Below are positions 1 to 64,000 of a stretch of 64,000 nt of DNA, piece after piece. Within the stretch, counting starts at the first letter, position 1. Every line of letters begins with the position of its first letter. Both the position numbers and the translations under genes were made by a program. The DNA lies in assembly GCA_025449115.1 (NCBI GenBank), contig JAHLKC010000006.1, positions 124,001 to 188,000 on the forward strand. The letters run 5' to 3'. Source of the DNA: Chytridium lagenaria. Lineage: Eukaryota; Chytridiomycota; Chytridiomycetes; Chytridiales; Chytridiaceae. The notes beneath the pieces were generated by a model that did no database searches, was not told where the DNA came from, and saw only the letters and a program-made list of their open reading frames with translations.

Positions 1-994
1 GGTTTGAATGTCTTCACGACGACAGGCGAGGGCGTTGGCCAAGGAGCCGTCAGGATTGGGGACCATGTGAATTTGATCTTTGCATACGAACTAGTAGGTG
101 TAAGTCTCACTTTTGGATGAAAATGAATACAGAAGAGCATGATGAAAGAGCATTAAATGAAGTCGTACCTTATAAACCATCTTCCCATTCTCCATTACAA
201 CAATTCCGGGACTTTGCGCATACAAGCTTATATCAGGCGGATAAGGGTTGGAAGCTCTCTGAAACCACTCTCTCCAAACCGCCCGACTCGACTCTGTATA
301 AGTCTTCATCCTATTCCCTCTCTTCACCTTCCGAAACTTTTTCAATTGGTTTGTCTTGGACTAATCATCCACCCAAAAGAGAGAAACAAAAACCGTTAAC
401 CATCCAACTTCACGTCCTATATAAAGACCTACCCAATAATTCAACTTTAAAAACAACGCCATCCTCTGATAAGTCCTTAACTGATTCCCAATCCCAAACA
501 CTCTATACGAGTTTCGACCAGGATCAAGAAACAATTCTCCAGGAGCGCTCCCAACCGTGTTCCAACGCCGACACGTCCTGAAGTCTTTTGGTCGTCATCG
601 GGATCATCGGGTGGTTGCAGCGTCCGCAACCAGTAAGCGAAACTGGTCAGGAAGACTTGGACTTCACTGAGGTTTTCATGGCAAGTGAGGAAGATGATAC
701 GAGTGTTGGTTGCGGTGAGGATGGGACGTAGATGTGCGAACAAAACAATGTAGGAGAAGCTTCAATTGGAAAAGCAAGAAGCATCAGGGAATAAATTGTG
801 AGACATGATCCTTCATTCTAATCTGCATTGCTTCACTCACCAAGTCTGACAATCAAACCTTCTCAAAAACACAATCACCAATTTCTGATCCTTCCAAAAC
901 GACGCAAGCTTCACCTTTTCCCCGTCATGTTGATCACCTCCAACCCTTCCGCCTGCGGAAGATCGAGATGAAGTGTAGCGGGAGCTGTAGCCAT
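1..994 (-). CDS. Peroxiredoxin-like/kinase fusion, copy 1 (5' part only; kinase lies beyond the left edge)
   Basis: Minus-strand gene cut by the left edge. Exon 1 (to about 841) encodes the thioredoxin-fold start, ending FLRRFDCQT. Exon 2 (from 759) begins so that the junction makes CQTC, a CxxC motif. Further family landmarks are FLTCHENLSEV, the GELFLDPGR region, and QSPGIVVMENGKMVYK in exon 3. The last visible segment (about 90-1) reads FVCKDQIHMVPNPDGSLANA, homologous to the linker that precedes the kinase in copies 2 and 3. The kinase itself is therefore inferred, not seen. Two one-base deletions are needed for continuity: in the G run near 927 and near 548. The start at 994 assumes the first correction; an ATG at 1068 in another frame is the alternative. 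The domain resembles the AhpC/TSA_2 (PRXL2) family. Confidence 0.7.
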
Positions 995-1547
995 AGCCCC
1001 TGGTCCTTTGCTCCCCCGTCATCAGGTGAGGGTGCTACTCTTCGCTGCGCATGGACTTCAGAGGACATGATTATAAGAGATTTACAATGAGAGGTGGTAA
1101 TGGTCAGTTTTATTTAATTTCCTCAAATGTTGATTTACCGAGAGAGCGTTTAAAAGGGGGTTAAGTGTTCATTGGATGACCTTATAGACGAGGTTCGTAA
1201 AAGGGGATCTGCCGTAAGCGCCGCTTAACTTTTTATTTAGTGGTTAAGAGAAAAAGTCATTTTGAGATAGAAGCTGACGATCAATCTCTTCTTATGTTTT
1301 TGGATATTTAAATTTAAGATTGAGGTATGTGAAATATATATTGGATTGAGTGGGCAATTTTAGAGCGAGCCGATAAGCTATTCCCGTGATAACACACATG
1401 AAAATCGATATTCCAATTTTCCAGAGTTCATTTCATTATGTAAATACTATTAGTAAATACGTGCATTTTTTCAATACTACTCTCATTGCGATAAAGACTA
1501 TTATCTTTTCAACAGTATGGCAGGTGGGCTTATTCCGTTTTTCAACA

Positions 1548-1567
1548 TTATTATTATTATTATTATT
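1548..1567. repeat. (ATT)n microsatellite
   Basis: About seven perfect trinucleotide units in intergenic DNA. Confidence 0.9.
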
Positions 1568-3000
1568 GTGGTAACTGTAATCGTAGCTAAAGTTTAAGTT
1601 TAACTTATTCGACAAGCTAATCGGGATAACTATATAGGAAGGAGACTCAAGTCCATGAAAACCCAAACTGATTTATTGGCTGTATTACATGCCTATGCCG
1701 GGCGGTGCCCGATTTGACCTTTTTAAAGTTTCTCAACGCGTTCTCGCAAACCATAATAAACGCTGTCATGGGATAGAATAATGTCGCAAGTGTTTTATAA
1801 TTAATAGAGTTATCATAGCAGATCCGGAGATGAGACCTTTAACAACATCTTTAGTCTTGAATATAACATATGATGACGACCACAATAACAAGATAATATG
1901 GCGAGTGCGAGAACGCGATCGTCAAAGATGTATGGGAGTAAGAGGTACTACAAGTGGGCTACATTGCATATTGAAGAAAAGGCAGGGGTAGCCTCTTCCG
2001 TTTCTTTGGCACGAACGTCTACGTAAAAACCGTTGAATCAACACTATTAACCATCACCCTTCTCTATTGTACACGTAAATAAAACGTTGATGTTTTTTAA
2101 GGGAAAAAATGTCAGGGAATGGGACAAACACGATTGAGTCTATAAACAAGGTTTGCAAGCACTTTTAAACGTATCTTGAGGCCATTTCTACAGTGTTTAA
2201 AGAATTTATCTTTGGTTGTTCTTGGCCTGCCAAAAGTCCAACTTTAATACCTTCTTTTCGTACTTTGACGAGATCTAACTGTAACCACTCCAGCTTTTGC
2301 AAGGTGGCTAGATAATAACTAAGCTACACCTTTTGCGAAGATAGTTTAAAAATATTAGTGTCGGACGCTGTAGAAGCGACTGTAAAGACGCCAGGGTTGG
2401 TTTCATCTCCGCAAAAGATGATTACCTAGGCAGAAATGAATCATTTCTTATGTTATATATTTATAAAAATGTTGTTCTTCAACGCTGCAGTGCTGCCCTG
2501 CTCTAAACAATTTGTCTGTGTTGTTTCCAAAGATTGTGCCTCTATATCAAGGTATGTTGGTATATAGTTCAAGAATTCATTACGTAATATTTACACATCA
2601 TCATATTATTATTATAATTTATAAATATATATTTAATAAATAACTCGATCATTTGAACTCTTTTTTTTTCTTTTCTTTAGAGTTTTACTTTTTTGTGATA
2701 CCTTACAAAGTTGCACGGGGCTGCATGGGGAGAAACCTTAAACATCAATAAATTGATGTTAAAATAATCCGAAATAATAAAATATTTACATACAACGGAA
2801 AGTTGCACTTGTTCCTTGTTTTCGATGCAATGCATGCCAAAATGTTGATGATAAATATTTAACACAATTATTTATTATAAATATTTAATAATAGGTTTTT
2901 CCACTGTCTTTCTAATATTTACATTAATCCCTAATAATCCTATACATATCATTATTTAAGGTTTTTTCTTATTGACCAGTTAAAAATCTCAAACTATAAT

Positions 3001-3034
3001 AAATAAATAATAAATAAATAAATAAATAAATAAA
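3001..3034. repeat. (AAAT)n microsatellite
   Basis: About eight tetranucleotide units with one slip, in the region upstream of the ENA-type ATPase. Confidence 0.85.
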
Positions 3035-3492
3035 TCATTCATTTAAATTTAATATATATATTAATAAAAAAAAGTTTTTAAGCGCACGCTCCGTCAAGCT
3101 AGAGTGTGCAGCATCATTTGGTATTTATTAATAATAAGGAGAATAATTAAATATAAAAAAATAATATTTATTTAAAACAGATTTCTGCACGTCAATTTCA
3201 CTTTCTGTTTGATATATGTTTTATTGACAGAAACACTATTTACTACCTAGATAAATATCATCCTTCCACCCCGCCGTCTCTCCTCAACTCCAAACGCACA
3301 TCCCCGTATTCATATCGACGGTGATGAACATTAGGAAAAAAAAAACCTACTTGCATACATTTAAACATTCATCTCTCCTCGCACCACATCATCACCACCA
3401 CCCATCAGTAATCTTCTACCACTTATCCATCCATTCCCTTTCGACTCGAAAGCCTCATCAATCAATCCAACACATTCACAAACATCCAAGAT

Positions 3493-6400
3493 ATGACAAA
3501 GCACAAGGTCAAGAGGCCCACCGCGGAAGAGCTCAAAGCAGAGGAACCCCTTCCTAACTTTCACTTTCTCACCTCTGAAGATGCAGTATCCCACTTTCAC
3601 TCAAGTAAGTATTTGCTTCTCCATCCATCGATCCACCATCCCTCAGTAAGCACCTAGTACACCTCCACTTTCATCATTAGTCCCACCCATTCCCGAAGCA
3701 CACCTCCATCCTCCCTCCTATCATCCTCCACTCTCACATTATAAAAACCTTGTTTTGATAACTGGACAAACACTCGTTTGTAGGTTTGTCGATTTCGATC
3801 TCTTCAAACTGCAAAAGGAAATTTTCGCACGCTCACCCCCCTCACTCTCCCGATCCACACATTTAACCCATCCACCCTTGTACTTTGCAGACGCCGACAA
3901 GGGCCTCACCACAGCCGTCATTAATGAACGTCTCGAAAAATACGGCCCCAATGAACTCTTTGGAGATGCCGGCGTATCAGTCTGGAGAGTTCTTTTTGCC
4001 AACACATTCAACTCTATGAATGCCGTTCTCGTCACGGCTTTTATTGTCGGAATGGCAGTGCAGGATTGGATCAAGGCGGCAGTCTTGTTGCTTGTTATTG
4101 TAACAAACTCTGGAATTGGGTTTGCTCAAGAGTACAAGTCCGAAAAGACGATGGACGCGCTTCGTAAAATGTCATCACCCACTGCTCGCGTGCTTCGTAA
4201 TAAGGACTGGGAAATTATTGCTGCTAGCGATGTTGTTCCTGGTGATATTGTTGCTTTGGAAGAAGGAGTAAGTTGATTATGTTTTAATTTTTCCGTCCCC
4301 ATGCTTTATCACGTTGCGTTTCACATTCATTTGGTTTTTTTTTAAAAAAAATGGCTTTTCTAACGCTTTTGTTTCAAGGATGTCGTCCCGGCTGACATTC
4401 GTCTTTTGGTCGCCGTGAACCTCGAGTGCGACGAAGCCCTTTTGACAGGTGAAGCCCTTCCTATCTCCAAGTTCACCCGTCCCGTCAATTCAAACGCCGG
4501 TCACGAGGACGGCCCCATCCCTCTTGGCGACCGTAAGAACTGTGTCTACCGTAACACCACCGTTTGCAAGGGCCGTGGAGTCGGTGTCGTCTTTGCCACC
4601 GGGCTTCGTTCCGAGGTTGGTAAAATCGCGATCCTCGTGTCGGCCAAGAAGGCCGGAGCAGGAAGCGTCACTGGACTTGAGAAGACACCACTTCAGGTTT
4701 CTCTTGACAGGATGATGTTCCTTTGCCTTGGTGCTGCTATTATTCTTGGGGTTGTTGTGTTTGCCGTTAACAGGTTCCAATGGGACATTGATATCTTCCT
4801 CTACGCTATTGCTGTCGGCATTGCGATTCTTCCGGAAGGTCTTCCTGCTGTCGTCACTGTGAGTATGGCTGTCGGTCTTCGTAGGATGTCGCAGCAGAAG
4901 GCTGTCATTCGTCGATTGGCTGCGTTAGAGGCGGTTGGGCAGGTTACCAACGTGTGCTCTGACAAGACTGGCACTCTTACTGAAGGCAAGATGTAAGTGA
5001 TATCACACGTCACCCTTTCTGTCTTGTTATCATAACTCATGTTCATTTTTTTGTTTTTTCCTTTTACAGGGTCGTCAAAACTGCTTGGTTTGCTGGAAAG
5101 GTCTACATTGTTGGTGGTAGGGCTCTCGAGCCTATCGGTGAAATTACTGAGGGAGAGAATCTTGTGACTCCGGAAGCTGCCGCTGACCGCTCTGCACTTC
5201 GTGAGTGTTATTTCCCATCCATTTTCATTTCATTTCCTTGATATCTTTTCCTTCAATATTTCGAATACTGACATGTTTTTGTTCCGTTTTCAGACCAAGG
5301 TTTACTCGCTTGCTCTTTGTGCATCACATCCTCCCTTTCCTTTGATGAGGAGGAGAAGCGCTGGAAGGCTACCGGAGATCCCACTGAAGTCGCTCTTCAA
5401 GTCTTTGCTGCCAAGGTCAAGTACGAGAAGGCCGGATTCGCCGCTCAGGGCTACAAGTTCTTGGCCGAATTCCCCTTTGACTCGACTATTAAGCGCATGA
5501 CGGTAGCTTACGAGGAACCCAACAAGAACATCCGATACCTCGCAAAGGGCGCCGTCGAAGGCGTTCTTGAACGTTGCACGACCTACATTGATGAAAACGA
5601 ACAAGTCGTCCCTGTCGATGAGGCGATTCAGGCTCGCGCTATTGAAGTCATGGAGGACTTTGCAGGAAGGGGATGGCGTGTTCTTGCTGTGGGCACCAAA
5701 GTCACCCCACCGAGGGACGAGAAGATGGATGAGGAGCACGCGGCTGGAACCCGGGAAGAGGCTGAATCCGAACTCACCTTCCTTGGTCTTGTTGCCATGT
5801 ATGACCCTCCTCGTCCTGAATCCCTTCCTTCTGTTCGTGAATGTCAAGGTGCTGGTATCGTCGTCCACATGGCCACCGGTGACCACCCCAAGACGGCTGA
5901 AGCTATTGCAAGGGAGGTCGGTATTCTTAGCCATGGAGACCTGCCTGGCGCGCCGCTCGTTCTCACTGCGGCCCAGTTTGATGCTATGAGTGATGAGGAG
6001 GTGGATAAATTGTCTGAGCTTCCGAGGGTGCTTGCCAGGTGCAGCCCTGAGTCGAAAGTCAGGCTTGTTGCCGCTCTTCATAGACGTAAGAAGTTTGTCG
6101 CGATGACGGGAGACGGTGTGAATGACGCCCCTGCTGTTCGTCAAGCTGATATTGGTATCGCAATGGGACAAGGAGGTTCAGATGTTACTAAACAAGCCTC
6201 CGCCATCACTCTCACCGACGACAACTTCAAGACCATCCTCGTTGCCATCCGTGAAGGTCGTCGACTTTTCTCAAACTCTAGCATCATCGCGCTCCACCTG
6301 CTTTCAGGAAACGTCTCTGAAGTTGTTGCTCTCGTCATTGGACTCGCTATTCGTGACGAGAAGGGTCATTCTGTCTTCCCCATGTCCGCTATTCAAATTC

Positions 6401-7166
6401 TCTGGCTCAACATGGTCACATCATCCCCTGTCGCTCTTGCCCTCGGCATGGAACTCGCGCCAGACGACATCATGAACTACCCGCCACGTGCCGTTGACTC
6501 GTCCATCTGGTCACGCGAGTTCATTATCGACAATCTCTTTTACGGTATCGTCATGGGGACGTTCTCGCTCGGTTGTTCCTTCTCCAGACCAGCGTCACGT
6601 TTAACGGAAATCTTGCCGCCCTTCCTACTGGATGTAACAAAAGATACGAGGAGAAATGCGATCCTACGTTCAGAGCACGTGGGATGGCTTTCTATTCTCT
6701 TTCGCTGTTGCTTCTTGTTCATGGTTTCAACTGCAGACATGTGAGGTTATCCATGTTCCGTCGTAAACAGGTGCAGAACAAGTACCTTTGGTTTGCTGTT
6801 CTCCTCGGTCTTTTCGTTACAGTTCCATCAGCGTACATTCCTGTGATTGACACTGCCGTCTTCAACCAGCTTGGTTTCACGTGAGTTATTCGTTTCCTCC
6901 ATCTTTTTTCCGTTTATATATTTCCCTACGAAATACTCACCGTATTTACTTTTTCTTTTAGTTGGGGCTGGGGTTTCATCATTGGTCAACTCTTTGCCTT
7001 TGTCGCCGTTTCGGAACTCTACAAACTTTTCAAGCGCAATGTCTGGTTCAGGAATGAGGTCAACAACATGATCACACTCCCCGATGCTGGGTTCTTGAAA
7101 TCCGATACCGTTCAGACTATCCAAACCGTTAACACAGCCACCGATTTGGTGTCAAAGAAGGTTTAG
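3493..7166 (+). CDS. ENA-type (P2D) alkali-cation P-type ATPase
   Basis: Predicted Na+/K+ efflux pump of the plasma membrane or an endomembrane, fungal ENA/ACU type. Exons: 3493-3604, 3891-4267, 4379-4992, 5070-5200, 5294-6880, 6962-7166; all introns are GT-AG. Visible motifs in order: a short cytosolic N-terminus; GFAQEYKSEKTMDALRKMSS, typical of ENA; TGEALP of the actuator; PEGLPAVVT in M4; [13 protein letters not shown] with the phosphorylated Asp; TGDHPKTAEA; MTGDGVNDAPAVRQADIGIA in the hinge; DDNFKTIL; and several C-terminal membrane segments. Near 6575-6577 the frame breaks: one base (probably T) is missing, after which FLLQTSVTFNG continues the ENA-like C-terminal domain. The start gives a normal short N-terminus directly ahead of the first P-type homology. 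The gene lies between two peroxiredoxin-kinase copies on the other strand. Confidence 0.9.
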
Positions 7167-8064
7167 AGTCATTATCTCTTTCCTTTTTCTCTTTTGGCGC
7201 GTGTCTATACACCTCTTCTTTAGCACAACCACCAGCATGCTGCACCTCCAACATTTGAATTTTCCTTTTTATTTTAGTTTCCTCTTGATGTTTCAATGGT
7301 TTTTTTAGCAACCAAAAGCTTTCTCCTCTCCCATCATCCCCTTACCCACTCTCTTTGTTTTTTTTTGTCTTTTTTGTATGAACCAACCATTTCCCTCTAT
7401 CATCGTTCCGACATGCACATTTGTTTTGCAGCAAATTTATGCTCTGACAAAAAAATAAAAAAGCTTGGCAAATGGTATGTTGGTCGCGTGAATGCATATA
7501 ATTTATGTAAATGTGGATCATATGTTAGAGAGGTATTAGGTAAAGAGTATTATGCAACGACGGTGTTAACGATACCAGATGAAATTGTTGGAACAATATT
7601 ACGACAAGACATGTTTATAAAAACGCCTTCATTTCATGAGGATATGACGAATTAATGATTTGAGTAGATCAAAGATTGATGGATGGTGTATAGAGGGTGA
7701 TATGGGGTTAACTAAAAACATGCAACACTGAAAGAATGAGGAAGATGGGATTGAGATAATAGGTATAAAATGAAATTGCTATGCACCGAACACGCGACAA
7801 GTGCTTCGCAAGGAAGAACGGAAGTTGATTATCAAAAAAAAAAGGAACCGCAAAGATAAAAACAAAAAAAAAAAAAAAAAAAAAGGGACAAGAACCATGA
7901 GCGGATCGTGAGAGGTGACGTGTATATTGTTGTGAACACGGTGGACGTCCACTCTGTTATTTTTTAAGTCACAATGAGACGTCAACTCGGAAAGAACTTT
8001 CATCATTTATTGATTATATACATTTAATATCAGATAATCACTGTACATACGTCATATAACTTTA
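7167..8064. other. Intergenic region between convergent genes
   Basis: Contains the 3' flanks of the ATPase (+) and peroxiredoxin-kinase copy 2 (-). A 119-codon plus-strand frame at 7296-7655 has no recognisable domain and begins in pyrimidine-rich UTR-like DNA, so I do not call it a gene. A 21-base A run lies at 7864-7884. Confidence 0.6.
7864..7884. repeat. Poly(A) tract, 21 bases
   Basis: Uninterrupted A run between convergent genes. Its true length is uncertain in a long-read consensus. Confidence 0.9.
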
Positions 8065-10357
8065 CTAATCGGCGGGAACAGTCAACAGCTTCAGCTCCTT
8101 TCCGATTTTAGCAAAATCGGGTCGTGACTTTGCATTCTGAGACCAACAAGCATTCACAAGCTTCTGAAACCCTTTGTTCCACCCAAAAGCTGGTACCGTC
8201 AACCTCCTCCCCTCCAAAATACTATCCTGAATAGAATGATGCGAGACTCCCCTCCACGGAGTTTTCCGCGTCGCCACCTCCCACATCACCACCGCAAACG
8301 CAAACACATCCATCTTGGTTGTTGGCTTTTGTCCAAGTATTTGCTCTGGTGACATCCACTGAACAGTTCCACCATGTGCATCCTCATCATCTTCATCATC
8401 ATCTTCATCCTCGTCGTCATCATCACCATCCCCAACTGCTTCGTCGTCACCATTGTTTCCTAAAGGCCCGGAAGATCCCGTCACCATCATATTGCTTTCG
8501 CCAGCCTGTCCGTTCCCCCTCCCCTTCTTCTTTCTTCTCTTTCTACTCTTTTTCTTGTTCTTTGTCGCCCGGGTCTGCATTCTCAACGCCCGCGCGATGC
8601 CAAAGTCCGACACCTTGACCGTCCAATCCTCTGACACGAGAATATTTAGACTCTTCAAATCCTGGTGAATAATCATCGGTGTACATGTATGAAGGTAATT
8701 CATGCCCCACACCGTCCCCAACAAAAACTCCTTCCGTTTAGCCTCATCCAACTGTATAGATGGATTCGCAAGTAAATTAAATAACGACCCTCGCGACATA
8801 AGTTCCGTGATCAAAAAATGTCTTGGAGGACGATTCCCAAATCCCACAAACGGGATCACATTCAAATGTCTCATCGACATCAAAATCGCCGCCTCATTCG
8901 CAAACGACTTTAACCCTTCCCCAATCTTGGTCTTCCCAAACCCAGCCACCTTTGTCGAAGCTCCCATCCCATCCTCCCCAAACTCATCACTTTCCGTATC
9001 CTCCATCTTGAAAAACTTGACCGCCACTTTTGAACCCATCCATTCGCAACTGTACACCTCGGATTCTCGACCTTGACCAAGACGCTTGATGATTTTAAAC
9101 TCGTCAGGTCGAACGTCCCCAAGCTTATCCATGTTGTCGAGGGCTTTTGAGAAATCGCGGAGACCTTCGTTGACTGTTTCGTCTAGAAGCTCTGTTCCAG
9201 GAATGGGGCAGGCAAGGGCTTCCGCTAGTTTCGTGTTGGGGTCCGTGGGGATTGTGTTTAGCTGATCGCGGCATACATACTGTTGTTGCGTTTTCACCGA
9301 GGTATAAGGAATAAAGTGATTAAAACGTTAGAATAATTAAATAGGCTTAAGTTTGAATTTTTAGGGTCTCCAATGGAACCAGAAATTCAAATCACAAAGT
9401 ATGTGTGAGAGAACTAGTACGAAAGAGCGGCAATTGGCAAGAAGAGTTTATTGCTTACCCTATAGAGAAGTTTATCATTTTCCACAACAGCCACTCCAGG
9501 ACTCTGCTTCCATGGCTCAGGATCAGGCCCTTTGAAAAAAACTGCAGAATTGCCCCACAGCCTTCGTCTTGTATCTAAATATAAATACCATTTGCCGACT
9601 TTGTCAATGTCTCGTTTCGGTTTCTTCCTCATAACGCCAGAGTAATACTGCTCAAAAGCATTAGATGTTGAAGTTTCAATAATTAAAAGGAAAATTCATA
9701 GAACTGTTTGTGATTCTTACCCAGTAATAACACAACAAAACCAAGAATTTTCGTTGGGGTACTTTAAGTATTGGAGTAATCCCAAAGTACCTGTAAGCCT
9801 GTCGGTCAGGGTCAAGGTACAGTTCTCCTGGAAGAGCACCGCTGACCGCTGACGCGTCATCTGCGTCCCCGCCATAACGACTTGCATCGGCTTCGATTTT
9901 GCGTAGCCAGAATCCAAAGGCGACGAGGAAGGTGTTGACCTCTGTGAGATCGCTGTGACAGGTGAGGAAGACCAGACGGACATTGCCCTTTTTCAAAATA
10001 GGCTTGAGGTGGGCGAATAGGATGATGTAGGTAAGGCTAAAACGATTTTAGAACAGTTTGAAAAGGTGATTATAATATTTTTTCCACGAGTTTACAACAT
10101 TCTTATATGAGAAACGTGAAAGAATGCTATTTTGGAGAACAGATATCGAAGTATGCTTACCAGGTTTGGCATTCGAAACGTCGTAGAAAAACTATCACGA
10201 CTTTTCTATCTTTCCACAGATCGGCCAACTTCACCGACTCCCTCGAAAGACTCATCACATGAACATCATCCTTTTTCGACCAGTCTATGTTCGGAAATCC
10301 ATCATGGAGTATCTGGACCGACGGGCCCTCCACCGGCTCAACCTTTCTCGACACCAT
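8065..10357 (-). CDS. Peroxiredoxin-like (AhpC/TSA_2) domain fused to a TKL-like protein kinase, copy 2 (intact)
   Basis: Four exons (10357-10161, 10036-9721, 9647-9459, 9279-8065) give 1917 nt and 638 aa with no frameshift. Residues 1 to about 235 form the peroxiredoxin-like 2 domain: VVIVFLRRFECQTC with the CxxC split over the exon 1/2 junction, FLTCHSDLTEV, GALPGELYLDPDRQAYRYFG, and QSPGVAVVENDKLLYR. A linker (YVCRDQ...EALAC...ELLDETV) follows. The kinase spans about 285-638: GQGRESEVYSCEW glycine loop, VAVKFF lysine, IIHQDLKSLN catalytic loop (HQD instead of HRD), SDFG metal site, WMSPEQ for APE, and DVFAFAVVMWEVATRKTPW. A basic then acidic insert of about 65 residues lies in the activation segment. 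A thiol-redox-regulated signalling kinase is inference. No known family with this fusion comes to mind. Confidence 0.85.
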
Positions 10358-10957
10358 ACAAGACGGCAGTTGCTTCCAATGTTCCTACAAGAGGGAGGTG
10401 AGAGTGAAAAAAGTAATAATCGGGATGAGGTGGTAGTTTCCAATGGAGCGGTACCCACACAAAGGCAGATCAGAAATTAAGTTCAAGGTGTTTTTTTTCC
10501 ACTGTGAAGAGGGGTGAAGAGCCGCCCGGAAAGGAAAGAAGAAAGAGGAGAGGCAAGCGAGGGGGGTTTTTTTTTTTTTTTGCACCTATCCGGGAGCTTA
10601 AGTCCAGCGAGGCGACTTGATCATGGGCCTCTGAGGCATTGTTCATGCTGAGTTGATGTAAATCTACGAAAGAAAGGGGGATTGACGCGTTTACCTCGAC
10701 ATCAATAACCTTGGTCTAATTTTTTTGGCCGTTGGTTTTCACATTTTTTGATTTATACCGATTGGGCTTTTCGTCATCAATGCAGTTAAAATATTCAAAA
10801 AGGGGAGGATATATATCATTGAGAAGCCTATACAAAAGCTGTAAGAAAAAACACACGCGTTTTTAAATAACAAATCATGGTACTGGGGCTTTAATACAAA
10901 AGTCGTTGGAACAAGGAACGGCGAGTTAAAAAACAAACAAACTGCAGAACTTGGAAC
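10358..10957. other. Intergenic region between copies 2 and 3
   Basis: About 600 bases with a T run at 10567-10580. It is the upstream region of copy 2 and the downstream flank of copy 3. No coding or RNA gene is recognisable. Confidence 0.5.
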
Positions 10958-13911
10958 TCAAGCAGGAACTACAGAGTTTGTTAACGCCTTCAAGATGTAC
11001 CTAAAGTCTGGTCTATGCTTTGGATTCTGCGCCCAACACGTATTGATTAATTTCTTAATCCCGGACTCCAATTCGCCCAATGGTCAACCTCTTCCCAGAC
11101 CTCACATTATCCTCCACCTGTGACGCTGTCACATTCCTCCAAGGTCTCTCCCTCGACGCGACCTCCCACATAATGACCGCAAACGCAAACACGTCCATCT
11201 TTGTGGTTGGACTCCCCTCAAACATCATATGTTCAGGTGACATCCATTGCGGTGTTCCGCCCGCGATTCCATCATCTTCGTCGTCCGCAGTAATTCCAGT
11301 TTCATTCCCACCTGTGTTGCGTTGACGCGTTTTTTTGGCATGGGCGATACCGAAATCAGACACTTTCAGCGTCCAGTCTTCCGCCACGAGAAGATTCAAA
11401 CTTTTTAAATCTTGATGAACCACCAACGGCGTACAGGAATGAAGGAACGCCATCCCCTTGGCGGTGTCAAGAAGGAACCCTTTTTTCTCGCTGGGTCCAT
11501 TTCAACACTCGTGTCCCCCAAAAGTTGAAACAAAGAACCTCTCGGCATCAACTCCATGATCAAAAACTGATGAGGCGGCCGACTTCCAAACCCCAAGAAC
11601 GGGATAACATTAGGATGTTTCAAAGACATCAGGATAGCCGCCTCATTAGCAAAAGATTTTATCCCTTGATCAATCTGATCAGCCCCACGTTCATCTTTCT
11701 GAGTCGTCCCTTCAATCCTGAAAAACTTGACGGCAACTTTCACACCCATCCATGATGAACTGAACACTTCGGATTCTTTCCCTTTCCCAAGCCGGCTCAC
11801 TAGCTTCAGATTCTCGGCTTTTTGGGGACCGGATTTTGTGGATCATCCATGAGTTCGGCGAAATGGCGAAGTCCCAGAGTTACTTTTTCGTCAAGAAGTT
11901 CGACCTCTGGGGCTTGACAGGCTAATGCGTTGGCGAGATTGTTGTTGGAGTTGTTCGGTACGGGTTGTATTGGTCTGTTGAGATATACTATAAAATATTG
12001 TGTTATTACCAACTTGTATAATAGTAACCGGAAGGATTGAAAATATGGCTTAAAAAAAAGAGGGAAGGACTAAATGAAAAAAAGTTGGCTTGTGATTACG
12101 CCTCGCGTTTCGCAAAACACTCTGCATATTTTTAGCGTTGCGAATTTTAGAAGGAGAAAGGAGGAAAGACTAAAGAGGGAAATCCAATCTACGATGTCGT
12201 AACGGGAGTTTTCTGCAAGGCGGTGCCAGATTCACGAAAATTGGAGAAAGCTGATAGGATGTAGGTGCATAAAGACGGCATCACGAAAAAACGGTGAGGG
12301 AATGTTAGGGGTATTCGTGTAGTAAACGGAACTCAAATTTAAGGATTAACCAAAGTTAGTGAAAAGAACCATAACCCAAATATTACGGTTTTTGTGAATG
12401 GAGACGGCATCACGAAAACCAGTGGGAGGGATCAGAGGAGGAAGGGAGCAAGATTTAGTTGTATGAAATGGAAATATTACAAGGGGCGTTGGCGTTACGA
12501 AAAAAAGTTTGTTGGAAAGTAAATTTGCATGGTTACATAAATCAGTTTTTCCAAAAATAATAATAGTGAGTTATCAAGACAAATGCTCTAACATGTTCAC
12601 TGGTGATAATGACTTACCCTATACACTACATGGTCTTTTTCCACTACAATGATACCAGGAGTCTGTCTCCAAACTTCCTTTTTTTTCGGAATCTTGATCC
12701 ATGAGAGTAAGAATCGATAGAGTATCCGCCGAGTGTAGATGTACGTGTTAAGACGATTCTTTTTGTTAACGTTATGTTTCTTGCCGTAGAGTCCGAACAT
12801 GGCCTTTTAGTGAAACATTATAACAGCGGAGGATTTAATTACAAGTAAGTAAAGGATTAGTTTGAAAGCAAGTTAGAAGAAGACAAGGGAATCTGGGGAT
12901 ATCAATCAGAGTTGGGAAGGTCCAACAAAGACGCATTTCAATATAAAAACTGTAACTCAAAACAAATGGGTGGGGGAGTAATTAGCCATCATCTTGTTTT
13001 TGAGACTTCATGCTTTTCAAACGTGAAAATTTCAAGTCACTCGACTTTGAAACACTCGCCTCCTTTGAATTCTTTCCCACCCATTAAGACATGCGCCCAT
13101 CACCTCAACTCTTGGCCCTCAAACGGTACATATCTAATCCGCCACTGACAACAACAGATGATCTAGTGACGATTGAGTTTCACTTTTTGCCATCATTGAC
13201 CTTTGCCGTATTTGGAAAAATGAAACAAGTGGAAGATGATAAATGATGAAGAATGGTTTTGAAACAACGCACCCAGTAATGAAATAAGCCAAAGAAGAAA
13301 AAACTGTCAGTGATTTGTCGTTGAATAGGAGCAATCCCAAAAAATCGATAGACTGATCGGTCCATGTCCACATAAAGCTCGCCAGGGAGTGCTCCTGTCC
13401 ATTGGGTCTTGTCCTTTGCAGCGAGCGCGGGAGAGTCAACTGCTCCAGGACCTGTTCTTTTATCTGTTTGGTCCTTGAGTTTTTGCAGCCAGAAGGCAAA
13501 GGTGACAAGGAACGTGTTGACTTCGGAAAGGTCATTGTGGCAGGTGAGGAAGATTAGACGGACATTTGATCGTGATAAGATGGGTTGGAGATGTGCAAAC
13601 ATGATGATGTAGGATAGACTGTTGGTTGAAAAAACATCAATACAAAGACCCCAGTGACACTTTGCCCGACGGGAGAGCTCTCACCATGTTTGGCACTCAA
13701 AACGACGTAGAAACATAAAGACAACTCGTCCGTCCTTCCAGAGGTCCATAAGACGAATGGGCTCACCTCCCACGGTAAAAACCTGGAGTGCCTCGACTCT
13801 AGGCCAGTCCACTTTAGGATACCCATCCTTGAGATCCTGGACCTTTCGAGTATCTCCCGAAGTGTCCACGTCAGCGGCAGGGCCGACCCGTTTAGGCTTG
13901 GAGGAGACCAT
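10958..13911 (-). CDS. Peroxiredoxin-like/TKL-like kinase fusion, copy 3 (kinase exon frameshifted)
   Basis: Same design as copy 2. Exons 1-3 (13911-13685, 13618-13273, 12803-12618) are open: FLRRFECQTC with CxxC across the junction, FLTCHNDLSEV, GALPGELYVDMDRSVYRFFG, and TPGIIVVEKDHVVYR. Exon 4 starts with YISTDQ near 11987 and carries the linker and kinase: LGKGKESEVFSSSWMG, VAVKFF, LVVHQDLKSLN (HQD again), SDFG, WMSPEH, and the C-lobe CWAQNPKHRPDF, ending at 10958. Exon 4 needs four one-base corrections: near 11975, near 11815, at the T6 run 11481-11486 (one base short), and near 11078 (one extra G). It lacks the long activation-segment insert of copy 2. It is either a decaying kinase domain or a consensus with indel errors. 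Confidence 0.75.
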
Positions 13912-15063
13912 ACCGTGTGGTTGACAAGGCGAGGTCGAGCTTGTCTCGAGTTCTTGTGCCGATCAACAGCTCACAATATCACCAACTTGCGCGTGTGTAC
14001 GTTTTCCGTTCTTCACCAACCCCAAGGTATATGCACTGTTCGACCAACGCTTCTCACCGGCGTGCGTATATCTTTGCAGGCCTTTGTTCTTTGTGTGTTG
14101 AGCCTTGGAAGGTATGGTTGAGGAGGCGTTTCTAGCGGTGAGGGTGATGATCATGATGATTGCCAATTAGGAGTGCAAGTAAATCCTCGTTCCAGAGAAA
14201 TGCAAAGGTCTAACAATGGACGTTGCATAGCATGTGCAATGAATGACCTTGTATCTGAAGAGCACACACGCTTGTTAATTACCACCAAAGAGTTTAACAT
14301 CACCTTTCTTTCCTTACCTTTGGTTCTTGAGGTTAGATTTGTTATAAATAAATAAATAAAATATTTATGATGAAATGTCATTCATTAATTGATTATGAAT
14401 GAATGAATGTATACATAATGAATAAAGTAAGTATGAAAATAGTACATAACAAGAGTTGATGCTATACATCTTCTACGTGTGTAATAAATAAATAGTAATG
14501 TAAATACATTGGTACATGACTGTTTTCTTGCTATTTTTATTCAATACAAACAAAAGAATGAACGCGTTCATCTTTATCCATGAGCAAAGATACATATATA
14601 GTTTTTATATTAATACTTTTAATATGACAGATGAGGCGGTGTTTTTATTATTATACCACATTATTACAACCAATATATTTATGTTTTATTATTTATTATT
14701 CATTACTATTTATTTAATAACTGCTGCTGGCGGTCATGCTCGTTAGGCGCCTTTCAAATATCCCTGTCCAAGTAAATATTATTTATTTTACATATGGGAA
14801 AAACGATAAGAAAAATAATAATAATTATTAATAAAAAAGAAAAAGTAAAATTTGATATCATGTACGGATTAAATAAATAATTGATATATAATTACATGAA
14901 TGAATGATGAGGATGTGGCTGGTTATTTGCAAACATCATTAAGGTTTTTGTGTTGCCGTAAGACTTGAGTAACCTGTTCCTTTTTCAATAATTTTTGACT
15001 CTGTTTTGCACCATCCCCCCTTTTGAAAAACAATAATTTTTGTTTCTCTTTGTCTTCTTCCTG

Positions 15064-15095
<32 letters not shown>

Positions 15096-15355
15096 CGTCT
15101 TCATTTTCTAATTATATTTTAAAATTTATATATAGAAATATAAATCATATAAATAGGAAAGAACTAATCCCGGATTTTAGAGGTGGTTGACTTTCTCCCT
15201 TTTTTTTATATTAAAACCTCTTTGATCCGTCTCTCCGTACTCGTTGTGTGGGAAAGGACAAACACCCATCATCACCACCATCATACAACATTCATCCAAC
15301 ACCACATCCCACATCCAAACCCTCTAGACCAACACACCACCACAAAACCAAATAG
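13912..15355. other. AT-rich intergenic region with (TTC)n microsatellite
   Basis: Divergent promoter region between peroxiredoxin-kinase copy 3 and the first Ca2+-ATPase. It is rich in AATA-type runs and has (TTC)n at 15064-15091. Short frames here look spurious. Confidence 0.6.
15064..15091. repeat. (TTC)n microsatellite
   Basis: About nine trinucleotide units, upstream of the first Ca2+-ATPase. Confidence 0.9.
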
Positions 15356-18300
15356 ATGACGGACGCTGAAAAGTTGGCTATCCAGACGGACGTTGTCCAG
15401 GTCGTGGATGCCGACAAGCCTGTCGCAAAAGGCGTCTCCTCCTCTGGTCCTTTCGACTTCACCGCCGAAGATCTTGTGGAGTTGATCGACCCCGTCAAGG
15501 ACCCTTTCAAGCTTGCCAACATGGGTGGAGTAAACGCCATCCTCAAAGGCTTGAAGGTGGATGCTGAGATTGGTCTCGTTAGCTCAGGGAAGGGCCAGGA
15601 AGACATTCCTCTTTCTGTCCGCGAGTCCGCCTTTGGCCCCAACGTTCTACCTGCTGTCAAGCCGAAATCGCTCTTTTTCTGTAGGTTATTTTTTATCATG
15701 ATCAATCTTTACTACTTTTAAATGCACAAAGCATATCAGAAACGCCGTTTTATCTATTTCTTTTCCCTCTCTAACGAATGCTTGTGTATATTTGCTAACC
15801 ATTCATTTTTCCGTCTCTTACTACATCACCTCTGGTATTTACATTGACTCGTACACTATCGCCACCTGCTTTTTTTACGTCAACTCTAATCCGATTCCAT
15901 TCGGGAATTGGTTCCCTACCTCTTTTCTTATCACCAAACAACCATAAATATCCCCTTTTTTCCTTCTTCTGTATGACGTTACACCAACACCATTATTATT
16001 TCTATTTTTAATTTTTCCATCCTTTCTAAAAACTTTTTCCGAAATTGCTATTCTGGTCATGTTATTTTTTTATCCTCACTCATCAAAACCAGTCATTCTA
16101 CGTGCATTTGAGGACAAGATTTTGGTAAGTTATTCAAGGTTTATTACTTGCCATTCAATTCTGTTCCCACGCTAGAGTATTGCATTTCACTTGCATTCAT
16201 ACGCGTCTCCTTTTTTTTCACGTCAAGGACTCACTTTTTATTTTTATTTTACCTTTTTAGATTCTTTTGACTGTTGCTGCATTCGTCGCTCTTGGTGTCG
16301 GTCTTTACGTCGACTTCAAAGAGACACCAGCAGACAAGGCAAAGACCCATTGGATTGAAGGTTTTGCCATCATTGTCGCTGTCATCATTGTCGTTCTCGC
16401 TGGTTCTATCAATGACTTCAACAAGGAAAAGGCTTTCCAAAAGCTCAACGCCAAGAAGGAGGATCGTAAGGTTAAGGCTCTTCGTGATGGAAAGACTCAG
16501 CTCGTTTCCATTTATGCCGTCCTTGTCGGTGACATTCTTCTTCTCGAGCCTGGAGACATTATTGGTGCTGATGGTGTCTACATTTCCGGTATGGGTCTCC
16601 GTTGCGACGAGTCTGCCGCGACTGGTGAAACCGATGCCATCAAGAAGGGCGAGGACAGCGACCCCTTCCTTCTCTCTGGTAGCAAAGTTCAGGAAGGTAT
16701 TGGAAAATACATCGTCACCGGTGTTGGAGTTCACTCCTTCCACGGCAAGACTATGATGGCGCTTCGTACCGAAGATGAGGACACTCCCCTCCAGGTTAAG
16801 CTCGACGGTCTCGCTGAGCGTATTGCCAAGCTCGGTTCTGCCGCTGCCATCATCATGTAAGCAGTCTCGACACCTTTTTCATTTGCTGTTAAACTTACGA
16901 TGCTTTTTTCTTCACAGGTTCGTCGTTCTCTTCCTGAAGTACATTATTGTTGTTCTTCGAGGAAGCGGTTTTGGAAATGATCGTGAAGAGCAAGAGTCTG
17001 GCTCTGAAATTGTATCCCAAATCATCAAGATCGTTATTGGTGCCATTACGGTCATTGTCGTCGCCGTGCCTGAGGGTCTTCCCCTCGCCGTCACTCTTGC
17101 CCTCGCCTTCGCCACCACTCGTATGATCAAGGACAACAACCTTGTCCGTGTGCTCAGTGCATGCGAGACGATGGGTAACGCCACCACCATTTGCTCTGAC
17201 AAGACTGGTACCCTGACCCAGAACAAGATGACTGTCGTCACTGGTGTGATCGGGAAGAACGTTCTCTTCCAGGATGTTGACGAGATTGCGGGACTCGAGC
17301 AAAAGCTTGCTTCCCTCGCCTCGTCTGGGGATGGCTCGAACGGCCGTAAGGACGTTCTTCTCCCTCCCCGAAGCAATGGTGGCAAGATGGACGGGCCCTC
17401 AGCTGACGTCGTCTTTGAGCGTGTTATGGAAGGTGTTGCAATCAACTCTTCTGCCTTCGAGGGTGTCGACGAGGTGACTGGCGAAGCCTCCCTCATTGGC
17501 TCTAAGACTGAGACTGCTCTTCTTGAGTGGTGCACGGGTGCTGGAAAGGACTGGAAGCAGATTCGTACCGCTACCCCTGGCCTGTCTGTTGTTCAAATCT
17601 ACCCGTTCTCATCTGAAAGGAAGCGCATGTCTACCATTGTCAAGATTGAGCGTGAAGGCCAAGCCCCCATCTACCGTATTCACGTCAAGGGTGCTTCTGA
17701 GATTGTTCTCCAAGACTGTGACCGTGCCGTTCTCCTTCCCTTCAGCTCGTCGCCTAACGCCATTGCCGCCAGCGACAAGAACCCCCACGCTTCTGGACGC
17801 AAGCCCATTTCTGTCATCCCCACTCCTGGTTCCAGATCTAACCCTACCGCTCCCATTGTCTACCCTGTTGACCAGAAGCTCATTGAGGACTACAACGAGA
17901 TCATTAACCGTTTCGCTGAGGCTACCCCCGTACTATCTGTATTGCGTACCGTGACTTCACCGAAGAAGAGTTCCGTGCTGTCCTCAACGGTAGCGTCCGT
18001 GAAAACTACCTCGCATCCAAGAAGGCGGAGCGCGAATTGGCTAGGAAGGAGTCTGATGCTCACGAGGGTGTTCTCTACGACCCTGTTCAGGCTGCTCCCT
18101 TGACTCCTATTTCACCTAACGCCAAGATGGAGCTCCCCATTCCGGTACTGGCGCCACTCTTGGCGTCGGCGATGCCGTCGCTGGCACCTCTGGCTACGCA
18201 GGCTCTGACGTGCACTCCTTCGCCACCGGCAGCACCGACGATGACGAGCCCAGTGAGGCTGATCTCCTTGCCCACAGCTCTGCGCTTGAGGCGTTCACCT

Positions 18301-19868
18301 GCAAAGGCCTCGTTTGCGCTGCGATTGTTGGTATTGAAGACCCTCTTCGCGCTGGTGTCCCTGAAGCCGTCGAGGCTTGCAAGGGTGCTGGTGTCTTCGT
18401 CCGTATGGTTACTGGTGACAACGTCTTGACTGCTCGTTCCATTGCTGAGCGTTGTGGTATTCACACCAAGGGTGGTCTCGTCATGGAGGGTACCGTCTTC
18501 CGTCGCATGTCTGAGGAGGAGAGGAAGGCAATCCTTCCCCGCCTTCAGGTTCTTGCTCGTTCCTCGCCTACCGACAAGCAGCTTCTCGTCCAAGGTCTTA
18601 AGGAGCTTGGCGAGACTGTTGCTGTCACTGGTGACGGTACCAACGATGGACCTGCTCTTAAGCTCGCAGACATTGGTTTCTCTATGGGTATCGCTGGTAC
18701 TGAGGTTGCCAAGGAGGCCTCGTCCATTATTCTTATGGACGACTCCTTCTCGTCTGTCGTCTCTGCTATTATGTGGGGAAGGTCCGTCAACGACTCTGTC
18801 CGCAAGTTCCTCCAGTTCCAGCTTTCGGTTAACATTTCTGCTGTTGCTATCACGTTCATCTCTGCCGTCCTTGACTCTGGTGAGAGCTCTGTGCTCACAG
18901 CGGTTCAGCTTCTTTGGGTTAACTTGATCATGGACTCTCTTGCTGCCCTTGCCCTTGCCACTGAGCGCCCTACTCCTGAACTCCTCAACCGCCCTCCTAC
19001 CTCCAAGAAAGCCAAGCTTATCTCTATCACCATGTGGAAGATGATTTTCGGTCAGTCTGTCCTTCAAATCGCTGTCAACTTGACCCTCTTGGTAAGTTTT
19101 TCTCCCCAGAACACTTCATGCTTCCCTTTTTTTTTGACTTAAATTGACTGACACGTTTTTCGCTCTAGTTCGGTGGACCCACTTTGTTCAACTTCAAGGC
19201 ACTTGCTGATGCTGGTGGTATGATGGGTTTCAACGAGAAGGTCAACAACCCCCAAGCCAAGCTTGAGAAGGAGCTCGTTCGTACCATTGTTTTCAACACC
19301 TTCGTCATGATGCAGATCTTCAACATGGTCAAGTGAGTATAATTCTTAATTATCATTCTTCACTTCGTATTTATATTGAGAGTCTTCCATCTAACTGATG
19401 TTTTTCTTTAGCTGTCGTCGTATTGACAACAAGCTCAACGTCTTCAAGCGTTTGTTCACCAACGCCTACTTTTACCTTATCTTCCTCGGAGTTGCTGTCA
19501 CCCAATTCATTGTCGTTCAATACGGCACTGTTGTCTTCAACACTACCATCCTCAACGTGCAATACTGGGCCGTCTGTGTTATTATTGGAGCCATCTCCAT
19601 TCCTTGGGGTGCTGTTGTCCGTCTGATCCCCGACGAGCTCTTCGAGTCTTGCTTTGGAAGGTTGTTCTTGGACGAACCCACTCCCTCCCAAGTTGCCCTT
19701 CAGGAGATTTACTTTGACGGTGCCGCCCCCACTGGCGGCGCTGCTGGTATTGCCATCCCTATTAAAGAGAGCAAGGATGGCAAGCTCAGGCACAGGATGA
19801 AGAGGATTCGTGAGAACTTCTTTAGCAAGGTTCGCGGATCTTCGAGGCGTGAGAATGCTGACGCTTAA
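15356..19868 (+). CDS. P2B-type Ca2+-transporting ATPase (PMCA/PMC1-like), copy 1
   Basis: Predicted calcium pump, vacuolar or plasma-membrane, exporting Ca2+ from the cytosol. Exons: 15356-15680, 16093-16124, 16261-16856, 16918-19091, 19169-19332, 19412-19868. Motifs: [12 protein letters not shown] in the N-terminal region; [19 protein letters not shown] in the actuator; [19 protein letters not shown] in M4; [13 protein letters not shown] with the phosphorylated Asp; [42 protein letters not shown]; and [20 protein letters not shown] in M6. Two one-base deletions break the frame: in a C run near 17930 (before [14 protein letters not shown]) and near 18143 (before [11 protein letters not shown]). 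The C-terminus is basic ([16 protein letters not shown]); I do not claim a calmodulin site. Copy 2 follows in tandem 1.36 kb downstream. Confidence 0.93.
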
Positions 19869-21224
19869 GTGATCTTGAACCTTTTATTTTTTGTGTTGTG
19901 TCAACCCCGTCCATGATTCTTTGGATGAACCGACCAAGTTTTCTTCCTTACGTTTGTTTTTCTCTTGTTTTCATACATATCTCTCTCTCTTGCGTGCTAC
20001 ATAGTCTCTGTTCTTCTACATAGCCCGAGAGGTGTCGATTTGACCCTCTCACTACCTTTCTTTCACTCCTCACCACCGTTAGCCTTTTTTTTGGTTGTCT
20101 TTTTATTTTTCCGTTGATGTTTGGAATCCTTTTGTGGGTTCTTGACTCCAGAAACGCTATTAAGCACCATTTCTTTAATCCGAGCCACCCCTGACCAAGA
20201 TTTTAAAAGAATAGACACTTTTTTTTCTTTGTACTTGTTCTTGGGTGTCACCCTCCTTTTTCTCTTTTGTTTCTTGGACTCGTTAATGCAGCCACCTTCC
20301 GTTTTGCCTTTTATTCCCTTTTATTTTTTTTGGTGAGGATTTTTTTTGTTTCTTTTCTGTGCCTCTTCCTATAGTGGACCCCCCCTTTTTCTCCCTCTCT
20401 TTGATATGATGCCGCGTTTGCTGGATGATGTTAGCTCTCCGTTCTCGCGATGAAAGTGTTGATGGCGACTCCTAAGTGACCTAATATTTATATGAACAGA
20501 AAAAGGCATGGTGATTCTGGGGTTTTTAGTGAGGGGTGGGAGTTCTTCAAACGTTTGATTTAGGCTGACGACCTATATGCTGTCTTGGTTTGTATGAGTG
20601 ACTTGTACGAACCAAGAAAGCTGGCGGGGTGTGCGGTGACTATCTCGGAGAAATCGAGCGAGTAAGGTGAGAGACGTGTAAACCGCATGTACAGACGGTA
20701 TTTACGTAACGTGATCAAACGCGCGCACACATCAGCTTGTAAATTGGGGAGCTACAAGAAAGACATGAGCCAGAGAGGAATGCTAGCATGAGAGTGCAGG
20801 TGTGAGGCATCACAATGGAGTTGTAGGCATGCGATCATCGTCGTTAATATTGCAAAAGGAAAAGGCCTTTTCGATAACTCAACAACTCTAATAGCAGATA
20901 AGGTTATCCTTGATTGAAATATATGTTAGCGGGAGAAATGAAATGCAGTTGGAGATCTTTCTGTAATGTCCCAATAGTTTTCGTTTAACGTTTTCTTGCT
21001 CTTTTTAAGATAAACGATTATGTATACCTGATGGTGCATCTCATATTGCCATCACCATTGAACGCAACTCTGGAAAAAATTCGTAAATCTTTTGAAGGTC
21101 GAGTGAGCACCCTAACAAGGCCGCAACACCCCCCCCCAAATCCTTCATTTTCCATTTCCACAACCAAATCCGCTCCTATTCTTCTGAAAGACCGTCAAAA
21201 AGACGGAGAAAGAAAGAAAGCGCC
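19869..21224. other. Intergenic region between the tandem Ca2+-ATPases
   Basis: About 1.36 kb holding the 3' region of copy 1 (strongly T-rich to about 20400) and the upstream region of copy 2. No coding frame or RNA gene is supported. Confidence 0.6.
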
Positions 21225-24200
21225 ATGGGCCCATCACCACTAAGTATGGATAAGTCGGACAGTGACTTTGAAATCGCCATCCCTGTCACCGACAAGCCAG
21301 GGATGTCAACGGTTGTCATCAAGGACACAGGCGCGACGGGAAGCGGTATCCCTCAAACCCACAGTGATATCTCCAACCCTTTCAATTTCACCGCACAAGA
21401 CTTGACTGAATTGATTGACCCGCACAGAGACTCGTACAAGCTTCTGATGCTTGGAGGAGTGCAGGGGATATTGAAAGGGTTGCAGGTGGATCCAGAGGTT
21501 GGACTTGTGACGACCACTGAAGATGAATTGGATCAGGCTGAGGAGGAGAGTAAGGATATGAAGAGTTCAAGGAGGAGTCTTGGGGGACTTAAGGGGAGAC
21601 GGGGGAAGGGTGTTGGAGACAAGATGTCGTCAACAGCGCATTTGGAGATTTCAAGGTCGTCGGTTATTGGAGGAGATTCATCGGCGGTTTCGAGGAGGAA
21701 AAGGAGGGAGGTGTTTGGGGCAAACGTGTTACCGGCTGTCAAGCCAAAGAGTCTCTTTCAGTGTAAGTGTAATTTTGACATAGTCATGTTTGCGTTGTCG
21801 TTATATTATTCCATTATTGTTTGTTGTTTTTTTGGTTGTGGAATATGGATCTCATATCTGACGTTTTGTTGCTTCTCTTTCCATGTCTTATCCTTGTTAC
21901 ACGTCGATACTTGGTGATGACGGCGTCATCGGATACTCGCCTCTTTTGAACACCGCCTTAAAATTGTCAACTCAGTCATGCTTCAGGCAATGGAGGACAA
22001 GATTTTGGTGAGTCATTCATGGGTGACGGTCGCTGACACTTTTTTTGCCTTTAGATCCTCTTGACGTCTGTCGCGTTCCTGTCGTTGGCTATTGGGTTGT
22101 ATCAAGATTTTAAGCCAAAGCCTGAGGACGCGTCTCCTGAGGAGAAACAAAAGATTCACTGGATTGAAGGTGGGAATATGCATGGGGTTTTTTTAAATAG
22201 AGGATTGAACGCTGACGCATTTTTATTATAGGGTTTGCTATTATCGTTGCCGTTGTTATCGTTGTGATTGCGTCGTCTGTCAATGGTAAGACTCCTTTCA
22301 TGTCGACACAATTTGCTAAAGTGGCGGCTGCTAGATTTTCAAAAGGAAAGTCAATTCAGAAAGTTGAATGCAAAGAAAGAGGACCGTAAAGTCAAGGTAA
22401 TCACCTACCTTTTATCATAAAATGATGCTAAAATACGTTGATTTCGTTTGTAGGCTATACGTGACGGAAAGACCCAACTGATTTCAATCTATGGCATTCT
22501 CGTTGGTGATATTTTGTTGCTTGAGCCTGGAGACGTTATTGCTGCTGATGGTGTATTCATCAGTGGGTCTGGACTCAGGTGTGACGAATCGGCTGCTACA
22601 GGTGAAACGGATACTATTAAGAAGGGTGAAGATCATGATCCTTTCATCGTGTCTGGTGGAAAGGTGACTGAGGGTATTGGAAAGTACGTTGTGACTGGAG
22701 TTGGAGTTCATTCCTTCTTTGGAAAAACTATGATGGGTGAGTTGGTGCAAGGACGTATCATCATCAGCTTACACATTTTTTTGATATACAGCTCTTCGAA
22801 CTGAAGATGAGGACACACCCTTACAAGTAAAGCTTGATGGGCTCGCTGAACGCATCGCTAAACTCGGAGCCGCCGTTGCTATTCTTATGTTTGTCGTCCT
22901 TCTCGTCAAGTACATCATCTCTTCGCTCCGTGGGGCTGGTTTCGGTGAAGCCAGGCCTGAACAGGAATCCGGAGCTGAAGTAGTCTCGCGTCTTGTCAAC
23001 ATTTTGATTCAGTCTATTACGATTGTTGTCGTGGCTGTCCCTGAAGGTCTTCCCCTTGCGGTGACCTTGGCGCTGGCTTACGCCACTACTCGGATGTTGA
23101 AGGACAACAACCTTGTGCGTGTGCTCAGTGCTTGCGAGACTATGGGCAATGCCACTACTATCTGCTCCGACAAGACGGGCACCTTGACGCAAAACAAGAT
23201 GACGGTTGTTACCGGTGTTGTTGGCAAGAACGTTCTATTTGAGGGAGATGATGAGGTCAAGGAGTTGGCCGCAAGGTTAAAAACACTCGCGAGCTCTCCG
23301 CTGCCGAGGTTGACGTCCCCCTTCCTTCAAGTGCAACAAGCTCCAAGCATGCTGGTCACGATGCCACTACATTGTTCGACCGTCTCATGGAAGGTGTGGC
23401 CATCAACTCGTCCGCTTTTGAAGGGAAAGATGACTCTACCGGTCAGATGACGCTCATCGGATCCAAGACCGAAACTGCCTTGCTCGAATGGTCCGTTTGC
23501 AGTGGGTACGATTGGAAAGCATTGAGAACCTCCAAGGACATTGAGACGGTTCAAATTTACCCCTTTTCGTCTGAAAGGAAACGTATGGCAACTCTTGTTA
23601 AAGTGATCGGAAAGGACGGAAAGGCAATCTACCGCATGCACGTCAAGGGAGCTTCAGAGATTGTTCTTCGCGACTGTGACCGTGTTGCGCTTTTGCCTTT
23701 CTCCACCTCGCCTACCGCTGTCGCCAATGCATCTTCCAACCCTCCGCCTACTGGGTCCACATCTCGTCCTCTTGGCACCGTCCCCCAGGCTGGTTCAAGG
23801 TCTAACCCGACGTCGCCTGTTGTGTACCCTCTGGACAAAAAGCTCATGACTGACTACAACGATATCATCAACCGCTTTGCAGAGCAGTCCCTCCGTACCA
23901 TCGCTATGGCCTACCGTGAATTCACCGAGGAGGAGTTCTTTACTCTTCTTCGTGGAACCATTCGAGACAAAGTTATTGCAGAACGCAAAGAGGAGAAGGA
24001 GAAGCAGAAGAAGGAGAAAAACACTCTCGCTAGTGAGGGTGTCATTCTTGACGTACCCACTCCTCGTCCTGCTGGACCTATGACCCCGCTGACCCCTACT
24101 GGTCCCTCGTTTCTCTCTGTTGGTGATGCCATTGGCCCTGGAAGTGAGACTCGTTCGTTTGAGACCCGCCTTGACGAGGAGGAAGACCCCTCCGACTCTG

Positions 24201-26315
24201 ATCTTCTCTCTCACGCCATCGCTTTGGACGAGCTTGCTGGAAAAGGTCTCGTGTGCGCCGGTATTGTCGGTATCGAGGACCCCCTTCGCCCTGGTGTGTC
24301 GGAGGCTGTTGCGGACTGTAAGAAGGCTGGTGTTATTGTTCGTATGGGTGACTGGAGACAACGTCCTCACTGCTCGTGCTATTGCTACAAAGTGTGGTAT
24401 CCACACAAAGGGTGGCCTTGTTATGGAGGGATCGTACTTTAGGAAGCTCACTGACGCTGAGAGGTTTTCAATGCTGCCCAACTTGCAGGTGCTTGCTAGG
24501 TCCTCTCCAACTGACAAGCAATTGCTCGTGTCCAATCTTAAGGCAATGGGTGAAACGGTTGCTGTCACTGGAGACGGAACGAATGATGGACCTGCTCTCA
24601 AAATGGCTGATATTGGTTTCTCCATGGGTATTGCTGGCACGGAAGTCGCCAAGGAGGCTTCTTCTATTATTTTGATGGATGACTCGTTCTCTAGTGTCGT
24701 TACTGCTATCGTCTGGGGACGTGGTGTTAATGATTCCGTTAAAAAGTTTTTGCAGTTCCAGCTTTCTGTTAATGTGTCTGCTGGTGAGTTTTAGCAAGTC
24801 TACCTAATTTGTTTGGTTCAATGGTATTAATGCATTGTTATTTTATAGTCGTTATAACATTTATCTCTGCCGTCCTTGACTCGGGCGAGAGCTCTGTGCT
24901 CACAGCGGTTCAGCTCCTGTGGGTCAACTTGATTATGGACACTTTGGCCGCGCTTGCCCTCGCCACCGAGAGGCCTACCCGTGAAAACTTGCTCCGCCCC
25001 CCAGAGAGCAAAAAAGCACCCTTGATCACGTTCACCATGTGGAAGATGATTGTCGGTCAAGCTTTCCTTCAAGTATCCGTTAACCTTGCTCTTTTGGTGA
25101 GTTCGATTACATATTTGCTCCATATTTTAATAAGTCAGGATGCGTATTAATTTTTTTAATTTTTTTATAATCAGTTTGCAGGGCCTTCTTTGTTCCGCTT
25201 CACAGAACTTCAAAGCGCAGGTGGTGTATTAAACGCACACAATGACCGCGGCATTATCTCGGCGCAGAAGGCTACCTTGAGGACGATTGTGTTTAACTCT
25301 TTCGTGATGATGCAGATGTTTAACCAAGTCAAGTGAGTAATTTCGCTTGCGCTTCACATATTCTTTTATATTCTGACCAATTGCACGTTTACAGCTGTCG
25401 CCGAATTGATAACAACATCAATATTATAAAGGGCATTTTTGAGAACCCTTACCTGTACTGCATCTTCTTCGGTGTCATTTTTGTTCAGGCTATCTTGGTC
25501 AACTTTGCTGGTGTCGCCTTCTCAACTGTTCCCATTTCTGGAGCCCAGTGGGCCGTGTGCTTCCTCGTTGGATTCCTTTCCATTCCTTGGGGTGTGGTTA
25601 TTCGATTGGTAAGTTCTTATAACGTATTTTTATTGTAATGAGCAATATGCTGACACCATACAACTTCTTTTTTTTTTTAGATTCCAGACGATCTACTTTC
25701 GGTTTGCTTACGCCACAGGAACGGATACGACGTTCCGAGGTCCCTCCCTGGTAGCAGTAACAGTGTCGACATGCCCCACCACCACGTCCACCACCAACAT
25801 CGCCGTGGCTCTGATGCCGACTCTGACGACTACCTCCACAATACATCACCCGGACATCGATCCAACCCTACTCAATCCAACCCAAACAATGGTGGTGCGG
25901 TTCCCGGTATCTCTGTCACGATCCCGATCGCCGATCCTTCTGGCGCCCGTGCCAATTGGGCCGCAGCCATTGAGGGTGTTCAGAGCAGCATGGAAACGTT
26001 CAAGGCGCTTCGTGGAAACGGCAGGAGGGGATCCATGTCTTTGGCTTCCAATTCGTCGCTTACTGGTCAAGGTGGTGTGTCTGGGTCTAATGGAGGGATT
26101 TGGAATGGATTCCCAAACTGCTGTGCACGCCATGACGTCGCCTCCTATGGGCCGGTCTAATCGTTTCCCTGGTGGACAGTCGCTTATGAAGGGTGGAAGG
26201 TCAAAGACGATGGAGAGCGTTCATCGAGACGGGACAAAAAACTTTTGTTTTGGATGACGGCGCTGGTGGGTCTTCCTCGAGAAGACAGAGTCAGAACGTC
26301 GGCGCTACGTTGTAA
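21225..26315 (+). CDS. P2B-type Ca2+-transporting ATPase (PMCA/PMC1-like), copy 2
   Basis: Tandem paralog of the preceding pump, in eleven exons: 21225-21762, 21976-22007, 22055-22169, 22232-22285, 22335-22396, 22454-22736, 22792-24783, 24849-25096, 25175-25332, 25395-25608, 25681-26315. It has the same motif set: [99 protein letters not shown]. Its N-terminus has a longer Ser/Arg/Lys-rich insert, and its C-terminal tail is longer, with an [10 protein letters not shown] cluster and Ser/Gly/Asn-rich sequence. Frame breaks lie near 23299 (one base missing) and 24344 (one extra G). Two more shifts in the tail would move the stop from 26160 to 26315, where a coding-like Ser/Arg-rich end is read. 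Met at 21246 is an alternative start. Confidence 0.9.
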
Positions 26316-26796
26316 AAATAACAAGCCTTTTATTTTGGCCAATCCGCTTTCTTTGGTTTGGGTCAACGTCCCTGCCCGTGTTAAGGAAGATTCGCTCTGT
26401 TCATATATTTTTTTTGTTTGGCCCAACTTCTTTGTTTTGCTGGAACCCATCACCTTAATGCTTGTTTAACATCATTCTTTCATTGAGCACACGTTGTGGG
26501 ACTCTTTTACTTGTTCCTTTTAAATGACCCTTCACACGTCCCCGCATTCAGTAATTAATGTTAGGCACCATTTTATCTTTTTGTTTCATATAATGTGGTT
26601 TTTCATTATTTTTTCTTCGCAGAGCTTTCCCCAAACCTTTTCCCTATGATTTTACACATTTTTATCGGTCCTGCCAATAATATACGTACAATACATATCA
26701 CACATACATTATTCCATTCCGTTCCCGCCCTTTCCCGAAGAAATCAACTATAAATTTGACCCAGTTTCCCGAGACAACCGCATTCAATCTCAAAAC

Positions 26797-27210
26797 ATGA
26801 TCTTCCCATCCAACCGCCCTGCTGAGCAAATCATTATGGGAGCCGTCTTTGGCACCATGGGTCTAGCCACCATGCTCCTCCCCAATTTCGTCTCCCGTCT
26901 CTCCTTCCCCGCCCGTTACCTCGCCCTTCAGAGTCCTCAAGAACCCAACCGCCCTGTTCTCTCCAAGCCCATGAAACTCGCGATTCAATGCTTCGGCGCT
27001 CAAGCCACGTTGTGTGGGTTGCTCATCTTGACGACACGGTTCACAAGGGAAACGTTTAGGAATTTCGGGGTGGCCATGATGCCGTTTTTTGTGTTTGATT
27101 ATTTGGCGTGGAAGGATGGAGCTTTGACAGATTTTGGGGCTTTGGGGGATGGAATTGGGAATGTGGTGTTTACGGTGTGTTGTTACATTGGCTATAGTAG
27201 GTTGTCATGA
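26797..27210 (+). CDS. Small multi-pass membrane protein, function unknown
   Basis: A single-exon frame of 137 aa with no indel. Residues 10-33 (IIMGAVFGTMGLATMLLPNF), about 68-83 (AIQCFGAQATLCGLLIL) and about 117-133 (GIGNVVFTVCCYIGY) are hydrophobic, with a fourth possible segment around FGVAMMPFFVFDYLAW, so three or four membrane spans are likely. No signal peptide is obvious and I do not recognise the family. A CTATAAATTT sequence lies about 50 bases upstream of the start. The neighbours are the Ca2+-ATPase (same strand, about 480 bases upstream) and the convergent tRNA ligase. Confidence 0.65.
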   Translation: MIFPSNRPAEQIIMGAVFGTMGLATMLLPNFVSRLSFPARYLALQSPQEPNRPVLSKPMKLAIQCFGAQATLCGLLILTTRFTRETFRNFGVAMMPFFVFDYLAWKDGALTDFGALGDGIGNVVFTVCCYIGYSRLS

Positions 27211-27374
27211 GCAGTTTTTCTCTGGGATGCCTTTGTTTTTCTTGAGATTATCAAACTGGTCTCATAAAGGTTTTTCTCTCATGCAATGACTCGTTGTTTT
27301 ATATTACGCAAGTTTGAGATAAAAGAAGGCTTTTCAAAACATTCATTAAAAAAAAAGAAAGCAAATTCACAGTC

Positions 27375-30288
27375 TTAGAAGTAAAACTCTGACACGTATC
27401 CAAAGAGTTCCACAGGTGCCCCAAACGAGACCTTAACAAATCTCTCCCCCTGCACAACAACCAACCCTCCAACCTCTGTTTTACCAAACCCCCCAGCTTC
27501 AACTCCCCGCGCAGCAACCTCCAACACCTCATTCGAAAGCACGGCAGCCACCTTCTCACTCCTCGTCCCAACGGTAATATGCGGTCTCTTGTTTGCACAC
27601 TCCAAATCCGCCATTATCTTGACAGGCACGCACATGACACGATCATCAAACACCACCTCATCTACTTCCATTCGAACACGGTGGGGTAGCCGAGACCCGG
27701 TTCCTAGCCATTGATCCACAGTGTAAGGTTCATCACCTGCCACTTTGGTATCCACACCTCCTGCAAAGACTCCATCTGATGCAATGAGGTTGGAATACGT
27801 GGTGGCGAGGTGATGATGTTCTTTGACTTTTGGGACGGCCAACGTCACGTGGAACCCCTTTTTGATACGATTTTGCGATTGAAGGAGGTCCCATAATTCA
27901 CATAACGATGGATCTTGGGGACGGAGACGGGTGAAGAGGGCGTCCAGAAATTCAGTGAGAGAGTGGGAGTGGTTGATGAGGATACCGTAGTAACTGGGTG
28001 GACGCTTCTTTTTATCCTTTTTAGGGGAGGCTTTTTCGATGGAGAGTGGGGTGGATGTGGTGGGCTCCGATTTTAATGTGGAGAGGATTTGGGTGATGAT
28101 GTCGTCCGAGGGGATGTCGAGGTTGAGGGCTTCGTAGACTTGTTTGATTCTGTGGAGGGTAGTTGAGAAGGGGTCGATCGTGATGATGGCGTCGATGAGA
28201 ATGTCGTCTTTCAGGGATGGGTTTAAAGGAGTGAATTGGTTGAGGAACATGTTGACAACTCGAGCATAATCAGGGGAGTTTCGTGGTGTAAGGGTTTGAT
28301 GATTTTCTCCTCTGTTCAATAAAAATCAGTCAGATGATAATTTAAAAATAGAGTCAGTCAAACCTAATCTCTATACGACTGGTAGCAAGTTTCAGTAGTT
28401 GAGCCTTCCGATCCTGCTCATGCCATGACACGTCCCATTCCAACGCGAGAATTTTACCATTCGGATACACCGACTTGAACTTTGCCGCGAGCTCCCTCCG
28501 ATGCTGTCCCAAATGATTACATTTATCCGCATACACAACATGGCAGACTTTAAATTGCGCCATCACAGCCTCAACAAATCTCTTCTTGTAATTATCGGAC
28601 TGAATATGTCCCATGTTTGGAATCAACTCGGAGAGACACTTGCCAAGTGTTGATTTGCCTAACCCCACAATCCCAACAGGAATAATCATAATCTTGCAAG
28701 GCTCCTCTGTTGTGTCCATGGCGAGTTTGTCCGGACGTCTACCGCTGATCTTCATGGATGCCATAGAATCCCCCAATTCTTCCACAGATTTTCCGTTCTT
28801 CTTTTTAAAGTCATCCCGCTCTTCCGCGGCGTCCCCGTCATCCATGATAGTAGCTTCACCTCTCTTAAATTCCGCCGTGGTCTCCTGAGCAGCGTCGACG
28901 AGTTCCTTGGAATTATCAACTATTCCGGAATCCGCGAGAAACTGGTTCCGCGCCTTGATGATGCCTTTGTTCTGCAAATATCCGTCGAAATAACCGCGAT
29001 CGGATCGAATCTTTTCCTTGGCCCATTGAATGTACTTTCGCGTCAATTCGTGGCGTGGTTTGAATTTTTCGGCCTTGTTTGTTATAAGCATCTTGGTGAA
29101 CTCTCGCCACCTAGAGTTTGGCGATTGAATGTAAGTTGACAAAGAATTTTCTTTGAGAGGGGCAAATTATAACTTACTCTCGGTACATGAGATATGGTTG
29201 GGCGTATTTGATTTTAAAAAAGACGGTGGTGCCTTTTTCTGACTTGCAGCGGACAACAAATCCTTCGATAGCTCGTCCATTGTACGATCCAGTTTCGCCA
29301 CATTGTGACGTAAACTCCATAACCTCTGTACCGCGATAAAAGATTAAGTACAAATAGTTACAGTTATAAATAATGATGAAAACTAACCGTCAAATGTGTT
29401 GAAGCAAAGACAATCCACGAGAAAAAAGCCAAAGCGCTGAGCAAAGGAAACCAACTTTTCGTGAGGCCAGGCGACGAATTCGGGTGTGTTTTCATTAATA
29501 CCGTGAAGGTAAAGACCCCTTCTACCGACAGGATATTCCAGAATGTGTTCTTCAAAGTCGTCGTCTGCAAGCTTTTTATACAGTCGGTTCGGTCGATTAA
29601 CATTCTGGAAACAAATGCTGGAGGGAGAATGCAACCAAAGAAAAGAGAAGCACGAACAGAGAGAGATGCGATCATGCCAAAGGCAACTCACCTCAAATAC
29701 AGCAGTGACCTTGTGCTCTGTCAAAAAGTCGACGAGATCCTTTTTGGTCGCGGACGAGTTTTCGACATGTCTGTCAAGCCATTCACGACCCTTTTCAGCA
29801 TGCGGCCCGATCGAATGCTTTGACGTGACGACAATATCATTGTCAACAGCTGACAGAAAAATGATGCATCCATTCTCCTTGAGAGTCGCCTCATAAGGCC
29901 CAACAGTCCTTGTTTGAAGGTTCTCACGAGTAGTCCATTTGGTTTCGCCCACATTGAAAAACTTGTCATATCCTCTCGTCACGATCTCATACTTTCCCCC
30001 ACCTCTCACCTTCAAGCCGCCAGCCTCACGATTGCGGACAAAGAGACCGCGGGCGAGAGTGGGGAGGATGGGAGGATCTTTTGCGTAGAGATTCTCGGGA
30101 CATGTGTAGGAGGTGATGGTGACGGATGGCATATGAGGAATGTGGTGTGATGTCTTGCGGATGGATCTCTTTTTCCCTTTACCTCCACCTCCACACATGG
30201 AATCAAGTGCGGCAACAAGAGCATCTGGAGAGTCGTATTGAGCGGATGGGAAGGGATATCCTATGCCTTTCTTTTCCGACGGAGCCAT
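27375..30288 (-). CDS. TRL1: Trifunctional tRNA ligase, Trl1 type
   Basis: Joins tRNA halves after intron removal and, in fungi, the HAC1-type mRNA. Five exons: 30288-29692, 29604-29388, 29325-29178, 29110-28364, 28311-27375. The ligase domain comes first: ATLKENGCIIF with the adenylated Lys, SKHSIGPHAEKG, GLYLHGINENTP, GFVVRC, FFKIKYAQPYLMYRE. The polynucleotide-kinase domain follows, with P-loop GIVGLGKST and GHIQSDNYKKRF, ADKCNHLGQHRR, EIRGENHQT. The C-terminal 2H cyclic phosphodiesterase has two HxT motifs, HVTLAV and HITVGT. All three activities are therefore represented. The exons join in frame without corrections, unlike many neighbours. About 880 aa, normal for the family. Confidence 0.95.
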
Positions 30289-30930
30289 AACGGGAGTATT
30301 GTGTGATGGTAAAGAAAGGACAGGATGGCTTTTTAATTTATTTTAAAACTTTTTTTGACTTTGCGCAGAGCAAGCGGCGCAGCGCAGGCCATCACAAATC
30401 GTCTCGAAATACAGGGAATGATCAGTCTTTTGTATGAGGTTCATAACAATGAACATGTCCATGGACGAGTGAAGGGAGCAGCAAAGTCATCACCACGTAT
30501 CTGATGATCTTTTATCATCCATTACTATATACCTATATCGAATAAAGAAGTACATGTGTAGATGACTAAAGCAATAGGAATGTATTATACATGGTCAAAA
30601 TATGTGAAATATCAGGGCCTCACTCACTATCTCACCCATGTATGATATGATATGTATGTGTGTATGATATGTAACAAGCATCTATTATTAAAAGAAAAAA
30701 GGTTTTGTATTTAAACAAAAGCATATGTGTATAAATGTGTATAGAAGAATAAAACAAGGGGGGAGGAGGAGGGTTACTTTATTATTATCAACATTGTCCA
30801 CATGGGTACATTTGTATCGTATACACAACATTTTAAATCTATATTATTTATTTATTTATGTTTACAAAGCAAGTAAAACACATTCTAATCTAATTAACTA
30901 AAACACGGATTCTTGATTGATTTGATGTGC

Positions 30931-30958
30931 ATGGATGGATGGATGGATGGATGATGAT
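30931..30958. repeat. (GGAT)n microsatellite
   Basis: About five tetranucleotide units followed by GAT triplets. Confidence 0.85.
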
Positions 30959-31047
30959 GATCATCAAATATATTTTAATTAATTTATTATTTTATGTATA
31001 CCGTAAATAGAGTAAATATTATATAGTGTATTCATTAGGTAGTGAGC

Positions 31048-31101
31048 GACTGACTGACTGACTGACTGACTGACTGACTGACTGACTGACTGACTGACTG
31101 A
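31048..31101. repeat. (GACT)n microsatellite, about 13 units
   Basis: A perfect tetranucleotide array of about 54 bases upstream of the subtilisin gene. Confidence 0.95.
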
Positions 31102-31767
31102 TCAGCTACCTCCTACTAATAATTATTTATGAATATATATATATTTACTACTACTGGCTGATGACTCTGAACCAACAGCAACTCGGCATATTATTAATAA
31201 TTAATTAATTAATTAATAATAATATTATCTAAAAATACATATTAAATAAAATAATAATAAAATTATATTAATTAATAAAAATTATTTTTTAAAAATACAG
31301 AGGGTATAAATAGGAGCGCCTCAAATTTCTCCGCCCAAGCGTATATTGTATATCCCCCCCACCACAAAACACACTTTACGGTGAGCCATCATTACTTCTC
31401 CACGTTGTGTTGGTTGGGTGTAGCTTGCGAGCCATCCATCACATTAGTCATCTGCCCCTATCTCTCCTCCTCTCCAGTGATGGTTGACACTCGAGTATGG
31501 GGCCTTCAACATGGAAAATGGGACAGAGTCTGGATGTGTGGCGGAATGCTTGGGGATGTGGCCCAGATACCCAACTTATCTCATCCACATCTACCCTACA
31601 ATCTGAGAACTGAAGGACACCATCAACATTAAAAGTCATTTGCGGACCGATTCGATGAGCATGGGACTGTATTGCTTGTGTAAACGCGCTCCACACTTTC
31701 ACTCTCCTCTGGCGAGCTTATCGTGTGGCGAAATACTAATGTGTTTATTCTCTTTCATCTAGTCAAT

Positions 31768-33736
31768 ATGCGCATTGGTTTGGTAGCCCTTTTGGGTGCT
31801 CTCGCAGCGTCCGTTGCCGCAAAGCCCGTGACGGTCCACACTAACATTCTCGACTCTCCTGCCGGTACCCTCATTCCTGACCAGGTATTAAAGCAAACAG
31901 TACTATTATTTGCTCACGAGGGGCTGACTCTTTCTCTCTTTTTTGTTTATCCAGTACATTGTCGTCTTCAAGAACCATGTTTCTGAGAGTGACATTGAAT
32001 CGCACGAGAACTTCCTCATGTCTCTTGTCGCACCCCAGCCCTTGGTCATGCAGAGCAACTCGGAAGACTCTATGCAGATCACCTCTGTCACCATGAAGTC
32101 TCCAGTCCCTGACTTTGACATCTTCCGCCGTTACTTGCTCTCCGAGTTTAAGGGATATGCCGCCAAGATGCCCAGAAAGCTTGCCCAAGCTCTCGCTGTA
32201 TGTTTATAACTCTCTTGCCACTTTTCGTCTTATCTGGCAGCCTCGCTTACATAGGCGCTTTTTAGAAACTCCCCGAGGTTGCCTACGTTGAGCAGGATCA
32301 GGTTGTCCGCATCATGGATGTCCAGCCCAACCCTCCTTCATGGGGTCTGAAGCGCATCAGCTCCAGGGACCTTCCTCTTTCCAAGGACTTTGTCTTCCCA
32401 GACTCTGCTGGAGGTTGGGTTTCCTCTTGTTATCCCTACGTTTCTTTTTTTTCAAGTTACTAATTTGCTTTTCTCGGGAATAGAGGGTGTTGATGCTTAC
32501 ATTGTCGACACTGGTGTTTTCATCAAGCACAAGGACTTTGCTGGCCGTGCCGTCATTGGAAAATCCTTCTCCACCGACAAGCACGACCGTGACGGTAACG
32601 GTCATGGAACCCACGTTGCTGGAACCGGTTAGCAAACCTTTTTTTTTTTTGGTTCCTTCTTCTGTTTTCTTTGTCAATGAGATTATTCTTTCAACTCTCT
32701 GACCTGCTTTTATTCGCAACACAGTTGCCGGTGGCTCGTATGGTGTTGCCAAAAAGGCCAACATTATCGCCGTCAAGGTGCTCAACTCGCAGGGCTCTGG
32801 AACCAACTCCGATGTCATTGCTGGTATTGAGTATGCTGGTACTGAGACCAAGAAGAGTGGGCGCAAGTCTGTCGGCAAATGTCCCTCGGTGGTGGTGCCT
32901 CTGCTGCCCTGGATGCGGCAGTCAAGGCCGCCATCAACAACGGTGTTATGTTTGCCGTCGCTGCCGGTAACTCTGCCGGTGACGCCTGCAAGCTCTCACC
33001 GGCCCGTGTCAAGGAAGCTTTGACCGTCGCTGCCTCTGACAACAAGGATAAGCTTGCTTCCTTCTCTGAGCGCGGCCCCTGTGTCGACATTATTGCCCCT
33101 GGTGTTGACATTACTTCTAGGTAAGCTCTCGTGTGAATGAACTCGTTTGCTTTTTTGCGCGTATTCTAATAACAATATCCTTCTTCATCTTCTCTTTGTG
33201 CCAGCTGGAACAATGGTCAGGAGAACACCATCTCGGGTACCTCGATGGCCACTCCCCATGTGACCGGAGTTCTCGCTCTTGCCGCCGCGGAGCACAACTT
33301 CACCTCCCCCAAGGAGTTGAAGAACTACGTGATTGCCGTCGGTAGCCGCGCAAAAGTTACTGGTGTCCCCAAAAACACTGTCAACATTCTTCTTTTTGCC
33401 AACGTCACTGGACCCGCACCCGAGCCCTCCCCTGAAGAGCCAGACAAGCCCGAGCCTGAGCCTGAGGACGTAAGTATTCATTTTATTCATGCGTAAAATG
33501 ATCATATATTGATTTTTATTTATAGCCTGAAGACCCCCCGGAGGGTGGTGCCTGTCCTTTCCCCCAGTGTCTCTTCGACCCCGCATGTACCGAGTGTGGT
33601 AAGTCTCAAATTTCTTCCTTGATTACTTTTTGATTTTTTTCACTTTCTCTTTCTTTTCTTTTTTTCGATTCTCCCTTATCGATTCATCTGGTTCTAACAA
33701 TTTTATAATAATTTCCTCAGAATTTTTGATGAAGTA
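31768..33736 (+). CDS. Secreted subtilisin-like serine protease (S8A, proteinase K type)
   Basis: Extracellular or vacuolar endoprotease. Exons: 31768-31884, 31955-32197, 32266-32413, 32484-32627, 32725-33120, 33205-33469, 33526-33598, 33721-33736. A signal peptide ([18 protein letters not shown]) precedes an I9-type propeptide beginning [18 protein letters not shown]. The catalytic domain shows the triad: Asp in YIVDTGV, His in [12 protein letters not shown], Ser in [12 protein letters not shown]; the oxyanion Asn is in AAGNSAGD. A Pro/Glu-rich spacer after [13 protein letters not shown] leads to a short Cys-containing tail (CPFPQC, CTEC). One base is missing near 32877, before [15 protein letters not shown]. 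Fungal homologues are secreted nutrient or host-tissue proteases. A broken, inverted copy of the 3' exons lies downstream. Confidence 0.93.
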
Positions 33737-34489
33737 GATATCGGCTGCACCATCTGACTGAGAGGTCGTAGTGGATCACTTTTACCTTTGCCTTTACTCC
33801 TGATGTGTATTTTTCCTTCTACCTTTGATTGCTCTTGTTTATTTTTTGTTTTTTCTTTTGCAAGAAACCATATAATCACAAAACATGTTTTCTTTCTTGG
33901 GTCTACAGTTCTTTTCATCATTCCCGTCTGTGTAGGCTACGATTAAGGGGGTTTGAGAAGAGTGAAGGAGAATCTTTTATCACTCTTTTTGTTTCTCAGA
34001 GGGCCTCGTTTCCTTCTCCTGTAGAGGCGTCAAATGAAACTGTAGACTTGTATTTTCAAGTTGATCTCATTTTTATCCTTTGAGCCGTTTGCCTTTTTAA
34101 CTTGTGTTTGCAGTTTGATGCAAAGTTCCGAGTACCGTCCGGTTGGTGCGTACACACTACACTTTGCGATCGCATAAATTCATATAAATTTGGTGTTTTC
34201 TGACAAGCATGGTGTAATGTATCTACATTGTTATTACCTACATGCTATTCAAACATTTTACACATCCATTCAATTATTATTAAGTTGAATGATCAGAAAA
34301 AGAACTTAGAAGCAAATAGAGAACAACGAAAGTAATTTTATCACACTAAAAGCCAAAACGGGTACAACAGACACTGCGGGAAACGACAGGCACCAACCAC
34401 CCTGCGGAGACACCGAGAGGTCCTCCGGCTGATGAATAAAAAAGAAACACGACTCGTTTTACATCTTATTACGTTGAATTATCACGTCT
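33737..34489. other. Intergenic region
   Basis: About 750 bases between the subtilisin gene and its inverted fragment. It is T-rich 3' flank and then AT-rich DNA, with no supported gene. Confidence 0.5.
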
Positions 34490-34930
34490 TAATGCTCATG
34501 GGAAGGCTCGGGTACGGGGACAGTGACGTTGGTGTAGACGAATTTTGTCAGTCTTGCGGATGCCAGAAACGTTGGCGCGGTTACGACGGCGATGATATAT
34601 TTCTTCAACTCCTTGGGAAAGGTAAAGTTGCTCCATTGCACCCGGACATGTGGGGAGTGGCTGTCGAGGAGCCCGGAATGTTATTCTTCTAGCCGTAATT
34701 GTTCCGGCTGACTAAAAAAGAAGAAAGGGGGTGTGGTTGTTGAAATATGTTTAGAAAAGTAAAGCAGTCCGTTAAAAAAGGAGGGTACCTAGACGTAATG
34801 TCAACGTCAGGGACCACGCTCTGAGAAAGATCAAGTTTTTCTTGTTGTCATAGCCCTCCCGTCAAAGTTTTTTACACGGACAGATGAGAACGCGCAAGTA
34901 CTGTCCAACGAGATTGTAGATAAACACGCA
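34490..34930 (-). pseudogene. Inverted fragment of a subtilisin-like protease gene
   Basis: Read on the minus strand, 34930-34795 matches the intact gene's stretch from about [17 protein letters not shown] to PGVDITS, including the exon end and a GT donor. After a short intron, 34710-34490 matches the next exon: NNYG, stop, KNNIPGSSTATPHMSG, then NFTFPKELKKYIIAV and TKFVYTNVTVPVPEPS. It lacks the hydrophobic VLALAAAEH segment after the catalytic Ser motif. It also carries an in-frame TAG, a small deletion in the first exon, and no 5' part. It is a real decayed copy, since it combines a stop with multi-base deletions. Confidence 0.85.
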
Positions 34931-35639
34931 AGTAGAAACTGCAACTACCCACACACAATTTCCGAGATATTAGGAAGAGATAATCTAAAGAAGGATGAAA
35001 ACTCGTCAAAGAATATAGGCTCTTGGACTTAGAGCTCTTTTGCTCTTCTACATTCAGAGCTCTTTTACTCTTCTACATTCACTGACGGATGGTTTGTGTT
35101 GTTTTATAGCTTTAAGTTATATGAATGGCACGGCTGCAATCCACGATTTCTTTATACAGCTCAAATTGCTACATGAATAGAGTACAACTAATAAAGCAAG
35201 CGTACAAGATGCCATCAATGTTTATTTATTAATGTTCCTTCATATTCTATAGTCCCAAAGCCCATGGTTGTAAATCTGATATCATGGGTCGCAATAAGGT
35301 TTCGGTTGAGATCGTTTGAAGCGATGGCGCGCGCGACATCTTCTAATAAGCACTGTAATAGTATCATCACTTTTATCAACGTTTAAAGGAAATGGCATGC
35401 CTCTTTCTAACCATCACAAAAAGTATAGCCAGATGAAACTCCGTCACGCATTTTAAATGCTATGCCGCAGAAATATAGACCCGAAATACATTTTCATCTG
35501 AGGTTCCGCGCGGAAATATACATATTGGAATAGTAAAGGATTTCCATTCCTTTTTTTTTTTTTGGAGGCCCACCGGTTTGACGTACCAACATGTTACTCT
35601 TCTTTTGAAGTGCCCATGCTTCAATAAGGTTGTGAAAGA
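34931..35639. other. Intergenic region
   Basis: About 700 bases of AT-rich DNA upstream of the glycosyltransferase, with a two-unit 25-bp tandem repeat at 35031-35080. No gene is recognisable. Confidence 0.5.
35031..35080. repeat. Tandem repeat, two 25-bp units
   Basis: Unit AGAGCTCTTTTRCTCTTCTA plus CATTC occurs twice in a row and differs at one base. Confidence 0.9.
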
Positions 35640-36775
35640 ATGACGGAAGAAGAGGGTGACGGCTCTCATGAGCCAGCGCATTGTTGGAGGGAAAGAGGGT
35701 TGTTTGGCGGATGGAAGCTGCAGGCTAGCTTTCCATTTATATTACACACTCCGCTCAAATTGACAAGTCAATACCCTAGAGCTCTCATCAAATTGTTCTT
35801 CACTCTCTGTCTGTTTGTTGTCATTGCCACCCTCATTGTACACTTCACCGTCATCAGATCCCATGGCGTACTTACAGGGATCTGGAGCAACACCTTAAAA
35901 AACTCAATCCGGCCATTCCCCTCCATTCCCAAACATATCTGGACTTACTGGGAAAGCAAGGATGGCAGCATCCCACCCATCATTACCGCCATGATTAACG
36001 GATGGAGATGGTACAATCCTCACTACAACATCACCGTCATCACAAGTAAGACCATCTCTGATTACATCCGGATACCCCTCCCCGTCAACTTTTACGCCGA
36101 CCACATGCAATCCCATCGTTCCAATTGGATCCGTCTCGCCGTCCTTTTAGAACACGGTGGATTCTTCTTGGAACCCACCACACTCGTCACTCAAAGCCTT
36201 GAACCTTTCCATCGTCGTCAACAAGCTCAACATTCTGAAACATTCGCCTTTTACCTCGACTACTACACTCTCAACAAAAACCTTCCCGTCTTTGAAACCT
36301 ACTTTCTCGCCGCCATCCCAAAATCCCGACTCTTCCTTGCATGGTTCAGTGAATATAACCTTGCATACGGGAATTTTCACTGCAACACGAATTACCTGGA
36401 TTACCTGCGCCGGATCCACGGTGACGATGGGTACAAAAAATCGTGCAAAACATGCAATGGCAGAATTACGCGCATCTTGCTATTGCGGGGCAAAAGGTGC
36501 TCACCACTGAAAAGATTCCTATACCGGCTGGTGATGAGACGGAAAAGGGTCCTTATAAGATCTTGAAGGAATGTAAATATGATGATTGGGCTTATGCGAG
36601 GAGGTTGATGTATCCGGTGATGACGGAGACTCTGTTGCCTCCGGTTATTATGTTGAGATCGCATACCATCAAGGCGCTGGAGAAAGTGTTAGTGAAGGAG
36701 CGGACGGTGCCGCCTCCGAAAACAAGCATTTACGGGAGATATGTGATGAGGTTTATGAATAGTACCGTTAGATAA
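35640..36775 (+). CDS. Type II membrane glycosyltransferase, capsular polysaccharide synthesis/GT32-like
   Basis: Likely Golgi sugar transferase. A cytosolic N-terminus is followed by one membrane anchor at about residues 50-71 (LFFTLCLFVVIATLIVHFTV). The lumenal domain starts IPKHIWTYWESKDGSIPP, typical of capsular-polysaccharide-synthesis-type (Caps_synth) and GT32 enzymes. It continues with the HRSNWIRLAVLLEHGGFFLE segment; the usual DxD position reads LEPTT, so the metal-binding acidic pair is not obvious. One base is missing in the A6 run at 36435-36440: the frame moves from GDDGYKK to IVQNMQWQNYAHLAIAGQKV and runs to the stop at 36775. It is single-exon as read. Substrate and linkage cannot be deduced. 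Confidence 0.75.
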
Positions 36776-37485
36776 CGATAGGGAGTCGTGTGTCATGGGC
36801 AGGATGAAATGGTGAGTGAACGCAGTTTGTTTCTTCTCGTTTGGATTTGGTTTAATGGATATAGACTAACCTTTACTTCCACTTGATTTTGTTTAGGGGG
36901 TTTTATTTTTCACGTAAACACACATGCATTTGTAATATATATAATACATAATAATTTCTTCTTCATAATAGCCGTGCCTGGCATTGCAGAAACTCTATAC
37001 TCTAACTTCAAGCGTGTATTGAGAGTTATCCGAGACTCTTGTGGCTTCGTCAACATCTCTGGTTCACAAATGTCACTCCTGGTACTAAGAACAGTTCCGA
37101 AAAGCCCGTTTTTTCTAAAGAATCTTGACGAAAGTTCTTCATGCTACCATTCAACGTATAAACTTTTTTAAATAATTCATACAACAGCTCATGCGAATTT
37201 GTCGAAAGCTTGATAAAGTGGTATTATCCCCCAACATCGACTTCGTCATCACGGCGAACTTGAAAAATACTTATTTTTCAAAGTGAGTTTGAAAAGGTTG
37301 GACCCGACTACCCATTTTGAAAGACTAATTTGCAATATGGCCGCAGGAGCTTTCGTTCACCCATAACTCTAATAATGCTGGACACTCGTATTAAAATAAA
37401 ATTATAAGCTGAGTAACGATGAAAAAAAAATCGTACTCTAACATCCCATTATAGTTTCTGTAGGATAAAAGTAGTATTGAAACCT
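36776..37485. other. Intergenic region
   Basis: About 700 bases between the glycosyltransferase (+) and the carboxypeptidase (-), which converge here. A 65-codon plus frame at 36974 has no recognisable domain. Confidence 0.5.
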
Positions 37486-39328
37486 TTAAAACGAAGCAGC
37501 AAAGGTGATAAAGGAATGCAGCATGTCGAGCGTGGATGGCCCAGCATCCATCGGGGCCAAATGCCCTGCAAGCATCACCTCAACCCTTCTCAATACATCA
37601 TGCTCCGTAAGGAACCCGGCAACGTGTCCATTAACCTTCCACACGGTTCTGTTGGCCTCCAAAAAACGCGTCCCTCCCCTTCCAATCCAAATTCTCAATC
37701 CAGTCGTTTGATGATAAAATGCCGTCCCGGAAGTCAAATTGCCCTGATACAACAATACGGGCAACCTTTCCTTTAACAACCCTCAACAATATGAGCAGCG
37801 GGCTTCATCACATCCTCTGCAAGGTGATAGTATACAGCCGGGTCCTTTGCAAATGCCACCCAGGCCGGTACATTTAACGAACATTTCACTCCACCCAAAC
37901 TCGCCAGTTTCTCCATGGCTTCCCAGGAATTCTGCACATCCCCTTCCTCACATCGTACACATTAACACCCCAGATGATTCAGTGAACACATTAAACACCT
38001 TTGCACGTGCCAACAGTGACGCCGACCAATTCCCTTTTCGCGCGTACTCTGCAGCCTCTTGCGCATAAAGATCCATCTGCTTTGCCTGACGGTTCGATAC
38101 CAGCCCAAGAGCGAGCGCATGGGGAGCGTGTGTAACGACTTGAGATGCAGGGTCAGTCAGTCCGTTTCCGATTCCGACTCCTTTAAGAGGAATGTGCGGT
38201 AATCCGTTTGGCGGTTATGCGTGATGATGCATCACCAATGTAAGGAACGTATTTTCCGGCGTAGGATTCTCCAAATATGTACAAAGGGCCGGGAGTTGAT
38301 CCGGAAGAGGTTGTAGAATTTTTGGAGGAAGATGATGAGGTCGCGCGAAACTGCAGCCTGATTCTCAGTGTACCCTTAGAGTAGCGTGGGTGGCTTCTTC
38401 TTCCGGCATCCATTTTCTCGTGGTAGTGGGTGGTGTGTCTACGGTGAAAGCGTACGCGAGGAGATTGAAAGATGATTAAATATATGGATATATTCATCAA
38501 ATATATAAACACCTTAGCGTTTGAACAGTGAAGCGAGAGATAAAAAAGCTTTTGCTGCGGGCAACTCACCATTTTCTTTCACATTCATGTCCAAAGGATA
38601 AACATAACTATATCCCGTTCCAACCGGATTATCAATGAATAGCATGGAGTAATTTTTGTTCCATGTGTCGGGGTTTCTCCCAATCTTCAAATCCTCGCTG
38701 ACAGAAAGAGGTCCCATCTCGTAAAACAATCCAATAAGTGAGCTAGAGCCAGGTCCACCTTGCAACCAAATTACCAAAGGTGGAGGAGGAGCGGAAGGAT
38801 CCTTTGAAACCTCCTGCGCAGGAAAGTACCAAAAAAACATGGATGCCTTTGAAGAGTTGGAGGCGGTCGCGTCCGAGGTATCCCATCCGTCTGGAAAAGT
38901 CCTACAGATAGCATTGAATTAGACAGTAAATATCGTATTTTCTATTGAAATACCCACCTCACATCAATCATGCCTGAGTAACTACCCTTCAAAGGTTTGA
39001 CCCCTTTGGCCCATGGCAAGTCTCCAACAGTGAAGTCGTTCTTGGACGTACCAGCTCCTCACCCTTGCGCAAATATGGCCTCCACCTCCCAAAGAGGTCG
39101 TCAGAAATGGAAAATCCTTCAAGGGGAGATAGCCAGTACAATCCACACGCCAACAGCATCACGACCGCTAACAAGCATACTCCTATGAGATCTACTTGAA
39201 AGAAAGTCAGACTCAATACTGAAATACGATATTTTAGACGGCTAATGGTTACCTCTGTCCTCTTGAGAAGTGAATGAATGGAGCAGGGGCATCCATGCGC
39301 GGCAAATTCCCTTTACCTCCTTACTCAT
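37486..39328 (-). CDS. Serine carboxypeptidase S10, CPVL-like (frame heavily broken)
   Basis: Releases C-terminal amino acids, in a vacuolar or secretory compartment. It starts near 39328; a signal anchor follows (VDLIGVCLLAVVMLLACGLY). Recognisable blocks in order: LPWAKGVKPLKGSYSGMIDV, MFFWYFPAQ, LVIWLQGGPGSSSLIGLF, DNPVGTGYSY, GESYAGKYVPYIG with the catalytic Ser, GVGIGNGLTDP, the VLLYQGNLDFRDG region with the catalytic Asp, and AGHLAPMDAGPSTLDML with the catalytic His. Introns are placed near 39241, 38910 and 38568-38448. At least six one-base shifts are needed along about 1.4 kb of coding sequence, much denser than in most genes here. It is either a pseudogene or a stretch of poor consensus; eS17 next door shows the same problem, which favours the latter. 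Confidence 0.7.
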
Positions 39329-39629
39329 GTCACTGTCGTGGTCTCCACTGTCCTGCAACATTTCATGTTGCACAGGTACACAACGGATAGCAAAATGACA
39401 TCCGAACGACGAGCTCATTTGGGACAAGACAGAATGAATACATGTGAACAAAGCGAAAACATTCTAACGGAAAACAGAGATAACTGTATTGACAACATCA
39501 CAAATGGACGTTCAAAAACCAAAGGTTTCGATGAGCAAGCACCATTAGAGCAAGCCTTTGCTAAAGACACCGTCCTTCCCCAACACGCACCACCATCAAC
39601 GCAATTAAGCACGACGGGGCCTGTCACCC

Positions 39630-40112
39630 CTGTAGCCGGGATCCTGTCAACGACGGCAGCCTGGGGTTGACGACCTGGACACCGGGGATGCTCTCCGAAG
39701 CTGAGGCCTTGAGAAGCCTGGAAAAATGAAAACAGATACGTAATCGTAAGCAAATCCACTTCGATGAGAATAGACGGAGAACAAAATAAAACCAAAAACT
39801 CACCTCAGTGTCCTTGTCAATCTCAATGTCTCGACGGCAAGAGCAGAGACCTCGGGAACGTAGTTGTCCTTCCTCTCACGCTCCTCCTCCTGGAGCTTGA
39901 AGGAAATACCGCGGACGGGACCACGCTGAATACCTTCATCAAGTGGGTGGTGAAACCCGCAATCTTGTTCCTCAACCTTGGAGGCAATGATTGCGACCTC
40001 ATTGGCGATCTTCTTGTTGGTCTGGAAGTCGAGAGTGAGACGGGGTAGTACTTCTCGATAAGGACGCGGGATGCCTTCTTGACGTCTTGGTGCGACACGA
40101 CCCTATTGATAC
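39630..40112 (-). CDS. RPS17: 40S ribosomal protein eS17 (RPS17), frame heavily broken
   Basis: Small-subunit ribosomal protein. Minus-strand blocks in family order: [91 protein letters not shown]. After an intron, a C-terminal exon near 39715 reads ...GVQVVNP. The main exon starts after an AG near 40113 with the GRVRTKT sequence; the initiator ATG exon lies upstream and was not found, consistent with an intron right after the start as in other fungi. At least five indels are needed within about 270 bases. eS17 is essential, so either this copy is dead and another exists, or the consensus here is unreliable. Confidence 0.75.
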
Positions 40113-40766
40113 CAGTGGCGGAAAAGGACCCAGATAATGGTTAGCCTTCCATTTCCAAACTTTAATGCTGCAGGTCCTCCTTCAACACGGCACCGGCAGC
40201 AATGCTCCTTAGTGGTAAGATACCAGAATCCGAACAATGACAGCATGGCATGGTCTGAGGTACCCCATTCCGTCACTGCCCACCCTCATCTCCAGCATCA
40301 CTTTTGCCTTATCACACCCATCTGATCCATCCGATCCATCTGATCCATCCAACGCATCTATCACCCATTCGTCCATGCTGGCATACGTCTGTTACTTGAG
40401 CACTGCCGATGGCTGCGTAGGAAACGAATGTTGGGTCCAGCAAGCACCACTCTACTAAAGCAGTGAGGCCCCCTCCTTTGCTTTGACTCGAATAGCACAA
40501 GTCTTGCTCATTCCTGTCGTTATCGACCAGATTGTGCTGTCCTCCTTTCATGCATACATCTTAAGCGCATCCTTGCTCGCTCACTCCCAACTGCCAATGT
40601 CCACTTCCCCCTCATGAGCGAATGGAAGAGGGCCTCACCATAGTTGCTGCTGCTTATGATTTGAAGCGAAAAGGTTTGACAAATTTTCTCAATCCCACCT
40701 CTAATGACGGTGCTTTTCGTACACACTTCAACAATCTTCATTTTTGTTGTCCTACTAGTTGCAATA
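40113..40766. other. Region between eS17 (-) and the cyclophilin-RRM gene (+)
   Basis: Should contain the divergent promoters and the missing first exon of eS17. A 9-bp motif (ATCCATCTG-like) is repeated about four times at 40318-40353. No other gene is recognisable. Confidence 0.5.
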
Positions 40767-42677
40767 ATGTCCGTACTGCTCGAGGTAAGTGATTGTGGCG
40801 TGCGAACAAAAATGAATCCCACGTTTCCCCCCACCGTATGTAAGCTTACTAGAGTTGCGTGCGTATTCTCTGTAGACATCTCTTGGCGACATTGTTATCG
40901 ATCTTTATGTCAAGAAGGCACCACGCGCATGCACCAACTTTTTGAAGCTTTGTAAAGCAAAATACTACAACTTTTCACTCTTTCACACCATCACAAAGAC
41001 TTTACCGCTCAAGTGGGTGGCGACTACAAGGGATCCCTCACCAGTGGGGATTCAGTATGGGGGTAAATATCATATGCTCATTTTGGTTGTAACACATCAT
41101 ACAGAGTCATTTCGGGTGAAGAACGCCGCTTCTTTCCTCCAGAAATCCATCCTAAGCTAAAACACAACAAAAAAGGACTCGTCTCGTTCGCAACTATTTC
41201 TGTCGCATCTTCTTCGGATGGGTCCTCAGAAGATATGGAGATTCTCGCTGGAATGGCACTGGCAGCCTCACAATTCTTTTTTACGCTTGTCGACGAACCA
41301 CTTGATTATCTTGATGGGAAGCATGCTGTTTTTGGTCATGTCGTGGAAGGACTTGAAGTTTTGGATGCTTTCAACGCGCAGCATACGGATGACGAAGGAC
41401 GACCGTTTCGCGACTTACGGTAAATGATAGAAAAAGCACGTCCAGACTGACAGAGCAAAAGGATCAAACACACCGTCGTTCTGGATGATCCGTTCCCTGA
41501 CCCACCTGGCCTTATCGCTCCATCCCGGTCGCCTTCTCCTACTGAAGAAATGTTAAAAAGCGTGCGACTCGGAGAAGATGAAGAACTCTTTCCTGATGTT
41601 GATCCTGAAATTCAAGAGAAGGAGAATAGAGCCAAAGAAGCTGCTGCAAGGGCCTTAACATTGGAAATGATAGGAGATCTCCCTTTCGCCGAAATTAAGC
41701 CGCCCGAAAACGTTCTCTTTGTGTGCAAGTTAAATCCCATAACGCGTGACGAGGATCTGGAGCTTATTTTCTCGCGATTTGGAGAGATTCTGAGGTTAAT
41801 TTCCTTGTCTCTCTTCTTCGTGTATTGGGTGCACTCTCTAATATATGTTCTTGTAGCTGTGAAATTGTTCGAGACAAAAAGACAAACGAGTCGCTTTCTT
41901 ATGCATTTATCGAGTTCAGCAAAAAGGAGGAGGCAGAGGAGGCCTATTTCAAGATGGATAATGTGCTGATTGATGATCGACGTATTCACGTCGATTTTTC
42001 GCAGAGTGTTTCTAAGCTCCATAAAGAGTTTATGAGTAAGTTTTCCCTAAATTTCCCTTTTTATTGCAGTACTTTCCATGTGGGTTATTATAAATTCTTT
42101 CGTATTTTTATCTTTTTTGTGTTAAGTTACACATATAGAGCTCTTCGTTGCTTTTTTTACATTACTCACCAAATTACTAGTGGGCCGCCGACGCGGCCTT
42201 GAAGATCACGAATTTGGAGGTGCAAAGGGTCTACAAAAACGTAAACAATATCGTGACGAAGACGGGCCAAGTGATAAATATGATCTCGTGTTTGACCATG
42301 CCGGTGACCTTGACCGTGAGAAAAAGAGAAAGAAAATCGACGGATCAAATGGAGAGGACGACGTGCCTCATGATAACAGTGAGGAAGCAACGCCACCGAA
42401 AGCTCCAGTGAGAGATGTTCCGAGAGATTCAGGAAGGGATATTAGCAGAGATGAAGTGAGACGACGAGAGGGAGGAGATGATCGAAGGAAGGTTGGGAAG
42501 GATTTGCGTCGAGATGATGGAAGGAGAGGGAGTAGGAGTAGGGAAAGGGGAGATGATCGGTATAGGCGGGATGGCGGCGGGGGAGGTCACAGGGACAGGG
42601 ACCGTGATCGTCAAAGACCCTCTGAAAGAGACAGAGACTCGTATCGTCGTGACGATACGCGATCAGACAGGAGATAA
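40767..42677 (+). CDS. Cyclophilin-RRM nuclear peptidyl-prolyl isomerase, PPIL4 type
   Basis: Nuclear cyclophilin with an RNA-recognition motif, linked in other eukaryotes to RNA processing and Pol II CTD regulation. Exons: 40767-40784, 40876-41062, 41105-41419, 41462-41794, 41857-42035, 42181-42677. The first exon codes only six residues (MSVLLE). The cyclophilin part has [40 protein letters not shown] and [20 protein letters not shown]. The hallmark linker [15 protein letters not shown] follows, then [20 protein letters not shown] and [20 protein letters not shown] of the RRM. The tail is rich in RD/RE/RS. One base is missing near 41003, before [14 protein letters not shown]. Length about 500 aa, normal for the family. 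Confidence 0.92.
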
Positions 42678-42961
42678 AAAAAGTGGAACTAGCGATGTAT
42701 TTTTTTTATTGCGCTAGAATGTTTTTAGTGTGTAGTTTGTACATGCGAGAATTAGGGACAGGCTAAGTTAAATAAAGTAGAATAGTGATATTTGATAAAT
42801 GACCGGAATCAGAAATGCAGCGACTGACAGACGTTAAATGTAGGCTCAACTTGTAAGACTTACTTGTTTCGGCTTTTACGAGTAGTACTAATGCCGGATG
42901 GTCTACTTTGCATTGAGTACTTGTAAAAACCGACCATTGTCCATACAAAATCCACAAGCTG

Positions 42962-43978
42962 TCAAATTAAATTCGTAAGAATGGCTCGCTTCTTTGTAAA
43001 AATACAAAACAAAACAAAAACCAGAACAAACCATTCTGTTGCTGCCACTACATTCCACGCTTCCATCAAAGTGGTTGAATATTGATATTCAACTATAATG
43101 CTTAATGCGAGTTGTAAAACACAACTGGTGAAGATGCCAGTATATGAAATGATAATGGATTTGCAACCGAAGTCATAGTAAGACGAAGGTGGGGAGTATA
43201 TGGATACGGTAATAAAAAGGACGTTGAGGGTGAGAAGAAGCAAGCTTCTCAGTCTACCAAATCGTCATTGTTTTAAAACGTGGAGATAAAACAAAAACCC
43301 ACCGACGAATCGTTATGAATGGGTTCACATTGTTTAAATCCACGAAAGTGATATCAAATAAGCCAAAATCATGCAGTAGTAGCGAGAATCCAAGGACTTT
43401 TGTAAGTTAGCCTTAACAGTTCATAAGCATCAAGCTCACCAATATTCGCCACAGCAACCCCTAAGATCCCATCATCCCCGCACATTCCTCCCCTAATCCC
43501 ATGCAATCCCACAATCAACCATACAACACTTAAACCCGACAACAGGCCATACACGGCCTCAACTGCTTCATTTATCACCCTCATGTACTTCCATGTGCAA
43601 GATCGTAAGTAAAGTTGTAACGGCCGATGTGGAATGAATAATGCGGAAAGGATGGTTTCAACAAGGACGTATCGATGCAGCGAGCAGGAAAAGGTGGGAT
43701 TGATGAAAATAGTGACGACTATGCAGTTTAAGACGACACGGATGACATGGAACATGCTTTAAAAATGGTTAGAGGATACGTAAAGGCTTGGGCTCCAACC
43801 TATACTCCACGGGTACTCGCTCCTCACAAAACCCATCCTCATCCTCTTGCACAGCTTCATACCCTTTCCTCCTCTTGTCACTCCCTAGCATATATGCCGT
43901 TTTCTTCTTCACAGTCATTGTCCCCGTCATCGACCCTATAGTCGTCATCACCACCTCAGACATGCCTTTAAACTGCAT
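42962..43978 (-). CDS. Predicted multi-pass membrane protein, function unknown
   Basis: Minus-strand gene with a cytosolic-looking N-terminus (MQFKGMSEVVMTT...). Then come hydrophobic segments: VIRVVLNCIVVTIFI, YVLVETILSALFI, VYGLLSGLSVVWLIVGLHGI, LLLLTLNVLFITVSIY, IIISYTGIFTSCVLQLALSI and WFVLVFVLFCIF. A GT-AG intron (about 43248-43283) joins FITIRR to LRSLLLL in frame. Two shifts are needed, near 43760 and near 43380. Six or seven spans are plausible, so a seven-helix receptor-like fold is possible, but no family signature is recognised. The 3' frame stops at 42962. Confidence 0.5.
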
Positions 43979-44371
43979 GCAACCAACCGTTCAGCAGTGT
44001 GACAAGGCATTGTCAGTTTGTTTTGAAAAAAAATTTGTTATTATTCGCCGTTGAAGAAAATAGCCAAAACAATAATGTGAATAAGACGAGAAAAGTTTTA
44101 AAAAGTAAACAGGAACGAGTAATTGTAAATAGTACAGATGAAATTATCAAAAGGGGAATGGAATGCATGAAACGAGAGAAAGGGGGAATGCAAAGAGATG
44201 CAAAGAGATATTTGACCTTTCAGCTGTTGTACATAGAATAAGCTTAAAATGAAAAGCGAAAAATAGAAGTCACGGCAGAAAGGTAGAGAGAGAGCTTATG
44301 TTAAATTTTTTGTTTCGTGGCTTAAGATAAGGGTTATGTGAAGAGAGGAAGGGTTGCTTGGAAACGGTAGA

Positions 44372-45968
44372 TTACTTGCCGTTGTTGTTGTTGTTGTTTT
44401 GATTGCGGAAGAACTACAGACAATTTTAGTACAAAGCCAAAAACACATGCAAACGAAAATCCAGTTAAACTTACGTAAAACCACACGACAAAGGCGATGA
44501 CGGCTAGCAATACAAGAACTATTACAATGATCCACCACATCTTTTTTCGCGTGCTTTTTCTGTACGTAATCGCCTTCGACATTTCTAAAAATTGTTGTTA
44601 ATTACGATTCTTCAAAGACGGAAAAACAAATAAAAATTATGCTACCTTTTGATCCTTCTTCAAGGTTAATGACGGCTGTTTCCGCATGAACTTCGATGTT
44701 GTTAATCATATCTTGTTGTGACTGCAACATTAAGTAGCGTTAGAACTGTTCACCCTTACCCCACTATATCAATACTCACATCAATCAAAGCCTCCATTTC
44801 CTGAAAGAGATTGAGCAACTCCTCCAAAGACTGTTCGATCTTTTGCATCTCATTGTGCCGGTTCTGCACGTCGTTCAAGAGCCTTCTTTGGTCCGCAACA
44901 CGTGAAGACAAAAGTTGCTGCGCAAATCCACCCCCACCTTCGATTGCACGTTCGATTTCGGCAGGAGTCGCATCGGGTCGCGCTAAAACAGGACACAAGA
45001 TTGACGTCAGAACACGTAGAAATCGAATGTACGGCTGGCTCTACTTCTTACCGATCTTGATTTCTCTCTCAATCCTCTGCTTTGTCTTTGCCTTGAAATC
45101 GCCTGACATTGCTGAAACGTTCTTGCAGCGTCCATGATCTTGTTGCCAACGTCGACTGTGTCCTCTTCTGAATGCGCTTCAGGGCTTTTTGGCAACTGTT
45201 TTGTCGCATTACTCAAAGCTTTTAACCTCGTTCTCAACGTTTGAAGCACTCTCCTGTAGCTTCATTAATTCATCCAATTCAGAATTGACACGCTGAGCTT
45301 CTGCAGAAGACGAAGCTGTGAGCGACTTCCCTTGAAGGTGACGAATTCTTGAATATTTTTGTTGCACCGATCGATAACCACGTTGAAGACTCTCCACTTC
45401 CTCAAAAAACGCTTCCATGGTGTTTCCTTTTGGGCCTTGTCCGAATAAAGACCTGTCGGGGAAGAGGGGATGTGGTGGTTGACTGAGGTGCTTCACGTTG
45501 TGGTCGATAGCCGCTGTTGTTGGTCATTGCCATGTCAGGTGGGTGGTCCGACCCTCGAGTAACCACCTCCTCTTCCTCCATCATCCCTCTCTCCCCTTCC
45601 ACACCCCTACTCCCAGGTGCAACAGATTGCTCCCGACCACCTCTGCCTGAAGCAGACCTTGATTATATCCACGATTGTCCGACCCTCCCGGCCCCGTAGT
45701 CTTCCCTGGGTCCCCGCTGCTGTTGCTGATATGTGAATTATCCTGATACCGGCCCTCCCTCCTCATTCCCCAACCATCCCTCCACGCCTCCCCTCTTGCA
45801 GAGTTTCATAGTTTCCACCAATCCCCAGGCCGCCTCCATCGCTGCGACCACCACTACCTCCTGGTGACCCTCGACCTCTACGGCATCATCACCGTAATCT
45901 TGCTGACTTCTGCCATAGTCCTGACCACCTCCTCCGCCGCCGCCATAGCGAGTTTGAATTGATGCCAT
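44372..45968 (-). CDS. Plasma-membrane t-SNARE, syntaxin 1/SSO1 type
   Basis: Qa-SNARE for exocytic vesicle fusion. The N-terminus (MASIQTRYGG then Gly/Tyr/Gln-rich) resembles fungal SSO1-like proteins but is broken by several G-run indels, so it is only partly readable. The Habc bundle includes MEAFFEEVESLQRGYRSVQQ and LRTRLKALSNATKQLP. The conserved link ERAIEGGGGFAQQLL leads to the SNARE motif: RHNEMQKIEQSLEELLNLFQ, MEALID, then after an intron SQQDMINNIE with the zero-layer Gln. The C-terminal anchor is MWWIIVIVLVLLAVIAFVVWF. A final small exon encodes FFRNQNNNNNGK. Shifts near 45245 and 45117 are needed in the helical region. Introns lie near 45052-44985, 44779-44727 and 44646-44590. Confidence 0.88.
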
Positions 45969-46541
45969 AGCGTCTCCCCGCCACCGTAGTTATTGATCTG
46001 CCCTGCAGGAGGATAGCGAATCACTTTGCTGTTGAAACAGAAGATAAGAGATTGATGAGTTCATTTAAAGTGAAATAAAGAGGTTGTACTCTGCAAACAG
46101 AAAGGGTATGTATGCATGTTGGAGTAGATATACTTGCCTCCCCCTCAATTCTGCCATCCTGTCTCTAGCAGCCATCCTTCTCAAGCCGAGCGATATTCCT
46201 AAAGGTAGTTGTGGATTTGTAAGTTGGATGACAGATGTAGTTTGTGGTGAACAAGACAGGATGAAAGAGTGGAGCATGCGGAACAGTAAGAAGTATGTTA
46301 TAATGTTAAATTATAATTATGATTTTTTGTTGTTTCAAGAACAAACTATATAAAAAAAAAATGACGACAATGATCCGTTGTAGCAGAATCTGAAAAGTGA
46401 GCAAAAGACAACGAAAAGAAGAGATAAAAAAAAGAAACCAAAAACAAGTGGGCTGTTACAGAAGTGGTTGAAGGGCGCAACTCGCCTCCACCCACTCCTC
46501 CCTTTCGTGTACCAGATCAATATCCTTCGTCCCCTTCAACG
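45969..46541. other. Intergenic region
   Basis: About 570 bases upstream of syntaxin and downstream of CTP synthase (both minus). The short frames show no domain. Confidence 0.45.
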
Positions 46542-48749
46542 CTAAGACAGCAGGGCCTGTAACGTTTCAACCAACCAAAACAGGGAAGAACAAAATGGGA
46601 ACTAGAAAAATCGAGGACAAGAAACTTTGGTACACGACGCCACAAACAACCAACGTCGCACCTCCTTCAACCAATATTTCACTGTTCTCGTTTGCTGGCT
46701 CAACACGACAGACTCATAACGACGAGCGAAGGCTTCACGTGCGCTTAATGGACTAGTAGGCAAAATTAGCAGGAGATTTGGCTGGGCAATATGAGAAACT
46801 TCAACCAACCTGAAGATGATTTTGGAGCAGTCCAGACGCCGCAAGAATAAGTCCAAGGAACACAGGCACAGGCTTAAGAGGACGCGTCTTGTACTCAGGA
46901 TGGAATTGCGTGGCCACATAATACGGGTGTCCCTCCAGCTCCAAAATAATCATCCTCTCTCCCTTATCGTCATGTCCGATAAACTTCAGACCCTTGGCCT
47001 CAAGAGTGGAAACAACCTTCGGGTTCACCTCGTAACGATGTCTATGACGCTCGTGGATCACGTCCGCGTTATTGTAAAGGTGCCTTGTAGTCGTACCAAC
47101 ACTTGATGGGGTAAAATTGGTCGCACGGTCGCCGAGACGCATCGTTCCGCCCATGTGAGTCTTTGAAATTTCGGGCATGAACACAACAACGTGGTTCTTG
47201 GTCGCCTCGTTAAGCTCTTCAGAGTTGGCATCCTCCAAACCGCACACGTTACGCGCAAACTCGATAACGGCAATCTGAAGGCCGAGACAAACTCCGAGGT
47301 ACGGAACTTTGTTCTCTCTAGCCCATTTTGCCGCCAACACCATACCCTCGGTCCCACGAACACCGAATCCACCAGGAACCAGAATTCCACTATAGGCACG
47401 AAAAAAGAAGAAAAATTAAGTAAGTAAGCCAAATAAACCTAAGGATAAAAAGCAATAAAAATATTCCTGTATCTCACTTGGCAGAGCAAACATCCTTCCA
47501 CGCATCGTGGTACTTGAGCGGGTCCTGTGCCTGCATAGACAGTTCCAAATCCGAGGCTTCGACCCAAAGAATCTTAACTTTTCTGTTGGATGAAAGCGCA
47601 GCGTGCTCCAGAGACTTGACAACAGAAATGTACGAGTCCTGGAGATTGGTATACTTTCCAACAAGCGCAATCGTCACAGTATCGTGAAGACGATCGTATC
47701 GGTCAGCCAGCTGCTTCCATTTAAACCATAAGCTCTCAGACTCCGAATCCCTACGAGGGGTCAAACTCAATTTCTTCCCGATGATGTCAAGAAGTCCTTG
47801 CTCGTGGAGGAGAAGAGGAACGTGGTAGACGGATTTGCAGTCATGAACGGCGAGAACATTGGCGGCAGGGACGTGACAGAACATAGCAATCTTGCTTTGA
47901 ACAGAGTTGTCGAGAGGCTTGGTACTTCGACAGGCAATAATGTCGGGAGAAAGTCCAAGACCACGAAGATCTCGGATGCTGGCTTGCGTGGGCTTTGTCT
48001 TTTGCTCATTGACCGAGCCGACGACGGGCACGAGCGACACATGAATAAGGCAAAAGTTGTCATGGCCAACACGGAACTGGAATTGCCTCATTGCCTCGAT
48101 AAAAGGAGCAGACTCGATGTCTCCAACGGTTCCACCCATCTGGAATGAATTATAAAAAAAGGAGGGTAAATATAACATTCAGACGTACTTGGGAAAGCAA
48201 AAGGGTGGGGAAAGGATGTAACAAACTATGACAAGTAAAGACTGAGAAAACGTACCTCAACAATGCACACATCCGGCTCCTGTCCTGAGGAGTCCACTGA
48301 AACTTTGGCCACCCTCTCAACCCAGTCCTGAATAGCATCGGTGATGTGTGGAACAACTTGCACAGTCTTGCCGAGGTAGTCACCCTTGCGCTCCCTCTCA
48401 ATGACGCTTGAGTAAATCTTTCCAGTCGTAATGTTATTGTCGCGGGTCAAAGTAACATCCAAAAACGCTCGTAGTTACCAAGGTCAAGGTCGACCTCACC
48501 ACCATCATCGAGAACAAAGACTTCACCTAATCACAAAAGGTGGCGTCAGGTCCATGCATGCGACAATAAATACCAACCGTGATCAAGAGGACTCAAAGTT
48601 CCAGCATCGATGTTAAGATAAGGATCGATCTTAATGGAAGTGACCCTCAACCCAATAGAGCGCAACAACAGACCCGTAGAGGATGCAATGACGCCCTTTC
48701 CGATACCAGAGATGACACCACCAGTGACAATGATATATTTGCAGACCAT
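46542..48749 (-). CDS. CTP synthase
   Basis: Converts UTP to CTP with ATP and glutamine; cytosolic. It starts [20 protein letters not shown] with the synthetase P-loop, then [17 protein letters not shown]. Exon 2 (from about 48526) reads [20 protein letters not shown] and [20 protein letters not shown]. Exon 3 (from about 48140) has [34 protein letters not shown] and [13 protein letters not shown]. Exon 4 holds the class I glutamine amidotransferase: [19 protein letters not shown] with the catalytic Cys, and [12 protein letters not shown] with His/Glu. One base is missing in the T run near 48469, between YER and FLDV. The 3' end is uncertain: after LLQNHLQ a short last exon may start at the AG near 46556, giving the stop placed here. 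Confidence 0.93.
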
Positions 48750-48954
48750 TTTGCCTGATGATACTGAATTTGAGTGGATAAGTTTAGGTGGTGTGGTGTG
48801 TGTGGTGATAATGCTATTGTAAATGTAATGACGCCCTCCCCTACTCAAAATGCAGTTTGAGTTGAGAACGGGAGGGAAAGAAAAAAAAAAAAAATCCAAC
48901 ACAAAAGGTCCAACAATTTGGTTTCACTTTTTTTTTGTGACAACCATAAGATTG

Positions 48955-51900
48955 TCATATCTTAGGTTGTAGGAAAAAGTCTAACAAGAAGTTGGAGGGA
49001 AGAATTTTGACGTCTGCGTTCTTTAGCGTAATCGTCAACGCGGTTTTCTCTGATGAAGACTCTATTACGCAGTGGTTATATCTCACGACCTATTTAGTTT
49101 CATAAAAAGGGTGGTTAAAACGTTTTAATTGGGAAGGGAATAAAGGTCTATATCCGTTAATAACGTACCTCTGATATATCTAGTCGAGAAGCCCGAGATT
49201 TCGACATAATGTCAACATCAGCCATGCCAGCTTTCAAAACCCGTGCAAATCCGTTCCCTTTTTTTGGTCCATAACGAGAAGCACGGTCCAGCCTTTAAAA
49301 GCTCCTGCAAAAGACGTTGTGTTTAAGTATGATCACAACCTCGAATGTCAAAATAAGCACAGAGAGAATAACGACCAACCCGCTCGCTTGATGCCATCTG
49401 CGTAGTTCCCAGTCTCAGGCGCCATGGGCGGATAGCCGCAGCTAGACTGGTACTATCTAAACCCTGCGTTAGTATGGAGGAGATGATGATACTGCACCAT
49501 CATTATCTTGAAGCCATTCCCACGCATCCTCGTTGACAAAAACCCCTGCTCTATCTGAAGCGTCTACGTAACCAGGTTTAAGAATCCTAAAGAGGCAAAT
49601 TAATCTCTTAGTTATGAGAGTAAACTTTTGAATTTGGGAATAACGTGAGAGTTGCGTGGCAGTAAACGAAGATATGGAATAGGGTGTCTATTACCAGCAA
49701 CCGGAAGCCAGCGCAGCCAAACATTTTTCAGTTCTGGTAATAGTTTCGGCGATAAGATGCGTGCACTCAGGAACCCAATGCTCGCTGTCTAAAAAAACAC
49801 CACCCAGTCTTTCAATTAGTATTAAGAGTTAAGGAGGAACGTTCGCTAATTATAAACTAAGAAACTAAAATGGCCGAAAAAGGATATGTTTTGTCATTTC
49901 TTTTCTCAATTCCGGGGAGACTCCTGTTGCGATGAATTTTCGATCGTATCGCCCCTTCGGCGGAGATGAAGTTTCGGGTTTGGATTCAGATGGCGCTTCC
50001 CGTGATGATTTTTGGTGACTCCTTAACTCGTTTCGAGTTTTTCCCAGTCTCAAGCTGTTCCAGTAATTTCCTCTTCTCAAATCGCGCCACCGGATCATCA
50101 TAAGTGATTCCAGTACTGCTCTCGGACCCGTCGACAGACTTTGAGGATACGTTTCTGATGGGGCCATCTTTTGAATATCATCCTTCGACATATCCAAATC
50201 ATCCAATGTCCATCCCATGACAGGTCGTTTAGACGACGCCTCATGGATCACACTAGATGTCTAAAACTATTTAGAAGTTATATGCACTCACAGCTCCTCA
50301 CCGTGCCATGAGTACTCTCACTTTCCATTTTCTTATGCACCAAAATCTGATTTACCGCATCCACGAACTTTAACACATTCGGTTTCTTCGCCTTCACCTC
50401 TACGGGAACAATATCCTCCTTTAACTTATCTTCCTTTCGTTGGTAGGTTGGCGAAAAGGCCATGCTCACGTCTACCTTAGAATCCTTCTTCGGCAAATCC
50501 GCAAACTCTTTTTCAAGATCATCACTTGATTGATCTGTGTTGAGGTCTGATTTTGTGGGTAGTAGAAACTTTTGCATTTTCCTCGAAGATATTGACTGCG
50601 TGGAGTAAGGACCTTGGGTGGACGCTGAAATTCGAAGCGTTTTATTCGGGTTGAAGGTGTGCGGGTAATTCATCTCGTTTAAGCGCATGTTTCTATCTTC
50701 GCACTAAAACGTTTTCAGCTTACATGATTATTTTGAGAAGACTGACATCAAAAAGCCAATAAGGCGAAACAATAGGTAACCCAGCTTGTTTTGCTTGCTT
50801 AAACTCCTTCAAAACTTCGTTCTGGCGTTGTCCTTCATGCACTAAATGCGTGCAAATGTTGGAAAACGATGCCAAAAGGCTGGCCCCAAGTTTTTGACAT
50901 ACTTTGGCGATTTGATGGCGACGGTTCTGCGAAGGCATTTTAAAAGACGTGTTTGAGAACGTTAGATATACCTGTACTTTGGAAGAGAGGCAGATATACA
51001 CTCCGTCGAGAATCTTTGCCGAGTCCTTTTCTCTGGGTGTCAAGTGCTCGGACGCGAATAAGCCCTGAGGGATCTTCGGTTCATCTAATTACCGTTTAAA
51101 TAAATAGGAATCGAAGAGTAAGGCAAATGGCAATCATTATATTGCATATTTACGTAATTCCATATCAGAAGTTTTCGATGTTTTCAAAGGACTTGCTGTC
51201 ACTCTTTTGACTGCGAGTCCAAGGTTTTTCGAAAAGGTAGCGTCAAGTGGAGATGCCGGGGGAGATGATTCTAACGTAATATTAAGCTTTAGAGAATTTG
51301 AATTTACAGCCAAAAGATCAATTCACATTCCCGACTTACTCCGCTCAGTGTTTATGGCGAATGAAAAGTCAAACTTTGGCATATAAATCTGGCCAGCAGA
51401 AATTTCGCCTTTCTTAATTGGAGTATGATCTGACTCCGCCTTATCTTCCACTATCGGAAGCTTCGACATACTTTCAAACTCTTCTGCCTTCACGCTAACG
51501 GACTGCTCTGATGCTTCATCTTCGAATTACTTCTTAAATGTCGTGATGGATTCGAAGTAAAGCTTTGTGGCTCTTTTTCAGTAGTAGTAACAGAGGGTGA
51601 TCGGTAATCCCTGGCCCGGAATTTCTCTACCGAAACAGCATATCCCTAAATCATAAAAATCTAACTTCAAAGAAATCACAAACCATTTGGCAGCACTTCG
51701 CCAGCCACTCTTTTGTTATAACATGAAGATTCCATTCTTCAGCCTTTTTTACCTTTTGTGAAGTGGCACTTGAAGGCCAATTTGCGATCAAATGTGTGTT
51801 CTTCCGTGTCAGCGCTTCAGTATATGTTCCACCTTTTGACATCAGTTTGAAAGTATATGCAAGAGGCAAACCCAGTAATTTCACTATCCGACCAATATGT

Positions 51901-53691
51901 TCCCGTTCAATGCCTTCGATTCCAGTTACGCTCATAACCACAGTCTCGAAACCTAAGAATTTTTGTTAACTTACAAACTTTATCTTTCAACTTTATCATA
52001 TGATAATGTACCTGACAACGGGACTGGATTCTTCAGCGGGGAATAAAAGAACTCGCTGTCTATTCGACAAAGAGTTTCACCCTATAATATTAATGTGATT
52101 TTAACAAATATCGAAAACCTCAATGCAGCATTCGACCCAAAAGTCTGTGACATAAATGCCCATATCACATCGCGAACTGGGTTTAACAGATCTTTTAAGT
52201 CAGACATGGTTTTATGCCGTTGTTCTTACCCAGCCAATGGGGCAATAATATACCACGGTGACTTTCTATGCGGCAACATATAAGTCTCCAAAATAGCTCC
52301 ACCTCTGCTCATTATCTAATATCGTTACATATGTTGAGTAAGTCAATCTACCTCTGTCGATAGGAACTTCATCTAAAAGAAGGGTAGGTCACCGAATATA
52401 GAACAAGTATATACCTCTTCCGATAGGAATCCCACTATGGCAAAATCCATGTTCGAGAATAGTAGATCTGAATGGAGTATAATTAATTTTTTTTAAAATT
52501 ATAATATTAACAGAAGTGATAATGTAATACTCACTATTCGAAGTGTCAACGCCTATGTTTTTCCTATTCAGAATAGATAAGGTATTAGTATCTTTATCAC
52601 CGTCTTCTACTCTACATCGTATGATCGTATGAAAGTATCGTCTTCGATTCTTGGGGCTGTTTAAAGCCAGACAGTCGATCGAAAACCCGGCGTTTCGGAG
52701 TCTTTGTAGATAGTGAAATTCGTTGTGAAGAGAGCATGTGAGGAAGGTCGGTATTGACTATTGAAAACGGTGATCGAGACTGTTTCGGTGCGACTGGCGA
52801 TAGATTATAGTTCTTTGGAGGTTAAGTCCATACGCGAGGACATATTTCGATCAAGCTCTGAGAACGCAGGACCTATGTCTAATTGCGTTTCGTCCGTTGC
52901 TAAGGTGGTAATGGTTTGTGGAGCATCTGAGATAAAAAACCACGTGAATACGATTACAAAAGCTTTAGAAGTGTGATACCTAGTTCAAATGCATCCTCAG
53001 ATATTCTCGATAACTCCTTAAAGCATCTGTGGACCCAATGACGTGTAACACATCTTGCTCCGCTTTGACGTTCATAAGAGCTTAATGAGCTTTTTGAAAT
53101 TAGACTGTTTAAACCTTTATGCAATACTAACCTCAACACATCGTCTGTGATTATATGTGTAACTTCTGGCGTGCAATGATCAAATATGTTTGCGCCGAGA
53201 GCCATGGCAATCAACACAATTTTCAGTCTTTCCGCGTAGATAAATCATGAAACAAGAAGAAATTGCATCCAGATAGAATTGAAGTATGAAACGACGCTGT
53301 AAAATCAGTCAGTCACGTTGAAAGTGCTTATATACATTCAGGTGATGGAAAAACTTTAAATTTCTTTTCGTCAGCACAATCTTGAAAGTTAGAAATAGTG
53401 TAGCAAAGATCTTTACCATAAGTGAGAATGCATTCTTTCAACCATTTTGAATTCACTACCGGAATGTTCCACTTGATAGCAAAGCAATACTTTGTCCACT
53501 AGATGAGTATTGAAAGTTAAGGATAAGCAGGTTTATATAAAAAATAATAAATAAAATTAAGTCGTGATAAATAAGGATATATTCGAAATAAGATGGGTTG
53601 TTCCTCTTGATAAATCGGAATGGAACGTTGCTCCTAATTTTTCAATGACGGCTTGCATGCATTGTCGAGTTCCTTTCGGCAGTTCAGACAT
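48955..53691 (-). CDS. Multi-BRCT checkpoint/replication scaffold, TopBP1/Dpb11/Rad4-like
   Basis: Phosphopeptide-binding scaffold for replication initiation and ATR-type checkpoint signalling. Many small exons on the minus strand encode successive BRCT blocks. First: LGATFHSDLSRGTTHLIS with YCFAIKWNIPVVNSKWLKEC (53691-53350). Second: GANIFDHCTPEVTHIITDDV with CVTRHWVHRC (53217-52980). Third: SVTGIEGIEREHIGRIVKLLG with NTHLIA and WNLHVITKEWLAKC (51941-51690). Fourth: LGASLLASFSNICTHLVHEG and IVSPYWLFDV (51043-50720). C-terminal pair: CTHLIAETITRTEKCLAALA, ILKPGYVDASDRAGVFVNE, FKGWTVLLVMDQKK, FLLDFFLQPKI (49790-48955). Low-complexity Ser/Lys-rich linkers lie between. At least one frameshift (near 49260) is present and the exon map of the middle is incomplete. 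The start at 53691 (MSELPKGTRQC) is provisional. Confidence 0.72.
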
Positions 53692-54469
53692 AAGAAACAA
53701 ATAAGGCAAGAGATACCTGCATCAAAACCTGAAAGGCAGACTTGAAGCCCATACAATGGTAAACAGCGATGCTTCTCAATAAGCTGAAAAATTCAGCCAT
53801 AGTCCATAGACAAGCACAAACATGTTCGGATAAAGAGTCAAGACCCTCCTTAGCCGTTGTCTGCATTCCTCCAGCCATGATATCGAAACAATAGGAATTC
53901 TCATAGCTTTTGCGACCTATTACGGTTAATAAGCAAATGACGAATGGACAGCCATACAGTGCATTTCTCAGACCCAACCCTGGTTGCGACCAGATGGGTG
54001 ACGTCACTCGTCAAGTGAGGGTTGAAGGTCCAGCCAAGCGCTTCCACGATTTGAATGACTTTTTCCTACGATGCCGTCAACGACTCACAACTTGTCGAAC
54101 GGCGTACCCGATCATTAGGAGAGAGGCTAGTGCCAGTAATGACAGGTGTCATTGGGTCTGCACGATTGTCTGGACTTGTCCAATATTTTTGCATGTAATA
54201 TTATAGACGAATGACGTCCGACATTTTGAGAGATATCGAACAAACACGAATTGGTGATTTTATACTGACCTAGGATTTTCATCAAGAAGTTTACAGCACT
54301 TTACCAAATGCTGCTTTGCGAAAATTCTGTTTCGCGCAATCGAGTTTGGATTTTGGACGCGAGAATGAATACTATAGGCAAGACAAAAAGAAGTGAAGCG
54401 GCCACTACAGTATACAAAACGGCCTGATTTACATTTATAAACATTACTTTTCCTCTCCAACACTGAATG

Positions 54470-57346
54470 GAGGGGATGATTCCGATGCGGGCTGGCTTGT
54501 TCCTGCTGCATGATTCATAAGCATAGCCTGATCGAGGGGAAGATTGACCAGGCTTCTTGCTTAACATATGTTGAATAAGGTTTTGATTCCCATTTGCAAA
54601 TACAGCCGCATTCTGCGGAGGTCTCAGGTGAGGTGTTGTACCCAACCCTCCTGCTTGCGCTCCGGGGTTTGCCGCCATCGCGTATCTTCTCTGGTATGCT
54701 GCCTGCTGCTGTTGCAACATCATCTGCACGGCTTGCGGGTTTACCATAGGCATTTGCTGTTGGTTCATTTGGGGATATCGAAACTGTTGTTGAAAACGGC
54801 CGGGTGCTGTTGTGTTGGGCATAAGTCCAAGGATGTTTTGGTTGATAAAGTTTCTGATTGACGTTGTTCGCAGCGCCGTGCTGACCGTTCACGGGAAGCG
54901 TCTGGAAAGCAGGTACTTTAGGCGATGAAACTCCAGAATTCGTGCTCGTCCCATTCCCATTTACAGCGATCTGAGCCGCAGCATTTGCAGCGGAGGACGG
55001 CGAAGGGACAGCGTTATTCCCCATTACAGCATCTCCAGATGGCGGGCTTCCCTGATTCGAAGGAACAGCAGATGGAACAGCCAGACTCGAAGTCCGTGTT
55101 CCCTGCATCAAATGCAGTTGAACTTTCTTTGCCTCCCCCGCGACTCTACGAGCATTTTCTGAACAACTGGGTTTCCTTTTTTTCAATGGCTGAGTTTGCG
55201 GTATTTGAGGCTTCGCTGCATTAGTATGAGTGGTATCGGGAGTGCCTGTATTTGGCGCTTTAAAATTTTAATAATGCAGAACGTCATATCTGATTTACCA
55301 TTTGTGGACGGCGTTGTTGGAGTGGGTGGCGGCCGGGATACGTGTGGAGGAGGGACGGCAGACCGCTGAGCATCCATTGTGGGCTTTGGATTTATTTGCT
55401 CTGCAAATATTGGTTTCGTCATGAGAGAGTAGATATCCTCTTGGTTTGGAGCCAATTGGAAGGCACGGAAAGTGACGTTCCTAATAATTTTGATATGTTA
55501 TAAACTAACTTAAGGAAATTGAATTTTTTTCTCTTAATTCAACTTACCTCAGCTCGTCCTCGATTTCATCCAATCCATCATCGTCTTCTCCATCACTTTG
55601 ATCATTTAAAAACCCAAACAACTCATTCGGCTCCGAAGTATCACGACTCTTAAAAAGACATCGTAGCACCCGAACCAGAACCAAAGTGGTGTCTATCAGA
55701 ACGCAGGTAGCGGTCAAAACATATACGACCTCCCCTTCCAATACGAGTTCGAACATGCATGACTCTTGATGGAAATGAGGAGTGAATGAATTTTCTCTGC
55801 GCTTCAAACGAAGGTGGCGTACAGAGGTTTCGGAAACGCGACTCAGATTCGGCTCCCCAAAGAGATGCGGAACCGTCTCGGATATCAAATGATTTCTATG
55901 AAAAGATTTTAAATGGTGTAAGATAATATGTAGTAGTAAATCAAAATATTACCTCGGTATAATCACCCACCTGCTCTTTCGTCAGCAAGCTTTCTCTTTT
56001 TCGCAAGAGATTCCATAGACCCATTGTCATCCATGGAAAGATTACGATCTCTTCCATCATAACATCGTTCATAAATGCAGCAGCTTCCTTAAGCTTCTGT
56101 ACAGGAATCTTGATCTTCGTCCTGGAAATACTCGTTAACCTTCTGCAAGAAAAAAGATATTACCTATGTTCGTCGTTAAGTTTCCGCTTCTTTTTCCTAC
56201 TATCGGGACTGCCTTCAATATCCTTTTCAGCTGTGACCACTCCAAACTTCTTCTTTAACTTCCGCACCAAGACGCGTTGGTCAAAGACTTCCTTTTCAAT
56301 CAATAGAACTTCTTTTCGTAAGCTTTCTCGTTGCAGAACAGTCTCAAGGAGACCACGCGCTCGTATCATTTCTTCACGAAGTCGGTGCATCTTTTCCAAT
56401 GTCGCCGAGTCTGTGCGCCGCGCCTTTCGTGTGAATTTGATTTCACGGCGCCTGAAACACACGTAAGGATCGGTTTCTGACCTGAAACCAAACTCATCCG
56501 TCTTATAAAAATTAACGTTTGATGGTAGCAACTACACTACCTTCAATATAGGCATGACGGTTTTTGTTTGGCCTGATCCATGTCTCCGTTTCTTCCAATG
56601 CCCAAAAACTGCGCTAATACATTCCATCGACGTTTTTATAAGTGGACAATAGTCGAGCAGAAATTTTGCGGCGTCGTTTGTGTGATTGGTTCTCCACCAA
56701 GAAAGTCGCGGTCGTTCGACAAGCCTTCAAGCGTGTGCATGATCGCCTCAAAAGTCTCGACACTCAACACGCTTGACGACTCTGAACCATTTTGATCTCC
56801 AGAGGACTGTTGCGTATACACATTGAACCATTCTTCGTCGACTTCGTCCATACAATACGCACAGGATATACAATCTTCAATTTGAGCAGAAAACTTGATA
56901 AGGGATTTTGGCAAAACGAAGTTGGGGGTATAAAAGCGCTCCGAGCCTTCAAACAGTCTGGAGGCATCTGGTGTGGGAATGACAATGGCGGATGTCGATA
57001 AGCCGGCATTGCTTGCGTTGAGGGCGACTTGAAGGTGATGTTCCTATACGTAATATTCACATAAAGAGTATTCAGTTATAGGGGTTCGTAAAAATTGCAA
57101 ATTAATGATCCTCCACAACAATTGCTGAGGAGGAGCGAACAACACACACAATACTGAACAAACACATACCTCTTCTTCTTCCTTTTCCACACCGGTTGCG
57201 ACGGTCGGTATGGCTCTGTTCAAGGATGATGTTTCATCCAAGTCGGGACATTCTGACCATCTCAACACAGGAAGTGACCTCTTCAAATCAACTTTCCTTG
57301 ACCGCAAGCTACCAAAAGAAGTGTTTCCCGCAGTCATTGTCGTCAA
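54470..57346 (-). CDS. EPL1: Enhancer-of-polycomb protein EPL1, NuA4 acetyltransferase subunit
   Basis: Scaffold of the NuA4/Piccolo histone acetyltransferase; nuclear. Exon 1 (57346 to about 57170) encodes SLRSRKVDLKRSLPVLR, PDLDE, AIPTVATGVEKEEEE. The next exon gives EHHLQVALNASNA, IPTPDASRLFEGSERFYTPNF, IKFSAQIEDC and YCMDEVDEEWFN: the EPcA domain. Then come DPYVCFRRREIKFTRKARRTDS, a Leu/Arg coiled coil, KIPVQKLKEAAAFMN, the RGGRICFDR motif (one-base shift near 55720), and APNQEDIYSLMTKPIFAEQ. The C-terminal region is Pro/Ser/Ala- then Gln/Met-rich (QQQMPMVNPQAVQMMLQQQQ). The 3' end is uncertain because frame shifts lie near 54830; the open frame could extend to 54301. It shares a divergent promoter region with the TMA22 gene. 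Confidence 0.87.
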
Positions 57347-57479
57347 TGGTTAAAGAACAGCCTGTCACCGTTTGCTCATAAAAAACTTTGCAGTCGAAGT
57401 GCTTCGGCTGTCCTTCTCAGCTTCTCCCTTTTTCCTCTCGCTGTGTAACGCTATTCGATTTTTGCTGGAAACGAACAAA
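57347..57479. promoter_or_regulatory. Short divergent intergenic region, EPL1/TMA22
   Basis: About 130 bases separate the divergent starts of EPL1 (-) and the TMA22-like gene (+), so both promoters must overlap or extend into the leaders. No specific element is identified. Confidence 0.5.
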
Positions 57480-58197
57480 ATGACCAGAGTCATTGAAAAT
57501 GTCCTTTATTGCAAAAGTACGAGAGATGCCGACCGTAAAGCAGCCATTAACGAAAATATAATCTAGTTTGCCAGGCTCCTGTAGAGGTGGAGCTTTTTTG
57601 CGTATGTTCAGCTTACATCTATGAATCAGTATTGCTCATTTGGTCCTTCGGAGGCTCAATGCAAGCTTTGGCTCCTTTCGGAATCTCAGGATATGTACAT
57701 CCGGGTTTGGGGATCTGAAGGTATTGCTGTAGTATCTATATTATTCTAATTATTAGGGCTCGAACTTGCAGAGAAGAAAGATGCTGCTACCGAACAGCCA
57801 GGTAAACTTCTTTTCAATTAGTAAATAAACTGACCTTTTTGTCCAGACAAAGTCGAAAAGAAAAAGAAATCGGATAAGAAGTCGAAGGTTGTTTTTTTTT
57901 TAAAAAAAAGTTTAACAAGTGTAGAAAAACAAGATTGAATTAAAGAAATCCGAAAGGGCTTACAAGAAGTCTGCTGTGACTGTGTCTGGACTTCACCTCT
58001 TTAGTAAGGAGCAAATTTTGACGAGAAAACTAACAAAAGAAGATGTCGATCTGAAGAGAGCCTCAAAGCTATTTGCTACAAAGTTTGCTTGTGGATGCTC
58101 AGTAACGAAGGGTACGGCTGGTTTTGACGAGATAATTGTGCAAGGAGATGTATGGACGAGATTTCCGAACTTATTTGCCAAACATGGCCTGAAGTGA
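57480..58197 (+). CDS. TMA22: TMA22/DENR translation machinery-associated protein (SUI1 domain)
   Basis: Partner of Tma20/MCT-1 in recycling 40S subunits and reinitiation. The first exon reads MTRVIENVLYC. A Cys-rich segment (CSFGPSEAQCKLWL, 57634-57680) matches the N-terminal zinc-site region. Then come exons 57757-57801 and 57847-57887 (acidic then Lys-rich linker) and 57925-58197, the SUI1 domain: VSGLHLFSKEQIL, KLFATKFACGCSVTKG, DEIIVQGDV. The introns at 57721-57756, 57802-57846 and 57888-57924 are only 36, 45 and 37 nt. The junction of exon 1 with the Cys-rich exon is out of phase as read and probably carries an indel. The protein is near 190 aa, normal for the family. Confidence 0.85.
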
Positions 58198-60561
58198 GTC
58201 TTATTCGAATAGTTTAAAACTTACTAGTGTAGATTAGTGAAGATATGATCGACTTCAAATAGGTTCTCGTCGTAAATTTGTGCGTGTACCGCACAGTCCT
58301 TACATTTTCTCTATTTTTTTGCCTCGTCTTTCCTAAATTTACTGCATATATTCTTTTCTTTGTAAGAATGGCGCTTTGTATGTATCCTCGAATTTAAGTG
58401 GTCGCATCTACTTTTCGTGTGTTTGCTTCTTTTCATTCGCTATGCCTAATCCCCATTGAGCTTCATTAAAGAAAAAGGAAAGGCTACCTATAAATGATTA
58501 TATTTATGTCGTAAAGCGTAAGTTTCTGCACATACCATTCTGGCGCAAAATTCTGCACATACGGACAACTTAACTTTAGCCATCCCGTTTGTAATCCTTA
58601 TTTGCTCATTTTTAAAAGATCATGTAAAAACACGCCTCTAAAAACAAATGCCAGAGTGGGGGTTTTTTATAAAAATTTGCCGCACAAGTATGGAATGGCG
58701 GTTGTGCACTTTTTAGTGCTTGACGATACGCGCTTAAGATCGCTCTAAATCATCAAACTCTCAAGTACAGTGAATAAGCACCGGCCAAAATACAACGAGC
58801 TTATATGTTTGGCGAAGTCTCTGAAGCGGAGCACTATTCATTCCAGCCAAAATGACCAGAAGGGTATTAAAATTATTTGTGTTTGCATTTAAACAGCAAG
58901 AATACAAAAATGGCTTTTAGTCAGTAAGCACTTTACAAACTCTCAACAGTGTTATATGCTATCTTTCTATGAGCCTTACATTCACGTCATGCTTAGAGCT
59001 GGCAATGGCTTGTTTCTGCCTGTCAGCTTTATTTGGCTTAAAACAGAAAGACCTTTTTGCTTGTATATTACGTAAATACTTCAATAATGCTATTATTATG
59101 GAGCTCAACTTGAACAGAAGACTTTTACTAGTTAAGGAAACTGTTTCCTTTATTTGCCATATTGTACCTCTGCTACTGGTCAGTGCATTTGTTTAATGTT
59201 GCAAGAATACATTGAAATGTTTATTGTGTTTCGTGACGTTCTCTCTAGTGGCCTCCTCTGCTCAGCCTTGATATACAGAGATAGAGAACCAAAAGCGCAT
59301 AGTAACTAGGTCCGAAGTGACTACGGGAAAGGTTCAACGAGAATCCACTCCATCCCGCTCCAAGAGATGTGTCAGGTCTCTGCTCCTTATAACTGTTTCA
59401 AAGTGTTGTTATTATTATCTCATCCATCCACAGGCTTCTTACGTGCCGCCACTCCAAACATTGGATGTCATATGTTTGATAATATAGAACAAACATGGTT
59501 CTCTGACCAGACCCTCAAAGAAATCATTGCAAATAAGGCGCCTATCTACTGTTCATACCTTCTGTCTCAATCTCATCTACCTAGGGCCCTGCTCATGCCG
59601 CTCTCCCACTCACAGGCAACAAGATAGCCTGTATCAGTGGGAGGAGTGTGACAACTGGGTAATGAGAGGGATAAAGTCAACCAAAGCCAAAAACAAGGAG
59701 TCAAGTTCCAGAGCTTGCCAGAGGTCTGGTGGGATTGATACAACCGTCATCTACGTCTCTCGCCTGGAGCGTCACAGTTGTAGGACATTAGGTAAGTGTT
59801 GTGATTGTTTATTGACGTTAGTCTATTCAAAATACATGTTATTCCCCTCTTTATGACGATGGTGCAAAGGAAAAACAATACGCTCTGGTTGATCTGTTCT
59901 AACTGCCGTCTGGTGCCAAGAGTACCTCTTGAATCAGGTAGTGAGCAGAGGATTTTGATGAACACTGATTAAAGAATGTAATTTATTATTTGAACCCCGT
60001 AAGACCTCCCTTGGGTCTACTATCATTGGAAGATGGTAGGTGAACCCATAGACAAGGAGGAGAAAGTCACACAGGCCTGTCTTAATCTCACCTTCTGGAC
60101 CCAGATTATGCTGTGGAGTTGTATGATCACAATAGTCCGGCCCTGCGTACGCGATCTTTTCACCGTTGGCGTGTGCACCAATCCTACTAAGCCTCATCCG
60201 ACAGGAGGCTGTTTAGCCCTCGCTACCTCAGCAAAAGTCGGAATAATATGGAGTTCGGAAAGGGAGTGACGACTGGCCCACCCACACTGTGGCCAGTGAC
60301 GTGATAGTTGGGGCTCAGGAGTTGACTTACCAAGGGGGAGGGGTTCCCAGGACCCAGACCGCAATAGTGGGGTAGATCTGGCTCCCAAGGCGTTGCGTCC
60401 TCAGCTCTCTAACCCGTAAGTGGGGCTGCAAGAGGCTCAGTCTGGCGGTCACTACAGAGGCTAGGGCAGATTGTCAATGATAGGACATGGGATAATACAA
60501 GCCAACCCCAGGGACAGGGGGTCGGCTCCAACTAGAGAAGGGCTAGGAACCGGGCCGAAAT

Positions 60562-60770
60562 CAAGATGAAAGAATTATCAAATTTATTAAAAACACAAAA
60601 TGTCTCCATCTTATGCTGGAGACAAAACCAAAGTAAAGAACATACAAACAAGAACAAAAGCACAACCAAAGCACGAGTGCCTTCCCTCTTTGACAAAAAC
60701 ACTTATAAACAACGCGTGGGAAAAAGTAGAAGAACCACTAGAAGGGAAAAGAAGAGGACTTACGAGTGGT
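60562..60770. repeat. Dispersed repeat, copy A (diverged)
   Basis: Shares AAATCAAGA, ACACAAAAT, CTTATAAAC, GTGGGAAAA and AAGGGAAAAGAAG in the same order with 62010-62195. The identity is patchy, so homology is likely but not certain. Confidence 0.45.
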
Positions 60771-62009
60771 AAACACGTCTAAGTACTCACTTTACATAAG
60801 TAACGTGAACCTAGTGAGATGCACCAGGAAGTGCAAAATATCACACCTGGGCATCAAGTTGTTATTTCTCCGGTACATTTGTAGCAGGAGGCCGTGAACA
60901 AAAGTCCAGAGTCCTTGAGCTATTAACACCAGTTAAGACCTAACCGGAAGATAGAGGCAAGACCCAAAACTGGGAAGAAAGGAGCATGCTGTTGCCACAA
61001 GATGACCGACAGATGAAGGAAGACAGGTTACCGCAAGAGCCAACATGGTAAAAAGTAAGGATAGTGAGAGCAATCAGACACATTTAGAGTATTTATACAC
61101 GAGCAGGAAGTCACGTGATAACTGTGGTGTAGATGTCAGCAAACATGGGCCAACATAGGTCAAGGAAGTGGATCTGAAGCAGGTGTTGACAGCAAACTAG
61201 GTACAGATTGCACCTAAATAGCAGGAATCACAGAAAGTAGTGCGTTTGGGGTCAGGTGTTTTGCATTTGGGAGGAGGGAGGGGTAGATGCTAGGTTCAGC
61301 AGGCGGCACAGGAGGGATTGTGTCCACAACTGGAGAGGCTGTTGGAGCCACATCAACATCAACATCACGAGGATGTCAAATAATTGCATCATTGGGGGGG
61401 GAATCCCCAAGATTTAACAACAGGGGAACTTTAGACGGATGTATGCAATCCCAATCAAGAGCATCCTGAAAGAAAACAGTGCTGTAAGTTGTAAATACTG
61501 ATTCATCATTTTAAGAAGTATTTTTTATTAGTGATCGCGAGATTCTGCTTATTTAAGGGAGAAGGGAACGTGTTTAGTATCTTCATTATCAACTTACCTT
61601 GCTTCTAAACCAATATCAGCACCAGATCGTCTCCAGGCAATCGGGATGGCTATTAGTCTCCATGCCACCCTACTATGGCACCTTTTGGAACATGGGCTCT
61701 CGTTTGCCTCTCAGAGCTTAGAACAAGGTAACCTCACTCATTGCCTGCCATTAGCTCCTGATCATCGGGTCGGAGAGCACCGGGTGGAATATAGCTGACC
61801 AAGCCTTGACTAAAGGACACTGTGAATGAGGAGGGATTCCATCACAGCCTTCCGTCTCAAACGGCCGGATGGCAGCTTCACCAGGTGGTAAGGGGGCAGA
61901 GGTCAACTGTCATCCAACTAAGAGTGAAGGGGAGATCATGCTGCAAGTCCACGCGCGTGGGGATAGAGAATAGGGGATCAACTCAATATCAACTACTGGA
62001 TTCAACGGG

Positions 62010-62195
62010 TACAAACTAAATCAAGAAATCTCTCATGTTAAAGTAATACACAAAATACAAATAAATAATAGACACAACATATGCACACACACATAAATGG
62101 CACATATGCGCGCCACCTCCTTCAATAAAAACCCTATAAACGTGGGAAAAGTATATATAAAAAAACCCAAAGGGAAAAGAAGGGAGGATTCAAAT
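62010..62195. repeat. Dispersed repeat, copy B (diverged)
   Basis: Same ordered motifs as 60562-60770, about 1.4 kb away in the same orientation. Confidence 0.45.
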
Positions 62196-62568
62196 GATAA
62201 CGCGAGATATAACGGAACTCAACAGACTTAGACAAAATGTCCTTATGAGCCATAGGCCATGTGAATAATGTAATTCTTCAAAACCTTCCAATCCACAACG
62301 GTATCTGCGAAAAAAATGCCATCTTTGTCAAGGTCTTCAAAGATACAGGGACATCTGAGAGAACAAAAAAAACGGCATCAACAAATGGTCAAGAGAGAGC
62401 TACAAGCAACGGACTGAGGCTTACTAAAATATTTCAAAGAGAGTTGCAGTCAGCAAGCTGTACGAAAAAGACTGCTGCAGTGCAAAATGCGGGCCATGGT
62501 CTCAATAATCACAACCACACTCAAAGGAAATCCTTCACGATAATTCGACCTTTATTGACGCTAAGCTG

Positions 62569-62922
62569 TTGGATTTTGAATATGAGGAATATATGCCTGG
62601 TTTATTTCAAAATCATCATCTGCAACATTTAACGGAGGAGGGTAGTGGGGCCATTGACTTGATGAAGGAAAAAGACAGCTGGTATAACGATTCTGCAATA
62701 AATGCTTCACTTGAGTATAATTGCTTAAACAATAATATTACCTTTATTAATTCTTTGAGTATATCCAAGCCTGTGCCATTAAGTAAACCATATTCTCATT
62801 TACTCGCTATGGCTGACCATTATTTGTACATTTTTTTTGATCGCAAAGCACTGCCGGATTCAAGAAGTTTCCTACACCCATCAATTGTCAAAGTCACTGG
62901 ATCATTGTTTCCGGCGTTCTGA
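62569..62922 (+). CDS. Orphan frame, possibly a Ulp1-like peptidase fragment
   Basis: A 117-residue open frame. Residues near DSWYNDSAINASLEY followed by NNITFINSLSISKP recall the start of Ulp1/C48 domains (W-N-D-x-x-I-N and a later hydrophobic-NS motif), which are often carried by DNA transposons in fungi. No His/Asp/Cys triad is visible. An overlapping plus-strand frame at 62261-62632 may belong to the same relic. This is probably a decayed remnant if it is real. Confidence 0.3.
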   Translation: MDFEYEEYMPGLFQNHHLQHLTEEGSGAIDLMKEKDSWYNDSAINASLEYNCLNNNITFINSLSISKPVPLSKPYSHLLAMADHYLYIFFDRKALPDSRSFLHPSIVKVTGSLFPAF

Positions 62923-63755
62923 ACGAAACATCTAGGCGTTGGGATGTCGAAATCTGGAATTCGCTTTAGGGTGAGCATCTCGTCACCAACTTCTACCGAC
63001 GCCATCGTTTTGAACACGTGCAATGGATATACAAAGTGTCTACCGCCTTCTCCAAGCGCGACCTGGCAATTTCAGTGACAGTATGCAAGCCTCATGAATA
63101 AGGAAAAAGATAGCGGGAGGACAATTTGGACCATACATGCAGTTAAAACTGCTTTGAATATTATTTTAAGCAACCACAGCATGCCTCGACAAGAGGTGTA
63201 TAGGTACCGTCATTTTCCCAGCTCTCTCTGTTATTCCTTTTAATTCGCGTTCTGATTGATTTGGTAGAATGGTGGCGCAAGCTTACATCTAGACGCCGGA
63301 CCCTGGAGCGTTCAACGTATCCGGAGTATGGTCATGCACTATTTGGCATATCGTCAACCAGGTGTCGGCATCATGATATCGGGAGGATGGTGGGCTATTG
63401 AAGCACACAAACTGTTGGGTTTCAACTTTCTAGTTTGTTTTACTTACTCACATTTATGTTACTAAGTCATTTGTGCCCCCGCATTCATTCGAGCCTTCAT
63501 TAATTCGGAGTTTAAATTCTTTATTTGTTTTGCTGCTCATACCATTTGAGTCAGCGTTAATCCCCGCATGTTTTGCCTCCTACAACTGTATCCGTGACAA
63601 TGAGAGATGGACGGTCAGAAGACCTTATGGCGAGGTGTGCCACCCTCAACTTACCTGTATTGTTGTGAAGAAGGTTCTTAATATAAGTTAGTTGTCATCA
63701 GTATTAATTAGCCGTCACCTCTGGAGACCTCGTTCACCAGTTAATTATATAATAA

Positions 63756-64000
63756 TTAGTTTATTAAGTTAATAATCATTATTACAAAGAGCCCCGTAAT
63801 CCCTACATTTGGTAGCACTTCATCTGGTTGGAAGAAGGAGTGAACGATCCATTTGAGGACTAAGGAGTAGAGCACAGTTGGGAAGAGTGTGAGCATCGCA
63901 AGAAAGAAAGAATCAATCCCAAGCCACCAAAGAAAGTAACCAGTCAACACGAGAAGATGACGAAAGAAAAGGACGACAAACCTGTGATGTTCGATGGCAC
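63756..64000 (-). CDS. C-terminal part of a membrane protein (truncated by the window edge)
   Basis: An open minus-strand frame enters from the right edge and stops at 63756. About 80 residues are visible with at least three hydrophobic stretches: LVLTGYFLWWLGIDSFFLAML, LFPTVLYSLVLKWIV and VGITGLFVIMIINLI. The frame is open to the edge, so the gene continues outside. The family is not recognised from this tail. Confidence 0.5.
   Translation of the reverse strand, partial: AIEHHRFVVLFFRHLLVLTGYFLWWLGIDSFFLAMLTLFPTVLYSLVLKWIVHSFFQPDEVLPNVGITGLFVIMIINLIN

Follow-up and report, generated by a model that had tools for sequence, protein, structure and literature searches.

We analysed a window of 64,000 bases from the chytrid Chytridium lagenaria (C6:124001-188000, in an assembly of 41.9 Mb and 356 contigs). 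At positions 8065-10357 on its minus strand lies a gene, here called copy 2, that encodes a PRXL2-type redox domain followed by a TKL-like protein kinase domain. It comprises four exons (197 + 316 + 189 + 1215 = 1917 nt; 638 codons, ATG to TAG) separated by introns of 124, 73 and 179 nt, each with GT-AG boundaries. A database search with residues 1-270 found a deposited C. lagenaria protein, P0001, to which the spliced product is identical at 638/638 residues. The four-exon model totalling 1917 nt that had been proposed in an initial annotation of this DNA was borne out exactly. A paralog lies on either side of copy 2 in tandem. The features are, in window coordinates:

10161-10357, minus strand: exon 1 of copy 2, from the start codon to the first two bases of the Cys66 codon (spliced model)
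9721-10036, minus strand: exon 2, PRXL2 core (spliced model)
9459-9647, minus strand: exon 3, PRXL2 domain from its helical segment through its final strands (spliced model and structure elements)
8065-9279, minus strand: exon 4, end of the PRXL2 domain (residues 235-262), linker helix, whole kinase domain and stop (single open frame)
9196-10300, introns included, minus strand: PRXL2-type domain, residues 20-262 (profile matches and fold)
10036-10171, intron 1 included, minus strand: redox motif CQTC, residues 63-66 (sequence and family alignment)
9136-9195, minus strand: predicted linker helix between the domains, residues 263-282 (model, of modest confidence here)
8080-9114, minus strand: TKL-like protein kinase domain, residues 290-634 (Pfam and Protein Data Bank matches)
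8659-8667, minus strand: HQD catalytic-loop motif (non-RD), residues 439-441 (family alignment)
8374-8589, minus strand: low-complexity activation-segment insert, residues about 465-536 (family alignment)
10961-13911, minus strand: copy 3, tandem paralog with both domains and several frame changes, deposited as P0015 (513 aa) (homology)
1-1015, minus strand: copy 1, tandem paralog with its PRXL2 part in the window and frame changes; the kinase part runs on to C6:122922 outside (homology)

In copies 1 and 3, the frame changes fall where copy 2 has one uninterrupted exon, and in P0015, NCBI's model of copy 3, both domains are incomplete. The initial annotation had called copy 2 intact, which held; that copy 2 is the only intact one may be an effect of the assembly, as a nearby gene for a P-type cation ATPase (3494-7166, plus strand) is also frame-broken. 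Its Cation_ATPase_C match is split over two frames near position 6590. Only 47 bases separate the two parts, less than any intron of the kind seen here would need, which suggests an assembly indel. This second frame break in the same window makes assembly indels the likely cause of the breaks in copies 1 and 3, and the reading of these copies as certain pseudogenes was set aside. Elsewhere in the window are two neighbouring P-type calcium-ATPase-like genes on the plus strand, at about 15356-19142 (with E1-E2_ATPase and Cation_ATPase matches) and 21096-24442 (similar by eye), and a minus-strand region at 27375-30342 whose open frames, by eye and by one motif, resemble a fungal tRNA ligase in several pieces.

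The N-terminal domain was identified by profile and fold comparisons. When a profile of the domain was compared with the Protein Data Bank, the sole matches were to human prostamide/prostaglandin F synthase (PRXL2B). The initial annotation had suggested looking for PF13911-like and PF07714/PF00069 domains in one protein, and the kinase half was confirmed (PF07714, 158.7 bits, cut-off 23.1). For the redox half, copy 2 exceeded the cut-off of Pfam PF08534 Redoxin (30.1, cut-off 26.6) and stayed under the cut-off of 27 for PF13911, scoring 23.5 at full length and 26.4 when the domain was taken by itself. Across the family, 12 of 18 members matched PF13911 at E <= 0.001, and precomputed database annotation with this family was present for P0002, P0005, P0006, P0009, P0011 and P0018. 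Scores against NCBIfam NF040769 (SelL-related redox protein) were 33.5, 27 and 24 bits for P0001, P0005 and P0017, far below its cut-off of 120.

The 50 matches listed in a fold search with the whole model were all kinases (50/50), with no redox-domain match among them, and we therefore modelled the redox domain alone (mean pLDDT 70.2). PRXL2B was the top match to this domain model, with generic peroxiredoxins less than one Z unit behind, which amounts to a tie. The motifs around the CxxC and GELYLD are co-linear with those of PRXL2B in the alignment with 9us9, and copy 2 resembles PRXL2B (PDB 9us9 and 9usa) in its fold, the position of the CxxC, the RRFxCxxC and GELYLD motifs and the C-terminal strands. 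PRXL2B differs in being a stand-alone chain of 198 residues without a kinase, and the two share 28-29% identity. Intron 1 splits the codon of the second cysteine of the CxxC in all three C. lagenaria paralogs, which argues that the motif is real.

By sequence as well as by fold, the solved kinase nearest to the C-terminal domain is plant CTR1; MLT/ZAK, MAP3K12 and RIPK2 were among the best sequence matches, alongside tyrosine kinases. The chytrid proteins share the kinase fold and motifs of CTR1 and MLT/ZAK-type TKL kinases (PDB 3ppz, 3p86 and 5x5o), whereas CTR1 has HRD in the Protein Data Bank alignment and the chytrid family is non-RD, with an activation segment of 20-86 residues and an N-terminal PRXL2 domain. 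The HRD arginine is absent from all 16 readable kinases, its place being taken by Q (12), T (2), S (1) or A (1). As a control, we scanned 30 loci from 35 kinase-search matches in the organism's own genome. The motif was seen at 19 of the 23 loci that lie outside the cluster, and it read HRD at 17 of these 19, two of which (L034 and L037) are nearly identical; the rest read HGD and HND. The segment from DFG to GT-x-W-x-PE measures 20 to 86 residues in the 15 of 16 kinases of our family alignment (A5) in which it is readable. In copy 2, its insert contains a run of lysine and arginine and, after it, a long run of Asp and Glu; the corresponding part of plant CTR1 spans about 10 residues. The insert of P0003 is laid out similarly, and those of the others mostly differ. 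Because the enzyme is non-RD and the activation segment is variable, switching by activation-loop phosphorylation would be unlikely. The FslK lineage (PMC3937382) and the kinases of a fungal kinome survey (PMC2838846) are likewise fungal kinases of the TK/TKL neighbourhood. The former gives additional domains for only 16 of 241 members of this fungi-specific lineage, and neither 'redoxin' nor 'thioredoxin' occurs in the main text of the latter.

Three protein searches yielded 19 distinct proteins, 17 of which contain both domains, some in incomplete models; the exceptions are P0014, labelled partial, and P0017, which ends in an apparent intron. The 17 two-domain proteins span nine species: C. 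lagenaria, Phlyctochytrium planicorne, P. bullatum, Irineochytrium annulatum, Chytridiales sp. JEL 0842, Blyttiomyces sp. JEL0837, Dinochytrium kinnereticum, Zopfochytrium polystomum and Cladochytrium tenue. All seven genera checked in the NCBI taxonomy are Chytridiomycetes. The initial annotation had made the architecture depend on homologs with both domains, which we found in eight other species; its claim of a CxxC thioredoxin-fold domain and a full kinase in one polypeptide is well supported by sequence, fold and homologs, and in view of the homologs a chance open frame was set aside. The search from P0010 kept just 4 of its 7925 candidates and missed relatives that the other two found. 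As the protein searches were word-limited, absence from other lineages, for example Rhizophydiales, cannot be inferred from them, and relatives that stand alone may have escaped through these word limits and a length filter. When contigs of prokaryote genomes were scanned with the PRXL2 alignment, 47 stretches matched by pattern and 0 were confirmed, and hence no prokaryotic relative was found at that sensitivity. The kinase family is so far known from chytrids only. In agreement with the initial annotation, no described family with this architecture was found in the open-licence papers that our literature search covered, and a description elsewhere is possible; both domains belong to known families, and within the scope of these literature searches the architecture that joins them is new. 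The P. planicorne entry P0002 (955 aa) is a model that merges two tandem family copies, the second cut short. Both P0002 and P0003, the latter also from Phlyctochytrium, carry the database name 'copper transport protein ctr1', probably because the kinase CTR1 was confused with it.

Of the 19 proteins, all but P0002 are in alignment A5 (18 rows); P0002 was left out because its model contains two tandem copies. CQTC is present in both copies of P0002, and CxTC in all 16 of the A5 models that cover the segment. P0018 and P0019 seemingly lack exon 1 and have 'HS' just before exon 2; their second cysteine may be intact, as 'HS' is what a splice acceptor CAC-AG/C would spell. Three further cysteines are invariant in the rows with a residue at the position: Cys92 (18/18), Cys258 (15/15), which lies just before the predicted linker helix, and Cys612 (15/15).

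We then considered the history of the fusion. A PF13911 profile search of the organism's own genome gave no match, presumably because introns break it, and a protein query with the redox domain gave nine matches, only at the loci of copies 1-3. A kinase query returned copy 2 itself at E 1.1e-239, copy 1 at 5.8e-49, copy 3 at 7.2e-35 and the best kinase elsewhere at 2.3e-12. Separate trees were built for each domain from 16 of the 18 A5 rows, with P0014 and P0017 omitted as they lack the kinase. Several supported clades recur in both: one groups copy 2, P0003 of P. bullatum and P0004 of P. planicorne, a second groups copy 3 (P0015) and P0005 of P. bullatum, and a third unites these two groups. 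Both trees also pair P0008 of P. bullatum with P0013 of D. kinnereticum and Zopfochytrium with Cladochytrium, and keep the three Blyttiomyces copies together. They disagree on the position of the I. annulatum and JEL 0842 proteins and on the branching within two clades, that of copy 2 and that of Blyttiomyces (in the Blyttiomyces clade with support of 86/72 and 94/93). Copy 1, which is absent from the trees, was closest to P0008 by tblastn among the five queries used. For each of P0003, P0005 and P0008, the contig listed is 24,061 bases long. The three presumably share this contig, and the tandem array would then probably be older than the divergence of the genera. Together, the clades shared by the two domain trees and the position of intron 1 in the second cysteine codon of all three C. 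lagenaria copies suggest one fusion followed by tandem duplication.

The function proposed in the initial annotation, a peroxide- or thiol-sensing kinase, is a plausible candidate for copy 2, and the conserved CxxC and the non-RD kinase somewhat strengthen it. We infer, at about even odds, that in this single-chain protein the PRXL2 domain acts as a built-in sensor whose redox state switches the kinase in cis. The trigger would be a peroxide, a lipid (endo)peroxide or a shift in thioredoxin or glutathione. The Cys63/Cys66 dithiol would then form a disulfide, or the oxidation would be passed on to the conserved Cys92 or Cys258, and the linker helix (residues 263-282) would carry the change to the kinase. 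The non-RD kinase would in turn phosphorylate Ser/Thr substrates, as CTR1/MLK-type TKL kinases do, the DLKSxN motif presumably marking this substrate class. Against this reading, the PRXL2 proteins described so far are enzymes and are not known as sensors, and non-RD kinases can be constitutively active or subject to other kinds of regulation. Conservation of Cys92 and Cys258 could instead be structural, and the full-length model (mean pLDDT 64.7, pTM 0.54; built with 11 of 12 relatives) is too weak for trustworthy domain contacts. In animals, Prdx1 and Prdx2 are typical 2-Cys peroxiredoxins, not PRXL2 proteins, and ASK1 belongs to another kinase group. The parallel between the Prdx1-ASK1 relay and the proposed switch is an analogy in logic, not homology. 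In that relay, a peroxiredoxin-fold protein likewise controls a kinase through thiol oxidation, but two separate proteins act in trans, whereas the chytrid version would act in cis (PMC8300624).

The main rival, which we consider unlikely, is that the PRXL2 domain actively reduces lipid hydroperoxides or endoperoxides, as prostamide/PGF synthase does, and that the kinase tunes it or is merely tethered to a site of oxylipin signalling, with no redox gating. Among solved structures the nearest relative is an enzyme, the CxxC of which is mutated in 9usa (C44S/C47S in the structure title), and copy 2 retains the CxxC and GELYLD motifs. However, the segment from GELYLD to the last strands spans about 60 profile positions in the chytrid family, roughly twice the 30 of PRXL2B, and a kinase accompanies the domain in 17 of the 19 proteins that the word-limited searches found, the two exceptions being labelled partial (P0014) or apparently read into an intron (P0017). 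A slightly less probable reading is that the PRXL2 domain is a non-catalytic docking, dimerization or chaperone-like module, in which the CxxC forms a structural disulfide or metal site and partners control the kinase. Thioredoxin folds often serve as protein-protein modules, and two further conserved cysteines could form structural bonds. Against this reading, the CxxC (C63/C66) sits in the predicted model at the N-terminus of the first long helix (residues 64-82), as in active thioredoxin folds, and the first cysteine and its surroundings align with the active site of PRXL2B.

We regard as improbable a third possibility, namely that the kinase is weak or dead and the protein is a redox-regulated scaffold. 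HQD, HTD, HSD or HAD stands in place of HRD, serine replaces the third glycine of the glycine loop, and P0004, albeit a cut model, has DLG for DFG in alignment A5. Yet the residues Lys322, Glu363, Asp441, Asn446 and Asp459 (the VAVK lysine, helix-C glutamate, catalytic aspartate, asparagine and DFG aspartate) are kept in all 16 kinase domains of A5, and non-RD kinases are commonly active. That two separate genes were wrongly joined is very unlikely, since a single open frame in exon 4 runs from the closing part of the PRXL2 domain through the kinase, and the same domain order recurs in gene models of the eight other species.

A kinase switched in cis by its PRXL2 domain is thus the reading that we favour. 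In a more specific form, to which we commit only tentatively, the proteins would be chytrid-specific redox-receptor kinases whose prostaglandin F synthase-like domain senses peroxides or lipid endoperoxides and switches the non-RD kinase in cis, possibly in response to oxidative or oxylipin cues met by zoospores. The architecture adds a new domain partner for PRXL2. Redox control of kinases usually has to be reconstructed from short-lived encounters of peroxiredoxins and kinases that are separate proteins; with a natural one-chain version carrying conserved cysteines in several related fungi, whether thiol oxidation of a peroxiredoxin-fold domain can switch a kinase directly would become answerable with one purified protein and a few point mutants.
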